Position numbers and translations under genes: made by a program
Assembly (NCBI GenBank): GCA_902554885.1
Contig: CACDPV010000009.1
Span: forward strand, 1-48,520
DNA from: Paracoccaceae bacterium
GTDB lineage: Bacteria; Pseudomonadota; Alphaproteobacteria; Rhodobacterales; Rhodobacteraceae
Reading direction: 5' to 3'
DNA length: 48,520 nucleotides
The notes under the pieces: generated by a model
Database searches by the model: none
What the model was told of the DNA's origin: nothing
Seen by the model: the letters and a program-made list of their open reading frames with translations, nothing else
In this document: positions 1 through 48,520 of the stretch, in pieces
Numbering within the stretch: the stretch's first letter is position 1
Layout: each line of letters begins with the position of its first letter

Positions 1-590
1 CCTACGCTTATCCAACTGGACGTGAGATTGCACTGCACGCACTAGCGGTTGACCGCGCGGCGAACCTGCCAGTTATGCTCTATAACTACCCTGGTCGAAT
101 GTCTGTAGACATGGATGAAGACTGCCTTGACCGTTTAGGCCGTTCACCCAACTTTTGCGGCATCAAGGAGAGCTCTGGCGATATTAACCGATTGCATCTA
201 TTAGCACGCGACTATCCGCATATTGCATTATCTTGCGGCATGGATGACCAGGCGCTGGAATTCTTTGCTTGGGGTGCGCGTAGCTGGGTGTGCGCTGGTT
301 CAAACTTTGCGCCCGAAGCCCATATTGCCCTTTACAAAGCATGCGTCATTGAAGGTGATTTTACTAAAGGAAGAGCAATAATGTCTGCAATGTTACCTTT
401 AATGCGTACCCTCGAGCAGGGCGGCAAATTTGTACAATGCATTAAGTACGGGCTGACGTTGCGAGGCATTGATGCAGGTCCGCCACGCAAACCACTGCAA
501 CCACTGAACAAAGACGACAAACGCGAATTGGCAGAGGTCATCCGCATAATGAACACAACCATTTCCTGCATAATAGGAGCGAAAGTATGA
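1..590 (+). CDS. DapA-family lyase/aldolase (dihydrodipicolinate synthase superfamily), 5' end missing
   Basis: The reading frame is open from base 3 and has no start in the window, so only the C-terminal roughly 195 residues are seen. The family is recognisable from the LYNYPGRM segment, which carries the active-site Tyr, and from GIKESSGD, whose Lys forms the Schiff base with a 2-oxo acid substrate. Family members include dihydrodipicolinate synthase, N-acetylneuraminate lyase and 4-hydroxyproline-pathway deaminases. Its place at the head of a catabolic operon argues against lysine biosynthesis. The stop codon overlaps the next start as ATGA at 587-590, so the two genes are translationally coupled. 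A deaminase or aldolase step producing a semialdehyde for the following aldehyde dehydrogenase is my inference; the substrate is unknown. Confidence 0.85.
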   Translation, partial: YAYPTGREIALHALAVDRAANLPVMLYNYPGRMSVDMDEDCLDRLGRSPNFCGIKESSGDINRLHLLARDYPHIALSCGMDDQALEFFAWGARSWVCAGSNFAPEAHIALYKACVIEGDFTKGRAIMSAMLPLMRTLEQGGKFVQCIKYGLTLRGIDAGPPRKPLQPLNKDDKRELAEVIRIMNTTISCIIGAKV

Positions 591-2059
591 CCGAACTGTT
601 AACGCAAGCCGAATACTCCGCATTAGCTGACTCATTGGATTTGCCACGCAGTCCATTTATCGACGGCAAGTACCAAATTGGGCACGGCCCAATGATGGAA
701 ACCAGTAACCCTGCAACAGGAGCAATAATCGCGCAGATTTCTACTGCAAACGCACAGGATGTAGATTTCGCAGTGGCTAAGGCTCAAGAGTCCTTTGATA
801 AGGGCTGTTGGAGCAAAATGAACCCTGACGCACGCAAAGATGTGTTGATCCGTTTATGTAAGTTGATCACGCGCAACAAACGTGAACTGGCGGTGATGGA
901 AAGTGTTGAGTCTGGTAAGCCAATTCTCGATTGCGAGACTATTGACCTGCCTGAGACGATCCACTGCATCAAGTGGCATGCCGAAGCAACAGATAAAATT
1001 TATGATCAAACAGCACCCACAGGTGACGGAGCAATGGCGATTATTGTACGCGAACCTATCGGTGTGGTCGCAGCCATTTTGCCATGGAATTTTCCTTTGA
1101 TGATGTTAGCTTGGAAAATAGGTCCAGCACTTGCATCTGGTTGCTCTATTATTGTTAAACCAGCAGAACAAACTAGTCTGACAGCGCTACGTGTCGCGGA
1201 GCTAGCGCATGAGGCAGGTATTCCTCGTGGAGTTTTACAAGTACTTCCAGGAGATGGGCCATCAGTAGGAGAACCACTCGGACGACACATGGATGTGGAT
1301 ATGGTCAGTTTCACCGGTTCAACTGAAACTGGGCGCCGATTTTTGCAATATGCGGCAGATAGCAATCTTAAAAAGGTCGTACTAGAATGCGGTGGTAAAA
1401 ATCCGGCATTGGTTTTCGATGACGTAGAAAACCTCGATCATGTGGCCGAACATTTGGTTAACGGTGCGTTCTGGAATGCCGGACAGAACTGCTCTGCAAC
1501 TTCAAGATTGATTGTACATTCGGCTGTGAAAGCTGCTTTACTTGATAAAATCAATGCAAGAATACGGGAGTGGAAGGTGGGAAATCCACTTGACCCCGCA
1601 AACCATATTGGCGCGCTTATTGATAAGGATCATTGCTCTAAAGTACGCAGCTATTTAGACGATAAAGGCGATGGACCGTTCATCTCCCCAACAGTTTTTG
1701 AGGTTGAAGCAAATGACCAACGAGCGCGCGATGAGATATTTGGTCCAGTGCTTTGTGTGATCACTGTAGATAGCAACGACAAGGCAGTACAGGTAGCTAA
1801 TGATACTAACTATGGCCTGACCGCGTCATTATTTTCAGCAGGTAGCCGTAGTGCAATCCGTGCCGCTCGAGATATTCGGGCGGGCACAGTCACAGTCAAT
1901 TGTTACGGTGAAGGCAACATCGCAACACCATTCGGAGGTTACAAGCAATCAGGGTTCGGTGGACGTGACAACGGGCTGCATGCACATAACCAATATACAG
2001 AAATCAAAACAATCTGGATTGACCTGAACGATCCTGCGGATGGGAATAACGTTACATGA
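587..2059 (+). CDS. NAD(P)-dependent aldehyde dehydrogenase (PuuC/BetB-like)
   Basis: 490 residues of the aldehyde dehydrogenase superfamily. Key residues are the substrate-anchoring Asn168 in PWNFP, the general base Glu267 in LECGGKNP, the catalytic Cys302 in GQNCSA and the cofactor-loop motif FTGSTETGR near 242-250. It should oxidise an aldehyde or semialdehyde to the acid. The stretch between the SKVRSYL helix and SPTVF is about 15 residues shorter than in typical members, where a glycine-rich GGxR loop lies; this looks like a clean internal deletion or a natural short form. It overlaps both neighbours by ATGA and so sits in the middle of a coupled operon. The exact aldehyde cannot be read from sequence. 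Confidence 0.9.
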   Translation: MTELLTQAEYSALADSLDLPRSPFIDGKYQIGHGPMMETSNPATGAIIAQISTANAQDVDFAVAKAQESFDKGCWSKMNPDARKDVLIRLCKLITRNKRELAVMESVESGKPILDCETIDLPETIHCIKWHAEATDKIYDQTAPTGDGAMAIIVREPIGVVAAILPWNFPLMMLAWKIGPALASGCSIIVKPAEQTSLTALRVAELAHEAGIPRGVLQVLPGDGPSVGEPLGRHMDVDMVSFTGSTETGRRFLQYAADSNLKKVVLECGGKNPALVFDDVENLDHVAEHLVNGAFWNAGQNCSATSRLIVHSAVKAALLDKINARIREWKVGNPLDPANHIGALIDKDHCSKVRSYLDDKGDGPFISPTVFEVEANDQRARDEIFGPVLCVITVDSNDKAVQVANDTNYGLTASLFSAGSRSAIRAARDIRAGTVTVNCYGEGNIATPFGGYKQSGFGGRDNGLHAHNQYTEIKTIWIDLNDPADGNNVT

Positions 2060-3606
2060 GTATCGATGCTGTCGGCAAAGTGCGCCGTGGGCGGGGTGTG
2101 CGCAAGGCATTACGGGAGACTCGTGACATAAAAATGCTTCCAGCTCTGAAAAGAAAACTACCCCTTATAGAACCTATGACATCCGACCAAATCACTAGGA
2201 TCGACGCGGCGTCCATGGATATTCTCGAAAACGTAGGCGTACATTTTCGTGATGAAATCGCATTGGCAGATTGGAAAGGGACTGGTGCAAAGGTTGTAGA
2301 CGAACTAGTTTACTTGGATCGCAACCTCGTACGCGAACTGATCACAACAATCCCAGAAACTTTCACTTATCACGCTCGAAATGCTGCCAACTCTCTACCT
2401 TTTGGCAAGGACCATGGTATTTTTATACCAATGACCGGTGCACCATATCTGCGAGACCTTGAGGACGTGAGGAGGAACCCAACGTTGGAAGACTTGGCAA
2501 ATTTCCACAAACTCAGCCACATGCTGCCCGTGATCCACTCCTCTGCTCATCATATTGTCGAACCTTACGACCACCCAATTAGTCAGCGGCATCTCCGGAT
2601 CACCTATTCATCGATGAAGCATTCTGACAAAACATTTATGGGTATGACTACAAGTCCAAAGAATGCCGAAGACGTCATACAGATGTGTGCGATCCTTTTT
2701 GGTGATGATTACATCGATACGCACCCTGTTGTCACAGGTAATTGTAACGGTAACTCACCATTGGTTTGGGATGAAACAATGCTTGGTGCATTACGGGCAT
2801 TTTGTAAACGTAATCAGCCCATCTTATGTTCGCCCTTTGTATTAGGTGGCGCCAACACTCCCGCCAGTGTGCCCGCCACCGTTGCGCAGTTGAATGCCGA
2901 AGCCCTGAGTGCGCTAGCCTATACGCAAGTTGTAAAAAAAGGGTGCCCTGCGATTTACGGTCACTATCTTTCTACAGTAAGTATGAAGTCTGGCGCACCT
3001 ATGGCTGGCACACCAGAGATTAGCTTAATGAATTTCATGATTGGCCAAATGGCGCGCTTTTACGGCATCCCCTGGAGAACCTCGAATACACTTGGTGGCG
3101 CCAAAACATTCGACGCGCAAGCAGGTTATGAAAGCGCAATGACAATGAACGCCGTGTTGATGGCTGGCGCTAATTATATGTGGCATTCCGCGGGTTGGAA
3201 TGAAGCCGGCATGCATTGTTCAGTAGCCAAGTTTATCGTTGATGCTGAGATTTGCGAAATGGGCTACCGAATGGCAGAGGGCGTTAATTGGAATGACTTT
3301 GAGGCAGCTCTTTCTGCGGTTTCAGATGTGGGTCCAGGGGGGCATTACCTTGGACATCCACATACCTTAGAGCACTTCCAAAAGGCCTTTTTCATGCCGG
3401 AAATGTTTGACAACAATTCAATTGAGCAATGGCAGGCCGAAGGGGCAATTGAGATCAATGAACGTGCATTAAAGAAGGCAGGTATGATGCTAAACGAATA
3501 TGAAGAACCTAAACTGGATGAAGGTGTTAACGAAGCGTTGCTGGAATATATCGCCAGACGAGAGCGGGAAATCCCAGCCGCCGATGCGCTTAATCAAGAG
3601 TATTAA
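2056..3606 (+). CDS. MttB-family (trimethylamine/betaine) methyltransferase, non-pyrrolysine type
   Basis: 516 residues resembling the trimethylamine methyltransferase (MttB/COG5598) family, a TIM barrel that transfers a methyl group from a quaternary amine to a corrinoid protein. Family-like segments include the N-terminal MDILENVGVHF region, the GNCNGNSPL segment, and the AMTMNAVLMAGANYMWHSAG and GGHYLGHPHTLEHF C-terminal segments. There is no in-frame UAG, so it belongs with the non-pyrrolysine homologues such as glycine-betaine methyltransferases. No corrinoid protein is encoded nearby, which leaves the methyl acceptor unresolved. The start overlaps the aldehyde dehydrogenase stop as ATGA. 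Together with the flavin demethylase at 6455-8503 it suggests catabolism of a methylated amine; this is inferred from context. Confidence 0.85.
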   Translation: MSIDAVGKVRRGRGVRKALRETRDIKMLPALKRKLPLIEPMTSDQITRIDAASMDILENVGVHFRDEIALADWKGTGAKVVDELVYLDRNLVRELITTIPETFTYHARNAANSLPFGKDHGIFIPMTGAPYLRDLEDVRRNPTLEDLANFHKLSHMLPVIHSSAHHIVEPYDHPISQRHLRITYSSMKHSDKTFMGMTTSPKNAEDVIQMCAILFGDDYIDTHPVVTGNCNGNSPLVWDETMLGALRAFCKRNQPILCSPFVLGGANTPASVPATVAQLNAEALSALAYTQVVKKGCPAIYGHYLSTVSMKSGAPMAGTPEISLMNFMIGQMARFYGIPWRTSNTLGGAKTFDAQAGYESAMTMNAVLMAGANYMWHSAGWNEAGMHCSVAKFIVDAEICEMGYRMAEGVNWNDFEAALSAVSDVGPGGHYLGHPHTLEHFQKAFFMPEMFDNNSIEQWQAEGAIEINERALKKAGMMLNEYEEPKLDEGVNEALLEYIARREREIPAADALNQEY

Positions 3607-3608
3607 AA

Positions 3609-4340
3609 ATGCGATTTCAAGGTAAGACTATTCTTGTTACAGGCGCTGCGGGAGGCATAGGTCGCAATATCACTACTGCATTTGAGGCTGAGGGCGCACG
3701 CGTAGCCGTGACTGACCTTGATACTCAAGGAATAGAGGCAGAGGCAGCATTCGACGGTGATTTAACAGATCGTGTCTTTTGCGATGCACTACCTCAGATG
3801 GTTAAAGATAAGTTGGGTAGCCTTGATATCGTTATCAACAATGCTGGTATTATTACACGAGGCCCACTGCCTGAGGCCAGTGACGATGACATCACTTTAT
3901 CTATAGCGGTTAACATAGAGGCGCCCTTGCGTCTGTGTCGCGCATCCATCCCTATAATGGCAGGGCAAGGTGGTGGGATAATCGTCAACACATCCTCATG
4001 TTGGGGGTTGCGTCCTGGGCCTAACCATCCAATCTATGTGATGACCAAGGCCGCTCTTGCCTCACTGACCCAATGCCTTGGCCGCGATCACGCACACCAA
4101 AAAATCCGGGTGAACGCAGTCTGCCCTAATGAAGTAGATACAGCCATGCTTCGGTCTGGATTCGAGGCGCGCGGACTTGATCCTAAAAAGGCTATCGATG
4201 ACCTCAATGCCTCAGTACCGCTGGGCCGCATCGCTGATCCACAGGACATCACTGACGTAATTACATTTCTTGCTTCAGACGCTGCACGCTACATGTGCGG
4301 CAGCCTTGTTGAGGTGAATGGTGGAAAGCCAGTAATATGA
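3609..4340 (+). CDS. Short-chain dehydrogenase/reductase (SDR)
   Basis: 243 residues with the classical SDR pattern: cofactor motif TGAAGGIG near residue 11, a conserved NNAG, a catalytic Ser in NTSSCWG, and Tyr and Lys in YVMTK. The acidic residue in VTDLD after the second strand favours NAD(H). It begins two bases after the MttB-like stop and overlaps the next SDR by ATGA. SDRs of this kind oxidise secondary alcohols or reduce ketones; the substrate is not determinable. It is not a close duplicate of the next gene, so the pathway may need two different oxidations. Confidence 0.88.
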   Translation: MRFQGKTILVTGAAGGIGRNITTAFEAEGARVAVTDLDTQGIEAEAAFDGDLTDRVFCDALPQMVKDKLGSLDIVINNAGIITRGPLPEASDDDITLSIAVNIEAPLRLCRASIPIMAGQGGGIIVNTSSCWGLRPGPNHPIYVMTKAALASLTQCLGRDHAHQKIRVNAVCPNEVDTAMLRSGFEARGLDPKKAIDDLNASVPLGRIADPQDITDVITFLASDAARYMCGSLVEVNGGKPVI

Positions 4341-5068
4341 AAGATTTTCATGGTAAAGTCGCTCTGGTCACGGGAGCATCAAGTGGGATGGGAGCAGAGA
4401 CAGCGCGTATTTTGTCGAAAGGTGGAGCGCGCGTGTTTGCTGCACAACGAAGTCCGTCGGACTATGAGGATATTTTGGCAGATTTCGCAGAGCCAAATGC
4501 CCCAGCAAAAGTGATTGACGTTATTACTCGAGAGACAGATCGGCTGGATATTCTAGTTAACAATGCAGGCGTTATGCGCGAGGGTACAGTTGAGGAAACA
4601 TCACTGGACGATTGGCAGCTTCAGCTGCAGGTTAACCTGACTGCGCCGTTCCTGTTAATCCGTCATGCTATGCCGCTACTACGCGTTGCGCGTGGTGCAA
4701 TAGTAAATATAGGTTCGATTGAGGGGCTGGGAAATAATCCACGTCACCCAGCCTATGGAGCATCCAAAGCTGGATTGCACGGTCTTACCCGTGCAGTTGC
4801 AGTCGACCACGGTCCAGATGGGATAAGATGTAACGCGGTTGCTCCAGGTTGGATAGACACGCCACTCAATAAGGATTTTATCGCCTCTATGCCCGATCCC
4901 AAAGCGTTCCATACCAAGATTGGCAAGATCCACCCACTGGGTCGAATTGGTAAGCCAACAGAGGTCGCAGAGTTGATATGTTGGTTAGTATCAGACGCAG
5001 CAAGCTTTGTTACTGGTCAAGTTTGGACGATTGACGGTGGCCGCATGAGCAAACTCAGTCTACCATGA
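4337..5068 (+). CDS. Short-chain dehydrogenase/reductase (SDR), second in operon
   Basis: 243 residues, the same length as the SDR before it but with clearly different sequence. It shows TGASSGMG at the cofactor site, NNAG, Ser in NIGSIEG, and Tyr/Lys in YGASK. The segment after the second strand reads AAQRS with no acidic residue, which may indicate NADP(H) preference; that is inference. Start and stop both overlap neighbours as ATGA, so expression is coupled to the operon. Confidence 0.88.
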   Translation: MKDFHGKVALVTGASSGMGAETARILSKGGARVFAAQRSPSDYEDILADFAEPNAPAKVIDVITRETDRLDILVNNAGVMREGTVEETSLDDWQLQLQVNLTAPFLLIRHAMPLLRVARGAIVNIGSIEGLGNNPRHPAYGASKAGLHGLTRAVAVDHGPDGIRCNAVAPGWIDTPLNKDFIASMPDPKAFHTKIGKIHPLGRIGKPTEVAELICWLVSDAASFVTGQVWTIDGGRMSKLSLP

Positions 5069-6396
5069 AAGTTAAGCGTCTCCCTCTTGACCCTGGTCCT
5101 GCTGGTTGGAACCAGCTGCTGCAAGAGCCTATGCCAGCTATACGACTAGAGGACAAGATAACAGTCGACTGGTTGGTAATAGGCGCTGGTTTCGCAGGAT
5201 TGGCCGCCGCACACCGTCTTTGCAAACAGGCACAAGGTGATAAGATCGTCGTGCTGGATGCCGTACGTGTTGGCGATGGCCCAGCGGGGCGCAATTCAGG
5301 GTTCATGATTGATTTACCACACGATCTTACGTCTGCCGACTATGGCGGTGGGCTTGATGCTGACTTGGATCAGACGGAAGATAATCGGCTTGGTATCGCG
5401 CATGCGTCTAAGATGGCGACAGAGTATCTCCTCTCAGACGAAGCCTTTCTACTATCTGGCAAAATTAACGGGGCTGCTACCGCAAAAGGTCAGGCGCACA
5501 ACAAAAATTTCGCCAAGCACTTAACGACCATGGGTGAGCCATATGAGTCACTTGACGCTAAGCAAATGCGTGAGATTACCGGCTCTTCATATTATCAGGG
5601 CGGGCTATTCACCCCAGGCACAGCAATGATCCAACCAGCAATGTATATTCGTGGAGTCGCTGACGGATTGCGGCAAGACGGTGTCACGATATATGAAAAC
5701 AGCCCTGTTACTGCTTTGAATAATGATGGAAATTGGATCGTCGAGACCCCGCAAGGTCAAGTCAGTTCTCCGCGTGTAATCCTTGCAGTGAACGGTCACC
5801 TTAACAGCTTTGGATACGCCAAATCGCGTCTTATGCATGTATTTACCTACGCCTCTATGACGCGGGCACTGACACCACAAGAAATTGGTAAACTAGGCGG
5901 CAATCCAATTTGGGGACTGACTCCAGCAGATCCTGTTGGGACTACTGTACGCCGTATTTCAGGTACGGGTGGGGATCGCCTGATCATAAGAAACCGGTTT
6001 ACATTTGATCCTAAACTGGAAGTGGAACCCAAACGCATTGCGAAGATTGGTCATGATCACGATACATCCTTCCTCAACCGCTTTCCAGACTTGAGTAATG
6101 TCAAAATGGAGTACCGTTGGGGTGGAAGGCTATGCTTGAGCCGTAACAACGTGCAAATAATACAAGAGCTTGAGCCAGGGCTATTCTCCGCGTGCTGCCA
6201 AAATGGTTTGGGCACAGCTAAGGGCACATTTGCCGGAGGCCTTGCTGCAGACCTTGCATTAGGTCGATCATCGCAGGCCTTGTCCAGAGCTTTAGCCGCT
6301 GATGCCCCAGCCCGCTTGCCGCCGGCAGCAATAGCAAAGCTTGGAGCGAACCTATACTTGCGCTGGCAAGAGCGTAGTGCGCGTGGTGAGCTTTAA
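5065..6396 (+). CDS. FAD-dependent amine/amino-acid oxidoreductase (DAO family)
   Basis: 443 residues. A dinucleotide-binding motif VIGAGFAGLAAA lies near residue 40 after an N-terminal extension, and a second FAD-contact region reads GPAGRNSGFMIDLPHD. A DAO-type C-terminus with the sequence YRWGGRLCLSRNN follows. This matches D-amino-acid oxidase/sarcosine oxidase/PuuB-like enzymes, which oxidise C-N bonds of secondary or primary amines to imines. It is the last gene of the operon, coupled to the SDR by ATGA. Its presence fits stepwise oxidation or demethylation of an amine substrate, which remains unidentified. Confidence 0.85.
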   Translation: MKVKRLPLDPGPAGWNQLLQEPMPAIRLEDKITVDWLVIGAGFAGLAAAHRLCKQAQGDKIVVLDAVRVGDGPAGRNSGFMIDLPHDLTSADYGGGLDADLDQTEDNRLGIAHASKMATEYLLSDEAFLLSGKINGAATAKGQAHNKNFAKHLTTMGEPYESLDAKQMREITGSSYYQGGLFTPGTAMIQPAMYIRGVADGLRQDGVTIYENSPVTALNNDGNWIVETPQGQVSSPRVILAVNGHLNSFGYAKSRLMHVFTYASMTRALTPQEIGKLGGNPIWGLTPADPVGTTVRRISGTGGDRLIIRNRFTFDPKLEVEPKRIAKIGHDHDTSFLNRFPDLSNVKMEYRWGGRLCLSRNNVQIIQELEPGLFSACCQNGLGTAKGTFAGGLAADLALGRSSQALSRALAADAPARLPPAAIAKLGANLYLRWQERSARGEL

Positions 6397-6454
6397 ACGT
6401 AACGGCTTAAAAAGAAGTAAGTTAGCTTAATCTCAGTATTTTATTTAACTTTGT

Positions 6455-8503
6455 CTAAATGGTTTGGCAAAGTCTCAACGCATCAAACATAGCTGCTTGA
6501 ACATTGCGACTGCCAGCAGCATCACCGATACGAAACAAGTCATATCTACCAGGAGCCATTTGCGAATTTGATTTTGGCGCCAATGTCTTGGATAGGTCAC
6601 GCCAGCCACCATTCGCAGAACCACAAACAAGCTCATCAAAAAGCTCACTGACTGGCGTTACACCAGTCTCTAGTACAACCGCAGACGACTCAATGCGCGT
6701 CTCTTTGCCTGTCAGATCAGAAATCAAAGTTGTAGCAAGACGATTGCCCATTCGTTTAACAGATACTAAAGAGTGATCGCCAATAGGCACTATATTTTGC
6801 TCAGCTAGCTGCTTCTTCCAAATTACCCGCTCACCATAGGTCAACTCTTTTGCAGGAAGATCATCAATCATAAAGTAGTGTACTTCTTGTCCTGCCCTGA
6901 CGAGCATCTCTGCCGCAGTCGGGGCAGTATGCCGCCCTGTTCCATCGTACACCAGCACATCTCCCCTGATTTGCACTTGCCGACCAAGGACATCCCACGC
7001 ACTGGTGCAAAGGTTACCTCCCTCTACCAAGCTAAAATCAGGAATACCCCCAGTCGATACGATGACCACATCCGGAGTTTCGGCGATCACGTCCTGAAAC
7101 TCAGCAAAGGTATTCAGGCGAATATCTACACCCAGATGTGCAAGTTCGTTCCCACGCCAATCTACTATCGCACGTATATCACGCCGCCAAGAGGCTTTGT
7201 CGGCAAGAAGTAACTGTCCACCAAGCGCATTCGCAGCCTCAAAAAGAACAGCCTTATGTCCGCGTTCAGCAGAAATCCGCGCAGCCTCAAGACCGGCTGG
7301 ACCACCTCCAACAATCACGACCTTCTTTGATCGTCCTACGCTTGATTGTATACGATGCGACCAAGCCTTTTCCCGTCCTGTCACCGGATTATGTAAGCAA
7401 GTAGGTCGATTTTGGTCCATACAATGAACAGCCCCGACACACGGTCGTATACGGTCCTCTTCGCCGCGTTTAATCTTTGCAACAATATCTGGATCGGCAA
7501 TGTGCGCGCGCGTCATCGCTACCATATCCAATAATCCCTCACTAATTGCATGACGCGCGGTTGCAATATCATTTATCTTAGCGGCATGAAAAACGGGGAG
7601 ATTTATCTCTTTCTTAAAAGCGCCTGCCTTTTCAAGCCATGGAGCCTGTCGCTCTTGCATGCCTGGCATACAATCAACGACCAGAGACAGCTCTGTGTCT
7701 AGGCGACCGTAATTCGCATTCACAAAGTCGAGAAGCCCTCGTTCCTCGAACATCTTCAAGACATGCAAACAGTCATCAAAGTCCTGTCCTTCATCAATCC
7801 CTTCATCAACCGCGTAACGCATACCAACGATAAAATTACCACCCACGCGACTCCGGATCTCTTCTAGCACCATGAGACCAAACCTTGCCCGATTTTTTGC
7901 CGTACCACCGAACTCATCTGTGCGTTTGTTTGTATCCGGAGATAAAAACTGGCCGATAAGGTGACCCTGGGTCATAACCTCAAGCCCATCCAATCCTCCT
8001 TCCTTGCACCGCACGGCAGCGTCTCCAAACTCTCGGACAATGCGAGCGATTTCGTCATGATTAATCTCGCGAGGGATTGACCGGTGACCTCGCTCACGGA
8101 TTGGCGAAGGTGCCACAGACGGCATCCAAGACTGCGTATTTGTTTCGGCCCTACGTCCCAAATGGGTAATTTGGATCATTAGTGCCGCGCCTTCAGCATG
8201 GATCCGACTTGAGAATTTCTGGAAGTGGGGGATGACCTTATCGGTTGCAACACTTAACTGGCCACTATTCCACTTCGAGTCTTGTGAAACGTAAGAAGAA
8301 CCGCCAAACATAGTTAGTGCAAGCCCACCTTGGGCCTTTGCCAAATGATAGGCTTGGTAAGCCTCTCCTGGCATGTGGTCACTATCTCCCAGACCACAAG
8401 CATGGCTAGTAGACATAATCCTATTGCGGAGTGTCAAATGCCCAAGTTTAAAAGACCTTAGTAGAGGATCACCGGGGGTTTTGGGCTCAGTGATGATCTT
8501 CAT
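6455..8503 (-). CDS. TMADH/DgcA-type flavoprotein demethylase (FMN + Fe-S + NAD(P)/FAD domains)
   Basis: 682 residues, convergent with the preceding operon. An N-terminal old-yellow-enzyme TIM barrel (FMN) is followed by an iron-sulfur loop and then a pyridine-nucleotide-disulfide domain with VVIVGGGPAGLEAAR near residue 393. The iron-sulfur segment reads CVGAVHCMDQNRPTC, so the second Cys of the canonical CxxCxxC pattern is Ala. I recall the same Ala in dimethylglycine and stachydrine (N-methylproline) demethylases. Related enzymes are trimethylamine dehydrogenase and 2,4-dienoyl-CoA reductase. Oxidative N-demethylation is the likely role because of the MttB-like and DAO-type neighbours. Confidence 0.85.
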   Translation of the reverse strand: MKIITEPKTPGDPLLRSFKLGHLTLRNRIMSTSHACGLGDSDHMPGEAYQAYHLAKAQGGLALTMFGGSSYVSQDSKWNSGQLSVATDKVIPHFQKFSSRIHAEGAALMIQITHLGRRAETNTQSWMPSVAPSPIRERGHRSIPREINHDEIARIVREFGDAAVRCKEGGLDGLEVMTQGHLIGQFLSPDTNKRTDEFGGTAKNRARFGLMVLEEIRSRVGGNFIVGMRYAVDEGIDEGQDFDDCLHVLKMFEERGLLDFVNANYGRLDTELSLVVDCMPGMQERQAPWLEKAGAFKKEINLPVFHAAKINDIATARHAISEGLLDMVAMTRAHIADPDIVAKIKRGEEDRIRPCVGAVHCMDQNRPTCLHNPVTGREKAWSHRIQSSVGRSKKVVIVGGGPAGLEAARISAERGHKAVLFEAANALGGQLLLADKASWRRDIRAIVDWRGNELAHLGVDIRLNTFAEFQDVIAETPDVVIVSTGGIPDFSLVEGGNLCTSAWDVLGRQVQIRGDVLVYDGTGRHTAPTAAEMLVRAGQEVHYFMIDDLPAKELTYGERVIWKKQLAEQNIVPIGDHSLVSVKRMGNRLATTLISDLTGKETRIESSAVVLETGVTPVSELFDELVCGSANGGWRDLSKTLAPKSNSQMAPGRYDLFRIGDAAGSRNVQAAMFDALRLCQTI

Positions 8504-8649
8504 GTTAATCTGGCTTTCAAAAGTAACCGCATTCTATTGCAAATTCAAACCTCAGATAACGCGCTTAGGCAATCAATAAAAGCTTTCGAAATTCTAAATT
8601 AAAAATAATTTATTATAATTTTGAGAATAATATCAATAAAACGTAAATA

Positions 8650-9453
8650 TCAAAGGCTAGATTTGATTAGTACAACACCAAGGCACAGCACGCCAATTAG
8701 TAATGTTTTACTCAAAGTGATTTTCTCTTTTAGAAAAACGATGGCAAGTAATATAGCAAAAAGTACAGAAGTTTCTCGAAGAGTATATACGATTGATATT
8801 GGTGCATGCAGGCACGCCCATAAAACAATTGCGTATGCGCTAAACCCTAATGAACCACCAACCCAAAAAATCTTTTGACCGTGCTGGCGAATACCCAAAA
8901 AAGTTTCCTTGTTAAAAAGAAACAAAAACAAGCATAGCAATGCTGCACTTAAAATATCGACTGCGCTGGTATACCCGATGGCATTTTGGGCAACCCTCAC
9001 ACCATAACCATCTACCACTGAGTATGATGCGATGAAACATCCTGTACATGCGGCGTAATAAAACCCTCTGAGGGCAGCCCGAGACCTTAATCCAATTTTT
9101 ATACCATACAAAATTAGTGCTATGGAGATACATAATATTCCTGAAATTTCATATTTCGACAGGTACTCACCTAGAAATATTGTGCCCACCAGCACAATGA
9201 TCAGTGGAGACAGTCCACGTGCAATAGGGTAAACTTGCGACAATTCAGCATGTCTATAGGCGTTCAGAAGAAAAAACATATAACAAACATGTAAGAAAGC
9301 ACTGGCTAAAATATAAACTAAACTTTCTAAATTTGGGAAGCCAAACAAGATTAATCCCATAATACCGAATGGCACATGCCCAAGCGCAATTGCGCTCATA
9401 CTTAGCAACTTATCGTTTGAATTTCTGAGTATTATATTCCATGAGGCATGCAA
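8650..9453 (-). CDS. EamA/DMT-superfamily permease
   Basis: A hydrophobic protein of about 267 residues with roughly nine or ten membrane segments and the internal duplication typical of EamA transporters. The N-terminal HASWN motif is characteristic of this group. The frame as given begins at TTG, in the middle of the first membrane helix. The same frame continues upstream through ETIVILSVLFAAFL without an ATG, GTG or stop until a TAA near 9510. A start around 9495 (ATC or ATT, behind AGGAG) would complete helix 1. It lies just outside the left tRNA-derived repeat. Substrate unknown. Confidence 0.8.
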   Translation of the reverse strand: MHASWNIILRNSNDKLLSMSAIALGHVPFGIMGLILFGFPNLESLVYILASAFLHVCYMFFLLNAYRHAELSQVYPIARGLSPLIIVLVGTIFLGEYLSKYEISGILCISIALILYGIKIGLRSRAALRGFYYAACTGCFIASYSVVDGYGVRVAQNAIGYTSAVDILSAALLCLFLFLFNKETFLGIRQHGQKIFWVGGSLGFSAYAIVLWACLHAPISIVYTLRETSVLFAILLAIVFLKEKITLSKTLLIGVLCLGVVLIKSSL

Positions 9454-9524
9454 AAATGCAGCAAACAGTACAGATAGAATAACGATAGTCTCGATGAAGA
9501 TAACTCCTGCTTAAATGTACTATT

Positions 9525-9554
9525 GGGAGTAATTATGGTGCCGTCACACGGACT
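9525..9554. repeat. Left outer att-like repeat, copy of tRNA-Thr 3' end plus flank
   Basis: This 30-base stretch matches 25012-25041 at 28 of 30 positions; the two differences are GT for CC inside the tRNA part. The match covers the tRNA-Thr 3' end with CCA and also 12 bases beyond it (gggagtaattat). A repeat of a tRNA 3' end far from the tRNA is the usual mark of site-specific integration by a tyrosine recombinase. It therefore marks the left edge of the island. Confidence 0.85.
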
Positions 9555-9851
9555 GCAGAAGCTTAAAGTTGCACCATATCAATTCCTGCGTGTTAGATTC
9601 ACACGGTTACTGCTGCCTGTCAACGGGATGTGTACCAAATGTGTCCACAACAGATAATCCAGAATGACCCATATGAGAAAATCATTACTTAAGGTATCCC
9701 GCCTACTCTGAACATCACTGCATGGGCCACTGGGAGTGTATACGTTATATAATCTTGAGCTTTGACAGAGAGGCAGTCTTGGTGTTTGTTAACTACAATA
9801 CAGTTTTTAGTATGAAAATTAATAAAGGTTTTATCGAAGGAATTTTTGATC
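9555..9851. other. Island left margin, no gene; paired TGTGTACCA repeat
   Basis: No convincing reading frame. TGTGTACCA at 9629-9637 is followed by TGTGTCCA at 9640-9647, offset 11 bases. Similar tandem TGTACCA/TGACCA pairs lie near the other att copies. A long frame through 9722-9919 overlaps the real start at 9852 and shows no protein-like features. Confidence 0.45.
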
Positions 9852-10187
9852 ATGGATGCGAAAACGATATTATCAATTTGGGAGAAAACTTTTTCCGAAA
9901 AAGTGGATTACCTGTCTGAACATCTTGCGGATGATTTGGTTATTGAGTTTATGGGTAAAGACAGCTCCTCCCAAACGAAAGACGAGCACATTGCTTGGAG
10001 TATTTCAGATGAAAGCCCAACAATAGGCGACTTTAAGGTAATTTTTGAAGAGAATGGCGTAGCAGTTGGAACCCACACTGCTGTCAACCCTCGAGGAGAG
10101 GGAAGAGATATCATGTATTACGGTAAGTTCGAAAATAATAAAGTCACTGAATGGAAAGTACTAGTTTCAGTCCACGGTGAGAGTTAG
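9852..10187 (+). CDS. SnoaL/NTF2-like small protein
   Basis: 111 residues. The opening MDAKTILSIWEKTFSEKVDYLSEHLADDLVI and the later VGTHTAVNPRGEGRD...YYGKFENNKVTEWKV follow the helix-then-curved-sheet pattern of SnoaL-like/nuclear transport factor 2 fold proteins. I chose the ATG at 9852 because GAAGGA lies about nine bases upstream; a TTG at 9846 is less likely. NTF2-fold proteins of this size may be enzymes or ligand-binding proteins and the activity cannot be assigned. First cargo gene of the island. Confidence 0.6.
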   Translation: MDAKTILSIWEKTFSEKVDYLSEHLADDLVIEFMGKDSSSQTKDEHIAWSISDESPTIGDFKVIFEENGVAVGTHTAVNPRGEGRDIMYYGKFENNKVTEWKVLVSVHGES

Positions 10188-10261
10188 GCCGCTAAGCGCT
10201 CATTAAGGATATTGAAAACACTCTGCTCATTTTTTAAAGAGAGTTTTATTATGTCAATAAA

Positions 10262-10342
10262 ATGAAAAAACTAATAGCCATACTATCCGTTGTTCTCTCT
10301 GCTAACCAAGTTGGTGTTGAGTTTATGAATGGTACAACATGA
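10262..10342 (+). CDS. Orphan signal-peptide mini-ORF, copy 1
   Basis: 26 codons beginning MKKLIAILSVVLSANQ: two lysines then a hydrophobic core, i.e. a signal peptide with almost nothing behind it. Its TGA overlaps the ATG of the downstream acetyltransferase frame (ATGA at 10339-10342). At the DNA level it closely matches the mini-ORF at 24372-24458 on the other strand, with roughly nine differences in the first 55 bases. Conservation of sequence and of the ATGA junction argues that it acts as a leader or coupling element, or marks a recombination module. Confidence 0.55.
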   Translation: MKKLIAILSVVLSANQVGVEFMNGTT

Positions 10343-10923
10343 AATTTAGAAGTGGCACAGCCGATGATGCAACAACGCTTGCTCTAATTCTTGATGCAGC
10401 AGGTAGAAGAATACCCGCATATTTTTGAAGTGTATATGCAGCTGATGGGCAGTCTTTCTTTGAGTTTGGGCGTGAGAATATCCGTACTAATGATGAGGGG
10501 AAATCATTTCATAAAAACTGGCAAATAGCAGAATTAGACAATAAACTTTTAGGAGCATTTTTTGGGTTTAAAGTAGCAAATCCATACCCTGAAATTAATT
10601 ATGATGAAGAACCAGAATGGTGGATACCATTTCTAGAACTCGAAGATATGGCAGCTGGATCATGGCTGCTTCAGGCTATATCTGTTCTGCCTGAATATAG
10701 AGGGCAAGGTTATGCAAGTGCACTTTTGGCAAGGGCTGAAGAAGAGGCGAAAGCTAGTGGTTCAAAAAAAATTACTCTGCAAGTGGAAGAAATTAATCAA
10801 ATTGCTCTAAAAACATATACCAATAATGGGTATGCAGAATTAGCTCGGAGAGAATTAATACCATTTCCATTCTCTCAAGATACAGGCGACATTATCCTTA
10901 TGGAAAAAAAGTTAGGTGGCTAA
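10339..10923 (+). pseudogene. GNAT N-acetyltransferase with in-frame TGA
   Basis: Translation from the ATG at 10339 gives a GNAT domain interrupted by a single TGA at 10426-10428, codon 30, in RRIPAYF-stop-SVYAADGQ. The frame resumes without a shift and runs to 10923 through the acetyl-CoA binding motif VLPEYRGQGYASALL and the QVEEINQIALKTYTNNGYAEL C-terminal part. Without the stop it would be 194 residues, normal for the family. The simplest explanation is a recent TGG-to-TGA nonsense mutation. A shorter product could start at 10648 but would lack the first strands. Confidence 0.7.
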
Positions 10924-10965
10924 AACTATAAGATATCTTCAATTTATCTACCCAATATTTTATTC

Positions 10966-11008
10966 GACCCATATAGTACCCCTGACCATATCCTGACCCA
11001 ATATAGTA
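10966..11008. repeat. Tandem TGACC(C/A) / ATATAGTA repeat
   Basis: CCTGACC occurs at 10981-10987 and 10992-10998, and ATATAGTA occurs on either side of this pair. The arrangement resembles the paired TGACCA repeats at 22554-22576 and 24909-24928. No full tRNA-end copy lies next to it, so it may mark a decayed internal boundary or be unrelated. Confidence 0.35.
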
Positions 11009-11106
11009 AGCTGGAAAAGCTCAAATAATAGTACAAGTTATGTAGTTGTTTTTTTGTGGGTATCATATAACGAGAAGGTTCAAACAAATTAAAAAAGGAA
11101 CTTTAA

Positions 11107-11445
11107 ATGGCTTCTCAATTCTACCTTGTACATCATCACATTAAACCAAACATGTCAGAAGCATGGTGGGGGATAGTCGGTGGTCAGACCGAAGAAGACA
11201 GCAAAGAATATGAGAAATCGGTGATGGGAAAAGGGTTTTTCAACCATTCTTTCATGCCAATGGGACCAGACGGGCCGATGTATTGCGTGTGGGAAGTAAA
11301 AGACGGAATATCTGCTTCCGAGTTTCAAGACTTCATTGACGGTCCTGATGGAGTTAATTTTGGCCTTGTGGCCTTAAACAATAATGTGATGCAGCTTAAT
11401 TTAGAATTGACTGGTGGGCAAACACCATATGAGAGAAAATTCTAA
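11107..11445 (+). CDS. Hypothetical ~112-residue protein, possible alpha/beta-barrel (DABB-like)
   Basis: 112 residues, soluble, starting MASQFYLVHHHIKPNMSEAWW. A beta-rich start followed by a helix, then YCVWEVKDG and a C-terminal strand suggests a ferredoxin-like dimeric alpha/beta-barrel fold, as in small monooxygenases and YCII-like proteins. No family is recognised with certainty. AAAAAAGGAAC lies just upstream as a Shine-Dalgarno. It is similar in size and style to the proteins at 11628-11942, 12122-12406 and 13111-13416. Confidence 0.65.
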   Translation: MASQFYLVHHHIKPNMSEAWWGIVGGQTEEDSKEYEKSVMGKGFFNHSFMPMGPDGPMYCVWEVKDGISASEFQDFIDGPDGVNFGLVALNNNVMQLNLELTGGQTPYERKF

Positions 11446-11569
11446 AACCCTAATAGTGAAACTGTGATCAAAACTCAATGTCGGTGCGAACATACTACGT
11501 TTCACGACATAAATAGTGCGTGTCAGCCACGGTCAGCTTACATCTTCCAGTTTTATCTATACTTGTCGA

Positions 11570-11593
11570 GGGCTGAGCCACAAGGCTTAGCCC
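11570..11593. terminator. Hairpin between convergent small genes
   Basis: GGGCTGAGCC, loop ACAA, GGCTTAGCCC form a 10-bp stem with one G-T pair. It lies between the plus-strand gene ending at 11445 and the minus-strand gene ending at 11628. There is no long T-run on either side, so termination efficiency is uncertain. Confidence 0.5.
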
Positions 11594-11627
11594 CATTACC
11601 GGATTTTAAATTTATCAACTGTTGATT

Positions 11628-11942
11628 TCATTTAGGGTTATGTTTTGGCGATAATATTCCATCTATAAACTCTATTAATACAGGGCCACCAAGTGGAACA
11701 ATCTCTTTTACTTTAAATGCCATTTCTGAATTATTATGTAGATCATCTCGGATCTTACCACCTGCTTCTCTGGCTTCTTCTGATGGGTAAGTAGCTATTC
11801 CGATTGCAGATGTTTCACCTGTTTGGACAAACAAAGAAATTTCATTGTTAGGAAAAGGTCCATCGTTTTTGTACCAATCTGCCCAATTCTCAAGATCAGC
11901 CTTGGTTTCAAATTCAAACATAACAACATTTGCAACAGACAT
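11628..11942 (-). CDS. Hypothetical 104-residue protein, possible ABM/DABB-like fold
   Basis: Begins MSVANVVMFEFETKADLENW, continues with EISLFVQTGETSAIGIATYPSEEA and ends in a polar tail. The alternating strands and helices recall antibiotic-biosynthesis-monooxygenase-like (dimeric alpha/beta-barrel) proteins. A good Shine-Dalgarno (AAGGAGA) precedes the ATG. No catalytic residues can be assigned. It is transcribed on the same strand as the similar small gene at 12122-12406, about 180 bases downstream of it. Confidence 0.65.
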   Translation of the reverse strand: MSVANVVMFEFETKADLENWADWYKNDGPFPNNEISLFVQTGETSAIGIATYPSEEAREAGGKIRDDLHNNSEMAFKVKEIVPLGGPVLIEFIDGILSPKHNPK

Positions 11943-12081
11943 TTTCGTCTCTCCTTATTCTTTCCCTTTATTATTGGGATTTCTGCTAAATGACCTACTT
12001 ATTGGCTTCGGTTTGAAATTCCTATTCGGCCTATGACGCTTCTTACGCATCAATAACGCTAGAAATACAGCCAGTGGATAA

Positions 12082-12234
12082 ATGGAGAAGCTAGTGGTTA
12101 TATTGTCCGCTCTATTATTTGCTACCCAAGCCAGTAATCGCCAATTGGTGTTATTACAGTTGTTGAAGATACGTCAGCTCCAGCCTCTTCTCGTGCCTTT
12201 TTTACATCGGGTCGTAAACCAAAAGTTTGCATAA
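12082..12234 (+). CDS. Signal-peptide mini-ORF family, copy 2 (extended, overlapping)
   Basis: The first 18 codons read MEKLVVILSALLFATQAS, the same signal-peptide pattern as the copies at 10262 and 24458. The frame then runs on to 12234 across the antisense of the gene at 12122-12406. Only the first 60 or so bases resemble the repeat, so the remainder is probably read-through into unrelated DNA. I regard this as a remnant of the repeated leader. Confidence 0.4.
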   Translation: MEKLVVILSALLFATQASNRQLVLLQLLKIRQLQPLLVPFLHRVVNQKFA

Positions 12235-12406
12235 ACTCTGGGTCAGGCACGTCCATCATAACGTAAATTGAAGTCTCATCTGGATTGGTTCCAGCCCAAA
12301 TTACTTTTGCACCCTGTTCTCCAGCTTCCTTTTCTAACGACTTGGCCATATCAGTCCAAACCTTGAAGCCTTTGGAAATTTTAACAGTAACTAACATGCT
12401 AGGCAT
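12122..12406 (-). CDS. Hypothetical 94-residue protein, possible DABB-like fold
   Basis: Begins MPSMLVTVKISKGFKVWTDMA, with a central VIWAGTNPDETSIYVMMDVPDPEFM and ends TVITPIGDYWLG. The pattern strand-helix-strand-strand-helix-strand is that of a ferredoxin-like/dimeric alpha/beta-barrel domain. AGAGGGG lies before the ATG; the internal ATG at codon 4 is an alternative start. No function assigned. Confidence 0.65.
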   Translation of the reverse strand: MPSMLVTVKISKGFKVWTDMAKSLEKEAGEQGAKVIWAGTNPDETSIYVMMDVPDPEFMQTFGLRPDVKKAREEAGADVSSTTVITPIGDYWLG

Positions 12407-12501
12407 TTTTTACCCCTCTCTTTTTATCAAATACCAAAGTAGTTACACTATAGAATATAAATTCGCTTAAACTCTATTATATTTTTACTAAAACTAATCG
12501 T

Positions 12502-12560
12502 AGCCCTGCAAACTGCGATACGCAATCATCCTGCTAATGTTTAACTACCTGGTAAAAGTT
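12502..12560 (-). pseudogene. Serine-recombinase (resolvase) C-terminal tail remnant, copy 1
   Basis: On the minus strand the DNA translates as a stop followed by LNISRMIAYRSLQG, matching the helix-turn-helix tail of resolvase/invertase recombinases. It has a stop where KQ is expected and no closing stop after QG. The same segment appears at 12839-12898 (minus) and 22735-22797 (plus). Only the tail remains. Confidence 0.6.
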
Positions 12561-12625
12561 CATTGGTGCATACAGTAAGTGCAGTAAGTATAGATAGCCA
12601 TAAAGAGGTAGAGGTGTATTGGTAG
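12551..12625 (+). CDS. Conserved KDVEVYW-type mini-ORF, copy 1
   Basis: The frame reads GKSSLVHTVSAVSIDSHKEVEVYW and then stops at TAG (12623-12625), directly abutting the ATG of the next gene. It lines up with the mini-ORFs ending at 19426 (plus), 23770 (minus) and 24675 (minus). All four stop immediately after the final Trp. No clear ATG is seen; GTG at 12566 or TTG at 12563 could serve. It may be a coupled leader peptide or the retained end of an integrase N-domain. Confidence 0.5.
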   Translation, partial: GKSSLVHTVSAVSIDSHKEVEVYW

Positions 12626-12793
12626 ATGGAGGATATACTTACTCCAAGTTTGTTTGCCTTTTCGTTCTTAGTTGCTTGGGCAGCAGGTTGGTTGATGGCA
12701 CTATCAAATAAATCTACCAAGCCAATAAGACATGGCTTCTATTATGCTGGTATTGCGTCTTCAGTAATGGTGCTATTGGTTGTATCGTTGTAA
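12626..12793 (+). CDS. Small two-helix membrane protein (55 aa)
   Basis: MEDILTPSLFAFSFLVAWAAGWLMAL is a hydrophobic helix, followed by a basic loop (NKSTKPIRHG) and a second helix ending VMVLLVVSL. Its ATG immediately follows the TAG of the conserved mini-ORF, so translation is probably coupled. It is of the same kind as the other small membrane proteins of the island at 23521-23757 and 24466-24675. Function unknown. Confidence 0.5.
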   Translation: MEDILTPSLFAFSFLVAWAAGWLMALSNKSTKPIRHGFYYAGIASSVMVLLVVSL

Positions 12794-12838
12794 TAAACTA
12801 TAGCTCACAGGTAAAATGAGTTAGACATGAAAAAACTA

Positions 12839-12898
12839 CTAACCCTGCAAACTGCGATACACTGACATCCTGCTAATGTTTAATTGCTTGGCAATATC
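12839..12898 (-). pseudogene. Serine-recombinase C-terminal tail remnant, copy 2
   Basis: The best preserved of three copies. The minus strand reads DIAKQLNISRMSVYRSLQG followed by stop, which is the C-terminal helix-turn-helix of resolvase/DNA-invertase family proteins. An in-frame TAG lies just upstream of the Asp, so the rest of the enzyme is gone. At its other end it runs into a truncated MKKLLT start (12827), the beginning of the island signal-peptide repeat. Confidence 0.7.
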
Positions 12899-12928
12899 AC
12901 CCTAATTAGGAAATTATATTAAAAATAC

Positions 12929-12958
12929 TTGTGTACCATTTATGATATTTGTTTACCA
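12929..12958. repeat. Paired TTGTGTACCA / TTGTTTACCA direct repeat
   Basis: TTGTGTACCA at 12929-12938 and TTGTTTACCA at 12949-12958 are offset by 20 bases, and the tRNA-end copy at 13004 follows. A nearly identical arrangement sits beside the att copy at 19151. This is suggestive of recombinase arm-binding sites or an integrase promoter. Confidence 0.5.
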
Positions 12959-13003
12959 ATTTTATTAGTAAGTAATTGTTTTTAAGAAGTTTTTTTTGAA
13001 AAG

Positions 13004-13023
13004 TGGTGCCCCCACACGGACTC
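13004..13023. repeat. Internal att-like copy of tRNA-Thr 3' end (perfect 20 bp)
   Basis: TGGTGCCCCCACACGGACTC is identical to 25023-25042, the last 20 bases of the tRNA-Thr gene including CCA. Beyond this the sequences diverge. It divides the island into block A (9.5-13.0 kb) and block B (13.0-19.15 kb). Confidence 0.85.
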
Positions 13024-13110
13024 ACAACACCCCTGCTAAATCACAAAGGCGTTTATTTGGATCAGGTCATTTGCTACAAGCGTAGTGACTAAATTTCAGG
13101 GAGTTCGGTC

Positions 13111-13416
13111 ATGGCTCGATATATGTGGTGCGCTAATCACTCATTCAATTCAATTGAGGATCTCAATAAGCATTTGGGGCGCGATGAGAAAGTCTTTATG
13201 AGTATATTGCCAGAACTTAAAGGGAGTGGCCTTGCAGAGTGTAAACGTGGTATTCTGACAGAGGCAGAGGGTAAATACTCTCATGAAGGCATTTTGATAT
13301 TTAATGACAAGGCAGCATACGAGGCGTGTATGCAAATTATTAAAGATGCTGATTGGGATGATGAAATTGTGAAGCAAAACAGATATGAGACCTACATTTT
13401 AGATCATGAATTATGA
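13111..13416 (+). CDS. Hypothetical 101-residue soluble protein
   Basis: Begins MARYMWCANHSFNSIEDLNKHL and ends YETYILDHEL. Two helix-strand units with a strand reading GILIFNDKAAYEACM suggest a ferredoxin-like fold, but I do not recognise the family. TCAGGGAG lies about eight bases upstream of ATG as ribosome binding site. The 3' end (TAGATCATGAATTA) recurs at 22428-22441, beside another att copy, implying that a paralogue or older copy was cut there. Confidence 0.65.
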   Translation: MARYMWCANHSFNSIEDLNKHLGRDEKVFMSILPELKGSGLAECKRGILTEAEGKYSHEGILIFNDKAAYEACMQIIKDADWDDEIVKQNRYETYILDHEL

Positions 13417-13465
13417 GACATAGAAGACTAACACCAATGCATAGGACACAAGTAATAATATTTAA

Positions 13466-13597
13466 GTTGGCAGCTTAATATTCGAGGGCCATGACCACGA
13501 CGACGAGCATGATTACGGTTATGTTGAAGAATTATATGAAAATTTAGAATATATTAACCACCGTATTGATGAACTAGAAGAACGTTTGGAAGAGTAA
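13466..13597 (+). pseudogene. Acidic coiled-coil C-terminal fragment
   Basis: The frame GHDHDDEHDYGYVEEL continues as a leucine-rich acidic helix (LEYINHRIDELEERLEE) and stops at 13597. There is an in-frame TAA just before 13466 and no ATG, GTG or TTG start, so this looks like the 3' end of a lost gene. The signal-peptide mini-ORF at 13602 begins four bases after the stop. Confidence 0.4.
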
Positions 13598-13601
13598 TCC
13601 T

Positions 13602-13661
13602 ATGGGAACCATATTCGCGAGCCTATTTTTGGCTTTTGCAACTCAGTCGAGTGCTGATTAA
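13602..13661 (+). CDS. Orphan signal-peptide mini-ORF, copy 3
   Basis: MGTIFASLFLAFATQSSAD then stop: a 19-residue hydrophobic peptide. It aligns with the leader family through the FATQ(S/A)S ending shared with the copy at 12082. No gene follows directly. Given its size, function as a protein is doubtful, but its repetition matters. Confidence 0.4.
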   Translation: MGTIFASLFLAFATQSSAD

Positions 13662-14084
13662 CAAAACGACAAGCGAATTATCTTTTCTCTATTAGCAAGT
13701 GCAGACTTTATGGAGGTCGGAGCAGTCTATTTCTGTAAATGTAAATTTGCTAGATCTTACCCGAATGGCACTCCAAAGATTCACTTTAAGTATTGTTGAC
13801 TCTTTAAGTGCAACTGTGTTTTAAAAACACGGTTCTTATGGGACTGGGCGACTCCAGTTAATTCGTTTGGGAGGATATTGATTGTAGAGTCGCCATTTTA
13901 ATTTTAGGTAAATTTTATTTCTGAGACATTGTTTCCTACTGCATTTGCAGCATTTGAGAGCATTAATGCTCTATGTAGTCTTCTAAGCATAACCTTTTCC
14001 TTTTTTGTTTTGCGCAAAATTTAGCATATATAGCTGAAATTTTCATCATAAATTGGCTAAAAGCCGTTGCAAAATTAAATTAAA
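13662..14084. other. Non-coding stretch rich in inverted repeats
   Basis: No gene seen. The stem AACTGTGTTTT/AAAACACGGTT lies near 13811-13833. GGCGACTC (13847-13854) pairs with GAGTCGCC (13887-13894) across 32 bases and is followed by ATTTTAATTTT. Perfect palindromes AGAGCATTAATGCTCT (13957-13972) and TTTTGCGCAAAA (14008-14019) follow. These could be operators or parts of structured transcripts. Confidence 0.4.
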
Positions 14085-14227
14085 TCTCCTTACGCAAAGT
14101 CAACCTTGATTTGCGCTGCAATGCAGCATAAATAGAGATGCATAGGGCGGTTCCTCCCAATTTCTGCCCTTCATCTTTACTAAAACGCCAATGCTCCTCA
14201 GAACGGTTATTGGCGTTTTTTTTGTTT
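14085..14227 (+). ncRNA. Candidate structured small RNA ending in an intrinsic terminator
   Basis: Several hairpins stand in a row. CGCAAAGTCAA/TTGATTTGCG (14093-14115, one bulged G) is followed by GCTGCA-A-TGCAGC (14115-14127), then AGGGC/GCCCT (14144-14170), then a strong terminator. There is no reading frame. The layout is typical of a bacterial small RNA, but I recognise no known family and the 5' end is a guess. Confidence 0.35.
14182..14227 (+). terminator. Rho-independent terminator
   Basis: AAAACGCCAAT pairs with ATTGGCGTTTT over a 16-base loop and runs into a T-rich tail (TTTTTTTTTGTTT). This is the clearest intrinsic terminator of the island and requires a plus-strand transcript from upstream, where no gene is found. 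Confidence 0.75.
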
Positions 14228-14456
14228 AAAGACGGACCTCTGTAACGAACTTAACCTGGTTTAACACCGTTACTGACAAAGAAATTAACGTGCTATACCA
14301 AGACAGCAAAGGTCAACTCACGCTATCAATTTTTTATACGATACAACTAGGTTATTCTCGCCGATAACTACGCATCGTATAGTCGTAATAAAATTAAAGC
14401 CCATATTTCAATCTAATTCCTATTTGTTTGCGTAATTACTACTACAAACAGGAGAC

Positions 14457-14651
14457 ATGCAATTGAACGCGCGCAAGGATTTCATCGAGTATGAAGCTGT
14501 ACTGAGGTACTGCTGCATTAAAACAAAGAACAATCACGAGCAAGCATTGCACTACGGACAGTTGAGCGGTTATTTCACCAATGATAACAAACTTACGCCC
14601 ATGGGCCGCCAGGTAGCTCAGTATCTAGAAGACGGATTAGCTGCTTATTAA
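14457..14651 (+). CDS. Hypothetical 64-residue protein, winged-helix-like
   Basis: Begins MQLNARKDFIEYEAVLRYCC; the C-terminal half reads LSGYFTNDNKLTPMGRQVAQYLEDG. The pattern of a small residue run, NKLTxxG and a following helix resembles the wing region of small helix-turn-helix proteins and recurs in the convergent gene at 14700-14918 (KKNRLTKDGH). ACAGGAGAC precedes the ATG closely. No function can be given. Confidence 0.5.
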   Translation: MQLNARKDFIEYEAVLRYCCIKTKNNHEQALHYGQLSGYFTNDNKLTPMGRQVAQYLEDGLAAY

Positions 14652-14699
14652 TCTGCTATCTAGGTTTTTTTGTTTGGTGGTGGCGTGAAGTGCTATGGT

Positions 14700-14918
14700 T
14701 TACCTTGACCAATAATCTTTCCAAGGTTCAGCTGATACATGTTCGTTGAAATTAGATACCAACGCCATTATGTGTCCATCTTTAGTCAGACGATTTTTTT
14801 TATCCAATAAACCTTTGTCTCTGGCTATCTGAACCGCCCTTTTCAAATAGTCGGTCTTACCGACACGTTTACAGTGGTTAATCACAATTATTTTCTGGAA
14901 TTTATCAGCAACAAACAA
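14700..14918 (-). CDS. Hypothetical 72-residue basic protein, winged-helix-like
   Basis: Starts at TTG behind a strong GGAGGAGG Shine-Dalgarno and reads MFVADKFQKIIVINHCKRVG. The segment IARDKGLLDKKNRLTKDGHIMAL parallels the NDNKLTPMG motif of the convergent neighbour. The two may be diverged relatives and possibly small regulators. The TTG start is preferred because no ATG occurs earlier and the binding site is well placed. Confidence 0.5.
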   Translation of the reverse strand: MFVADKFQKIIVINHCKRVGKTDYLKRAVQIARDKGLLDKKNRLTKDGHIMALVSNFNEHVSAEPWKDYWSR

Positions 14919-15149
14919 ATCTAATCCTCCTCCAAGGAATGTCAGGTGATCTGTTGGCTACTTGGTAAAAGTAAAATTGTTCACGGCGAAAAGAAACAAA
15001 AAAAATTACAATTTCGTAAAAATTAAAAATATGCCCAAATATTAGGACTTAAAAAGAAATGTGCCTCAAAAAAAGGATATTTAATCTTAATAAATGTAGA
15101 ATTACACGCTGTGGTTTTGTTTTTAATACGGTAGCCGTATTTTTTACTA

Positions 15150-16574
15150 ATGGAAGCTGACCTTGTGTTTGATGAAATGTGGGCCGATGGCACCTCGATT
15201 CGGCGTCCTTATAAAAATATTAAGACTTGGCTCGACGCTGAGGAACGGAATTCTCTGAAAGCAAAACGTCAAGACGCAAATGATTTATTTAGACTTACAG
15301 GTATCACATTCAATGTGTACGGCTCAGAAGAAGGAGAGGAAAGGCTTATACCATTTGATATTGTTCCAAGAGTGATAACTGCAAACGAATGGAATAAAAT
15401 TTGCAAAGGTCTGGAACAGAGAGTGCGAGCTATAAACGCATTTTTGTACGATATCTATCATGATCAAGAAATCGTTAAAGCAGGCGTACTGCCCCTTGAG
15501 ATGCTCAGAAATAATCCAGCGTTTTTATTGCAGATGATGGGGGTAAATCCCCCCGGTCAAATTTACACGCATATATCAGGTGTCGATCTAATTCGAACCG
15601 AAGAAAATGAATTTTATGTTCTTGAGGATAACGTGCGAACACCCTCAGGCGTAAGTTATATGTTGGAAAATAGAGAAACAATGCTGCAAATGTTTCCCGA
15701 ATTATTTACAAAAAATAGGGTACAGCCAATACAGAATTATCCACAAGAATTACTTTATTCTTTGAAGAACACGCTGCCGGATACTGCGGAAAATAAACCG
15801 AATGTCTGTTTGCTTACACCAGGGCCATACAATTCTGCTTATTTCGAACATGCATTTTTAGCAGACCAGATGGGAATAGAGTTAGTGCAAGGAAACGATT
15901 TAAAGGTAGTAGATGGTTTTTTGGCGATGCGCACTACTCAAGGTCATCAAAAAGTAGACGTTGTATATAAGCGTCTGGATGATGAATTCCTCGACCCATT
16001 AAACTTTAACGAAAAAAGCAGTTTAGGCGTACCGGGCCTGTTTGACGTTTATCGAAAAGGTCGAGTTACAATCGCAAATGCACCAGGCACAGGCATTGCC
16101 GATGATAAGGCTATGTATTCATTTATGCCAGAAATCGTGGAGTTTTACAGCGGGGAGTTTCCCTTACTGCAAAATGTGCCGACATGGCGATGTGCAATTA
16201 AGGATCAATTAAATTACGTATTAGATAACATACATGAGTTAGTGATTAAACAAGTTCATGGTTCTGGCGGATATGGCATGATGATAGGGCCGACGGCCAC
16301 TAAGAAAGATATAGCAAATTTTAGAAGAAAGCTGATAGCAACACCTCAAGATTACATAGCCCAACCGACACTGAGTTTGTCCACAGTGCCAATTTTCACA
16401 AACAAGGGTTTCGCTCCACGACATGTCGATTTAAGACCATTCGTTCAAATGTCACCAGAAAAAATAAATATTGTTCCTGGCGGGCTAACACGTGTCGCTA
16501 TGTCAAAGGGCTCGTTAGTAGTGAATTCATCACAAGGAGGAGGAACCAAGGATACTTGGGTCCTAGAAAACTGA
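15150..16574 (+). CDS. Circularly permuted ATP-grasp protein (DUF404/DUF407)
   Basis: 474 residues of the circularly permuted ATP-grasp type 2 family. Recognisable parts are FDIVPRVITANEWNKICKGL and QRVRAINAFLYDIYHDQEIV in the N-terminal half, NPPGQIYTHISGVDLIR, VLEDNVRTPSGVSYMLENR, VYKRLDDEFLDPL, VTIANAPGTGIADDKAMYSF, and VIKQVHGSGGYGM as the nucleotide-binding loop. The family is predicted to form amide or peptide bonds, and is known to cluster with alpha-E, transglutaminase-like and Anbu genes. The stop overlaps the next start as TGATG. The first ATG at 15150 has only a weak upstream binding site. Confidence 0.9.
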   Translation: MEADLVFDEMWADGTSIRRPYKNIKTWLDAEERNSLKAKRQDANDLFRLTGITFNVYGSEEGEERLIPFDIVPRVITANEWNKICKGLEQRVRAINAFLYDIYHDQEIVKAGVLPLEMLRNNPAFLLQMMGVNPPGQIYTHISGVDLIRTEENEFYVLEDNVRTPSGVSYMLENRETMLQMFPELFTKNRVQPIQNYPQELLYSLKNTLPDTAENKPNVCLLTPGPYNSAYFEHAFLADQMGIELVQGNDLKVVDGFLAMRTTQGHQKVDVVYKRLDDEFLDPLNFNEKSSLGVPGLFDVYRKGRVTIANAPGTGIADDKAMYSFMPEIVEFYSGEFPLLQNVPTWRCAIKDQLNYVLDNIHELVIKQVHGSGGYGMMIGPTATKKDIANFRRKLIATPQDYIAQPTLSLSTVPIFTNKGFAPRHVDLRPFVQMSPEKINIVPGGLTRVAMSKGSLVVNSSQGGGTKDTWVLEN

Positions 16575-17515
16575 TGTTGGGCAATACAGCTAATGGTCTT
16601 TTTTGGACCTATCGACTCTTGGAAAGAGCCGAAAATATGTCACGGTTGATAGAAACTGGACAGCGGATAGCATTAACAAGACTAAATAGCTCTGATAAAC
16701 AATGGTTGTACGTTATGCAAACCGCAGCAGTATCTTCAGAATATACAAAATATTATAATAAAGTCGAAAAAGAGGCTGCTTTAGATTGGATGTTGAAACA
16801 TCCTAAAAATAATTCATCCATTTTATCTAGTATTACTTCTGCCCGGCAAAACGCAAAAATGGTTCGACACGCTCTTACGACCGATGTTTGGGAAGCAATA
16901 AATGGATCTTTTCTTGATATTCAAAATCTTCTCAAAGGCAAGATAAGAGAAAGAGATCTCTCAATTATCCTTCGAACAATAAAACAAAGCGCGGCTCTTG
17001 TCCGTGGTGCAACATATGGAACAATGTTGAGGAATGAAGAGTATGATTTTTGTCGACTAGGTACTTTTATTGAGCGCGCAGATAATACAGCACGAATTTT
17101 GGATGTGAAATACTACGTATTATTACCGTCTGCAAAAGCTGTTGGCACTTCGATTGACAATGTTCAATGGGAAACAATTCTGAGATCAGTATCTGCTTAC
17201 GGCGGATTTAGATTAGAATATGGACATGAAGCTGGACCTAGTGACATTGCTAAGTTTCTTATTCTAGATAAACGCATGCCTAGAAGTTTGATTTATTGTT
17301 GTGAGATCCTCAAGCTTCATCTTTTAAGTTTATGTTCCACTTATAGCAATAAGCCGGCATCTTTTTCACAAATAATGCAGTTACAAAATAGGTTTTTAAC
17401 TCATGATATTGATGCAATTTTTGAATTTGGTTTGCATGACTTTCTACAAAAGATGATTTCTCTTTTTGCAGATTTGAGTGCGCAAATCGAAATTGATTAT
17501 AGATTTTACAAATGA
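16574..17515 (+). CDS. Alpha-E domain protein (DUF403)
   Basis: 313 residues, almost entirely helical, beginning MLGNTANGLFWTYRLLERAENMSRLIETG. This N-terminus, with the LFWxxRxxERAENxAR pattern, is the alpha-E signature. FCRLGTFIERADNTARILD in the second half is the internal partner of the same motif. I start it at 16574 because the ATG overlaps the preceding TGA (TGATG); the upstream TTG at 16556 would add six residues that do not fit the family. Biochemical role unknown; it always accompanies the ATP-grasp partner. It overlaps the next gene by ATGA. Confidence 0.9.
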   Translation: MLGNTANGLFWTYRLLERAENMSRLIETGQRIALTRLNSSDKQWLYVMQTAAVSSEYTKYYNKVEKEAALDWMLKHPKNNSSILSSITSARQNAKMVRHALTTDVWEAINGSFLDIQNLLKGKIRERDLSIILRTIKQSAALVRGATYGTMLRNEEYDFCRLGTFIERADNTARILDVKYYVLLPSAKAVGTSIDNVQWETILRSVSAYGGFRLEYGHEAGPSDIAKFLILDKRMPRSLIYCCEILKLHLLSLCSTYSNKPASFSQIMQLQNRFLTHDIDAIFEFGLHDFLQKMISLFADLSAQIEIDYRFYK

Positions 17516-18312
17516 AGAAGTTGAACGTTACTCATAAAACAAAATACTCATTTGAGGCAGGACCATTAAGCGGTCTGCAACAAATAAAAAAGACCCCCTA
17601 CTCAGATGCTTGCCAAACTGTTTTAAATTGGTCTCTTTTACTTACAGGGGCAAAAGAAGAACTTACATTTACAGATTCTTTTAACAATAATGTTAATTTG
17701 ATACGAGTTGAACCAGGAACAAAGGACCTTGTAATAGAATGTGAAGGACATGTGGAAGTAATGGATAAGTCTGGAGTACTTGGTTATGAAGCAAGCAAGA
17801 TACCTTTATGGCTTTGGACTGACTACACCAATTTGACCAAGCCTGGATCAGGGATTAGAAAATTTGCAAAGGGCTTGCCATTAAAAGATGATATAGGTGG
17901 TTTTCATAAACTTATGGAACTCATAAGCGGTTCACTAGACTTTCAGAAGAACATTACGAACGTAAAAACTACTGCTGAGGAAGCCTTTAAAAAAGGCTCT
18001 GGTGTTTGCCAAGATTTTACAAACATATTCATAGCTTGTTGCAGGCTACATGGGCTACCAGCGCGTTATGTATCTGGTTTTCTACTTTTAGAGAACAAGC
18101 AAATTCAAGAAGCAATGCATGCTTGGGCTGAGGTTTTTGTAGAAGGTTTAGGTTGGGTAGGTTTTGACACAGCAAATAAAATTTCCCCAGATGACAGATA
18201 TATCCGAGTGGCAATTGGTCGAGACTACTCGGATGCAGCTCCGATTAAAGGTGTCACACTTGGCGTTCAACATGAGTGCTTATCTGTATCCATTATGATA
18301 TCGGAGCAATAA
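17512..18312 (+). CDS. Transglutaminase-like cysteine peptidase
   Basis: 266 residues. An N-terminal beta-sandwich region (transglutaminase N) opens with KLNVTHKTKYSF, followed by a transglutaminase-like core. The catalytic triad is readable: Cys166 in GSGVCQDFTN, His203 in AMHAWAEVFV, and Asp219 in GWVGFDTAN. Such proteins in this context are thought to cleave or reverse peptide modifications made by the ATP-grasp partner. ATGA overlap upstream; four bases separate it from the protease gene. Cytoplasmic, as no signal peptide is present. Confidence 0.92.
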   Translation: MKKLNVTHKTKYSFEAGPLSGLQQIKKTPYSDACQTVLNWSLLLTGAKEELTFTDSFNNNVNLIRVEPGTKDLVIECEGHVEVMDKSGVLGYEASKIPLWLWTDYTNLTKPGSGIRKFAKGLPLKDDIGGFHKLMELISGSLDFQKNITNVKTTAEEAFKKGSGVCQDFTNIFIACCRLHGLPARYVSGFLLLENKQIQEAMHAWAEVFVEGLGWVGFDTANKISPDDRYIRVAIGRDYSDAAPIKGVTLGVQHECLSVSIMISEQ

Positions 18313-18316
18313 AGGT

Positions 18317-19066
18317 ATGAGCTACTGCGTTGGAATATCGACAAAATATGGTTTAGCTTTTATGTCCGATACACGAACAAATGCCGGTTTAGACGATCTC
18401 TCACAATTCAAAAAACTCTTTACTTGGGGCCGCTCAGATGACCGACTATTCACACTCCTAAGCGCGGGCAATCTTGCGACAACGCAGGCAGTTGTTTCGG
18501 AAATAGATCAAGATTTTAAAAGCAAAAAAAGCCAGCTACATAGGTGCAAATCGATGTTTGAAGTGGCAGAATTTGTAGGTCAGAAATTGAGTCAAAAAGT
18601 GAAACAACACTCAGAGAACGGGATAAATGGCGAAAGTACGTTTCAGGCTAATTTAATATTAGGTGGTCAAATTAAAGGATCAAAACCTTCTCTTTTTCTT
18701 ATATACCCGGAGGGAAATTTTATAGAAGCGACTGAAGATACGCCTTTTTTTCAAATTGGAGAAATAAAATATGGTCGCCCAATCCTCGTAAGAGCCTATC
18801 GGCGAGACCTGAGTATGAAGGATATTTTCAAACTTTTAATAGTTAGCTTCGACTCCACCTTGAAAGCCAATTTAACAGTTGGTTTTCCACTAGATTTTCA
18901 GATTTACTTTACCGATACTATAAAATCTGGCGTCGAGGGCCGTTTGAATGCAAATGATCCATACTTTGTTGATGTAAGTAATGCATGGAGCAGAGGGCTG
19001 GAAGATTTATTGTTAAGACTACCCGGCTTAACTCTGAGTGAAGAAGTAAATAAACAAAAAGAATAG
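18317..19066 (+). CDS. Anbu proteasome-like peptidase (proteasome-type N-terminal nucleophile hydrolase)
   Basis: 249 residues beginning MSYCVGISTKYGLAFMSDTRTNAG. Removal of Met exposes Ser as the likely N-terminal nucleophile; Asp17 (after Met removal) lies in SDTR and a Lys pair lies near 31-32 in FKKLF, matching the proteasome beta-subunit layout. Anbu proteins form open helical or ring assemblies and co-occur with the three preceding families. Fourth and last gene of the operon, ending 85 bases before an att copy, so the whole system sits inside one island block. Confidence 0.9.
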   Translation: MSYCVGISTKYGLAFMSDTRTNAGLDDLSQFKKLFTWGRSDDRLFTLLSAGNLATTQAVVSEIDQDFKSKKSQLHRCKSMFEVAEFVGQKLSQKVKQHSENGINGESTFQANLILGGQIKGSKPSLFLIYPEGNFIEATEDTPFFQIGEIKYGRPILVRAYRRDLSMKDIFKLLIVSFDSTLKANLTVGFPLDFQIYFTDTIKSGVEGRLNANDPYFVDVSNAWSRGLEDLLLRLPGLTLSEEVNKQKE

Positions 19067-19150
19067 TTCTTTTTCAAAGCGAATGTTTCCCCTGTGTTTC
19101 CCCACAGAAGTTTTCATCATACCCTCGTATACCTAAGTCATTGATAACAA

Positions 19151-19170
19151 TGGTGCCCCCACACGCACTC
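19151..19170. repeat. Internal att-like copy of tRNA-Thr 3' end (19/20)
   Basis: TGGTGCCCCCACACGCACTC differs at one base from the tRNA-Thr end at 25023-25042. It separates the Anbu-containing block from the block with GST and cyclase genes. Confidence 0.8.
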
Positions 19171-19245
19171 TTACCACAATAGGAAACGTGTATTTTATTA
19201 TTATAATCAGTAGTTTATAGACTACCAGAACATCTCACTATAATT

Positions 19246-19279
19246 TTTTGTGTACCATTTTTATTTGTTTTGTGTACCA
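19246..19279. repeat. Perfect TTTTGTGTACCA direct repeat, 22-bp offset
   Basis: TTTTGTGTACCA occurs at 19246-19257 and 19268-19279, two helical turns apart. It lies on the right side of the att copy at 19151 and upstream of the conserved mini-ORF. It closely resembles the pair at 12929-12958. Confidence 0.6.
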
Positions 19280-19333
19280 AAAATACTGCGCAGAGCCAGC
19301 TGTACTAAGTGTGGCTAGCAAGGGAATAACCAG

Positions 19334-19426
19334 ATGCGTCCAGTCAATGTTGGAAGGTCTGCTTTAGCTCAAACAGGATCAGCCGTTAATAAGTACAGCC
19401 ATAAAGATGTAGAGGTTTATTGGTAA
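19334..19426 (+). CDS. Conserved KDVEVYW-type mini-ORF, copy 2
   Basis: A 30-codon frame from an ATG: it starts MRPVNVGRSALAQTGSAVNK and ends YSHKDVEVYW, then TAA. Of the four copies this is the only one with an ATG. The DNA after the stop (GGTAAAGAAACTATTAGCAATA) resembles the start of the signal-peptide repeat, as if the two elements once stood in tandem. See the findings for the alignment. Confidence 0.5.
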   Translation: MRPVNVGRSALAQTGSAVNKYSHKDVEVYW

Positions 19427-19451
19427 AGAAACTATTAGCAATAATATACTG

Positions 19452-19652
19452 CTATTCTACTCTTTGCCCATTCTCTATTTTTGGCAAAGGCTTAAAAATT
19501 ACCCAGTTGAGGAAGGCAGCCAGTAATAAAAATGCTATAATTCCAAGAAAGATAGAGCCATGCCAACCCATAGAACCAAGTACTAAAAGTCCTATTGTTG
19601 TGGCGACTCCCATTGCTAAGGCCAATGCAAGAACCCCTATTGTACCACTCAT
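19452..19652 (-). CDS. Small two-helix membrane protein (66 aa)
   Basis: MSGTIGVLALALAMGVATTI and a second segment (GSIFLGIIAFLLLAAFLNWVIF) are hydrophobic, followed by a short polar tail KPLPKIENGQRVE. GGGGAG before the ATG is a plausible binding site. The family is not recognised. Confidence 0.55.
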   Translation of the reverse strand: MSGTIGVLALALAMGVATTIGLLVLGSMGWHGSIFLGIIAFLLLAAFLNWVIFKPLPKIENGQRVE

Positions 19653-19835
19653 AATTTTAACTCCCCATTAAGTGTCAATGAAAGTTTATACCATTTGGTT
19701 TGTTCTGCAAAGGATTATGCAAGGATTGATAAGGGTTCCTCTATTTGATTGAATAAGATTTTTGCAGTAAACAATCGCTTTTACATTAGTTTCTATTCTT
19801 GTTGCTTTGTTCGGCACGTAATATAAGCTACTATT

Positions 19836-20453
19836 ATGGTAAATGGTACAACTTCTTACAAACTTTATGGCATACCTTATTTAGGTTCTATGGCTATTGA
19901 ATTATTAATGGAAGAGGCTGGTATAAAATATGACATTATTTTTGCAACTCCAGAGGAAAGAAGCTCCGTAGAGTTTAAAATGATTTCGCCTAGAGGATTA
20001 GTGCCTGTTCTGATTACTCCAAGTGGGCAATCTATTTTTGAAGGACCTGCAATTATTAATTTTCTGTTAGAAACACATCATACCGATTTAATCGCCCCTA
20101 TTGGCAACCCAGATAGAGCCATATGTTTTCAATGGCTTTCTTTCCTTTCTACAGCACTAGGAAATGCCAACAACCGTTTTTTCTTTCCTGATCGATATGG
20201 CTCTTCAGAAATTGATATCAAAGAAAAAGCTGAATTAGATAGGAAGGCTTGTTACGATATCTTGGAGAAACACGTTGACGGTTTTTTATCAGGAAAAACT
20301 TGTGGAATTGCAGACTTCTACTTTTATGTTTTAATGAACTGGGATGATAATAAAACTGATGAACTAGCCAAAAGACCAAATCTTGAGAAAATATTTAATC
20401 AGGTTAACGAAACCCCATCAGTTCAAAAAGTGCTAAAAAATCAAACTTCTTAG
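19836..20453 (+). CDS. Glutathione S-transferase-like protein
   Basis: 205 residues. The thioredoxin-like N-domain runs KLYGIPYLGSMAIELLMEEAGIKYDIIF and contains the cis-Pro and Ser region GLVPVLITPSGQSIFEGPAIINFL. An all-helical C-domain follows, with GIADFYFYVLMNWD matching the N-capping motif of GST helix 6. No Cys or Tyr catalytic residue is certain at the N-terminal active site (a Ser in LGSMA is the candidate). Cargo of island block C. Confidence 0.85.
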   Translation: MVNGTTSYKLYGIPYLGSMAIELLMEEAGIKYDIIFATPEERSSVEFKMISPRGLVPVLITPSGQSIFEGPAIINFLLETHHTDLIAPIGNPDRAICFQWLSFLSTALGNANNRFFFPDRYGSSEIDIKEKAELDRKACYDILEKHVDGFLSGKTCGIADFYFYVLMNWDDNKTDELAKRPNLEKIFNQVNETPSVQKVLKNQTS

Positions 20454-20568
20454 CATTAGGTCTAATTATATATCCTTTAGAACCAGCTTGTTTGAGTTTA
20501 GTTTTTAGATAGGCCATGTGCTGTATATTTGCATGGTCTATTCGCTTGTATTCTGGAGATACTTCCAT
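20404..20568 (-). CDS. Possible 54-residue small protein, antisense to GST 3' end
   Basis: The minus-strand frame from the ATG at 20568 reads MEVSPEYKRIDHANIQHMAY and continues KTKLKQAGSKGYIIRP. It is basic with a protein-like composition and fills a gap between genes. It overlaps the last 50 bases of the GST gene. No clear binding site or family; weakly supported. Confidence 0.25.
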   Translation of the reverse strand: MEVSPEYKRIDHANIQHMAYLKTKLKQAGSKGYIIRPNAKKFDFLALFELMGFR

Positions 20569-20641
20569 GCTATATACTTTTTGCCTTTTCAGAGTTTAAA
20601 TACCTTTGTCCAAGTATTAATTGAATCTAAGGAGAGCTTAG

Positions 20642-22411
20642 ATGACTGAAGATCGGATTATTCGTAAAATCGCAGTGATATTTGTGACAGACGTTGTCAG
20701 TTTTAGCACGCTCATGGAAAGAAATGAGAATTCTACACTTAGAAGTCTTCGGGCCTGTCGTGATATCATAGACCAACTTTTCAAGAAATATGATGCTCGT
20801 ATTTTTAATACAGCAGGAGATTCAGTTCTTGCCGAATTTCCGAGTGCAGTAACTGCATTAGTTTGTGCTACTGAATTTCAGAAAATGATTAATAAACGCA
20901 ATCTTTCCGTATCAGAAGATTTACAGATGCAGTTTCGTATTGGTCTTAATATAGGTGATGTTATTGTAGAGGGGACAAACCTTTATGGTGAGGGGGTAAA
21001 TAATGCCGCACGGCTAGAAGTATTAAGCCAACCAGGGGGTGTGTCGTTATCAAAAGCAATATATGATTTTGTAAATAAAAAAGTAGAATTTAAATTTAAT
21101 GACCTCGGTACTCAGAAAATAAAAAATACTGAATTACACGCTTATGACGTGATCATAGAAGGTTTAGAACATCGGGCATTAGGTTCTTCAATTGGATCAA
21201 GCGAAATAACTGAAAGCAAGCCACCAACAATTGCTGTAATGCCGTTCAAAAATATGACTAATGATGAAGAACAAGAATACTTTGTTGATGGGGTTACAGA
21301 AGATATCATTGCTAATCTCTCTTCTTGGAAATCTTTTCCAGTTATCGCTAGAAACTCTACCTTTAGCTTCAAAGGACAAGAAATAAAATCCTCAGAATTG
21401 GGTCAGCGATTGGGGGCAGATTATATCGTTGAGGGCAGCATACGGAAAGGTGGCAATAAGATACGAATTTCAGCAAGCTTAGTAGATTCAAAAGATGATC
21501 AACAAGTTTGGTCTAAACGCTGGGATCGCTCGTTGGATGATATTTTTGAGGTCCAAGACGAGGTATCACAGGAGGTTGCAACATTGATTTTTCCAGCTCT
21601 TAAAGGAAAAGAGCACGAACGCATACGAACCAAGTCGCCTTCATCTTTGTCTGCCTGGGACAACTATTTGAAAGCGCTTGCTATATATAACCAGACATGG
21701 GCTGGGGACGATCCAGATGAAGTTGCGAACAAGGCATTTTTCGAACTTTGCGATAATGCAATAGCTATGGATCCAGATTTGTGTGACGCTTACGTACTTA
21801 AAGCCAGACGCATTTATGGCAACTTATTTATATCTATACATCAACATAAGCGCAAAGAAAACGAGTTATTATTTCATGATCTGTCTTTCAAAGCTTATTC
21901 TATCGACCCTAATAATCCTGAAGCGGTCGCTATGTATAGTAGATCTTTTAATCTTAAAAAAGATTACCCACAGCGATTGAAATATGCCAGACAGGCATTG
22001 GACCTGAACCCAAGCCACGATGGATCAAATAATGACTATGGCTGGGCTTTATGTAACGAAAAGCGTTTTGAAGAAGCAGAATATTATCTATTAAAAGCAA
22101 TGGACATGAACCCAATTGGCAGGAGAAGCTATGAGGGATTAATGCCTTTTCTTTACATGGCAATGGCTGATTCTAATAAGAGCTTAGAGTGGTGCAATAC
22201 TCTTTATGATAGGGGTTCGCACAGTCGTTATGATGGTTGGAGGGCAGCAATCTATGTTCATCTGGGAGATTTTGAGCGTGCTAGAATATTTTTGACAAAA
22301 TTTCGTGAAGAGCGTCCAGAAGTTAAGACAATAGAAGATTATAAAAAGGTTGCCCCGTCTATTTGTAAGGACTACCTAATTGACGGACTTAGTCAAATTT
22401 GGAACAATTAA
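20642..22411 (+). CDS. Class III adenylate/guanylate cyclase with TolB-like and TPR regions
   Basis: 589 residues. An N-terminal class III cyclase catalytic domain occupies about 1-175: the metal Asp are in IFVTDVVSFS (D17) and TAGDSVLAEF, and VNNAARLE carries the transition-state Asn and Arg. A TolB/FlgO-like region (IAVMPFKNMTNDEEQEYFVDG to WSKRWDRSL) covers about 195-300. Tetratricopeptide-like repeats (DPNNPEAVAMYSRSF, LNPSHDGSNNDYGWAL) fill the C-terminus. This architecture is widespread in alphaproteobacteria. AAGGAGAG precedes ATG. It produces a cyclic nucleotide in response to an unknown signal; all catalytic residues seem present. Confidence 0.9.
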   Translation: MTEDRIIRKIAVIFVTDVVSFSTLMERNENSTLRSLRACRDIIDQLFKKYDARIFNTAGDSVLAEFPSAVTALVCATEFQKMINKRNLSVSEDLQMQFRIGLNIGDVIVEGTNLYGEGVNNAARLEVLSQPGGVSLSKAIYDFVNKKVEFKFNDLGTQKIKNTELHAYDVIIEGLEHRALGSSIGSSEITESKPPTIAVMPFKNMTNDEEQEYFVDGVTEDIIANLSSWKSFPVIARNSTFSFKGQEIKSSELGQRLGADYIVEGSIRKGGNKIRISASLVDSKDDQQVWSKRWDRSLDDIFEVQDEVSQEVATLIFPALKGKEHERIRTKSPSSLSAWDNYLKALAIYNQTWAGDDPDEVANKAFFELCDNAIAMDPDLCDAYVLKARRIYGNLFISIHQHKRKENELLFHDLSFKAYSIDPNNPEAVAMYSRSFNLKKDYPQRLKYARQALDLNPSHDGSNNDYGWALCNEKRFEEAEYYLLKAMDMNPIGRRSYEGLMPFLYMAMADSNKSLEWCNTLYDRGSHSRYDGWRAAIYVHLGDFERARIFLTKFREERPEVKTIEDYKKVAPSICKDYLIDGLSQIWNN

Positions 22412-22427
22412 GAACCTTAGACTTTCT

Positions 22428-22465
22428 CGTAGATCATGAATTAAATGGTGCCCCCATACTGGGTT
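22428..22465. repeat. Internal att-like copy (partial) with adjoining gene scar
   Basis: TGGTGCCCCCA at 22446-22456 is identical to the tRNA 3' end, after which the sequence diverges (TACTGGGTT). TAGATCATGAATTA at 22428-22441, just before it, is identical to the last codons of the gene at 13111-13416. This junction therefore joins two sequences found elsewhere in the island. Confidence 0.6.
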
Positions 22466-22553
22466 CTGCTCCTTACCTCTGCACTGCATCTGAGCTAACA
22501 CCCTGTTTTTATTACATACAGCATACACTAGTTCATCTCAATACTGCGTATCT

Positions 22554-22576
22554 TGGTCAGTAATATGGTCAGTAAT
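22554..22576. repeat. Perfect TGGTCAGTAAT direct repeat, 12-bp offset
   Basis: TGGTCAGTAAT at 22554-22564 and 22566-22576. On the minus strand this reads ACTGACCA twice, like the pair just upstream of the integrase remnant at 24909-24928. It lies about 100 bases from the att copy at 22446. Confidence 0.55.
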
Positions 22577-22734
22577 TCCTTATCGTTACTAGTATAGGGA
22601 TGACACTGGGGTGTGGCTTCCTTAATGTAACAATGACCTACCGCTTAACCGTGTGTAAGACATACCCATGCCGGACCCTTCGCAAGTGACGGATATACGT
22701 AGTTGTACTCTTACACAGATAGGGTTTAACCAAA

Positions 22735-22797
22735 GCAGTAATCGCCAAGTAGTTTAACATTAGCAGGATGAGTGTGTATTGCAATTCCCAGGGTTAG
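22735..22797 (+). pseudogene. Serine-recombinase C-terminal tail remnant, copy 3
   Basis: The plus strand reads AVIAK-stop-FNISRMSVYCNSQG-stop, the same helix-turn-helix tail as at 12839-12898, with a stop in place of Gln and two changed residues. It lies in the opposite orientation to the other two copies. Confidence 0.6.
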
Positions 22798-22882
22798 TTA
22801 TGGCAGTGACTAAGAGCCTTTTATATAGCAGTAGGTTTTACAGCACTTCCAAATGGTGCAAAACCAGAGTGGGTGCGACATT

Positions 22883-22956
22883 CTGTCCACATTTTCTGTG
22901 GATGATATGGTGGATTGTGGATAAGATTGTGGATAAAGGCAAAAAGTTGTTGATAA
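22883..22956. promoter_or_regulatory. Cluster of DnaA boxes (possible replication origin remnant)
   Basis: Two perfect TGTGGATAA boxes (22916-22924, 22928-22936), TGTGGATGA (22897-22905), TGTTGATAA (22948-22956) and an inverted CTGTCCACA (22883-22891) occur within 75 bases. AT-rich DNA with A-runs follows to about 23000. TCCACA-TTTTC-TGTGGA forms an inverted repeat. This density is far above chance and is like phage, plasmid or satellite origins. Frame 22779-23021 crossing it shows no protein character. Confidence 0.6.
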
Positions 22957-23021
22957 CTTCACTTTCAAAAAATTTTAGTGTTGATCAAAAAAAATCGTAT
23001 GCCATAGTATACTTAGTCTAG

Positions 23022-23520
23022 TCTGGGGGTAATAAGTTTTCAGGCTCAATTCTGGAAACAGGATTAAGTCTAAATCATGTTACAACTGTTGGAGAACAGA
23101 TACTGGAACGGTTAAGATCCTTGGATCGTAACCGGGAAAGTATCGGCAGAGGGGTGCGAGAAGAGTAACGGTTCAAGCCGACATCTGACGTAGCAAACAG
23201 GTCAAGCTGACACTGCAATGCGCTCATAGGCAGGATATGCGGCTCGTCCGCATTGAAGGTCTCTAGCGGGTTGGATTAGAGACATGGGCGTCTTTAGGAT
23301 TTTTCCTTGAGGCGCTCATGCTTTTTTAGGCTTCCATTTTCATTGCATCAGGCATACCATTTTATGGCGGTTCTTTGGTATCTTTCATCCACCTTGCTTT
23401 TGTCTATAACTTTGTTTTTTAACAAAGAGCATATCCTCATGCAAAAGACTTTTTAAAAGAGGCAAATCCTGGTTAGTTGTGTCTTCGATAAATTTCTCTA
23501 ATACCAACACCAATAAACCT
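23022..23520. other. Gene-free stretch with a fragment-like frame and a hairpin
   Basis: No complete gene. A frame ending at 23168 (VTTVGEQILERLRSLDRNRE) looks like a helical C-terminal fragment without a start. GGTTCAAGCCGACATCTG near 23171 is loosely repeated as GGTCAAGCTGACACTG near 23202. A strong hairpin closes the region at 23286-23316. Confidence 0.35.
23286..23327 (+). terminator. Long hairpin with T-run
   Basis: GGGCGTCTTTAGGA pairs with TCCTTGAGGCGCTC (one mismatch, some G-T pairs) over a short T-rich loop, followed by ATGCTTTTTT. It would end a plus-strand transcript from the DnaA-box region, possibly an untranslated RNA. Confidence 0.45.
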
Positions 23521-23757
23521 CTACTTACTAAGCCAATTATCTATGAGACCAAACTTGAAAAGAGCCCATCGAGTTCCGTAAAACGTTAGCAATAACATCA
23601 CTGCATCCACGGCTAGCCATAATAATAAATTCACATTACCGCTATCTGTGGCACTGAATACAGCAGGAAGTACATACCTGTCACCTAAGAAATAGAGAAT
23701 TATAAAAGCAACTAATGAAGGTACTCCATTTCTTATTAAATTCTCTTTAGTAAACAT
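23521..23757 (-). CDS. Small two-helix membrane protein (78 aa)
   Basis: MFTKENLIRNGVPSLVAFII begins the first hydrophobic helix (to about residue 34). A second helix, LLLWLAVDAVMLLLTFYG, is followed by a basic amphipathic end WALFKFGLIDNWLSK. It lies 12 bases downstream of the conserved mini-ORF ending at 23770. No family recognised. Confidence 0.55.
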   Translation of the reverse strand: MFTKENLIRNGVPSLVAFIILYFLGDRYVLPAVFSATDSGNVNLLLWLAVDAVMLLLTFYGTRWALFKFGLIDNWLSK

Positions 23758-23769
23758 GATAGGTAGATC

Positions 23770-23829
23770 TCACCAGTTAAACTCTACATCTTTATGGCAA
23801 TATTTATTTACCGCACTTGTTGTCTGCAC
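23770..23829 (-). CDS. Conserved KDVEVYW-type mini-ORF, copy 3
   Basis: From a GTG at 23829 the frame reads VQTTSAVNKYCHKDVEFNW, then TGA. An in-frame TAG directly precedes the GTG. It shares SAVNKY and HKDVE with the copy at 19334-19426. The ATG of the membrane-protein gene follows 12 bases after the stop. Confidence 0.5.
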   Translation of the reverse strand: MQTTSAVNKYCHKDVEFNW

Positions 23830-23883
23830 CTAAAAACTTTTAAAATAGGGAAATTAAAGAGCAGAATTATGACCCATTACAGA

Positions 23884-24375
23884 CTAATTAGAAATCCCTT
23901 GCTTTAACTCCTCTAGGTACCGATCCACGCCCACTTCTTTAATATAATCTTCGTCCTCTGAAGCATATTTTACGTCTACTTTTAGTCTGTCAGTGTATAC
24001 CTCAAGCCAGTAATCAATATGATCTATCATATCTTTTGCTGCAACCTCCGAGGTAATACGTAACAAGCTAATATTATTCTTTTTACACCACAGCGATTTA
24101 ATTGCGTGCCTACGCTTTGCGATGACTAAATTATGCTTATTTTTTGCTTCGTCCTCAGACCAGTGACTTAATTTGAGTGGCAAGTGAGCATCGTATTCTA
24201 GGGCCGTAAAGTATTTTGGTAAGTAAAAATCAAAACGCAGTTTGCCAATGTCGATACAATCGTGATCCGTCCATTTTTCAATGTAGTCAACACCAAGCTC
24301 TCTTAATGCCATTGCTACAGCAGCAGGTCCTTCACATTCAATATTCACTTTTTTTATACGTGGAATTTTAATCAT
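23884..24375 (-). CDS. PD-(D/E)XK endonuclease-like protein (Vsr/homing-type)
   Basis: 163 residues. The central segment LRFDFYLPKYFTALEYDAH followed by a basic stretch (KNKHNLVIAKRRHAIKSLWC) and NNISLLRIT matches the layout of phage and Vsr-like PD-(D/E)XK nucleases: (L/F)DFYLP...(I/L)EYD, then K...yC..NNI.LLRI. Asp in RFDFY and Glu in ALEYD are the likely metal ligands. The usual G-Q-H after EYD is absent. Its ATG overlaps the TGA of the signal-peptide mini-ORF (ATGA). Possible roles are homing, mobility or defence. Confidence 0.6.
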   Translation of the reverse strand: MIKIPRIKKVNIECEGPAAVAMALRELGVDYIEKWTDHDCIDIGKLRFDFYLPKYFTALEYDAHLPLKLSHWSEDEAKNKHNLVIAKRRHAIKSLWCKKNNISLLRITSEVAAKDMIDHIDYWLEVYTDRLKVDVKYASEDEDYIKEVGVDRYLEELKQGISN

Positions 24376-24458
24376 GGGTTAATTGCGTTTTTAAGCTCTT
24401 GCGCACTTGCTTGGTTAGCAAACAGAACAACAGATAGTATGGCTAATAGCTTTTTCAT
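24372..24458 (-). CDS. Orphan signal-peptide mini-ORF, copy 4
   Basis: 28 residues: MKKLLAILSVVLFANQASA, then QELKNAINP and TGA. This is a complete Sec signal peptide with an Ala-x-Ala cleavage site and only nine residues behind it. The TGA overlaps the ATG of the nuclease-like gene as ATGA, the same junction as at 10339. It begins eight bases after the stop of the upstream membrane-protein gene. Confidence 0.6.
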   Translation of the reverse strand: MKKLLAILSVVLFANQASAQELKNAINP

Positions 24459-24465
24459 TTACCAT

Positions 24466-24675
24466 TCACCACGACCAGGGAGGGGGTTGTTTAGGGTCAG
24501 TCTTAACTGTCTTTGATGCCATCATCTTTAAGGTTATGAGCAGACAGGTAATTGCTCCAAATACCAAACCACTAATAACAAAATATGCAGAATAGTCCTC
24601 GTTGGAAGTCCAAAGAGCAAATATGGCTGATACGATAGCAGCTATACCAAAGATTATTGTTTTGTATTTAAGCAT
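24466..24675 (-). CDS. Small two-helix membrane protein (69 aa)
   Basis: MLKYKTIIFGIAAIVSAIFA forms a first helix and YFVISGLVFGAITCLLITLK the second; the tail TVKTDPKQPPPWSW is proline-rich. I start it at 24675 because that ATG overlaps the preceding mini-ORF stop (TGATG); earlier in-frame codons would run into the mini-ORF. Function unknown. Confidence 0.55.
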   Translation of the reverse strand: MLKYKTIIFGIAAIVSAIFALWTSNEDYSAYFVISGLVFGAITCLLITLKMMASKTVKTDPKQPPPWSW

Positions 24676-24757
24676 CACCAAACATTCTCTACATCTTTTT
24701 GGCTATCTTTGTTTACAGTACTTCCTATCTGCGCCAAAGAACTTTTGTCAGTTAAAT
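24675..24757 (-). CDS. Conserved KDVEVYW-type mini-ORF, copy 4
   Basis: The frame reads NLTDKSSLAQIGSTVNKDSQ, then KDVENVW and TGA, matching the copies at 12551-12625 (KSSL, DS, K-VE, W) and 19334-19426 (LAQ-GS-VNK, KDVE). Its TGA overlaps the next ATG (TGATG). No ATG start is seen; TTG at 24737 is possible. It follows the integrase N-terminal remnant in a shifted frame, which suggests that it derives from the integrase. Confidence 0.5.
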
Positions 24758-24921
24758 TGCTTAGTTAAACTTGTATTCTTTGCTTGGCTAGGAGAGCGTG
24801 TACGAAGCCCCTGAACTACTCTGGGATAGCGATAGTGGCCTATAAGGTCAGATGGCACTCTGCGTTAGAAGTAGTAATAGCCACCCCTGTTAAACGTATA
24901 TGGGATACTTTTGGTCTGCAT
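24748..24921 (-). pseudogene. Tyrosine integrase N-terminal remnant (DUF6538-like)
   Basis: From the ATG at 24921 the minus strand reads MQTKSIPYTFNRGGYYYF, TAA at 24865-24867, then RRVPSDLIGHYRYPRVVQGL and RTRSPSQAK, and ends at 24748. The YYYFRRRVPxDL...SLRTRSPSxA pattern is the N-terminal domain of DUF6538-type phage integrases. The catalytic domain is missing. The position, about 100 bases from the tRNA and pointing away from it, is where an integrase normally sits in a tRNA-targeting element. Confidence 0.75.
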
Positions 24922-24928
24922 TTTGGTC
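24909..24928. repeat. TTTTGGTC direct repeat at integrase start
   Basis: TTTTGGTC at 24909-24916 and 24921-24928 (GACCAAAA on the minus strand), offset 12 bases, spans the start codon of the integrase remnant. Equivalent pairs lie near the other att copies. Confidence 0.5.
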
Positions 24929-25011
24929 AGTACTCCATGTAAGCCATAAAGCATGGCATTAAGAATAACTGAGTGATGTCAGATGCTTAGATTAGCTTTA
25001 CATAGCATTGT

Positions 25012-25042
25012 GGGAGTAATTATGGTGCCCCCACACGGACTC
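25012..25042. repeat. Right outer att site within tRNA-Thr 3' end and flank
   Basis: The last 20 bases of tRNA-Thr (25023-25042) plus 11 flanking bases are repeated at 9525-9554. The 20-base tRNA part alone recurs at 13004, 19151 and in part at 22446. This is the intact attachment site. Confidence 0.85.
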
Positions 25043-25098
25043 GAACCGCGGACCTACTGATTACAAATCAGTTGCTCTACCAGCTGAGCTATAGGGGC
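25023..25098 (-). tRNA. tRNA-Thr (anticodon UGU)
   Basis: A 76-base cloverleaf on the minus strand with encoded CCA. The acceptor stem GCCCCTA pairs with TGGGGGC, the D-arm contains TAGCTCAGCTGGTAGAGCA, the anticodon arm CTGATTTGTAATCAG has the loop TTTGTAA and so anticodon TGT, and the T-arm contains GGTTCGAGTCC. Its 3' end is the integration target of the island to its left. Confidence 0.97.
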
Positions 25099-25167
25099 AC
25101 ATAGGCGTCATTAAATAAACACTGAGACCTTGGCAAGTTTAAAAATAAATTTCTTGTATATTATGTA

Positions 25168-26835
25168 TTAGCCCAGCTTATTCGCTTTTGCCAAAAGCAC
25201 TACCGCACATAGACCTACCAAAGAAATGTAAATAGCAGCAGGCGCTGCATTTACCAAATCCTCAAGACTTGCTTGTTCGTGTACGCGCGTAGATAAAGTA
25301 TTAAAATTAAATGGCCTCAACAATAAAGTTGCCGGTAATTCCTTAACACAGTCAACGAACACAAGAAGCATTGCGGAACCGAGAGAACCTTTAATTATTG
25401 GCAAATGAATTCTATTTAAAACTGACGATCTGCTTTTGCCCAAAGACCGCGCAGCATGCTCCAAATTTGGAGAAATTCGTCCCAGGGCTGCTTCTGTTGC
25501 TCCCTGACCAATAGCAAAAAATCTTACAATGTATGCAAGGATAATCGCAAAAGAAGTACCAGTAAAAATCAATCCTATATCGATTTGGGTTATGTAATAA
25601 ATCACGTCAGCCAAACCATTGTCCAAGGCGGCAAGCGGAATTAGTATACCGACACCTAAGACCGCGCCAGGCACTGCATATCCAATTGTTGTAATTGGCA
25701 TTGTGATTTTTGGTAACCTGCCTTTAATCGATTTCATCCCAAATACCATGAAGATGCTCAGAACTACCGTAAAAGCGGCTGCAATTGTTCCAGTAAAAAC
25801 TGTATTCCATGTGGCATCTATTAGAGCTCTGTCCAAAAACAATTTAGGATTACTCATAGAATGTTCTGCCAATACTATTAGCGGCAATGCAAATCCCAAT
25901 AAAACTGGTACAAAACAACAAGAAAATGCCAAAAGGTTCGAAAAACCCTTCAATTTAATTTTCGTCACCTTGTTGTGTTTCGATGACATATTAAAAAATT
26001 GCATTTTTCGCCGCGATAGTTTTTCAAGGCTAACAAGTAAAATTACCATTGCTAGGACCACACAGGCTAGTTGTGCAGCACCGCCCACATTACTTGATTG
26101 CAGCCAGACACTAAATATACCAGTTGTAAGTGTTTGAACTGCAAAGTAATCAACCGTTCCGAAGTCATTCACAGTCTCCATCATTACGATGGCTACCCCT
26201 GCCGCTATAGCGGGCCGAGCAAGCGGTAAATTTATTTTAAATAGGCGCTTGTATGAACTGGCCCCTATAGAACGGGCCACTTCTTCCAAGCTGGAAGCTT
26301 GATCTCGAAATGCAACTCTCGTTAATAAATATACGTATGGATATAGAGCTAAACTCAAGACAAAAACTGCAGCTCCAAAAGATCTAATCTCCGGAAACCA
26401 ATAGTCTTGGGAGCTCGACCATCCAAAGACATCTCTTAAAGTTGACTGAACTGGCCCTGCATACTCTAACAAGTCGACCAGAGCATAGGCACCAACATAT
26501 CCAGGTATAGCCAATGGCATTAACAAGGCCCATTGTAACCAACTGGATCCAGTAAAACTGTAACGAACCACAAACCAGGCAGTCAAAGTCCCGACTATAC
26601 CGGCAAGGACGCCTACGGATATCATCAACAGAACGGTAGTGGAAATATAACGAGGAAGAGTAGTTGAAATTAAGTGTGGCCAAATATTATCTGCAGGGAA
26701 AAGTGCCAAAAAAATTACGGACAGTACTGGCAGTAGTATGAATGCAGATATAATTATTGCGGTTATTGACCACCCGAAATTAGCCTGAATAAGTGGTTTG
26801 TATTGACCGGAAAAAGATGAATTTAGATCAGCCAA
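25168..26835 (-). CDS. ABC transporter permease, iron(III)-type (FbpB/SfuB family), two fused domains
   Basis: 555 residues with about twelve membrane helices and two BPD_transp_1 domains. The EAA-type loops are readable as SLEEVARSIGASSYKRLFKINLPL, and LEHAARSLGKSRSSVLNRIHLPII in the second half. Fused double permeases of this kind move ferric iron, or sometimes thiamine or putrescine. No solute-binding protein or ATPase gene adjoins it, so partners must be encoded elsewhere. First core gene right of the tRNA. Ion specificity is inferred from family resemblance. Confidence 0.85.
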   Translation of the reverse strand: MADLNSSFSGQYKPLIQANFGWSITAIIISAFILLPVLSVIFLALFPADNIWPHLISTTLPRYISTTVLLMISVGVLAGIVGTLTAWFVVRYSFTGSSWLQWALLMPLAIPGYVGAYALVDLLEYAGPVQSTLRDVFGWSSSQDYWFPEIRSFGAAVFVLSLALYPYVYLLTRVAFRDQASSLEEVARSIGASSYKRLFKINLPLARPAIAAGVAIVMMETVNDFGTVDYFAVQTLTTGIFSVWLQSSNVGGAAQLACVVLAMVILLVSLEKLSRRKMQFFNMSSKHNKVTKIKLKGFSNLLAFSCCFVPVLLGFALPLIVLAEHSMSNPKLFLDRALIDATWNTVFTGTIAAAFTVVLSIFMVFGMKSIKGRLPKITMPITTIGYAVPGAVLGVGILIPLAALDNGLADVIYYITQIDIGLIFTGTSFAIILAYIVRFFAIGQGATEAALGRISPNLEHAARSLGKSRSSVLNRIHLPIIKGSLGSAMLLVFVDCVKELPATLLLRPFNFNTLSTRVHEQASLEDLVNAAPAAIYISLVGLCAVVLLAKANKLG

Positions 26836-26991
26836 ATTTTGTTATCCAAATTATTAATCACGTTTTAACAACTCTTAATGAACATCTAGTGATAGCTATA
26901 TGAGAATTTAAACAGTAATTGTAACATTTCTTGAAACGCTTATTTTAATTAATAGTAAATCTTGATCTATTTTCCAAAGCGGTCTTACTAA

Positions 26992-27246
26992 CTACATGCC
27001 TAATGCTGACTTATACATACTTAAAATTGCTTCTTCCTCAGCTAAATCCTGCAAATCTCTTTTTCTAAGAACAACAAGTTTTCGCATAATTTTCGTATCA
27101 TAGCCTCGACTTTTAGCTTCAGCCATAACCTCTTTTTGTTGATCAGTAATATTACGCTTTTCAATTTCTAAATTTTCAAACCTTTCAACAAATTGTCGAA
27201 GCTCATCAGCTGCAACCCGATAACTGCCACCACTATTGTCTTCCAT
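26992..27246 (-). CDS. gapR: GapR-family nucleoid/overtwisted-DNA binding protein (DUF2312)
   Basis: 84 residues: AADELRQFVERFENLEIEKRNITDQQKEVMAEAKSRGYDTKIMRKLVVLRKRD. The RxFxERxExLExEKxxIxxDxKxVxxEAKxxGFD core is the DUF2312 signature of GapR, which binds positively supercoiled DNA and is typical of Alphaproteobacteria. Divergent from the small membrane protein at 27352, so the 105-base gap should hold both promoters. Confidence 0.92.
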   Translation of the reverse strand: MEDNSGGSYRVAADELRQFVERFENLEIEKRNITDQQKEVMAEAKSRGYDTKIMRKLVVLRKRDLQDLAEEEAILSMYKSALGM

Positions 27247-27351
27247 TATAACTTCCTTTTTTTTCTCTATGGCTTACTATCTAGTTGTAAATATCACAAG
27301 GTTTCGAATAACCTTTATGAAAACTTTTATGTTAATCATTGGCGGCAAAAA

Positions 27352-27570
27352 ATGGTCATACTTATTTGGGGCGGCGCAGCAGTATCAATCGTGGGACTTA
27401 TTGGGTTGTTGTTCAGTATGTATAAAGTCGCTTCTGCAAAAAAAAACACCGTATCCGACGAGGCTCTTCGTGTATCAATTCAGGCAGCAATGCCGCTAAA
27501 CTTAGCATCGCTGTTTTTGTCTGTCTTGGGCCTAATGTCAGTAACAATTGGCGTTTTAATAACGCCATAG
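27352..27570 (+). CDS. Small two-helix membrane protein (72 aa)
   Basis: MVILIWGGAAVSIVGLIGLL forms a first helix. A charged loop VASAKKNTVSDEALRVSIQAAMP follows, then the helix LASLFLSVLGLMSVTIGVLI. The ATG at 27352 begins the protein-like part; earlier in-frame DNA lacks this character. I do not name a function. Confidence 0.65.
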   Translation: MVILIWGGAAVSIVGLIGLLFSMYKVASAKKNTVSDEALRVSIQAAMPLNLASLFLSVLGLMSVTIGVLITP

Positions 27571-27630
27571 AAAGAAATTGATTCATATTCGAAATTTGAT
27601 ACATGTTAATTAAAGCTTAGAGAGGAAGTA

Positions 27631-28494
27631 ATGGGACCTGATATCACGGCATTTTTTGATGACGCTACAAATACAATTTCCTATGTAGTCCGGGACCCTA
27701 ATGGGTCTGCGTGTGCTATAATTGATAGTGTTCTAGATTTCGACTTTGCATCAGGTCGTACGGATACTCAGTCAGCTGACAAGCTGGTAAGTTTTGTAAG
27801 GGATAATAATTTAGATGTACAATGGCTTCTAGAAAGCCATGTTCACGCCGATCATCTTTCAGCTGCACCATACATCCAGATGAAAGTTGGTGGGAAAATA
27901 GGCATCGGATCTCGTATTACAGATGTTCAAGAAACCTTTGGCAAAATATTCAATGAGGGTACAGAATTTCAACGGGATGGCAGTCAATTTGATGAGTTAT
28001 TTGTGGAGGGAGATACTTTTCATATTGGACAGCTGAGAGGAGACGTTTTACATACGCCCGGACATACTCCCGCATGCATGACCTATGTAATCGAGGATGC
28101 CGCCTTCGTCGGAGACACGCTATTCATGCCTGACTTTGGAACGGCAAGGTGTGATTTTCCAGGCGGATCATCAGAAAAACTTTTCTCCTCAATTCAAAAA
28201 ATACTAGCTCTTCCTGATTCTACTCGCATCTTCGTTGGGCATGACTACAAAGCGCCTGGTCGAGAAAATTACGCCTGGGAAACAACTGTTGGTGAACAAA
28301 AAAATAAGAATATTCATATAAAAGTAGGTAAATCAAAAGATGAGTTTGTTAAATTACGAGATGAACGTGATGCAACTCTTTCAATGCCAAAGCTTATCGT
28401 ACCGTCACTTCAGGTTAATATGAGAGCTGGAAATATGCCGAAGCCTGACGACCAAGGTGATGTGTTTATCAAGGTGCCAATTAATAAAATGTGA
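27631..28494 (+). CDS. MBL-fold hydrolase, persulfide-dioxygenase-like
   Basis: 287 residues of the metallo-beta-lactamase fold. Metal ligands are in ESHVHADHLSA (His70, His72, Asp74, His75), the next His in HTPGHTPACM, Asp in FVGDTLFMPD and His in VGHDYKAPG. The DxxFxxDxGxxRxDFPGG pattern (GDTLFMPDFGTARCDFPGGS) is that of ETHE1/Blh-type persulfide dioxygenases and related glyoxalase II-like enzymes. GAGAGGAAG precedes the ATG. The neighbouring DUF442 gene and the nearby sox genes support a role in sulfide or persulfide oxidation. Confidence 0.85.
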   Translation: MGPDITAFFDDATNTISYVVRDPNGSACAIIDSVLDFDFASGRTDTQSADKLVSFVRDNNLDVQWLLESHVHADHLSAAPYIQMKVGGKIGIGSRITDVQETFGKIFNEGTEFQRDGSQFDELFVEGDTFHIGQLRGDVLHTPGHTPACMTYVIEDAAFVGDTLFMPDFGTARCDFPGGSSEKLFSSIQKILALPDSTRIFVGHDYKAPGRENYAWETTVGEQKNKNIHIKVGKSKDEFVKLRDERDATLSMPKLIVPSLQVNMRAGNMPKPDDQGDVFIKVPINKM

Positions 28495-28632
28495 AAAAAT
28501 AAAACCCTATTGAATGGACTTCTTAAGTTTTAATTTTGTGGTAAAAAAGGTATCTTGCCAGAAAATAGTAAGGATAAACGTTCTTCACTGAAAACTGGTT
28601 AACTTTGAAAAAATAGGTATAGCAGGTCTCCA

Positions 28633-29061
28633 ATGAACTTCATCTGTATTGATAAGAACTATCATGTTTCACCACAAATAGAGCCGCATCAAATATCTGA
28701 TATTGCTGACAAAGGCTTTGTTAAAGTAATTTGTAATAGACCCGATCTTGAGGTACCTCCCTCGCTCAGTAGTTTAGTAATGGCTGACCTTGCTGCAAAG
28801 GCAAAGATAGAATTCCATATATTGGAGCTTACACATGAGACTATGACCCCTGAAAATATTTTAAAACAGAGGAAAATATTCATGGATGCTAGTGGACCAG
28901 TACTAGCCTATTGTGCATCGGGCACAAGGTGCAGCGTTATCTGGGCTTTAGGGGAAGCAATGACTGGAACTAATATAAACTACATCCTAGAAAAAACTTT
29001 AGCGGCTGGATACAACTTAAGTAGTCTTGAAGCATCAATGAGAAACTTAGCCAACTACTAA
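28633..29061 (+). CDS. DUF442/TIGR01244-family sulfur transferase-like phosphatase
   Basis: 142 residues. The N-terminal part YHVSPQIEPHQISDIADKGFVKVICNRPD and the active loop YCASGTRCSVIWAL (CxSGxRs) match the DUF442 family, related to protein phosphatases and rhodaneses, commonly fused or adjacent to persulfide-dioxygenase MBL proteins. The catalytic Cys is in CASGTR. Sulfur transfer in sulfide detoxification is the likely role. Confidence 0.85.
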   Translation: MNFICIDKNYHVSPQIEPHQISDIADKGFVKVICNRPDLEVPPSLSSLVMADLAAKAKIEFHILELTHETMTPENILKQRKIFMDASGPVLAYCASGTRCSVIWALGEAMTGTNINYILEKTLAAGYNLSSLEASMRNLANY

Positions 29062-29220
29062 CCACAAAATGGCATATCTTTGACTAGATTGGCCTCAGAG
29101 TTCAAAAAAAATGATCATGTTTGCTCACCCTTAATAAAATTTTATTTAAGCTGGCGCAGGGATAACCGTGTCTGAGCACATTGATATCAAATGTTATATT
29201 ATTTTATTATGGAGGGATAT

Positions 29221-30576
29221 ATGTCAGATAATAATTTTACACGACGAAGTGTGATGCAAACTGGTGTAGTTGCAGGCGCAGGTTTGACAATGCCAACCAT
29301 TCTATCAGCAGGAAGTCATGATGGCTTTGCAAATGCACCAACAGGTTCTAGTGTAACGTTAGGTTTTAACGTTCCCCAGTCGGGCTACTACGCAGATGAG
29401 GGTGCGGATGAATTGAGGGCTTACAAACTGGCTGTTGAACATCTCAATGGTGAAGGTGACGGCGGAATGCTTCAGACATTCAGCTCAAAAGCCTTGGACG
29501 GCACGGGTATCCTGGGTAAAAAAGTTGAATATGTAACCGGTGACACTCAATCCAAACCGGACGCGGCGCGAGCTTCGGCGCGATCAATGATCGAAAAAGA
29601 TGGCGCCATTATGATTACAGGCGGATCTTCTTCTGGTGTTGCTATTTCAGTACAAGCTTTATGTCAGGAAGTTGGCATTATTTTTATGGCTAGTTTGACA
29701 CACTCAAACGATATTACCGGAAAAGACAAAAAAGCGAACGGTTTTCGACATTTCTTTAATTCATATATGATAGGTGCGGCCCTTGCACCAGTTTTGGCGG
29801 ACCGATACGGATCAGACAGGAAAGCTTATCATCTTACTGCGGACTATGACTGGGATTATACAACCGAAGAAGCTGTTAGAAACTCTACAGAAGCCTTGGG
29901 CTGGGAAACAGTAGCAGCAGTGAAAACTCCATTGTCGCAAACAGACTTTTCTTCCTATGTAGCTCCCGTTTTAAACTCTGGAGCAGACGTTCTTGTTCTC
30001 AACCAATACGGCGATAATATGGTAAGGTCTCTCACATCCGCTGTTGAGTTTGGATTAAGAACCGCACAAGCAAATGGTAAAGATTTCGAAATTGTTGTAC
30101 CTTTATTTTCTCGCCTTATGGCTAAAGTTGCAGGCAAAAAAATTAATGGAATTTTTGGTGCAACTGGATGGCACTGGTCTTTGGAAAATATGGCTGGTTC
30201 CCTTTATGCGGGCACAAATGCGTTTGTTAAATCATTTGGCGAAAAGTATGGCTTTCCACCGTCACAAGCGGCGCACACATGCTACTGTCAAACCTTACTA
30301 TATGCAGATGCAGTTCAGCGCGGGGGTTCTTTTAATCCTTGTTCAGTTGTGGAAGCACTTGAAGGCTTTCAATTCGACGGTATGGGCAGTGGTCCAACAC
30401 TTTACCGAGCTGAAGATCATCAGTGTATCAAAGATGTTCTAGTCGTGCGGGGGAAAGAAAACCCCCAAAACGATTTCGATTTACTTGAGCTCGTCGACAT
30501 AATGCCTGCAGAAGCGGTCACTTTTGATCCTGCGATCTTTGGCGGCGAATTGGGTTCGTGTAATCCAGGCGCGTAA
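29221..30576 (+). CDS. Tat-exported solute-binding protein (Peripla_BP_6; branched-chain amino acid/urea-type ABC)
   Basis: 451 residues from the ATG at 29221, preceded by GGAGGGA; the longer frame from 29191 lacks support. The N-terminus contains FTRRSVMQTGVVAGAG, a twin-arginine signal. The mature part follows the type I periplasmic binding protein fold, with ITGGSSSGVAISVQ and YHLTADYDWDYTTEEAVRN typical of urea- and amide-type binding proteins. No permease or ATPase lies beside it. It precedes acetyl-CoA synthetase by about 280 bases. Ligand unknown. Confidence 0.85.
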   Translation: MSDNNFTRRSVMQTGVVAGAGLTMPTILSAGSHDGFANAPTGSSVTLGFNVPQSGYYADEGADELRAYKLAVEHLNGEGDGGMLQTFSSKALDGTGILGKKVEYVTGDTQSKPDAARASARSMIEKDGAIMITGGSSSGVAISVQALCQEVGIIFMASLTHSNDITGKDKKANGFRHFFNSYMIGAALAPVLADRYGSDRKAYHLTADYDWDYTTEEAVRNSTEALGWETVAAVKTPLSQTDFSSYVAPVLNSGADVLVLNQYGDNMVRSLTSAVEFGLRTAQANGKDFEIVVPLFSRLMAKVAGKKINGIFGATGWHWSLENMAGSLYAGTNAFVKSFGEKYGFPPSQAAHTCYCQTLLYADAVQRGGSFNPCSVVEALEGFQFDGMGSGPTLYRAEDHQCIKDVLVVRGKENPQNDFDLLELVDIMPAEAVTFDPAIFGGELGSCNPGA

Positions 30577-30858
30577 TTAAAAGATAGACCTCTAGATTAT
30601 CTAAGGCTTTTTTACATTTTAAACAAAGCATTTTCGAAAAACGAATAAACGATTTTTGTGTCATTCTTTTTGGGATGTATGGACCAAACTATTCTTCAGA
30701 AATTTTCCTATGAATGCGGCGTAGTGTTTGACGAAATAGGAAGAGGAGTCTTAGATAATTCTGAGTTGAGAGCAGAATACTTGGTTACTTTAGAAATTTT
30801 TTCTGGAAAGAGAGTTCTACAACTGTTTAGAATACACAAAAGTTAACAGGGAATTAAA

Positions 30859-32802
30859 ATGTCTGATCAAATTTATCCACCGAGTGCCGACTTCGTCGCA
30901 AATGCCAAAATTAATAAATCAGACTATGACAGCATGTACGCCAAATCGGTCAATAATCCAGAAGACTTCTGGAGCGAGCATGGAAAGCGTATTGATTGGA
31001 TTAAACCATTCTCTAAGATTAAAAATGTTGATTTTTCTCACCCAAATGTTTCAATAAAGTGGTTTGAGGATGGCCAACTTAATGTCTCAGCAAACTGCAT
31101 TGATAGACATTTAGATAAACGTTCGGAACAGACAGCGATTATTTGGGAGGGCGACAACCCAGATGAAAGTAAGCACATAAGTTACGCTGAACTCCACCGC
31201 CAGGTTTGTAAATTATCCAATGTTTACAGAAAGCTTGGTGTTAAAAAAGGCGACAGAATTGTACTTTATTTACCCATGGTACCCGAGGCAGCTTATGCAA
31301 TGCTGGCGTGTGCACGAATTGGAGCAGTTCACTCCATCGTATTTGCAGGATTCTCTCCCGAAGCTTTAGCATCACGGATTGAGGATTGCGGAGCATCTCT
31401 GCTCGTTACAGCTGATGAAGCTCCCCGCGGTGGCAAGATAACACCCCTAAAAACAAATGTGGATAAAGCGTTGAAAATTTGTGGCGATATCAGCACGCTG
31501 GTCGTTGAAAGGACACATGGCGATGTCCCAATGAAAGACAATCGAGATTATAGCTATACAGTCCTTATGTCAGATGCATCAGAGGAATGTTCCCCAGAAC
31601 CTATGAACGCCGAAGATCCACTATTCATTCTCTACACATCCGGCTCAACTGGAAAACCAAAAGGTGTGTTGCATACGACAGGTGGTTACATTGTTTGGGC
31701 TTCGATAACACATGAGTATGTTTTTGACTATCACGACGGTGATATTTACTGGTGTACAGCAGATGTAGGGTGGGTAACTGGACATAGCTACATAGTATAC
31801 GGGCCTCTTGCAAACGGTGCCACAACAGTCATGTTTGAGGGCGTACCCACCTACCCTGACGCATCTCGTTTTTGGCAAGTTTGTGACAAACATAAAATTA
31901 ATCAATTCTACACAGCACCGACAGCTATAAGAGCATTAATGGGGCAAGGTTCTAAATTTGTGGAAAAATGTGACTTATCTTCATTAAAGGTACTTGGAAC
32001 GGTGGGAGAGCCTATTAATCCAGAGGCCTGGAACTGGTATAATGCAGTAGTGGGTAAGGGCAGGTGTCCAATTGTTGATACATGGTGGCAGACCGAAACA
32101 GGTGGTCATTTGCTTACTCCAATACCTGGGGCAATTGCTACAAAACCAGGATCTGCCACTTTTCCATTCTTTTCAATAGAACCAGTAATTTTAGACCCTC
32201 AAACTGGTCAGGAACTAACTGATGTAGAATGTGAGGGAGTATTATGTATTAAGGATAGTTGGCCTGGCCAAATGAGAACCGTTTACGGTGATCACGAAAG
32301 GTTTATCAAAACGTATTTCTCAGATTTTAAAGGTTATTATTTTACGGGAGATGGTTGCCGAAGGGACGCAGATGGATACTATTGGATAACCGGGCGCGTA
32401 GACGACGTAATAAACGTCTCAGGGCACCGTATGGGAACTGCTGAGGTAGAGAGTGCATTAGTAGCGCATGAAAAGGTGTCAGAGGCAGCAGTGGTCGGAT
32501 ACCCTCACGATATAAAGGGACAAGGAATATACTGCTATGTCACTCTTATGTCAGGAGAAGAGCCTACAGAAGATTTACGAAAAGAACTTCGTGACTGGGT
32601 ACGCAAAGAAATTGGTCCGATAGCCTCACCTGACCTCGTGCAGTGGGCCCCCGGCCTACCCAAAACGCGCTCCGGCAAAATAATGCGTCGCATTCTAAGG
32701 AAAATTGCTGAAGATGATTTTAACAGCTTAGGAGATACTTCCACTTTGGCTGAGCCGGCAGTGGTTGAAGACTTGATAGAGAACCGAATGAACCGAGAAT
32801 AG
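30859..32802 (+). CDS. acs: Acetyl-CoA synthetase
   Basis: 647 residues, full length for AMP-forming Acs. The adenylate motif [19 protein letters not shown] lies near 256-274 and [10 protein letters not shown] near 410; [26 protein letters not shown] and the C-terminal [15 protein letters not shown] follow. Lys607 in this last motif is the residue acetylated in many bacteria. CAGGGAAT precedes the ATG. It activates acetate for the TCA cycle and fatty acid synthesis. Regulation is not evident from sequence. Confidence 0.95.
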
Positions 32803-32953
32803 AGTAATCAGGTTATATCATTTCGCCATTTAATAGAAGTAAGCTTAAAAAATCCTTTTCTTTTTATGAAAAAACTGCCACACGCTGCGCTTAGTTTGCC
32901 CCTTTTCTTTGATCATTGTTTTTTTTCAGTATAGTATCAAATAATAAGGCAAA

Positions 32954-33469
32954 ATGACGTCGTATAGGAATAACATGACTAAGAAAAATCGAGATCAAGA
33001 CGTAGAATTCGTTCAATCGCTGGCTAAACTTCTAAATCAAAATGAACTCACGGAATTGGAAGTAAGTCGTGAATATGGAGAAACGGACAAAATAAACGTT
33101 CGTGTAAGCAAATCTGGGTCCGTTCAAGTCCCTTATGTTGCGACACCTCAAACAAATATAACTCACCCACCTTCTGCAGGCACAGTGCAACAGGAAGGAA
33201 CATCAGGCCAAAATAATAATGACCCAGTTTCACATCCAGGCGCGGTTACTTCACCAATGGTGGGTACGATCTATATGCAAGCGGAGCCTGGTGCTGAACC
33301 ATTTATTAGCGTTGGTAGCACTGTTTCTGAGGGCGATACGTTGCTTATTGTCGAAGCGATGAAGACAATGAACCAAATTCCATCGCCGAAATCAGGAACA
33401 GTTAAGCGCATTTTTGTTGAAGACGGTGCTGCAGTTGAATTTGGATCGCCCTTAGTCGTTGTTGAATAA
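32954..33469 (+). CDS. accB: Biotin carboxyl carrier protein of acetyl-CoA carboxylase
   Basis: 171 residues. An N-terminal acidic part, a Pro/Gln-rich linker (about 60-95) and a C-terminal biotinyl domain with [10 protein letters not shown]; Lys137 is the biotinylation site. It lies 10 bases before accC, the usual accBC operon. Two ATGs (32954 and 32975) are possible; the second gives MTKKNRDQD, which is close to typical starts. Confidence 0.93.
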
Positions 33470-33478
33470 GGGCAGCGA

Positions 33479-34825
33479 ATGTTTAATAAAATTCTTATTG
33501 CAAACCGCGGCGAGATAGCACTCAGGATAATTCGTGCTTGTAAGGAAATGGGCATCCAAACGGTTGCGGTACATTCCACGGCCGACAGTGACGCGATGCA
33601 CGTTCGCATGGCTGATGAGAGTGTTTGCATTGGTCCGCCTTCAAGCCTTGGGTCATATCTATCGATGCCATCTATACTTGCAGCTTGCGAAATTTCGGGA
33701 GCACAAGCAATACATCCAGGCTATGGGTTTCTTTCAGAAAACGCTAATTTTGTACAAGCCGTAGAAGATCATGGGCTAGGATTCATTGGACCAACAGCAG
33801 AACATATTCGCGTTATGGGTGATAAAATTACGGCTAAAGATACTATGAAGGCCCTTGGAGTCCCATGCGTCCCTGGTTCCAAAGGTGGTGTTGATAGCTT
33901 AAGTGAGGCACATAAAATAGCATCCAAAATTGGATATCCTGTAATTATTAAAGCAACTGCAGGCGGTGGTGGTCGAGGAATGAAGGTTGCTAAGTCTGCT
34001 AACGAACTAGAAAATGCTTTTTCAACTGCTCGGGCTGAGGGAAAGGCAGCATTTGGCAATGAAGAAGTTTATATTGAAAAATACCTAACAACTCCCAGAC
34101 ATATAGAAATACAAGTATTTGGCGATGGCAGTGGAGGTGCTGTACATTTGGGCGAGCGAGATTGCTCACTTCAGAGACGCCATCAAAAAGTTTTAGAAGA
34201 AGCACCGGGGCCTTGTATTTCAAAAAAAGAGCGAGAAATTATTGGAAAGACATGTGCAGACGCTATTGCGAAAATTGATTATATTGGTGCCGGAACTATA
34301 GAATTTCTTTATGAAAATGGAGAGTTTTACTTCATTGAGATGAATACAAGATTGCAAGTGGAGCATCCTGTCACAGAAGCTATATTCGGTGTAGACTTGG
34401 TGCGAGAGCAAATTCGTGTTGCTGCAGGCCAGCCCTTATCTTTTGAGCAAGACAAATTGAAAATAAATGGACATTCTATAGAAGTCCGCATTAATGCCGA
34501 AAAATTACCTAATTTTTCTCCAAGTCCCGGCAAAGTTACTGCGTATCACGCTCCAGGAGGACTTGGAGTGAGAATGGACAGCGCACTTTATAATGGTTAC
34601 TCTATTCCACCATACTACGACAGTCTTGTTGGAAAGTTAATTGTACATGGTAAAAACAGAACCGAAGCCATAGCACGATTAAGTAGGTCTTTAAGTGAAT
34701 TAATCATTGATGGTATAGACACTACTATTCCACTATTTGACGAACTGTTAAATGAAGATGACATTATAAATGGTGACTATAATATTCATTGGTTAGAAAA
34801 GTGGTTAGAGCAAAGGTTTCAATAG
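33479..34825 (+). CDS. accC: Biotin carboxylase of acetyl-CoA carboxylase
   Basis: 448 residues, full length. [21 protein letters not shown] is the standard N-terminus; [14 protein letters not shown] is the ATP-grasp glycine loop; [21 protein letters not shown] and [26 protein letters not shown] complete the active site. It carboxylates biotin on AccB using bicarbonate and ATP. In an operon with accB, followed by aat as in many alphaproteobacteria. Confidence 0.96.
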
Positions 34826-34920
34826 CCAATCAATTTATTCCAGTATTGTATTATGAGTTTGCGTTGTTACGGTTTGTTTGCCAATTTGAAGATACGTAAC
34901 AATACTAAAGTAATTATCTT

Positions 34921-35562
34921 ATGACTGGACAGCTAACACCAGATATCCTGTTATCTGCGTATCGTGCGGGCATTTTCCCTATGGCTGAGAGCGCAACCCA
35001 CAAAAATATCTTCTGGGTTGACCCAAAATATAGAGGTATTTTGCCACTAAATAAGTTTCACGTTTCCAGGTCTTTAAGCCGAGCAATAATGAAATTGGAT
35101 TATCAAATTTCGATTAATACAAGTTTTGAAAAGGTTATAAAAATGTGCGCTGAAAGACCTGAAACATGGATAAATCGTGAAATAATTAAAAATTATTGCT
35201 TATTACACCAAAGAGGTCATGCACATTGTCTAGAAGTCTGGAATAAAGAAGAACTAATTGGAGGAATATACGGTGTTTCGATTGGAGCAGTATTCTTTGG
35301 CGAGAGTATGTTTTCAAAAAAAAGTAATGCCTCTAAAATAGCACTTGCTTATTTAGTAAATAGGCTACAAGAGACAGGCTTTAAACTTTTTGATACCCAA
35401 TTTTTAACGCCACATTTAGCCAGCCTTGGCGCTATTGAGATCCCAAAAACAAAGTATAAAATTTTGCTATTTAAGGCTGTTGAAGAAGTCGCAAATTTTC
35501 GCGCATCAAGCTATTCGCCCGATGTATCAGCCATTGCGCAACGAAGAGCCCAGACATCATAA
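34921..35562 (+). CDS. aat: Leucyl/phenylalanyl-tRNA-protein transferase
   Basis: 213 residues. LSAYRAGIFPMAE, FWVDPKYRGILPL and LEVWNKEELIGGIYGVSIGAVFFGESMFS are diagnostic Aat segments. It adds Leu or Phe to N-terminal Arg/Lys proteins in the N-end rule pathway that feeds ClpAP. Its last 52 bases overlap the convergent gene at 35511. Confidence 0.95.
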   Translation: MTGQLTPDILLSAYRAGIFPMAESATHKNIFWVDPKYRGILPLNKFHVSRSLSRAIMKLDYQISINTSFEKVIKMCAERPETWINREIIKNYCLLHQRGHAHCLEVWNKEELIGGIYGVSIGAVFFGESMFSKKSNASKIALAYLVNRLQETGFKLFDTQFLTPHLASLGAIEIPKTKYKILLFKAVEEVANFRASSYSPDVSAIAQRRAQTS

Positions 35563-35897
35563 CGTGAATGGTCTAAAGGATTCAATGCGGGTGAAGAAGC
35601 TATCATCCAACCATCAAATATATTTTTTGCCTCTGGTTGCTCATTTATTACCAAACGCACAAATGCATCTCCTGCAGGGTTATTTGTAGGAAACCGACAA
35701 TCCTTTAATAGTACTGATAGGCTGCCAAAAACTGCAGTGTCTCCGGAATAAAGTGGAATATCTTTTACCTTTCCACTAACTTTATCCAAGCCTCTTAAGA
35801 TCGCTCCATCAGCAACTTCTGTTTTTATTTGTTGACCAAACAAAAAATTTGAAAAGAAAAGATTACAAATAAAAAACCAAAAAACTGGTTTGTACAT
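35511..35897 (-). CDS. DUF2155 secreted protein
   Basis: 128 residues with an N-terminal signal peptide (MYKPVFWFFICNLFFSNFLF). The mature part AILRGLDKVSGKVKDIPLYSGDTAVFGSLSVLLKDCRFPTNNPAGDAFVRL is the DUF2155 core, found in alphaproteobacteria next to aat, mlaD and NDUFA12-type genes. The ATG overlaps the mlaD stop (TAATG). Role unknown, probably envelope-related. Confidence 0.88.
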   Translation of the reverse strand: MYKPVFWFFICNLFFSNFLFGQQIKTEVADGAILRGLDKVSGKVKDIPLYSGDTAVFGSLSVLLKDCRFPTNNPAGDAFVRLVINEQPEAKNIFDGWMIASSPALNPLDHSRYDVWALRCAMADTSGE

Positions 35898-36346
35898 TAC
35901 TCATCCTTGCCAGTCACAAACTTCATAAGTAACGAGATGAAGCTTACTGCACCCTGAGTTTCACCAAACTCTGAACCGTCCTCCATAAGCTCATAGGATC
36001 CACCAGGTAATATCTCTACAAAACTTCCCCCTAAAAGTCCTTCAGAAGATATAATTGCAGCACTATCATCTGGCATCTGGTATTCAGGTTTTATTGATAA
36101 TCGAGCTATGGCTTGAAAGGTTTGTGGATCTAAACTCAAATTAGATACGCTTCCAATTTTAACTCCTGCCAAGCGGACATCAGTTCCAACCGTTATACCT
36201 TCTGCTGATCTAAACTTAGCATCAACCGTATATTGGCCAGCGCCAAAACCAACGTCCGAGAACCTCCAAAGGAAGACCGCAAAGATAATTGCGATACCTA
36301 GAACTATTGCTCCAACAACTGTCTCCGCGATATTTCTGGATATCAT
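35897..36346 (-). CDS. mlaD: MlaD-family outer-membrane lipid asymmetry protein
   Basis: 149 residues. A single N-terminal membrane anchor (TVVGAIVLGIAIIFAVFLW) is followed by the MCE domain (YTVDAKFRSAEGITVGTDVRLAGVKIGSV) and a C-terminal helix. MlaD binds phospholipids between membranes as part of the Mla ABC system; the other mla genes are not here. Coupled to the DUF2155 gene. Confidence 0.9.
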   Translation of the reverse strand: MISRNIAETVVGAIVLGIAIIFAVFLWRFSDVGFGAGQYTVDAKFRSAEGITVGTDVRLAGVKIGSVSNLSLDPQTFQAIARLSIKPEYQMPDDSAAIISSEGLLGGSFVEILPGGSYELMEDGSEFGETQGAVSFISLLMKFVTGKDE

Positions 36347-36360
36347 TTTAGTCTCTTACT

Positions 36361-36759
36361 TTAATTAGGGGTCCATGGTTCATAATCGCTAGTTTCTTTA
36401 GCTTTCGCATTACGCATTGACCCAGAAGGCGCGTAAGCTAAGACAGATCCTGTCAAATTTTCCTGATGCGGTTTTTCCCACTTCTTTCTCATAATTTCTT
36501 CTTCGGAAGGTGGATTTTTCCAAGTTTTGTGAAGCCATCCATGCCATTCCGGACTGACTCTGCTGGCTTCAACTTCCCCGTTATATATCACCCATCTGCG
36601 CTTATCCTGGCGGTCACGAAAATATAAATTACCCTGGTCATCTTCACCAACTTTAATACCTTTTCTCCAGGTAAAAATTTGTGTTCCGATAGTCTCACCG
36701 TTCCACCAAGTGAATATTCGTGAAAAGAAATTTCCTAGTCCCATAAGACTCTCCAGCAA
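36361..36759 (-). CDS. NDUFA12-family NADH:ubiquinone oxidoreductase subunit
   Basis: 132 residues. LFTWWNGETIGTQIFTWRKGIKVGEDDQGNLYFRDR and RRWVIYNGEVEASRVSPEWHGWLHKTWKNPPSE form the NDUFA12 (17.2 kDa complex I subunit) signature seen in alphaproteobacteria and mitochondria. It stabilises complex I near the Q module. A 14-base gap separates it from mlaD downstream. Confidence 0.92.
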   Translation of the reverse strand: MLESLMGLGNFFSRIFTWWNGETIGTQIFTWRKGIKVGEDDQGNLYFRDRQDKRRWVIYNGEVEASRVSPEWHGWLHKTWKNPPSEEEIMRKKWEKPHQENLTGSVLAYAPSGSMRNAKAKETSDYEPWTPN

Positions 36760-36816
36760 ATTATACTAATTATAAACTAATTCAAAGAAACGCTCTATTT
36801 TAAATGATTTCTTTAG

Positions 36817-38085
36817 TTAACTTGCACTTGCAGGCTCTTTCTGTTTATCAGCGTAAATCATAAGAGGCTTTGCTTCAGCTGAAGTTATTACTTCATCGTT
36901 TATTACTACCTCACTGACCTCTTCCATACCTGGCAACTCAAACATCGTATCCAAAAGAGTATTCTCTAATATAGAACGTAACCCGCGGGCGCCTGTCTTT
37001 CGTTCTATTGCTTTCTCTGCTACTGCCTGTAATGCATCATCGGTGAAAGTTAGTTTTGTATCTTCAATCTCAAACAGGCGTTGATATTGCTTTATCAAAG
37101 CATTCTTGGGCTGGGTTAAGATTGTAACAAGAGCATCTTTATCCAAATCCTCCAGCGTCGCTAGGACAGGCAAACGTCCCACAAATTCTGGTATTAGCCC
37201 AAATTTTAATAAATCTTCAGGCTCTAACTGCTTGAAAATTTCACCAATGCCACGATCATCAAGATTACGTACATCGGCCCCAAATCCCATAGCGCTTCCC
37301 TTGCCTCTTTGAGATATAACTCGATCCAAGCCAGCAAACGCTCCACCACAAATAAATAGAATATTCGTAGTGTCTACTTGAAGAAATTCCTGCTGCGGAT
37401 GTTTTCTACCACCCTGAGGCGGTACACTTGCAACAGTCCCTTCCATCAATTTCAATAAAGCTTGCTGAACACCCTCACCCGAAACATCTCTTGTTATCGA
37501 TGGGTTTTCTGATTTTCTTGTTATTTTATCAACTTCGTCAATGTAAACGATACCTCTCTGAGCGCGTTCGACATTATATTCCGCAGCCTGAAGAAGCTTT
37601 AAAATTATGTTCTCGACATCTTCTCCCACGTATCCAGCTTCAGTTAATGTAGTTGCATCAGCCATTGTAAATGGAACATCTAATATTCGGGCTAAAGTTT
37701 GAGCTAACAAGGTTTTACCACAGCCCGTTGGACCAATAAGAAGAATATTTGACTTTGAAAGCTCTATATCACTTGATTTGGAGGAATGGTTCAATCTTTT
37801 GTAATGGTTATGTACAGCTACAGATAGCACCCGTTTGGCCATCTCCTGCCCGATAACATAATCGTCCAAAACATCACATATTTCTCTTGGCGTCGGGACC
37901 CCATCTGTAGACTTCAAACCAGTGGCTTTAGTTTCCTCACGAATAATATCCATGCACAATTCGACACATTCGTCACATATGAAAACTGTGGGGCCTGCAA
38001 TAAGTTTTCTCACCTCATGCTGGCTTTTCCCGCAGAAGCTACAGTAAAGGGTATTTTTGCTATCGGAACCTGACCGAGACGACAT
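36817..38085 (-). CDS. clpX: ATP-dependent Clp protease ATP-binding subunit ClpX
   Basis: 422 residues, full length. The N-terminal C4 zinc-binding domain ([10 protein letters not shown] to CDECVELC) is followed by Walker [12 protein letters not shown], pore loop GYVGED, Walker [10 protein letters not shown], and the RKH-type [10 protein letters not shown] loop. The ClpP-docking loop, usually IGF, reads MGF here (GSAMGFGA). Unfolds substrates for ClpP; lies 117 bases downstream of clpP. Confidence 0.97.
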
Positions 38086-38202
38086 ATTAATCCTTTCAAA
38101 GCCCTAAAATTCTACTCTTATAGCCCTTCTATTAACCGTAAGTCTAAGATACTCATTAGCAAGCTACAATGGTATTTTTATAATTTATAACCAACTATTG
38201 TA

Positions 38203-38862
38203 TTATTTTTCATCATCAGTTGAGCGCTTTGTCACGATTTCGTCGATCAATCCCCAATCCTTGGCATCCTCTGGCGACATAAAATTATCTCTTTCTAGCG
38301 CTGCCTCTACAGTTTCATATTTTTGCCCAGTATGATGAACATAGATTTCGTTCAATCTCTTTTTAAGTTTTAAGGTTTCTTCGGCGTGGATCATAATATC
38401 AGTCGCCTGACCTTCATATCCACCAGAAGGTTGGTGGACCATCACTCTGCTGTTTGGTAGCGAAAACCGCATTCCCTTCTCCCCAGCAGTCAGTAAAAGT
38501 GATCCCATAGACGCTGCCTGTCCTATAACAAGGGTCGAAACTTTTGGCTTTATATATTGCATTGTGTCATAAATTGACAAACCAGATGTCACTACTCCAC
38601 CCGGGCTGTTTATGTACATACTAATATCTTTAGTTGGGTTTTCAGCCTCAAGATGTAGAAGTTGAGCTACTACCAAACTCGACATTCCGTCGTGCACTGG
38701 GCCATTTAAAAAGATAATACGCTCTTTGAGCAGTCTTGAGAAAATATCATATGCTCTTTCGCCGCGACTGGTTTGTTCCACAACCATTGGAACTAAGGTG
38801 TTCATATAAACGTCAATTGGATCTTTCATGGAGCCTCTGCCTATTATTTTTTTAAAGTTCAT
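38203..38862 (-). CDS. clpP: ATP-dependent Clp protease proteolytic subunit ClpP
   Basis: 219 residues from the first ATG. I favour the internal ATG at 38829 ([20 protein letters not shown], 208 residues), which matches family starts and has AGAGG just upstream. Catalytic Ser is in [11 protein letters not shown], His in VMVHQPSGG, and Asp lies in the C-terminal part ([11 protein letters not shown]). Forms the tetradecameric protease core with ClpX. Confidence 0.96.
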
Positions 38863-39016
38863 TTATTGTTCTAGTATTAGCGAACAGCGGCTGCAATAGG
38901 TCAACCCTAAAAGATTTTATGAAACCTACAGTTTTTCTAAAATTCCTTTAATATAGATTTTCTTGTTAAATTATTGAGCTGATTTTATACTTAATATCTA
39001 TTTTGGATTAACCCAG

Positions 39017-40033
39017 ATGATAAATGAAAAATTTGTTTCTAAAGGTGCAGCAAGTTTTACCCTTAATGATGACAGGGAAAAGCAAGTATTTTATTTTTTA
39101 TTATTACCAAAATTGACAATGCTTGCGTTTAGTTCCGCATTAGAACCTCTAAGAATAGTCAATCAGCTTACACAAAAAGAAATCTATAACTGGCATATCT
39201 TAACCCCAAATAACCTACCCGTTACCTGTTCAAACGGTGTAGTTGTAAGCCCAGACACGAAGTTAGAAAACGTTCAAAAAAATGCGACGATTTTTATATG
39301 CTCTGGTGTCGAGCCAATGTTCACTGCAGACAAGCAAGTCGTTAGCTGGATAAGGCGTCAGCACCGAATGGGATCAAAATTTGGCGGTATTTGCACAGGC
39401 GCTTACGCTCTCGCAAAAGCTGGCATAATAGGAACATCCAAATTTACACTACATTGGGAAAATCAGCCCGGATTTATTGAGACTTTTCACAAACTTTTAC
39501 CAACGCAAAGTCTTTTTGAAATTGAAAAAAACTTAATTACCTGTGGAGGCGGCAGTGCAGCTACTGACATGATGCTGCATTTAATTGAGGAAAGCCTAGG
39601 AAGAGAGGTCGCGGTCGTAGTTGCAGACATGTGTATTCACAAAAGAGTTAGTGGGCAAAAGGCCCCACAAAAATCTTCTTTATCTGTAGCGTTAGGATCC
39701 CGCAATCTACATTTAATATCAGCTATTCAGGTAATGACCGAAACCGTAGAGGATCCATTACCATTGGTTAAAATGTGCGAAATATTAAAAATATCTCGCC
39801 GCCAACTTGAGCGACTATTTAAAAGATATACTCAGCAGTCCCCAATACAATTTTATTATTCACTTCGGTTAGAAAGAGCGCATGCACTACTAAATGAAAC
39901 AAATATGTCAATAACAGAGATAGCAACGGCGACAGGCTTCAATAGTGCGTCACATCTTTCTCGCCAATTTAAAGCAAAATATAATATCTCGCCTACTTCC
40001 TTCCGAAAAGGTTGGCATTTAAACTTAAATTGA
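39017..40033 (+). CDS. GlxA-family AraC-type regulator with DJ-1/PfpI domain (GbdR/CdhR-like)
   Basis: 338 residues. An N-terminal class I amidotransferase-like domain (FLLLPKLTMLAFSSALEPLR; GGICTGAYALAKAG with the nucleophile-elbow Cys; LHWENQPGF) is joined to a C-terminal AraC helix-turn-helix (ILKISRRQLERLFKRYT; TEIATATGFNSASHLSRQFKAKY). This architecture occurs in GbdR, CdhR and ArgR regulators of betaine, carnitine and arginine catabolism. Divergent from clpP. It could regulate the methylamine operon at 1-6396, but that is only a suggestion. Confidence 0.88.
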   Translation: MINEKFVSKGAASFTLNDDREKQVFYFLLLPKLTMLAFSSALEPLRIVNQLTQKEIYNWHILTPNNLPVTCSNGVVVSPDTKLENVQKNATIFICSGVEPMFTADKQVVSWIRRQHRMGSKFGGICTGAYALAKAGIIGTSKFTLHWENQPGFIETFHKLLPTQSLFEIEKNLITCGGGSAATDMMLHLIEESLGREVAVVVADMCIHKRVSGQKAPQKSSLSVALGSRNLHLISAIQVMTETVEDPLPLVKMCEILKISRRQLERLFKRYTQQSPIQFYYSLRLERAHALLNETNMSITEIATATGFNSASHLSRQFKAKYNISPTSFRKGWHLNLN

Positions 40034-40084
40034 AATTTTCAAAATTTCTTCTAACTACCTAGAACAGGCTAACGATGAGTTTCA

Positions 40085-41266
40085 ATGAGCAATTTCGAAT
40101 TACTACCGTCTAGGGAAGCCGGGCTTGAACGTTTAAAGGCGTTCTTACCTTCTGCTGGTAAAGATTATACAGCATTAAGAAACTACGATCTTGGTCAAAA
40201 TAATCATACCCATGTGTCTATGCTATCACCTTACATTCGGCATAGGGCAATAACCGAAACTGAAGTGCTAAAATCTGTACTTGGTTCACATTCAACAAAA
40301 AGTGCAGAAAAATTTATCCAAGAAATATTCTGGCGCACATACTGGAAAGGGTGGTTAGAAATGCGACCAAGCGTTTGGGCAGATTACTGCTCAAATTTAA
40401 ATCGGCTCCTAGATCAACTGCAAACACAATCTGGTTTCCGAAAGTCTTGGGAGGATGCGTGTCGAGGGAACACAGGTATAGATTGTTTTGATATCTGGGC
40501 AAAAGAATTGTTCGATACAGGCTATTTGCATAACCATGCCAGAATGTGGTTTGCATCAATCTGGATACATACATTGGAGCTACCTTGGGAGCTTGGAGCA
40601 GATTTTTTTCTACGTCATTTACTGGACGGAGACCCCGCATCAAATACATTAAGTTGGCGATGGGTTGGCGGAGCTCAAACAGTAGGGAAAACGTATTTGG
40701 CTTCAGCACAGAATATTAAAAAGTTTACAAAAGGCCGTTTCTCAAAAATGAATTTATCATCAACCCCGCAAATAATCCTAGGCAGTAAAAATCCTGAAAG
40801 GGTACCTATTTCATTTGATGGAATTCCATACAAGCAGACGAAATATGCAATTTTGCTACATGCTGAGGATATGGATTGGTCAGTTTTAAAAGAGTTACTA
40901 CCAAATGCAGAAAAAATATTCTGCCTTCAACCCAAAAGCGATCTCACACCATTTATCCCATCTACTTCACAACATAATTTTAAAACGAAATTATTAGAAG
41001 ATGCTCTATCTCGTTGGAAGGATAAATTGGGGTCCGTCAGTTTTATAGAAACCTTAGACGAGGTCAAAAATCAGAACTTTGAATATATTTTTACTAACTA
41101 TGTCACAATTGGTTACACACGCGACCTCGTTGAAAGCGTTAACTTGGAAAATACAAAGATAATTAAAATCGCGAACAGCTATGACCGTAATGCCTGGCCA
41201 TATGCAACCTACGGGTTTTTCCGATTCAAAGACCAAATAGGAAATCTATTGATGCGTTTAAATTAA
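40085..41266 (+). CDS. Photolyase/cryptochrome-like FAD-binding protein lacking the N-terminal antenna domain
   Basis: 393 residues. Residues from about 35 to 220 resemble the photolyase FAD-binding domain: LSPYIRHRAITETEVL, FIQEIFWRTYWKGWLE, GIDCFDIWAKELFDTGYLHNHARMWFAS and DGDPASNTLSWRWVGG. The usual N-terminal alpha/beta domain is absent, and a C-terminal part of about 170 residues (YKQTKYAILLHAEDMDW...) looks alpha/beta. Photorepair or light sensing is likely; which is not decidable. Confidence 0.8.
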   Translation: MSNFELLPSREAGLERLKAFLPSAGKDYTALRNYDLGQNNHTHVSMLSPYIRHRAITETEVLKSVLGSHSTKSAEKFIQEIFWRTYWKGWLEMRPSVWADYCSNLNRLLDQLQTQSGFRKSWEDACRGNTGIDCFDIWAKELFDTGYLHNHARMWFASIWIHTLELPWELGADFFLRHLLDGDPASNTLSWRWVGGAQTVGKTYLASAQNIKKFTKGRFSKMNLSSTPQIILGSKNPERVPISFDGIPYKQTKYAILLHAEDMDWSVLKELLPNAEKIFCLQPKSDLTPFIPSTSQHNFKTKLLEDALSRWKDKLGSVSFIETLDEVKNQNFEYIFTNYVTIGYTRDLVESVNLENTKIIKIANSYDRNAWPYATYGFFRFKDQIGNLLMRLN

Positions 41267-41311
41267 TGCCATTTCACTAATTTATATGATGTAAATAAGA
41301 TAAACATATAA

Positions 41312-41341
41312 TTTAACCCCCAAGGTGCCTTGGGGGTTAAA
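41312..41341. terminator. Bidirectional intrinsic terminator
   Basis: A perfect 14-bp inverted repeat TTTAACCCCCAAGG / CCTTGGGGGTTAAA with a TG loop lies between the convergent photolyase-like gene and soxF. AT-rich DNA on both sides gives T-tails in either direction. Confidence 0.85.
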
Positions 41342-41357
41342 TTGGTTTTAATAGCTA

Positions 41358-42626
41358 TCACCCAAACATATCGGCTGTAATGCCTGAGTACCAACCAATA
41401 GATTCTTGATAGGTTGCTTTTCTTAGATCTGCGGCCTCACCCGTTTTACTCACAAAGCCGTCTATCTTAGCAATTTTCTCATCAGTTGCTTCGTAAGTAG
41501 CTCCAACTTTCACACCGTCATTGGTATGAACCAATGACCAGCAGGTATTAGAAAACTTAGCCGGAAATACCTTAGAACCTGTTAATGCCCCTCTGACTGC
41601 CATAGCAGCCACTTTTGCTTGAGAATTTGCTGAATACCCAGATTTAGGCATATCACCTTGTGCCGAAGCATCTCCAAGAACATGAATATTTTCATCAACT
41701 CGGCTCTGCATCGTATGTCCTGAGACTGGTGCCCAATTGCCTTCTGTTATTCCAGCAATCTCACAAATTCTACCGGCCTTCATAGCAGGTATGACGTTAC
41801 AGGCATCTACCTTAGTAACTTCACCGTCAATCGTCACAGTCATCGCATCAGGATCGACAGAAACGTTACCTCCACCAAACTCAGAACCAATCCAATCGAT
41901 CATTCCTGAATAATGGCTACCCCATCCTTCTTGGAATAAACCCATCTTCGAAAACTTGGGCTTAGGATCAGCAACTATTATTTTTGCTGTTGGATTGTTA
42001 GCATGGTACTTAAGTAAGTGAGCAATCATTGATACTCTCTCATATGGCCCTGGAGGGCAACGATACGGATTAGGTGGTGCCACCATCGCAAATACGCCAC
42101 CCTGAGGCACAGCTTCAATCTGCGCTTTTAAAAGTTCAGTTTGCGATCCAGCTTTATAAGCATGCGGCATTTTGTTTTGAGCATTAATGCTCCAGCCTTC
42201 CACCGATCCATCGATAAAATCGATACCTGGTGATAAGATTAAACGATCATAATTTAAAGTTGCTCCACCAGCCAAAGTGACCGTCTTTGATCCTCGGTCA
42301 ATTCCTACTGCCCAGTCATGTACAACATTTATGCCATACTCAGTTGCAAGGTTGCCATAGCTATGACCAATACTGTCCAAACTTCTAAAGCCACCGATAT
42401 ATAGATTAGAAAAAAAGCAAGTATAATAATTCCTTGTAGGTTCAACCAAAGTAACATCTATGGCGCCCTTACTATCTTTAGCAATGTAGCGAGCCGCTGT
42501 AGCACCTCCGGCACCACCGCCGACCACTACAACTCTTGGCTTGCCGCTTGCCATTACTGTAGGGGCAGCCATTGCCGCAGCTATCGCTGCGCTAGTTCCT
42601 ATAAAATTTCTTCTGTCTAATTTCAT
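41358..42626 (-). CDS. soxF: Flavocytochrome c sulfide dehydrogenase flavoprotein subunit
   Basis: 422 residues. Tat signal DRRNFIGTSAAIAAAMAAP, then an FAD-binding motif RVVVVGGGAGGATAARYIA and a disulfide-oxidoreductase-like fold. PPNPYRCPPGPYERVSMIAHLL and GYSANSQAKVAAMAVRGAL are typical FccB/SoxF segments. It oxidises sulfide in the periplasm with the cytochrome encoded directly upstream, one base away. Last gene of the sox block. Confidence 0.92.
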   Translation of the reverse strand: MKLDRRNFIGTSAAIAAAMAAPTVMASGKPRVVVVGGGAGGATAARYIAKDSKGAIDVTLVEPTRNYYTCFFSNLYIGGFRSLDSIGHSYGNLATEYGINVVHDWAVGIDRGSKTVTLAGGATLNYDRLILSPGIDFIDGSVEGWSINAQNKMPHAYKAGSQTELLKAQIEAVPQGGVFAMVAPPNPYRCPPGPYERVSMIAHLLKYHANNPTAKIIVADPKPKFSKMGLFQEGWGSHYSGMIDWIGSEFGGGNVSVDPDAMTVTIDGEVTKVDACNVIPAMKAGRICEIAGITEGNWAPVSGHTMQSRVDENIHVLGDASAQGDMPKSGYSANSQAKVAAMAVRGALTGSKVFPAKFSNTCWSLVHTNDGVKVGATYEATDEKIAKIDGFVSKTGEAADLRKATYQESIGWYSGITADMFG

Positions 42627-42627
42627 T

Positions 42628-42987
42628 TTATTCCTCCCAGTTTATTAAAATTTCAAAGTATGCCGCTAATGCTGCAATCTCTTCGTCCGACAATCTTCCT
42701 GCTTGCATCTGCATAACAGGATTAGGTATTATTTTTTCACGATAACCATACAGTGCGGTAATAAGCTCGCCCATAGACTTACCATAAATGTTTGGTATTC
42801 CTCCGCTTTCACCATCAGCTTTATGGCATGTTTTACAGTCGCTTGCTAAATATTCACCGTATTCGACATCTCCAACTAGCTCAAGAAGTTCAAACGGAAC
42901 ATCAATATTCACTTCGTCAGCATGAATTTGCCCAGAAAGAAGCACCATAATTATGATCTTTGTACTGAGTAAAATTTGCTTCAACAT
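42628..42987 (-). CDS. soxE: Cytochrome c subunit of flavocytochrome c (SoxE-like)
   Basis: 119 residues with a signal peptide (LLSTKIIIMVLLSGQIHA) and one heme site CKTCHK; the likely axial Met is in MQMQAG. It is short and monoheme, like FccA in small forms; Paracoccus SoxE is larger and diheme, so the symbol follows gene order. Electron acceptor for SoxF. Confidence 0.8.
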   Translation of the reverse strand: MLKQILLSTKIIIMVLLSGQIHADEVNIDVPFELLELVGDVEYGEYLASDCKTCHKADGESGGIPNIYGKSMGELITALYGYREKIIPNPVMQMQAGRLSDEEIAALAAYFEILINWEE

Positions 42988-43086
42988 TCAAAGAGAATCT
43001 TTCGCTGATGAACCTATAGTCCCAGTTCAGCAAAAAAGTCTCAATAATTCAATGTTTTTTATAATATTTAAAATTTAATTTAGAAT

Positions 43087-43866
43087 TCATGATCCATCAT
43101 CTTCAGGGGTAACATCAAGAACTCGTGCGCGCATGGTCACCTCGACGCTCAATTTACAATCTTCCATACATGGATTTGCACTAAAAAACGGGTACTCAGT
43201 TGTATTCCGATCATCGATTACAAATCCATTTGCATTAGGCATTTCCACGTCCAAGAAGTTCTCATTTGATAGAACAAAATCTTCATCATCTATAATATCA
43301 TTGGAATAAAGGATGTAGGCAAGCATGGCGTAAACGTCATCGTCACTTAAACTTTGTGCATAACCATACGGCATTGAACGGTGAATATAGTCCCATGCTG
43401 TTGAAAGGTAAGGCCAGTAAGACCCCACCGTTTTAAGTGGATCTTCATCTGCAAGGGTACCTTCTCCCCCAGCCAGTTCCGGCCACCTATCCACTCCCTC
43501 TGCAAAATCACCATGGCAAGCTCCACACTGTTCAGAAAATATTTCCTCGCCATAGCTTACAGAACCAGACCCAATAGGAAGTCCTGTTCCATCAGGCGCA
43601 ATCTCTAAATCCCAAGCGTTTATTTCTTCCAAAAGTGCTTTTCTTCCCAAACCTAACGGGCCATTTCCCTCTCGTGGTGCATTTGCGGCGTTTGCCGCAG
43701 CAATAATACGTAAATCAAAATCATACTCTGCATTTACCATTCTTGGCTCAGATGGTAATTGCGTAATATTTCTGTCAGCAAAATTATACGCCAGGGCCAA
43801 AACAATTATTAAACTCAAGCCTGATGTAATGAATAAATTACGAGACTTCGACATTTTCGACCTCAC
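43087..43866 (-). CDS. soxD: SoxD, monoheme sulfur dehydrogenase cytochrome subunit
   Basis: 259 residues (255 from the ATG at 43854). An N-terminal membrane anchor or signal (NLFITSGLSLIIVLALAYNF) is followed by one heme site CGACHG and SoxD-like sequence WPELAGGEG and GSYWPYLSTAWDYIHRSMPYG. SoxD from Paracoccus is diheme and longer; here only one CxxCH is present, and the C-terminus carries a Cys pair (NPCMEDCK). It partners SoxC; the gene overlaps soxC by at least 17 bases. Confidence 0.87.
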   Translation of the reverse strand: MRSKMSKSRNLFITSGLSLIIVLALAYNFADRNITQLPSEPRMVNAEYDFDLRIIAAANAANAPREGNGPLGLGRKALLEEINAWDLEIAPDGTGLPIGSGSVSYGEEIFSEQCGACHGDFAEGVDRWPELAGGEGTLADEDPLKTVGSYWPYLSTAWDYIHRSMPYGYAQSLSDDDVYAMLAYILYSNDIIDDEDFVLSNENFLDVEMPNANGFVIDDRNTTEYPFFSANPCMEDCKLSVEVTMRARVLDVTPEDDGS

Positions 43867-45142
43867 CGCCTTTTTTCACCCACCACGTTTGAATACAGTT
43901 GTTGTGATAAATTGAATTTAGACCACGCACATTTCTCAGCTGTTCTTTGGTTGGTTGCACATAGCCTGTTTCATCATGTGCTCGACTTTGCAGGAACATG
44001 TCTTTTCCATTCCAATCAATATCCAAATAAAACCGCGTTAGTGCTTTTCTTTCACCAGGCTTGGCCAATCGCGCCTGAAACCAGTTCTTTCCACCATCCA
44101 GTGTAACATCAACGCGAGTAATAGCACCATGCCCCGACCAGGCTAAACCGGTAATTACTAAAGGACCAGACTTGTGTGTAATTGGGGATTGTGGGCTCGG
44201 GGATGTTATCACTGATTTAGCATCCATGACCCATGTCCATTTTCTTGATGTACCGTCTGCCAAAGTATCAGTATATTTCGAAGTCTCTTCACGACTTTCA
44301 ATTGGCTGATCCGTTACTTCTACGCGACGCAGCCACTTAACCCACATATTGCCTTCCCACCCCGGAACGACCAGTCTGACTGGATAACCGTGCTCCTTAC
44401 GTAATGCCTCTCCATTTGCCTTAAATGCTACAAATACATCATCAAGCGCTTTCTCGATTGGAATTGATCGACCATTAGATGAAGCATCTGCTCCTTCAAC
44501 AAAAATCCACGATCCCTCGGGTTTTAACCCCGCCTCGTTAAGTAAAGCACGCAATGGAATACCCGTATATTCCATATTATGTATCATCCCATGCGTAAAT
44601 TGAGCGCCGTTTAATTGTGCTCCCGCCCACTCCATTCCTGTGTTTGCGGCACATTCACAAAAATATACATGGTTCTCCCGTGGAAACCGCTCTAAATCTT
44701 CATAAGTAAAAACCAACGGCCGGTCTACTAATCCGTTAATCATTAACCGGTAGTCTTCTTTTGGAAGCTCGATAGCACCTGAATGATTTCTTTCAAAAGC
44801 ACAGCCCTGTGGAGTAATCGTTCCATCCAGAGCGTGAATTGGGGTAAAATTAACTGAACTTATTGTATCCGCTGTAAGCCATTCTACATTTCTTCGGACG
44901 ACATCTGACTCAAAGTCTATTGGCATACCGTATGGGGTTGCATCTACACCATCACCAGTAAATTGAGCCCACTCTTGCGTTTCAGTGATTAATGGATCGC
45001 CTTCGCTTGCTTTTACGGAGGTACCCGCGGTCAAAGCCGCGCCACCTATAGCCACTGAACCTTTTAAGAATGCTCGTCTAGTAGTTTTTCTTTTCGCCAT
45101 AATTAAATCAGTCTCCAGCCAATAGCAAAGCGCATCAAGCAC
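43838..45142 (-). CDS. soxC: SoxC, molybdopterin sulfur dehydrogenase subunit
   Basis: 434 residues from the first start. The ATG at 45100 (MAKRKTTRRAFLKGSVAIGG, 420 residues) is more likely because it begins a Tat signal behind GGAGAC. The Mo-binding region reads YFCECAANTGMEWAGAQ, and LVVPGWEGNMWVKWLRRVEV is a typical sulfite-oxidase-family segment. With SoxD it oxidises the sulfane sulfur on SoxY, so full thiosulfate oxidation to sulfate without sulfur globules is expected. Confidence 0.93.
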   Translation of the reverse strand: MLDALCYWLETDLIMAKRKTTRRAFLKGSVAIGGAALTAGTSVKASEGDPLITETQEWAQFTGDGVDATPYGMPIDFESDVVRRNVEWLTADTISSVNFTPIHALDGTITPQGCAFERNHSGAIELPKEDYRLMINGLVDRPLVFTYEDLERFPRENHVYFCECAANTGMEWAGAQLNGAQFTHGMIHNMEYTGIPLRALLNEAGLKPEGSWIFVEGADASSNGRSIPIEKALDDVFVAFKANGEALRKEHGYPVRLVVPGWEGNMWVKWLRRVEVTDQPIESREETSKYTDTLADGTSRKWTWVMDAKSVITSPSPQSPITHKSGPLVITGLAWSGHGAITRVDVTLDGGKNWFQARLAKPGERKALTRFYLDIDWNGKDMFLQSRAHDETGYVQPTKEQLRNVRGLNSIYHNNCIQTWWVKKGGEVENVEVS

Positions 45143-46832
45143 CTATTACGTTAACAGAATTATTAGGATTAACTTTTACACTACCATTTCGGCGAATATA
45201 ATTTTCTACGAGATCCCAAATCTGGGGTCCCTCAGTACCCTCGTTAACCGAAGCCCATCCAGCAACTATATAATTTTTAGAGGGGTCAATCCTTTCACCA
45301 GTTTTGATAAGTGTTAAGTCACTGATCCGCCTACCTTGAGGTTTATTTATATCTATTCGATATCCCATACCTCCAATCCGAACCATATCGCCACCCTGTT
45401 GATAATATGGGTCAGGATTGAACAGATTATCCGCGACATCTTCTAGAATTACGTGTAGGAATTCACCGGTCATTTCAGTTCGATAAACCTTCCCATAACT
45501 CATCGAAGTTACATTCCAAATATCTTCTCTTGTAATGTCTTGCCCCGGCAAAATAGAGGGTCCCCACCTAACTCCTGGCGACATTGATATATCCGCTTCA
45601 CGCTCTTCGATCATAGCCTGACAAATGAGATCGTCCCAGGTACCATTGAAATTACCTCTGCGATACAACAAACTTTCAGATTGCCCAATCACCTCAGACA
45701 ATTGACTTTTGTATGGTGCTCTTTCTTCGTCAATAAGAGCAGCGATATCAGGATCAGGCGTAATAACATCAGAAAAAATAGGGATTAACTTATGTTTAAA
45801 CCCCATCATTTTACCATTACGTACATCTAAATCGACTCTACTTACAAACTTACCATTAGACCCAGAAGCGACTATAACTGTTTCGTTGATCAATACTGGC
45901 TCTGGAAGTGCATCGTGAGTATGACCTGAGAGGATAATATCAATCCCGCTCACAATGCTTGCCATCTTTTTGTCTACGTCAAATCCGTTATGAGATAATA
46001 CCACTACCAGGTCCGCACCCAAACCACGAACCTCATCCACCATTGCCTGCATATTTTCATCTCTTATACCAAAGCTATACTCGGGAAACATCCAACCCGG
46101 GTTAGCTATAGGCATGTAAGGAAACGCTTGACCAATTACGGCAATTTTTGAACCACCTCGTTCAAAAAAAGTATAGGGCTTAAAATAATCAGCGGGCTCA
46201 TCCCATTCGGCATCAAAAATATTTTGACCGAGTGCAGGAAATGGGAGAGTGTCTATTATCTCATGGACTCGATCTGAGCCTAAAGTAAATTCCCAGTGAA
46301 ATGTCATAGCCTCGGTTTTCAAAGCATTCATGACATTTACCATGTCCTGGCCCTGCGAATGATGGCATGTATACGAACCATGCCAAGTGTCACCACCATC
46401 CAAAAGAATGGCGTCTGGCCTATCAGCGCGTATTGCTTTGATTACGGTTGCAACTCTATCTAAGCCGCCAACTCGCCCATATTGCTGAGCCAAAGCAGAA
46501 AAATCGTTATGTGTTAAGGCATAATGGGAGGGGCTTCCATCATTTATTCCATACATCCTCCGAAAATTAGCCCCAGTAATGTGTGGGACTTGCCCAAGCG
46601 CGTTTCCCACACCAAGATTAATCTCTGGCTCACGGAAATATATAGGCTTCAATTGCCCATGAATATCAGTTATGTGGATTAATGATACGTTTCCATAGGT
46701 ATCAAATTCTAAAAGATCTTCTTGCTTAAGTTTCTGTTGGGCAGCAAGTTTAGAAAAATTACCGAATCCAGATGATCCATATATTGCGGTAGTTGCCATT
46801 CCAACTTGCAGAAAATCTCGACGTGATAACAT
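45135..46832 (-). CDS. soxB: SoxB, sulfate thiohydrolase
   Basis: 565 residues. Tat signal LSRRDFLQVGMATTAIYG, N-terminal metallophosphatase domain with HITDIHGQLKP, LLDGGDTWHGSYTCHHSQG, VLSHNGFDVDKKMA and LSGHTHDALPEPV, and a C-terminal 5'-nucleotidase-like domain. These provide the dimanganese site that hydrolyses sulfate from SoxY. The position between soxA and soxC is canonical. Confidence 0.96.
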   Translation of the reverse strand: MLSRRDFLQVGMATTAIYGSSGFGNFSKLAAQQKLKQEDLLEFDTYGNVSLIHITDIHGQLKPIYFREPEINLGVGNALGQVPHITGANFRRMYGINDGSPSHYALTHNDFSALAQQYGRVGGLDRVATVIKAIRADRPDAILLDGGDTWHGSYTCHHSQGQDMVNVMNALKTEAMTFHWEFTLGSDRVHEIIDTLPFPALGQNIFDAEWDEPADYFKPYTFFERGGSKIAVIGQAFPYMPIANPGWMFPEYSFGIRDENMQAMVDEVRGLGADLVVVLSHNGFDVDKKMASIVSGIDIILSGHTHDALPEPVLINETVIVASGSNGKFVSRVDLDVRNGKMMGFKHKLIPIFSDVITPDPDIAALIDEERAPYKSQLSEVIGQSESLLYRRGNFNGTWDDLICQAMIEEREADISMSPGVRWGPSILPGQDITREDIWNVTSMSYGKVYRTEMTGEFLHVILEDVADNLFNPDPYYQQGGDMVRIGGMGYRIDINKPQGRRISDLTLIKTGERIDPSKNYIVAGWASVNEGTEGPQIWDLVENYIRRNGSVKVNPNNSVNVIGA

Positions 46833-46888
46833 TAATTTTCTCTCATAAATTTAAATACATATTCGCATATTTGAATTTTTAATCAAGC

Positions 46889-46917
46889 AAAACCCCAGCG
46901 AAATTTGCTGGGGTTTT
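46889..46917 (-). terminator. Intra-operon hairpin between soxA and soxB
   Basis: AAAACCCCAGC / GCTGGGGTTTT, an 11-bp perfect stem with a 7-base loop; on the transcribed minus strand it ends in TTTT. It starts seven bases after the soxA stop. A partial terminator here would lower soxBCDEF relative to soxYZA. Confidence 0.75.
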
Positions 46918-46923
46918 ATTTTA

Positions 46924-47802
46924 CTAGTTGCGAACTGAGGGCGTTTCTACTGTAAGTCCATTGGAACGAGATGCTACATAGAGCTCTAGAGCTTTAAACT
47001 CATCCCCACCCTCTTTGTAAGGAGTAGCACGAATATTCTTCATACAACCCTTAAAACGGCCATGAATAGTATTTAACTTTGCATTTTTTAATCTGTAAGT
47101 CGGAAAGCCATTAATTTGACCCATGGATAAATGATCAGCCCTTATCATGTTGCCATAGTTATCTTCATGGCAATTGGCGCAAGACATATTTAGCTGACCT
47201 ACACGAGTATAATACAGTTCTTTGCCTTTTTCCCACATACTTGATGCTTGGCCATCAATAGCAACGTCGACAAACATGCCTCTCGATTGAAGGCCAATCA
47301 AACCAACAATACCAGCCATGCTACCTCCGGACCACTTCCACTTTTCAGCACCCATTCTTTCGGTACGGCAACCGTTTACCAACTCAGGAATGGTTTCTAA
47401 TTCCCCAGAACTATTAACTCTAGGCATAGAAGCCCGAAGACCTTTAAAAACCTCCGGAGATTCATGGCATGAAACGCAGGCCTTGCCCGCAGTTCCTTCT
47501 ACTTTGCTGAAGGTATCAAGTGCCTTGTCAATAAAGATGAATGCAGGATTGTCAAAATCATCCATCTGAAGTGCTTGCGTTTCATCCTTCCTAAAAACCC
47601 ACCCGGAGAAAATTTCATCAACATTCTCCATGTGCGCAGGTGCAGCAACCGAGGTAACCATTAGTTGACCCTCAACGGTTAGCTGCGAGTCTTCACCTGC
47701 AATAGCGGCAAATGGAATAGCTAATGCTCCTACCACTACTGTAATTAGTTTCTTAAACTTCATAAGTTTCCTCCCAATAATAGAGGCGCAAAATCTGCGC
47801 AT
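46924..47802 (-). CDS. soxA: SoxA, diheme c-type cytochrome of SoxAX
   Basis: 292 residues from the first frame start; the real start is the ATG at 47763 (279 residues), which has GGGAGGAAAC before it and begins a signal peptide MKFKKLITVVVGALAIPFAA. Two heme sites are CVSCHE and CANCHE; the active-site Cys near the C-terminus is in RFKGCMKNIRATPY. With SoxX (outside the window) it links thiosulfate to SoxY. Confidence 0.94.
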   Translation of the reverse strand: MRRFCASIIGRKLMKFKKLITVVVGALAIPFAAIAGEDSQLTVEGQLMVTSVAAPAHMENVDEIFSGWVFRKDETQALQMDDFDNPAFIFIDKALDTFSKVEGTAGKACVSCHESPEVFKGLRASMPRVNSSGELETIPELVNGCRTERMGAEKWKWSGGSMAGIVGLIGLQSRGMFVDVAIDGQASSMWEKGKELYYTRVGQLNMSCANCHEDNYGNMIRADHLSMGQINGFPTYRLKNAKLNTIHGRFKGCMKNIRATPYKEGGDEFKALELYVASRSNGLTVETPSVRN

Positions 47803-47812
47803 TCGAGCATCA

Positions 47813-48142
47813 TTACGCTATTTTAACGCTCTTCTTTTCCTCATAAATAGACCCGTCATCGTCGTACCAAGTAAAATGGAACTCGCCCGCCTCAGGAACA
47901 ACAGCGTCAAATGCAAAATACGGATTGGTAGAGATTGCAGCAGCCATCTTAACATCAATCACTGTATTTCCATTGAAGGCACATGTGAACCTGTTAATGA
48001 TTGATTGGGGAATTTTATTACCATCACTATCTTTTCGCAGCCCACTTTCCATTTTGTGACTTATCAATGTTTTTAAAGTCACACTTTCTCCAGCAGCTGC
48101 AGTTTTTGGAACTTTAACTCTCGCTTTTACGCCTTTTGCCAT
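47813..48142 (-). CDS. soxZ: SoxZ, sulfur carrier complex subunit
   Basis: 109 residues: VKARVKVPKTAAAGESVTLKTLISHKMESGLRKDSDGN matches SoxZ, as do INRFTCAFNG and FHFTWYDDDGSIYEEKKSVKI. It forms the heterodimer with SoxY; the Ig-like fold carries no covalent cofactor. AAGGGAGAAA precedes the ATG. 15 bases downstream of soxY. Confidence 0.95.
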   Translation of the reverse strand: MAKGVKARVKVPKTAAAGESVTLKTLISHKMESGLRKDSDGNKIPQSIINRFTCAFNGNTVIDVKMAAAISTNPYFAFDAVVPEAGEFHFTWYDDDGSIYEEKKSVKIA

Positions 48143-48157
48143 AACTTTTCTCCCTTT

Positions 48158-48520
48158 TTAGCCGCCGCAGCCGCCAATAGTAACTTTTACTGTTTGATGG
48201 GCAGTTGCAAACGAACCATCTGCCATCTCTGCAACTGCAACCACATCTTGAGTGCCAGCCAACCTAATTCGGGTTGTTGCGCTCTGCGAGGCAGATCCAG
48301 CGCCAAAATTGAATGTAGCCACTGCTGGACGAGGGTTCCCTGCTGCCATTACTGTAATTGCTACTGCACCCGGTGCATCTATTGAAATTGGCACCGTGTT
48401 GCCGTTTTCAGCAATTTCGGGTGCAGTTAGGGAAATTCCTGTGGATGCTGCATCAGCACCCCCAGTAACACCCATTATCAACTCATTTACAGGTATTGCC
48501 GCTGATGAGAGCGACGGCAA
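48158..48520 (-). CDS. soxY: SoxY, sulfur-binding carrier protein (5' part outside window)
   Basis: The C-terminal 120 residues are seen; the signal sequence and start lie beyond the window edge. The protein ends VTIGGCGG, the flexible arm whose Cys carries the sulfur intermediates. The Ala/Gly-rich beta-sandwich sequence (IPISIDAPGAVAITVMAAGNP region) is typical. Confidence 0.94.
   Translation of the reverse strand: MPSLSSAAIPVNELIMGVTGGADAASTGISLTAPEIAENGNTVPISIDAPGAVAITVMAAGNPRPAVATFNFGAGSASQSATTRIRLAGTQDVVAVAEMADGSFATAHQTVKVTIGGCGG

Follow-up and report, generated by a model that had tools for sequence, protein, structure and literature searches.

Integron cassettes form arrays of unrelated small genes with a short related site between them, and the attC sites fold as hairpins. 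A second type of small mobile unit are dif/pdif modules, which have no recombinase of their own and are moved by XerC/XerD. For the additive islands of streamlined marine bacteria, the enzymes responsible and the expression of the newcomers are, to our knowledge, largely open questions. In streamlined plankton (Actinomarinales, PMC7771536; Methylophilaceae, PMC10872708), small gene sets join a fixed target and leave a partial direct repeat for each insertion; these additive flexible genomic islands vary in size, carry many unknown genes and have repeats that are tRNA ends. Integrative elements that enter dusA, yicC and trmE are described as restoring the frame of the target and carrying their own integrase (PMC8409611).

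Here we consider a variable stretch of a marine bacterial genome where, it seems, unrelated genes were inserted again and again behind the end of one protein gene. The window, i.e. the whole stretch of DNA that was analysed, comprises 48,520 nt of a Paracoccaceae genome.

Four copies of a gene end

The repeated unit, in the following called the block, consists of 72 nt that correspond to codons 69-91 and the stop of a 91-codon zinc-ribbon-like gene (the head). The window contains four copies, at 12554-12625 (+), 19355-19426 (+), 23770-23841 (-) and 24675-24746 (-). A first-pass annotation had proposed four related copies, and these are confirmed, two on each strand. With copy 2 as a 30-residue query, copies 1, 3 and 4 are recovered at E values of 2e-4, 2e-4 and 8e-4, together with three further places on another contig; with copy 2 as a DNA query, copies 1 and 3 are recovered at 7e-6 and 2e-5, and copy 4 weakly (0.29). 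The likeness of the four copies exceeds chance. Pairwise identity between them is 75-78% across 56-72 nt, and a 72-nt model, itself partly built from these copies, scores copies 1-4 at 2.7e-21, 9.6e-19, 1.5e-18 and 4.1e-16. As annotated, all four end in Trp followed by a stop (TAG, TAA, TGA and TGA in copies 1-4), and the next start abuts the stop of copy 1 (TAGATG), overlaps that of copy 4 (TGATG) and follows that of copy 3 at a distance of 12 nt. The proposed extents need adjustment, copy 3 being longer and copy 4 shorter at the DNA level.

The description of the copies as conserved mini-ORFs does not hold. An in-frame ATG occurs in copy 2 only, where it is an internal Met codon of the parent gene; copies 1 and 4 have no Met in frame downstream of the last upstream stop, and copy 3 has a TAG within the conserved stretch, just beyond the end first assigned to it. 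Judged by sequence, each window copy is the 3' end of the 91-codon head gene.

Copy 1 is a 5'-truncated head end with an antisense resolvase-HTH fragment (12501-12553) ahead of it and a 55-aa ORF (MEDIL..., 12626-12793, +) starting directly behind its stop. The same 55-aa cargo is found behind an intact head in G012:C10 and behind a fragment in G011:C30. Copy 2 belongs to a longer head remnant (19280-19426, +; codons 44-91 with one TAG), whose junction lies at RRARCTKCG and is preceded by TGTGTACCA repeats. Copy 3 is followed by a 78-aa ORF (MFTKEN..., 23521-23757, -) whose terminal TAG belongs to a second partial block, and the right end of the block alone (GTAGAGGTTTATTGGTGT, 23507-23524, -) lies between this ORF and the next gene. 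The position orthologous to this lone right end is the right border of an insertion in G006:C4. A 163-aa HNH/homing-endonuclease-like gene (23884-24375, -; phrog_559, E 2.9e-14) is located upstream of copy 3, and likewise upstream of the block in G012:C10 and G011:C46. The stop of copy 4 is overlapped by the start of an ORF (MLKYK..., 24466-24675, -), and copy 4 itself is joined to what is left of the 5' part of a tyrosine-integrase gene of the DUF6538 type (57 codons; 24751-24921, -), with one internal TAA. We note that the region also contains other short repeated pieces, for example ends of resolvase HTH regions and a 5' end that resembles a signal-peptide sequence.

The parent gene

The head frame is open elsewhere in the same genome and in 6 of the 15 other genomes searched, which belong to the same marine Rhodobacteraceae genus. 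The motif KDVEVYW, for which the first-pass annotation had offered the retained end of an integrase N-domain as one of two readings, forms the C-terminal tail of this zinc-ribbon-like protein; homologues that run past the Trp as integrases were looked for and not found, eight of the nine intact homologues stopping at the Trp and the ninth ending VENV-stop. Pfam gives two weak zinc-finger-type matches to the head, both under the cut-off, and no family was found in NCBIfam up to E 1 or in PHROG up to 0.1. A single-sequence structure model is weak (mean pLDDT 61) and was used solely to place the border between fold and tail. With respect to origin, the phages searched gave no match and plasmids gave just three weak partial matches, on Sinorhizobium plasmids; seven stretches of viral contigs fit a pattern, none encoding a relative. 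The titles and abstract openings covered by a literature search contain no description of the head gene, nor of insertion at its 3' end.

Full-length heads show codon-level selection, the nine fragments do not. Differences by codon position amount to 204:126:336 in ten full-length copies and to 169:182:196 in the nine fragments, two of which have an in-frame stop. This codon-position test was used in place of dN/dS on a tree, and its fragment counts omit two longer remnants, the broken copy in G012:C5, the sites 29767 and 33285 and four sites truncated at column 33 of the block; 29767 and the four column-33 sites are included for the borders described below.

Truncation borders and exchange of the tail

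The left border of similarity lies at column 0 of the block in 8 of 10 fragments and at column -4 or -5 in the remaining two, in five different upstream contexts; the ten fragments represent fewer than ten events, because contexts are shared. The truncations in five unrelated contexts have one border in common, codon 69. More than one type of border exists, the others being column 33 (the four sites, all following cupin genes in one context) and a repeat at columns 55-72, and further changepoints lie near column 42 or distant from the block. A scan of 370 ORFs (354 kb of block-bearing loci) for 5'-truncated recurrence yields 12 that qualify. Nine of these are the head gene, each recurring in truncated form 2-10 times, whereas the remaining three do so 1-2 times. 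Among the 370 ORFs, the 3' end of the head alone recurs in 5'-truncated form more than two times.

Exchange of the tail is seen in one intact head, G006:C14:7662. Compared with the head L019, its codons 1-68 are 91% identical and its block 66%, with a changepoint at column -1 (p 5e-6 without correction for the 45 pairs); 16 of 68 codons differ synonymously, versus 11 of 20. Four of the nine comparisons of this head put the changepoint at column -1 (p<0.003). To judge from these alignments, the gene stays open with its 3' end swapped at the codon-69 border. In G084, fragments of a homologous gene are found beside tyrosine integrases, their sharp ends lying at a different point of the gene. A model in which the two block ends are related crossover cores was rejected: left matches right at 9-11 of 18 positions, which is equalled elsewhere in the gene.

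Neighbouring genes and insertions

The first-pass annotation had also suggested an insertion platform, and the behaviour of the neighbours bears this out. Upstream and downstream genes assort independently, one upstream gene being found with different downstream genes and vice versa, and starts cluster at the stop of the block: an ORF of at least 40 aa starts within -5 to +22 nt of it at 19 of 31 sites (six of 37 model matches left out), versus 22% of 4,000 random positions. The upstream genes whose ends lie shortly before or within the block are of different types (cupin, GFA, endonuclease-like). All blocks have the same orientation in G011:C30 (4/4), G012:C10 (3/3), G000:C12 (3/3) and G006:C4 (2/2); orientation is mixed in the window (two plus, two minus, in the order +,+,-,-) and in G006:C14 (one each).

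The single clean pair of an empty and a filled site consists of G011:C11, where the empty site lies behind a cupin gene instead of a head, and G006:C4, where it is filled with an insertion of about 3.05 kb flanked by an imperfect direct repeat of the right end of the block (GTAGAGG...TTGGTGA; 17/19 nt). Blocks are no more alike in heads that share a cargo (L020/L024, 79% and 73%), which speaks against a simple rule that the tail comes with the cargo.

The tRNA anchor and the search for a recombinase

The island is anchored at tRNA-Thr(tgt) (25023-25098, -), the only match in an Rfam scan of the window, and partial copies of the 3' end of this tRNA occur near 9524, 13001, 19148 and 22443. The stretch of about 3.3 kb that holds copy 2 (19149-22459) has such partial ends at both bounds and is absent from G012:C10, as in a tRNA-anchored additive insertion; a 4.7-kb insert at tRNA-Arg in G012:C15, compared with G003:C1, is a second case. 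The window shares the order tRNA-Thr, integrase remnant, block with G011:C30, and the genes that follow differ between the two. The idea of a retained integrase N-domain stands in part: such sequence is present as the broken 57-codon remnant joined to copy 4, but it is not the KDVEVYW tail. DUF6538 is found above the cut-off in a 76%-identical relative.

In seven genomes, PF00589 was not detected within 20 kb of any block; the nearest signals are a sub-threshold one at about 22.6 kb (G003:C1) and then a gene of XerD size at 86 kb (G011:C11). G011 (95% complete) has PF00589 in just two genes, which match XerC/XerD in size, and G000 (53% complete) in none. An open integrase frame of 385 aa, a candidate recombinase, is present on G002:C15. 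PF00239 has a single match in the seven genomes, at a contig edge away from the blocks. Near the blocks no integrase gene marks an element end, and only N-terminal integrase remnants are found.

Possible explanations

We consider it somewhat probable that the 3' end of the head serves, or once served, as the target of site-specific insertion within an additive genomic island. A putative site-specific recombinase would have placed incoming DNA at this end, the insert would have supplied or re-established a complete tail with its stop, and the displaced old tail may have stayed as a marker. The four window copies could then derive from repeated rounds, losses and rearrangements in the tRNA-anchored additive island. 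Inserts able to use the operon position behind the tail would have been retained, which we propose as the reason why the next start often lies on the stop of the tail. The best candidate for the recombinase is a DUF6538-type tyrosine integrase, here present as fragments only. An extended version, in which the probably disordered C-terminal tail of the zinc-ribbon protein is an exchangeable recombination site of a gene-capture system, is doubtful: a recombinase acting in trans would insert genes behind codon 69, the inserts would restore the tail, and the stop together with a ribosome-binding region would couple translation. If true, such a system would be a protein-coding analogue of the integron platform without an adjacent integrase.

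Shuffling of operons in a hypervariable island by homologous and illegitimate recombination would involve no dedicated recombinase, the duplicated 3' ends of heads serving as homology anchors and the stop-start junctions being selected for expression. It would account for the mosaic borders within the block near column 42, the other short repeated pieces, the absence of a nearby recombinase in the PF00589 and PF00239 searches and the next starts close to the block stop, but it predicts neither a single truncation point across five upstream contexts nor a recurrence above two confined to the head's 3' end, and we give it a minor, though appreciable, probability. Integron-like cassettes, in which a block behind each ORF serves as the recombination site, a putative recombinase moves the units in trans and the head is just one of the ORFs, are improbable. 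The varied upstream genes that end just ahead of or inside the block and the same-orientation runs on four contigs fit such cassettes; an integrase gene is absent nearby, however, the orientation is mixed in the window and in G006:C14, several units contain many genes, and none of the three blocks whose folding was assessed, both as DNA and as RNA, stands out as a hairpin (z -1.48 to +1.18).

Two further explanations are both very improbable. Homing, in which the neighbouring endonuclease-like gene cuts the 3' end of the head, spreads with it and yields the truncations, agrees with the position of this gene immediately upstream of copy 3 and with its place upstream in G012:C10 and G011:C46, but the gene is present in just one of five upstream contexts. 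A selected leader peptide, translated from the mini-ORF and regulating the next gene, was the first idea of the first-pass annotation; most copies keep the Trp-stop and next starts are near, yet the fragments show no codon-position bias, two of nine are interrupted, copies 1 and 4 have no start, and the segment with a possible ribosome-binding site is no better conserved than the rest.

Comparison with known systems

In the proposed insertion target, the repeated sequence is the tail of a protein gene, which leaves countable, decaying fragments and often gives the gene that follows a start at the tail's stop. The identity of the enzyme that recognises the tail and a possible expression of inserts by coupling become testable. 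As in integron cassettes, unrelated small genes are arrayed with a short related site, the block, between them; unlike there, the block, to judge from the three that were folded, forms no hairpin, it overlaps coding sequence, and no integron integrase was seen near it. Small units without a recombinase of their own recall dif/pdif modules, although inspection by eye reveals no 11-6-11 dif-like layout in the block. With the elements in dusA, yicC and trmE, the locus shares the exchange of the terminal part of a protein gene whose frame stays open; it differs in that no integrase was found beside the blocks and units often comprise one to few genes. The additive flexible islands are similar in the joining of small gene sets to a fixed target, the partial target repeats, the variation in size and the unknown genes, but here the 3' end of a protein gene is repeated too, beside the tRNA-Thr repeats of the same island.

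Identity of the recurrent segment

The four copies of a short conserved frame claimed by the first-pass annotation are indeed present in the window, at 12554-12625 (+), 19355-19426 (+), 23770-23841 (-) and 24675-24746 (-) for copies 1 to 4. In the pairs 1-2, 1-3, 1-4 and 3-4, stretches of 56-72 nt align with 75-78% identity. The 30-residue form of copy 2 recovers seven places in its own genome (G000), namely these four and three on contig C12, one of which sits in a 99-residue open frame with a complete 91-residue ORF, MIQLKRNKSHHFYIECKNDSCRHNAMVPVSALLKEYGEDITSDEVLRRARCTKCGFQGNNQMRLVYVGKSALAQTGSAVNQESIKDVEVYW. The encoded protein is probably zinc-ribbon-like, a reading based on its cysteines together with two weak matches in Pfam. 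We denote this gene as the head, its last 72 nt (codons 69-91 and stop) as the block, with columns counted from codon 69 as column 0, and the gene or genes after the block as cargo. The 30-residue query matches 7 of 61 genomes, all within the genus of the window (7 of the 16 genus genomes searched); seven named head loci belong to marine-type Rhodobacteraceae or Marinovum MAG records. Outside the genus, a whole-protein profile has matches in 12 of 293 genomes sampled. Searching the 16 genus genomes with a sequence model of the block yields 37 matches at E<=0.01, spread over 10 of them; the first 28 matches, from seven genomes, were taken as firm. These comprise nine intact heads (one with Ns), two full-length broken heads, two longer remnants (copy 2 and one on G009:C72), ten fragments that start at the left end of the block, four sites that begin near column 33 and follow a cupin gene or the end of one, and one unclear case. 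The own genome also holds a 5' fragment of the head (first 30 residues; L078, contig C37, 2028-2117), which reads on in frame into sequence similar to the end of the TGTTTCCCC element and to the 3' region of a tRNA.

Differences within the block are distributed over codon positions 1:2:3 as 204:126:336 among ten full-length copies (nine intact) and as 169:182:196 among nine fragments, two of which contain an in-frame stop. These patterns show selection at the codon level on the parent gene and none on the fragments, so that the conserved peptide proposed for the copies is not upheld. The same terminal Trp is found in eight of the nine intact heads, and the head at G006:C14:7662 stops one residue sooner. 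Conservation within the fragments also speaks against a selected leader, being lowest in the right quarter of the block (0.745 vs 0.756-0.819).

A common truncation border

The left end of similarity was placed by likelihood, with each of the ten fragments aligned to the head consensus. The border is column 0 in eight fragments and -4 or -5 in two, with a wide interval (-9 to 9) for G006:C4:6464. Upstream, the fragments fall into five contexts. Two follow an integrase remnant and three the region downstream of an endonuclease-like gene; two are preceded by an antisense resolvase-HTH fragment and two by a 20-nt stretch common to the 3' sides of two different genes, and one has a context of its own. 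Fragments with a common upstream context may derive from one event. At the four cupin-type sites the border is at column 33 (24-40). No single crossover point was found for all sites examined (columns 0, -4/-5 and 33).

As a control, genus loci totalling 354 kb were scanned for recurrences of the 72-nt 3' ends of their 370 ORFs (>=80 aa), counting those whose upstream 60 nt differ. Twelve ORFs qualify, nine of them head copies with 2 to 10 truncated recurrences each; since the loci were picked for holding blocks, which favours the head, this is a comparison of genes inside these loci only. The three other qualifying ORFs have one or two recurrences, and one of them ends antisense to the integrase remnant.

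Insertion and probable exchange at the block

Comparison of loci shows one upstream gene followed by different cargos and one cargo behind different upstreams. The integrase remnant is followed by the cargo ORF MLKYK (named by its first residues) in the window and by MIEMHK in G011:C30, the cupin gene (Pfam) precedes three different cargos, and MLKYK has three upstreams. One pair of empty and filled sites shows an insertion at the block. The empty site, in G011:C11, consists of cupin, block and gene Z; the filled site in G006:C4 carries about 3.05 kb extra between block and gene Z, flanked by GTAGAGGTTAATTGGTGAT and GTAGCGGTTTATTGGTGAT, which are alike at 17/19 positions. The right-hand repeat is retained in the window at 23507-23524.

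An ORF of at least 40 aa starts between -5 and +22 nt from the block end at 19 of 31 sites, compared to 22% of 4,000 random positions (binomial 3e-6). Among full-length copies 8 of 11 have such a start, and among the other sites 11 of 20 (0.001), the latter becoming 8 of 15 (0.008) after hand-merging of repeated cargo. In several cases the gene that follows is short or broken, as at G011:C30:30429, and copy 2 has no ORF start within this interval. We read the start positions as reflecting either which inserts survive or the original operon layout.

Intact heads also show mosaic borders. Compared to the heads at L018, L019, L002 and L023, codons 1-68 of G006:C14:7662 are 87-91% identical vs 61-76% for the block, with a changepoint at -1; the drop is also visible against the remaining heads, with changepoints at 3, 8, -162 or -169, or weak (L029). 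The smallest changepoint p-value is 3.9e-6, uncorrected, among 45 pairs. Because the change relative to L019 is largely synonymous (11 of 20 codons in the block vs 16 of 68 in codons 1-68), the tail, residues 69-91, appears to have been swapped for that of a distant functional copy and not to have lost constraint. Another mosaic border, at column 42, sets L018 and L020 apart from L021 and L022. The first border may sit where the protein tolerates exchange, as a weak single-sequence structure model places the last strand at 62-68 and gives pLDDT <50 for residues 72-91.

Such mosaics inside the block are accounted for by the main rival explanation, operon shuffling driven by recombination, which leaves the common truncation point unexplained. 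The evidence best supports a model in which DNA has been inserted repeatedly, in a site-specific manner, at the 3' end of the head, whereby each insert would have restored the tail and displaced the old one. A simple rule that the tail travels with the cargo predicts more similar blocks in heads with the same cargo; in pairwise comparison, the blocks of such heads are no more similar to each other. PF00589 and PF00239 profile searches near blocks in the seven genomes found no recombinase for the block.

tRNA-anchored surroundings and possible integrase targets

The region at 9.5-25.1 kb of the window is anchored at a tRNA-Thr (25023-25098), and partial copies of the tRNA-Thr 3' end near 9524, 13001, 19148 and 22443 (and 25020) bound successive island stretches. 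G012:C10 lacks the stretch 19149-22459, in which copy 2 lies, and retains one tRNA-Thr-end repeat there. Comparison of G012:C15 with G003:C1 reveals a 4.7-kb insert bounded by a tRNA-Arg end. Repeats of both tRNA types are followed by the same right-hand sequence, TGGKTTCTRCTYCTTACC...: the repeat is of tRNA-Thr type in G012:C10 and the window and of tRNA-Arg type in G012:C15. The arrangement would fit a single element family with two tRNA targets.

Unlike the other copies, copy 2 has its junction at a RRARCTKCG motif, preceded by TGTGTACCA repeats that resemble arm sites of integrases. An integrase 5' remnant of 57 codons adjoins copy 4, and its stretch in a 76%-identical relative has a DUF6538 match above cut-off; G002:C15 contains an open frame of 385 aa with a PF00589 match. 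The order tRNA-Thr, integrase remnant, block is the same in G011:C30 and the window.

Directly upstream of copy 3, at 23884-24375 (-), lies a gene for a 163-aa protein like HNH/homing endonucleases (phrog_559, E 2.9e-14; phrog_9084, E 5e-10), with no Pfam match at E 0.01. Decayed serine recombinase C-terminal ends (HTH_7; IAKQLNISRMSVYRSLQG-stop) are repeated in the window at 12501-12555 and 12840-12896 (antisense) and 22684-22798 (+); no PF00239 domain was found in G000. A 51-nt piece with a signal-peptide-like start (MKKLLAIL...) occurs at 10260-10310 and, inverted and 90% alike, at 24410-24460, with related pieces at at least four congener loci.

G084, a genome of another genus (one contig, 3,288,122 bp), has 14 places with the RARCHNCG-region core of the homologous gene (six stretches examined, L072-L077), five with the 5' part of the gene and nine without; G309 has one further place. 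Many of these places have a segment of about 80 nt with sharp ends in common. PF00589 matches occur at 26 places in G084, some of them no more than 3 kb from such segments, and the end of one integrase gene is about 35 nt away from a segment. Given the core copies and the nearby integrases, the same gene seems to be a recurrent, and may be a favoured, integrase target in this integrase-bearing relative, at another point of the gene.

Comparison with known systems

Among the titles and abstract openings returned by searches of open-access literature, none combines protein-gene insertion and additive island with a protein tail as anchor. Each component is already known: elements that enter protein genes and restore the reading frame are described in PMC8409611, and additive islands at tRNA ends in PMC7771536 (Actinomarinales) and PMC10872708 (Methylophilaceae), which give the same picture as the tRNA-anchored insertions of the window.
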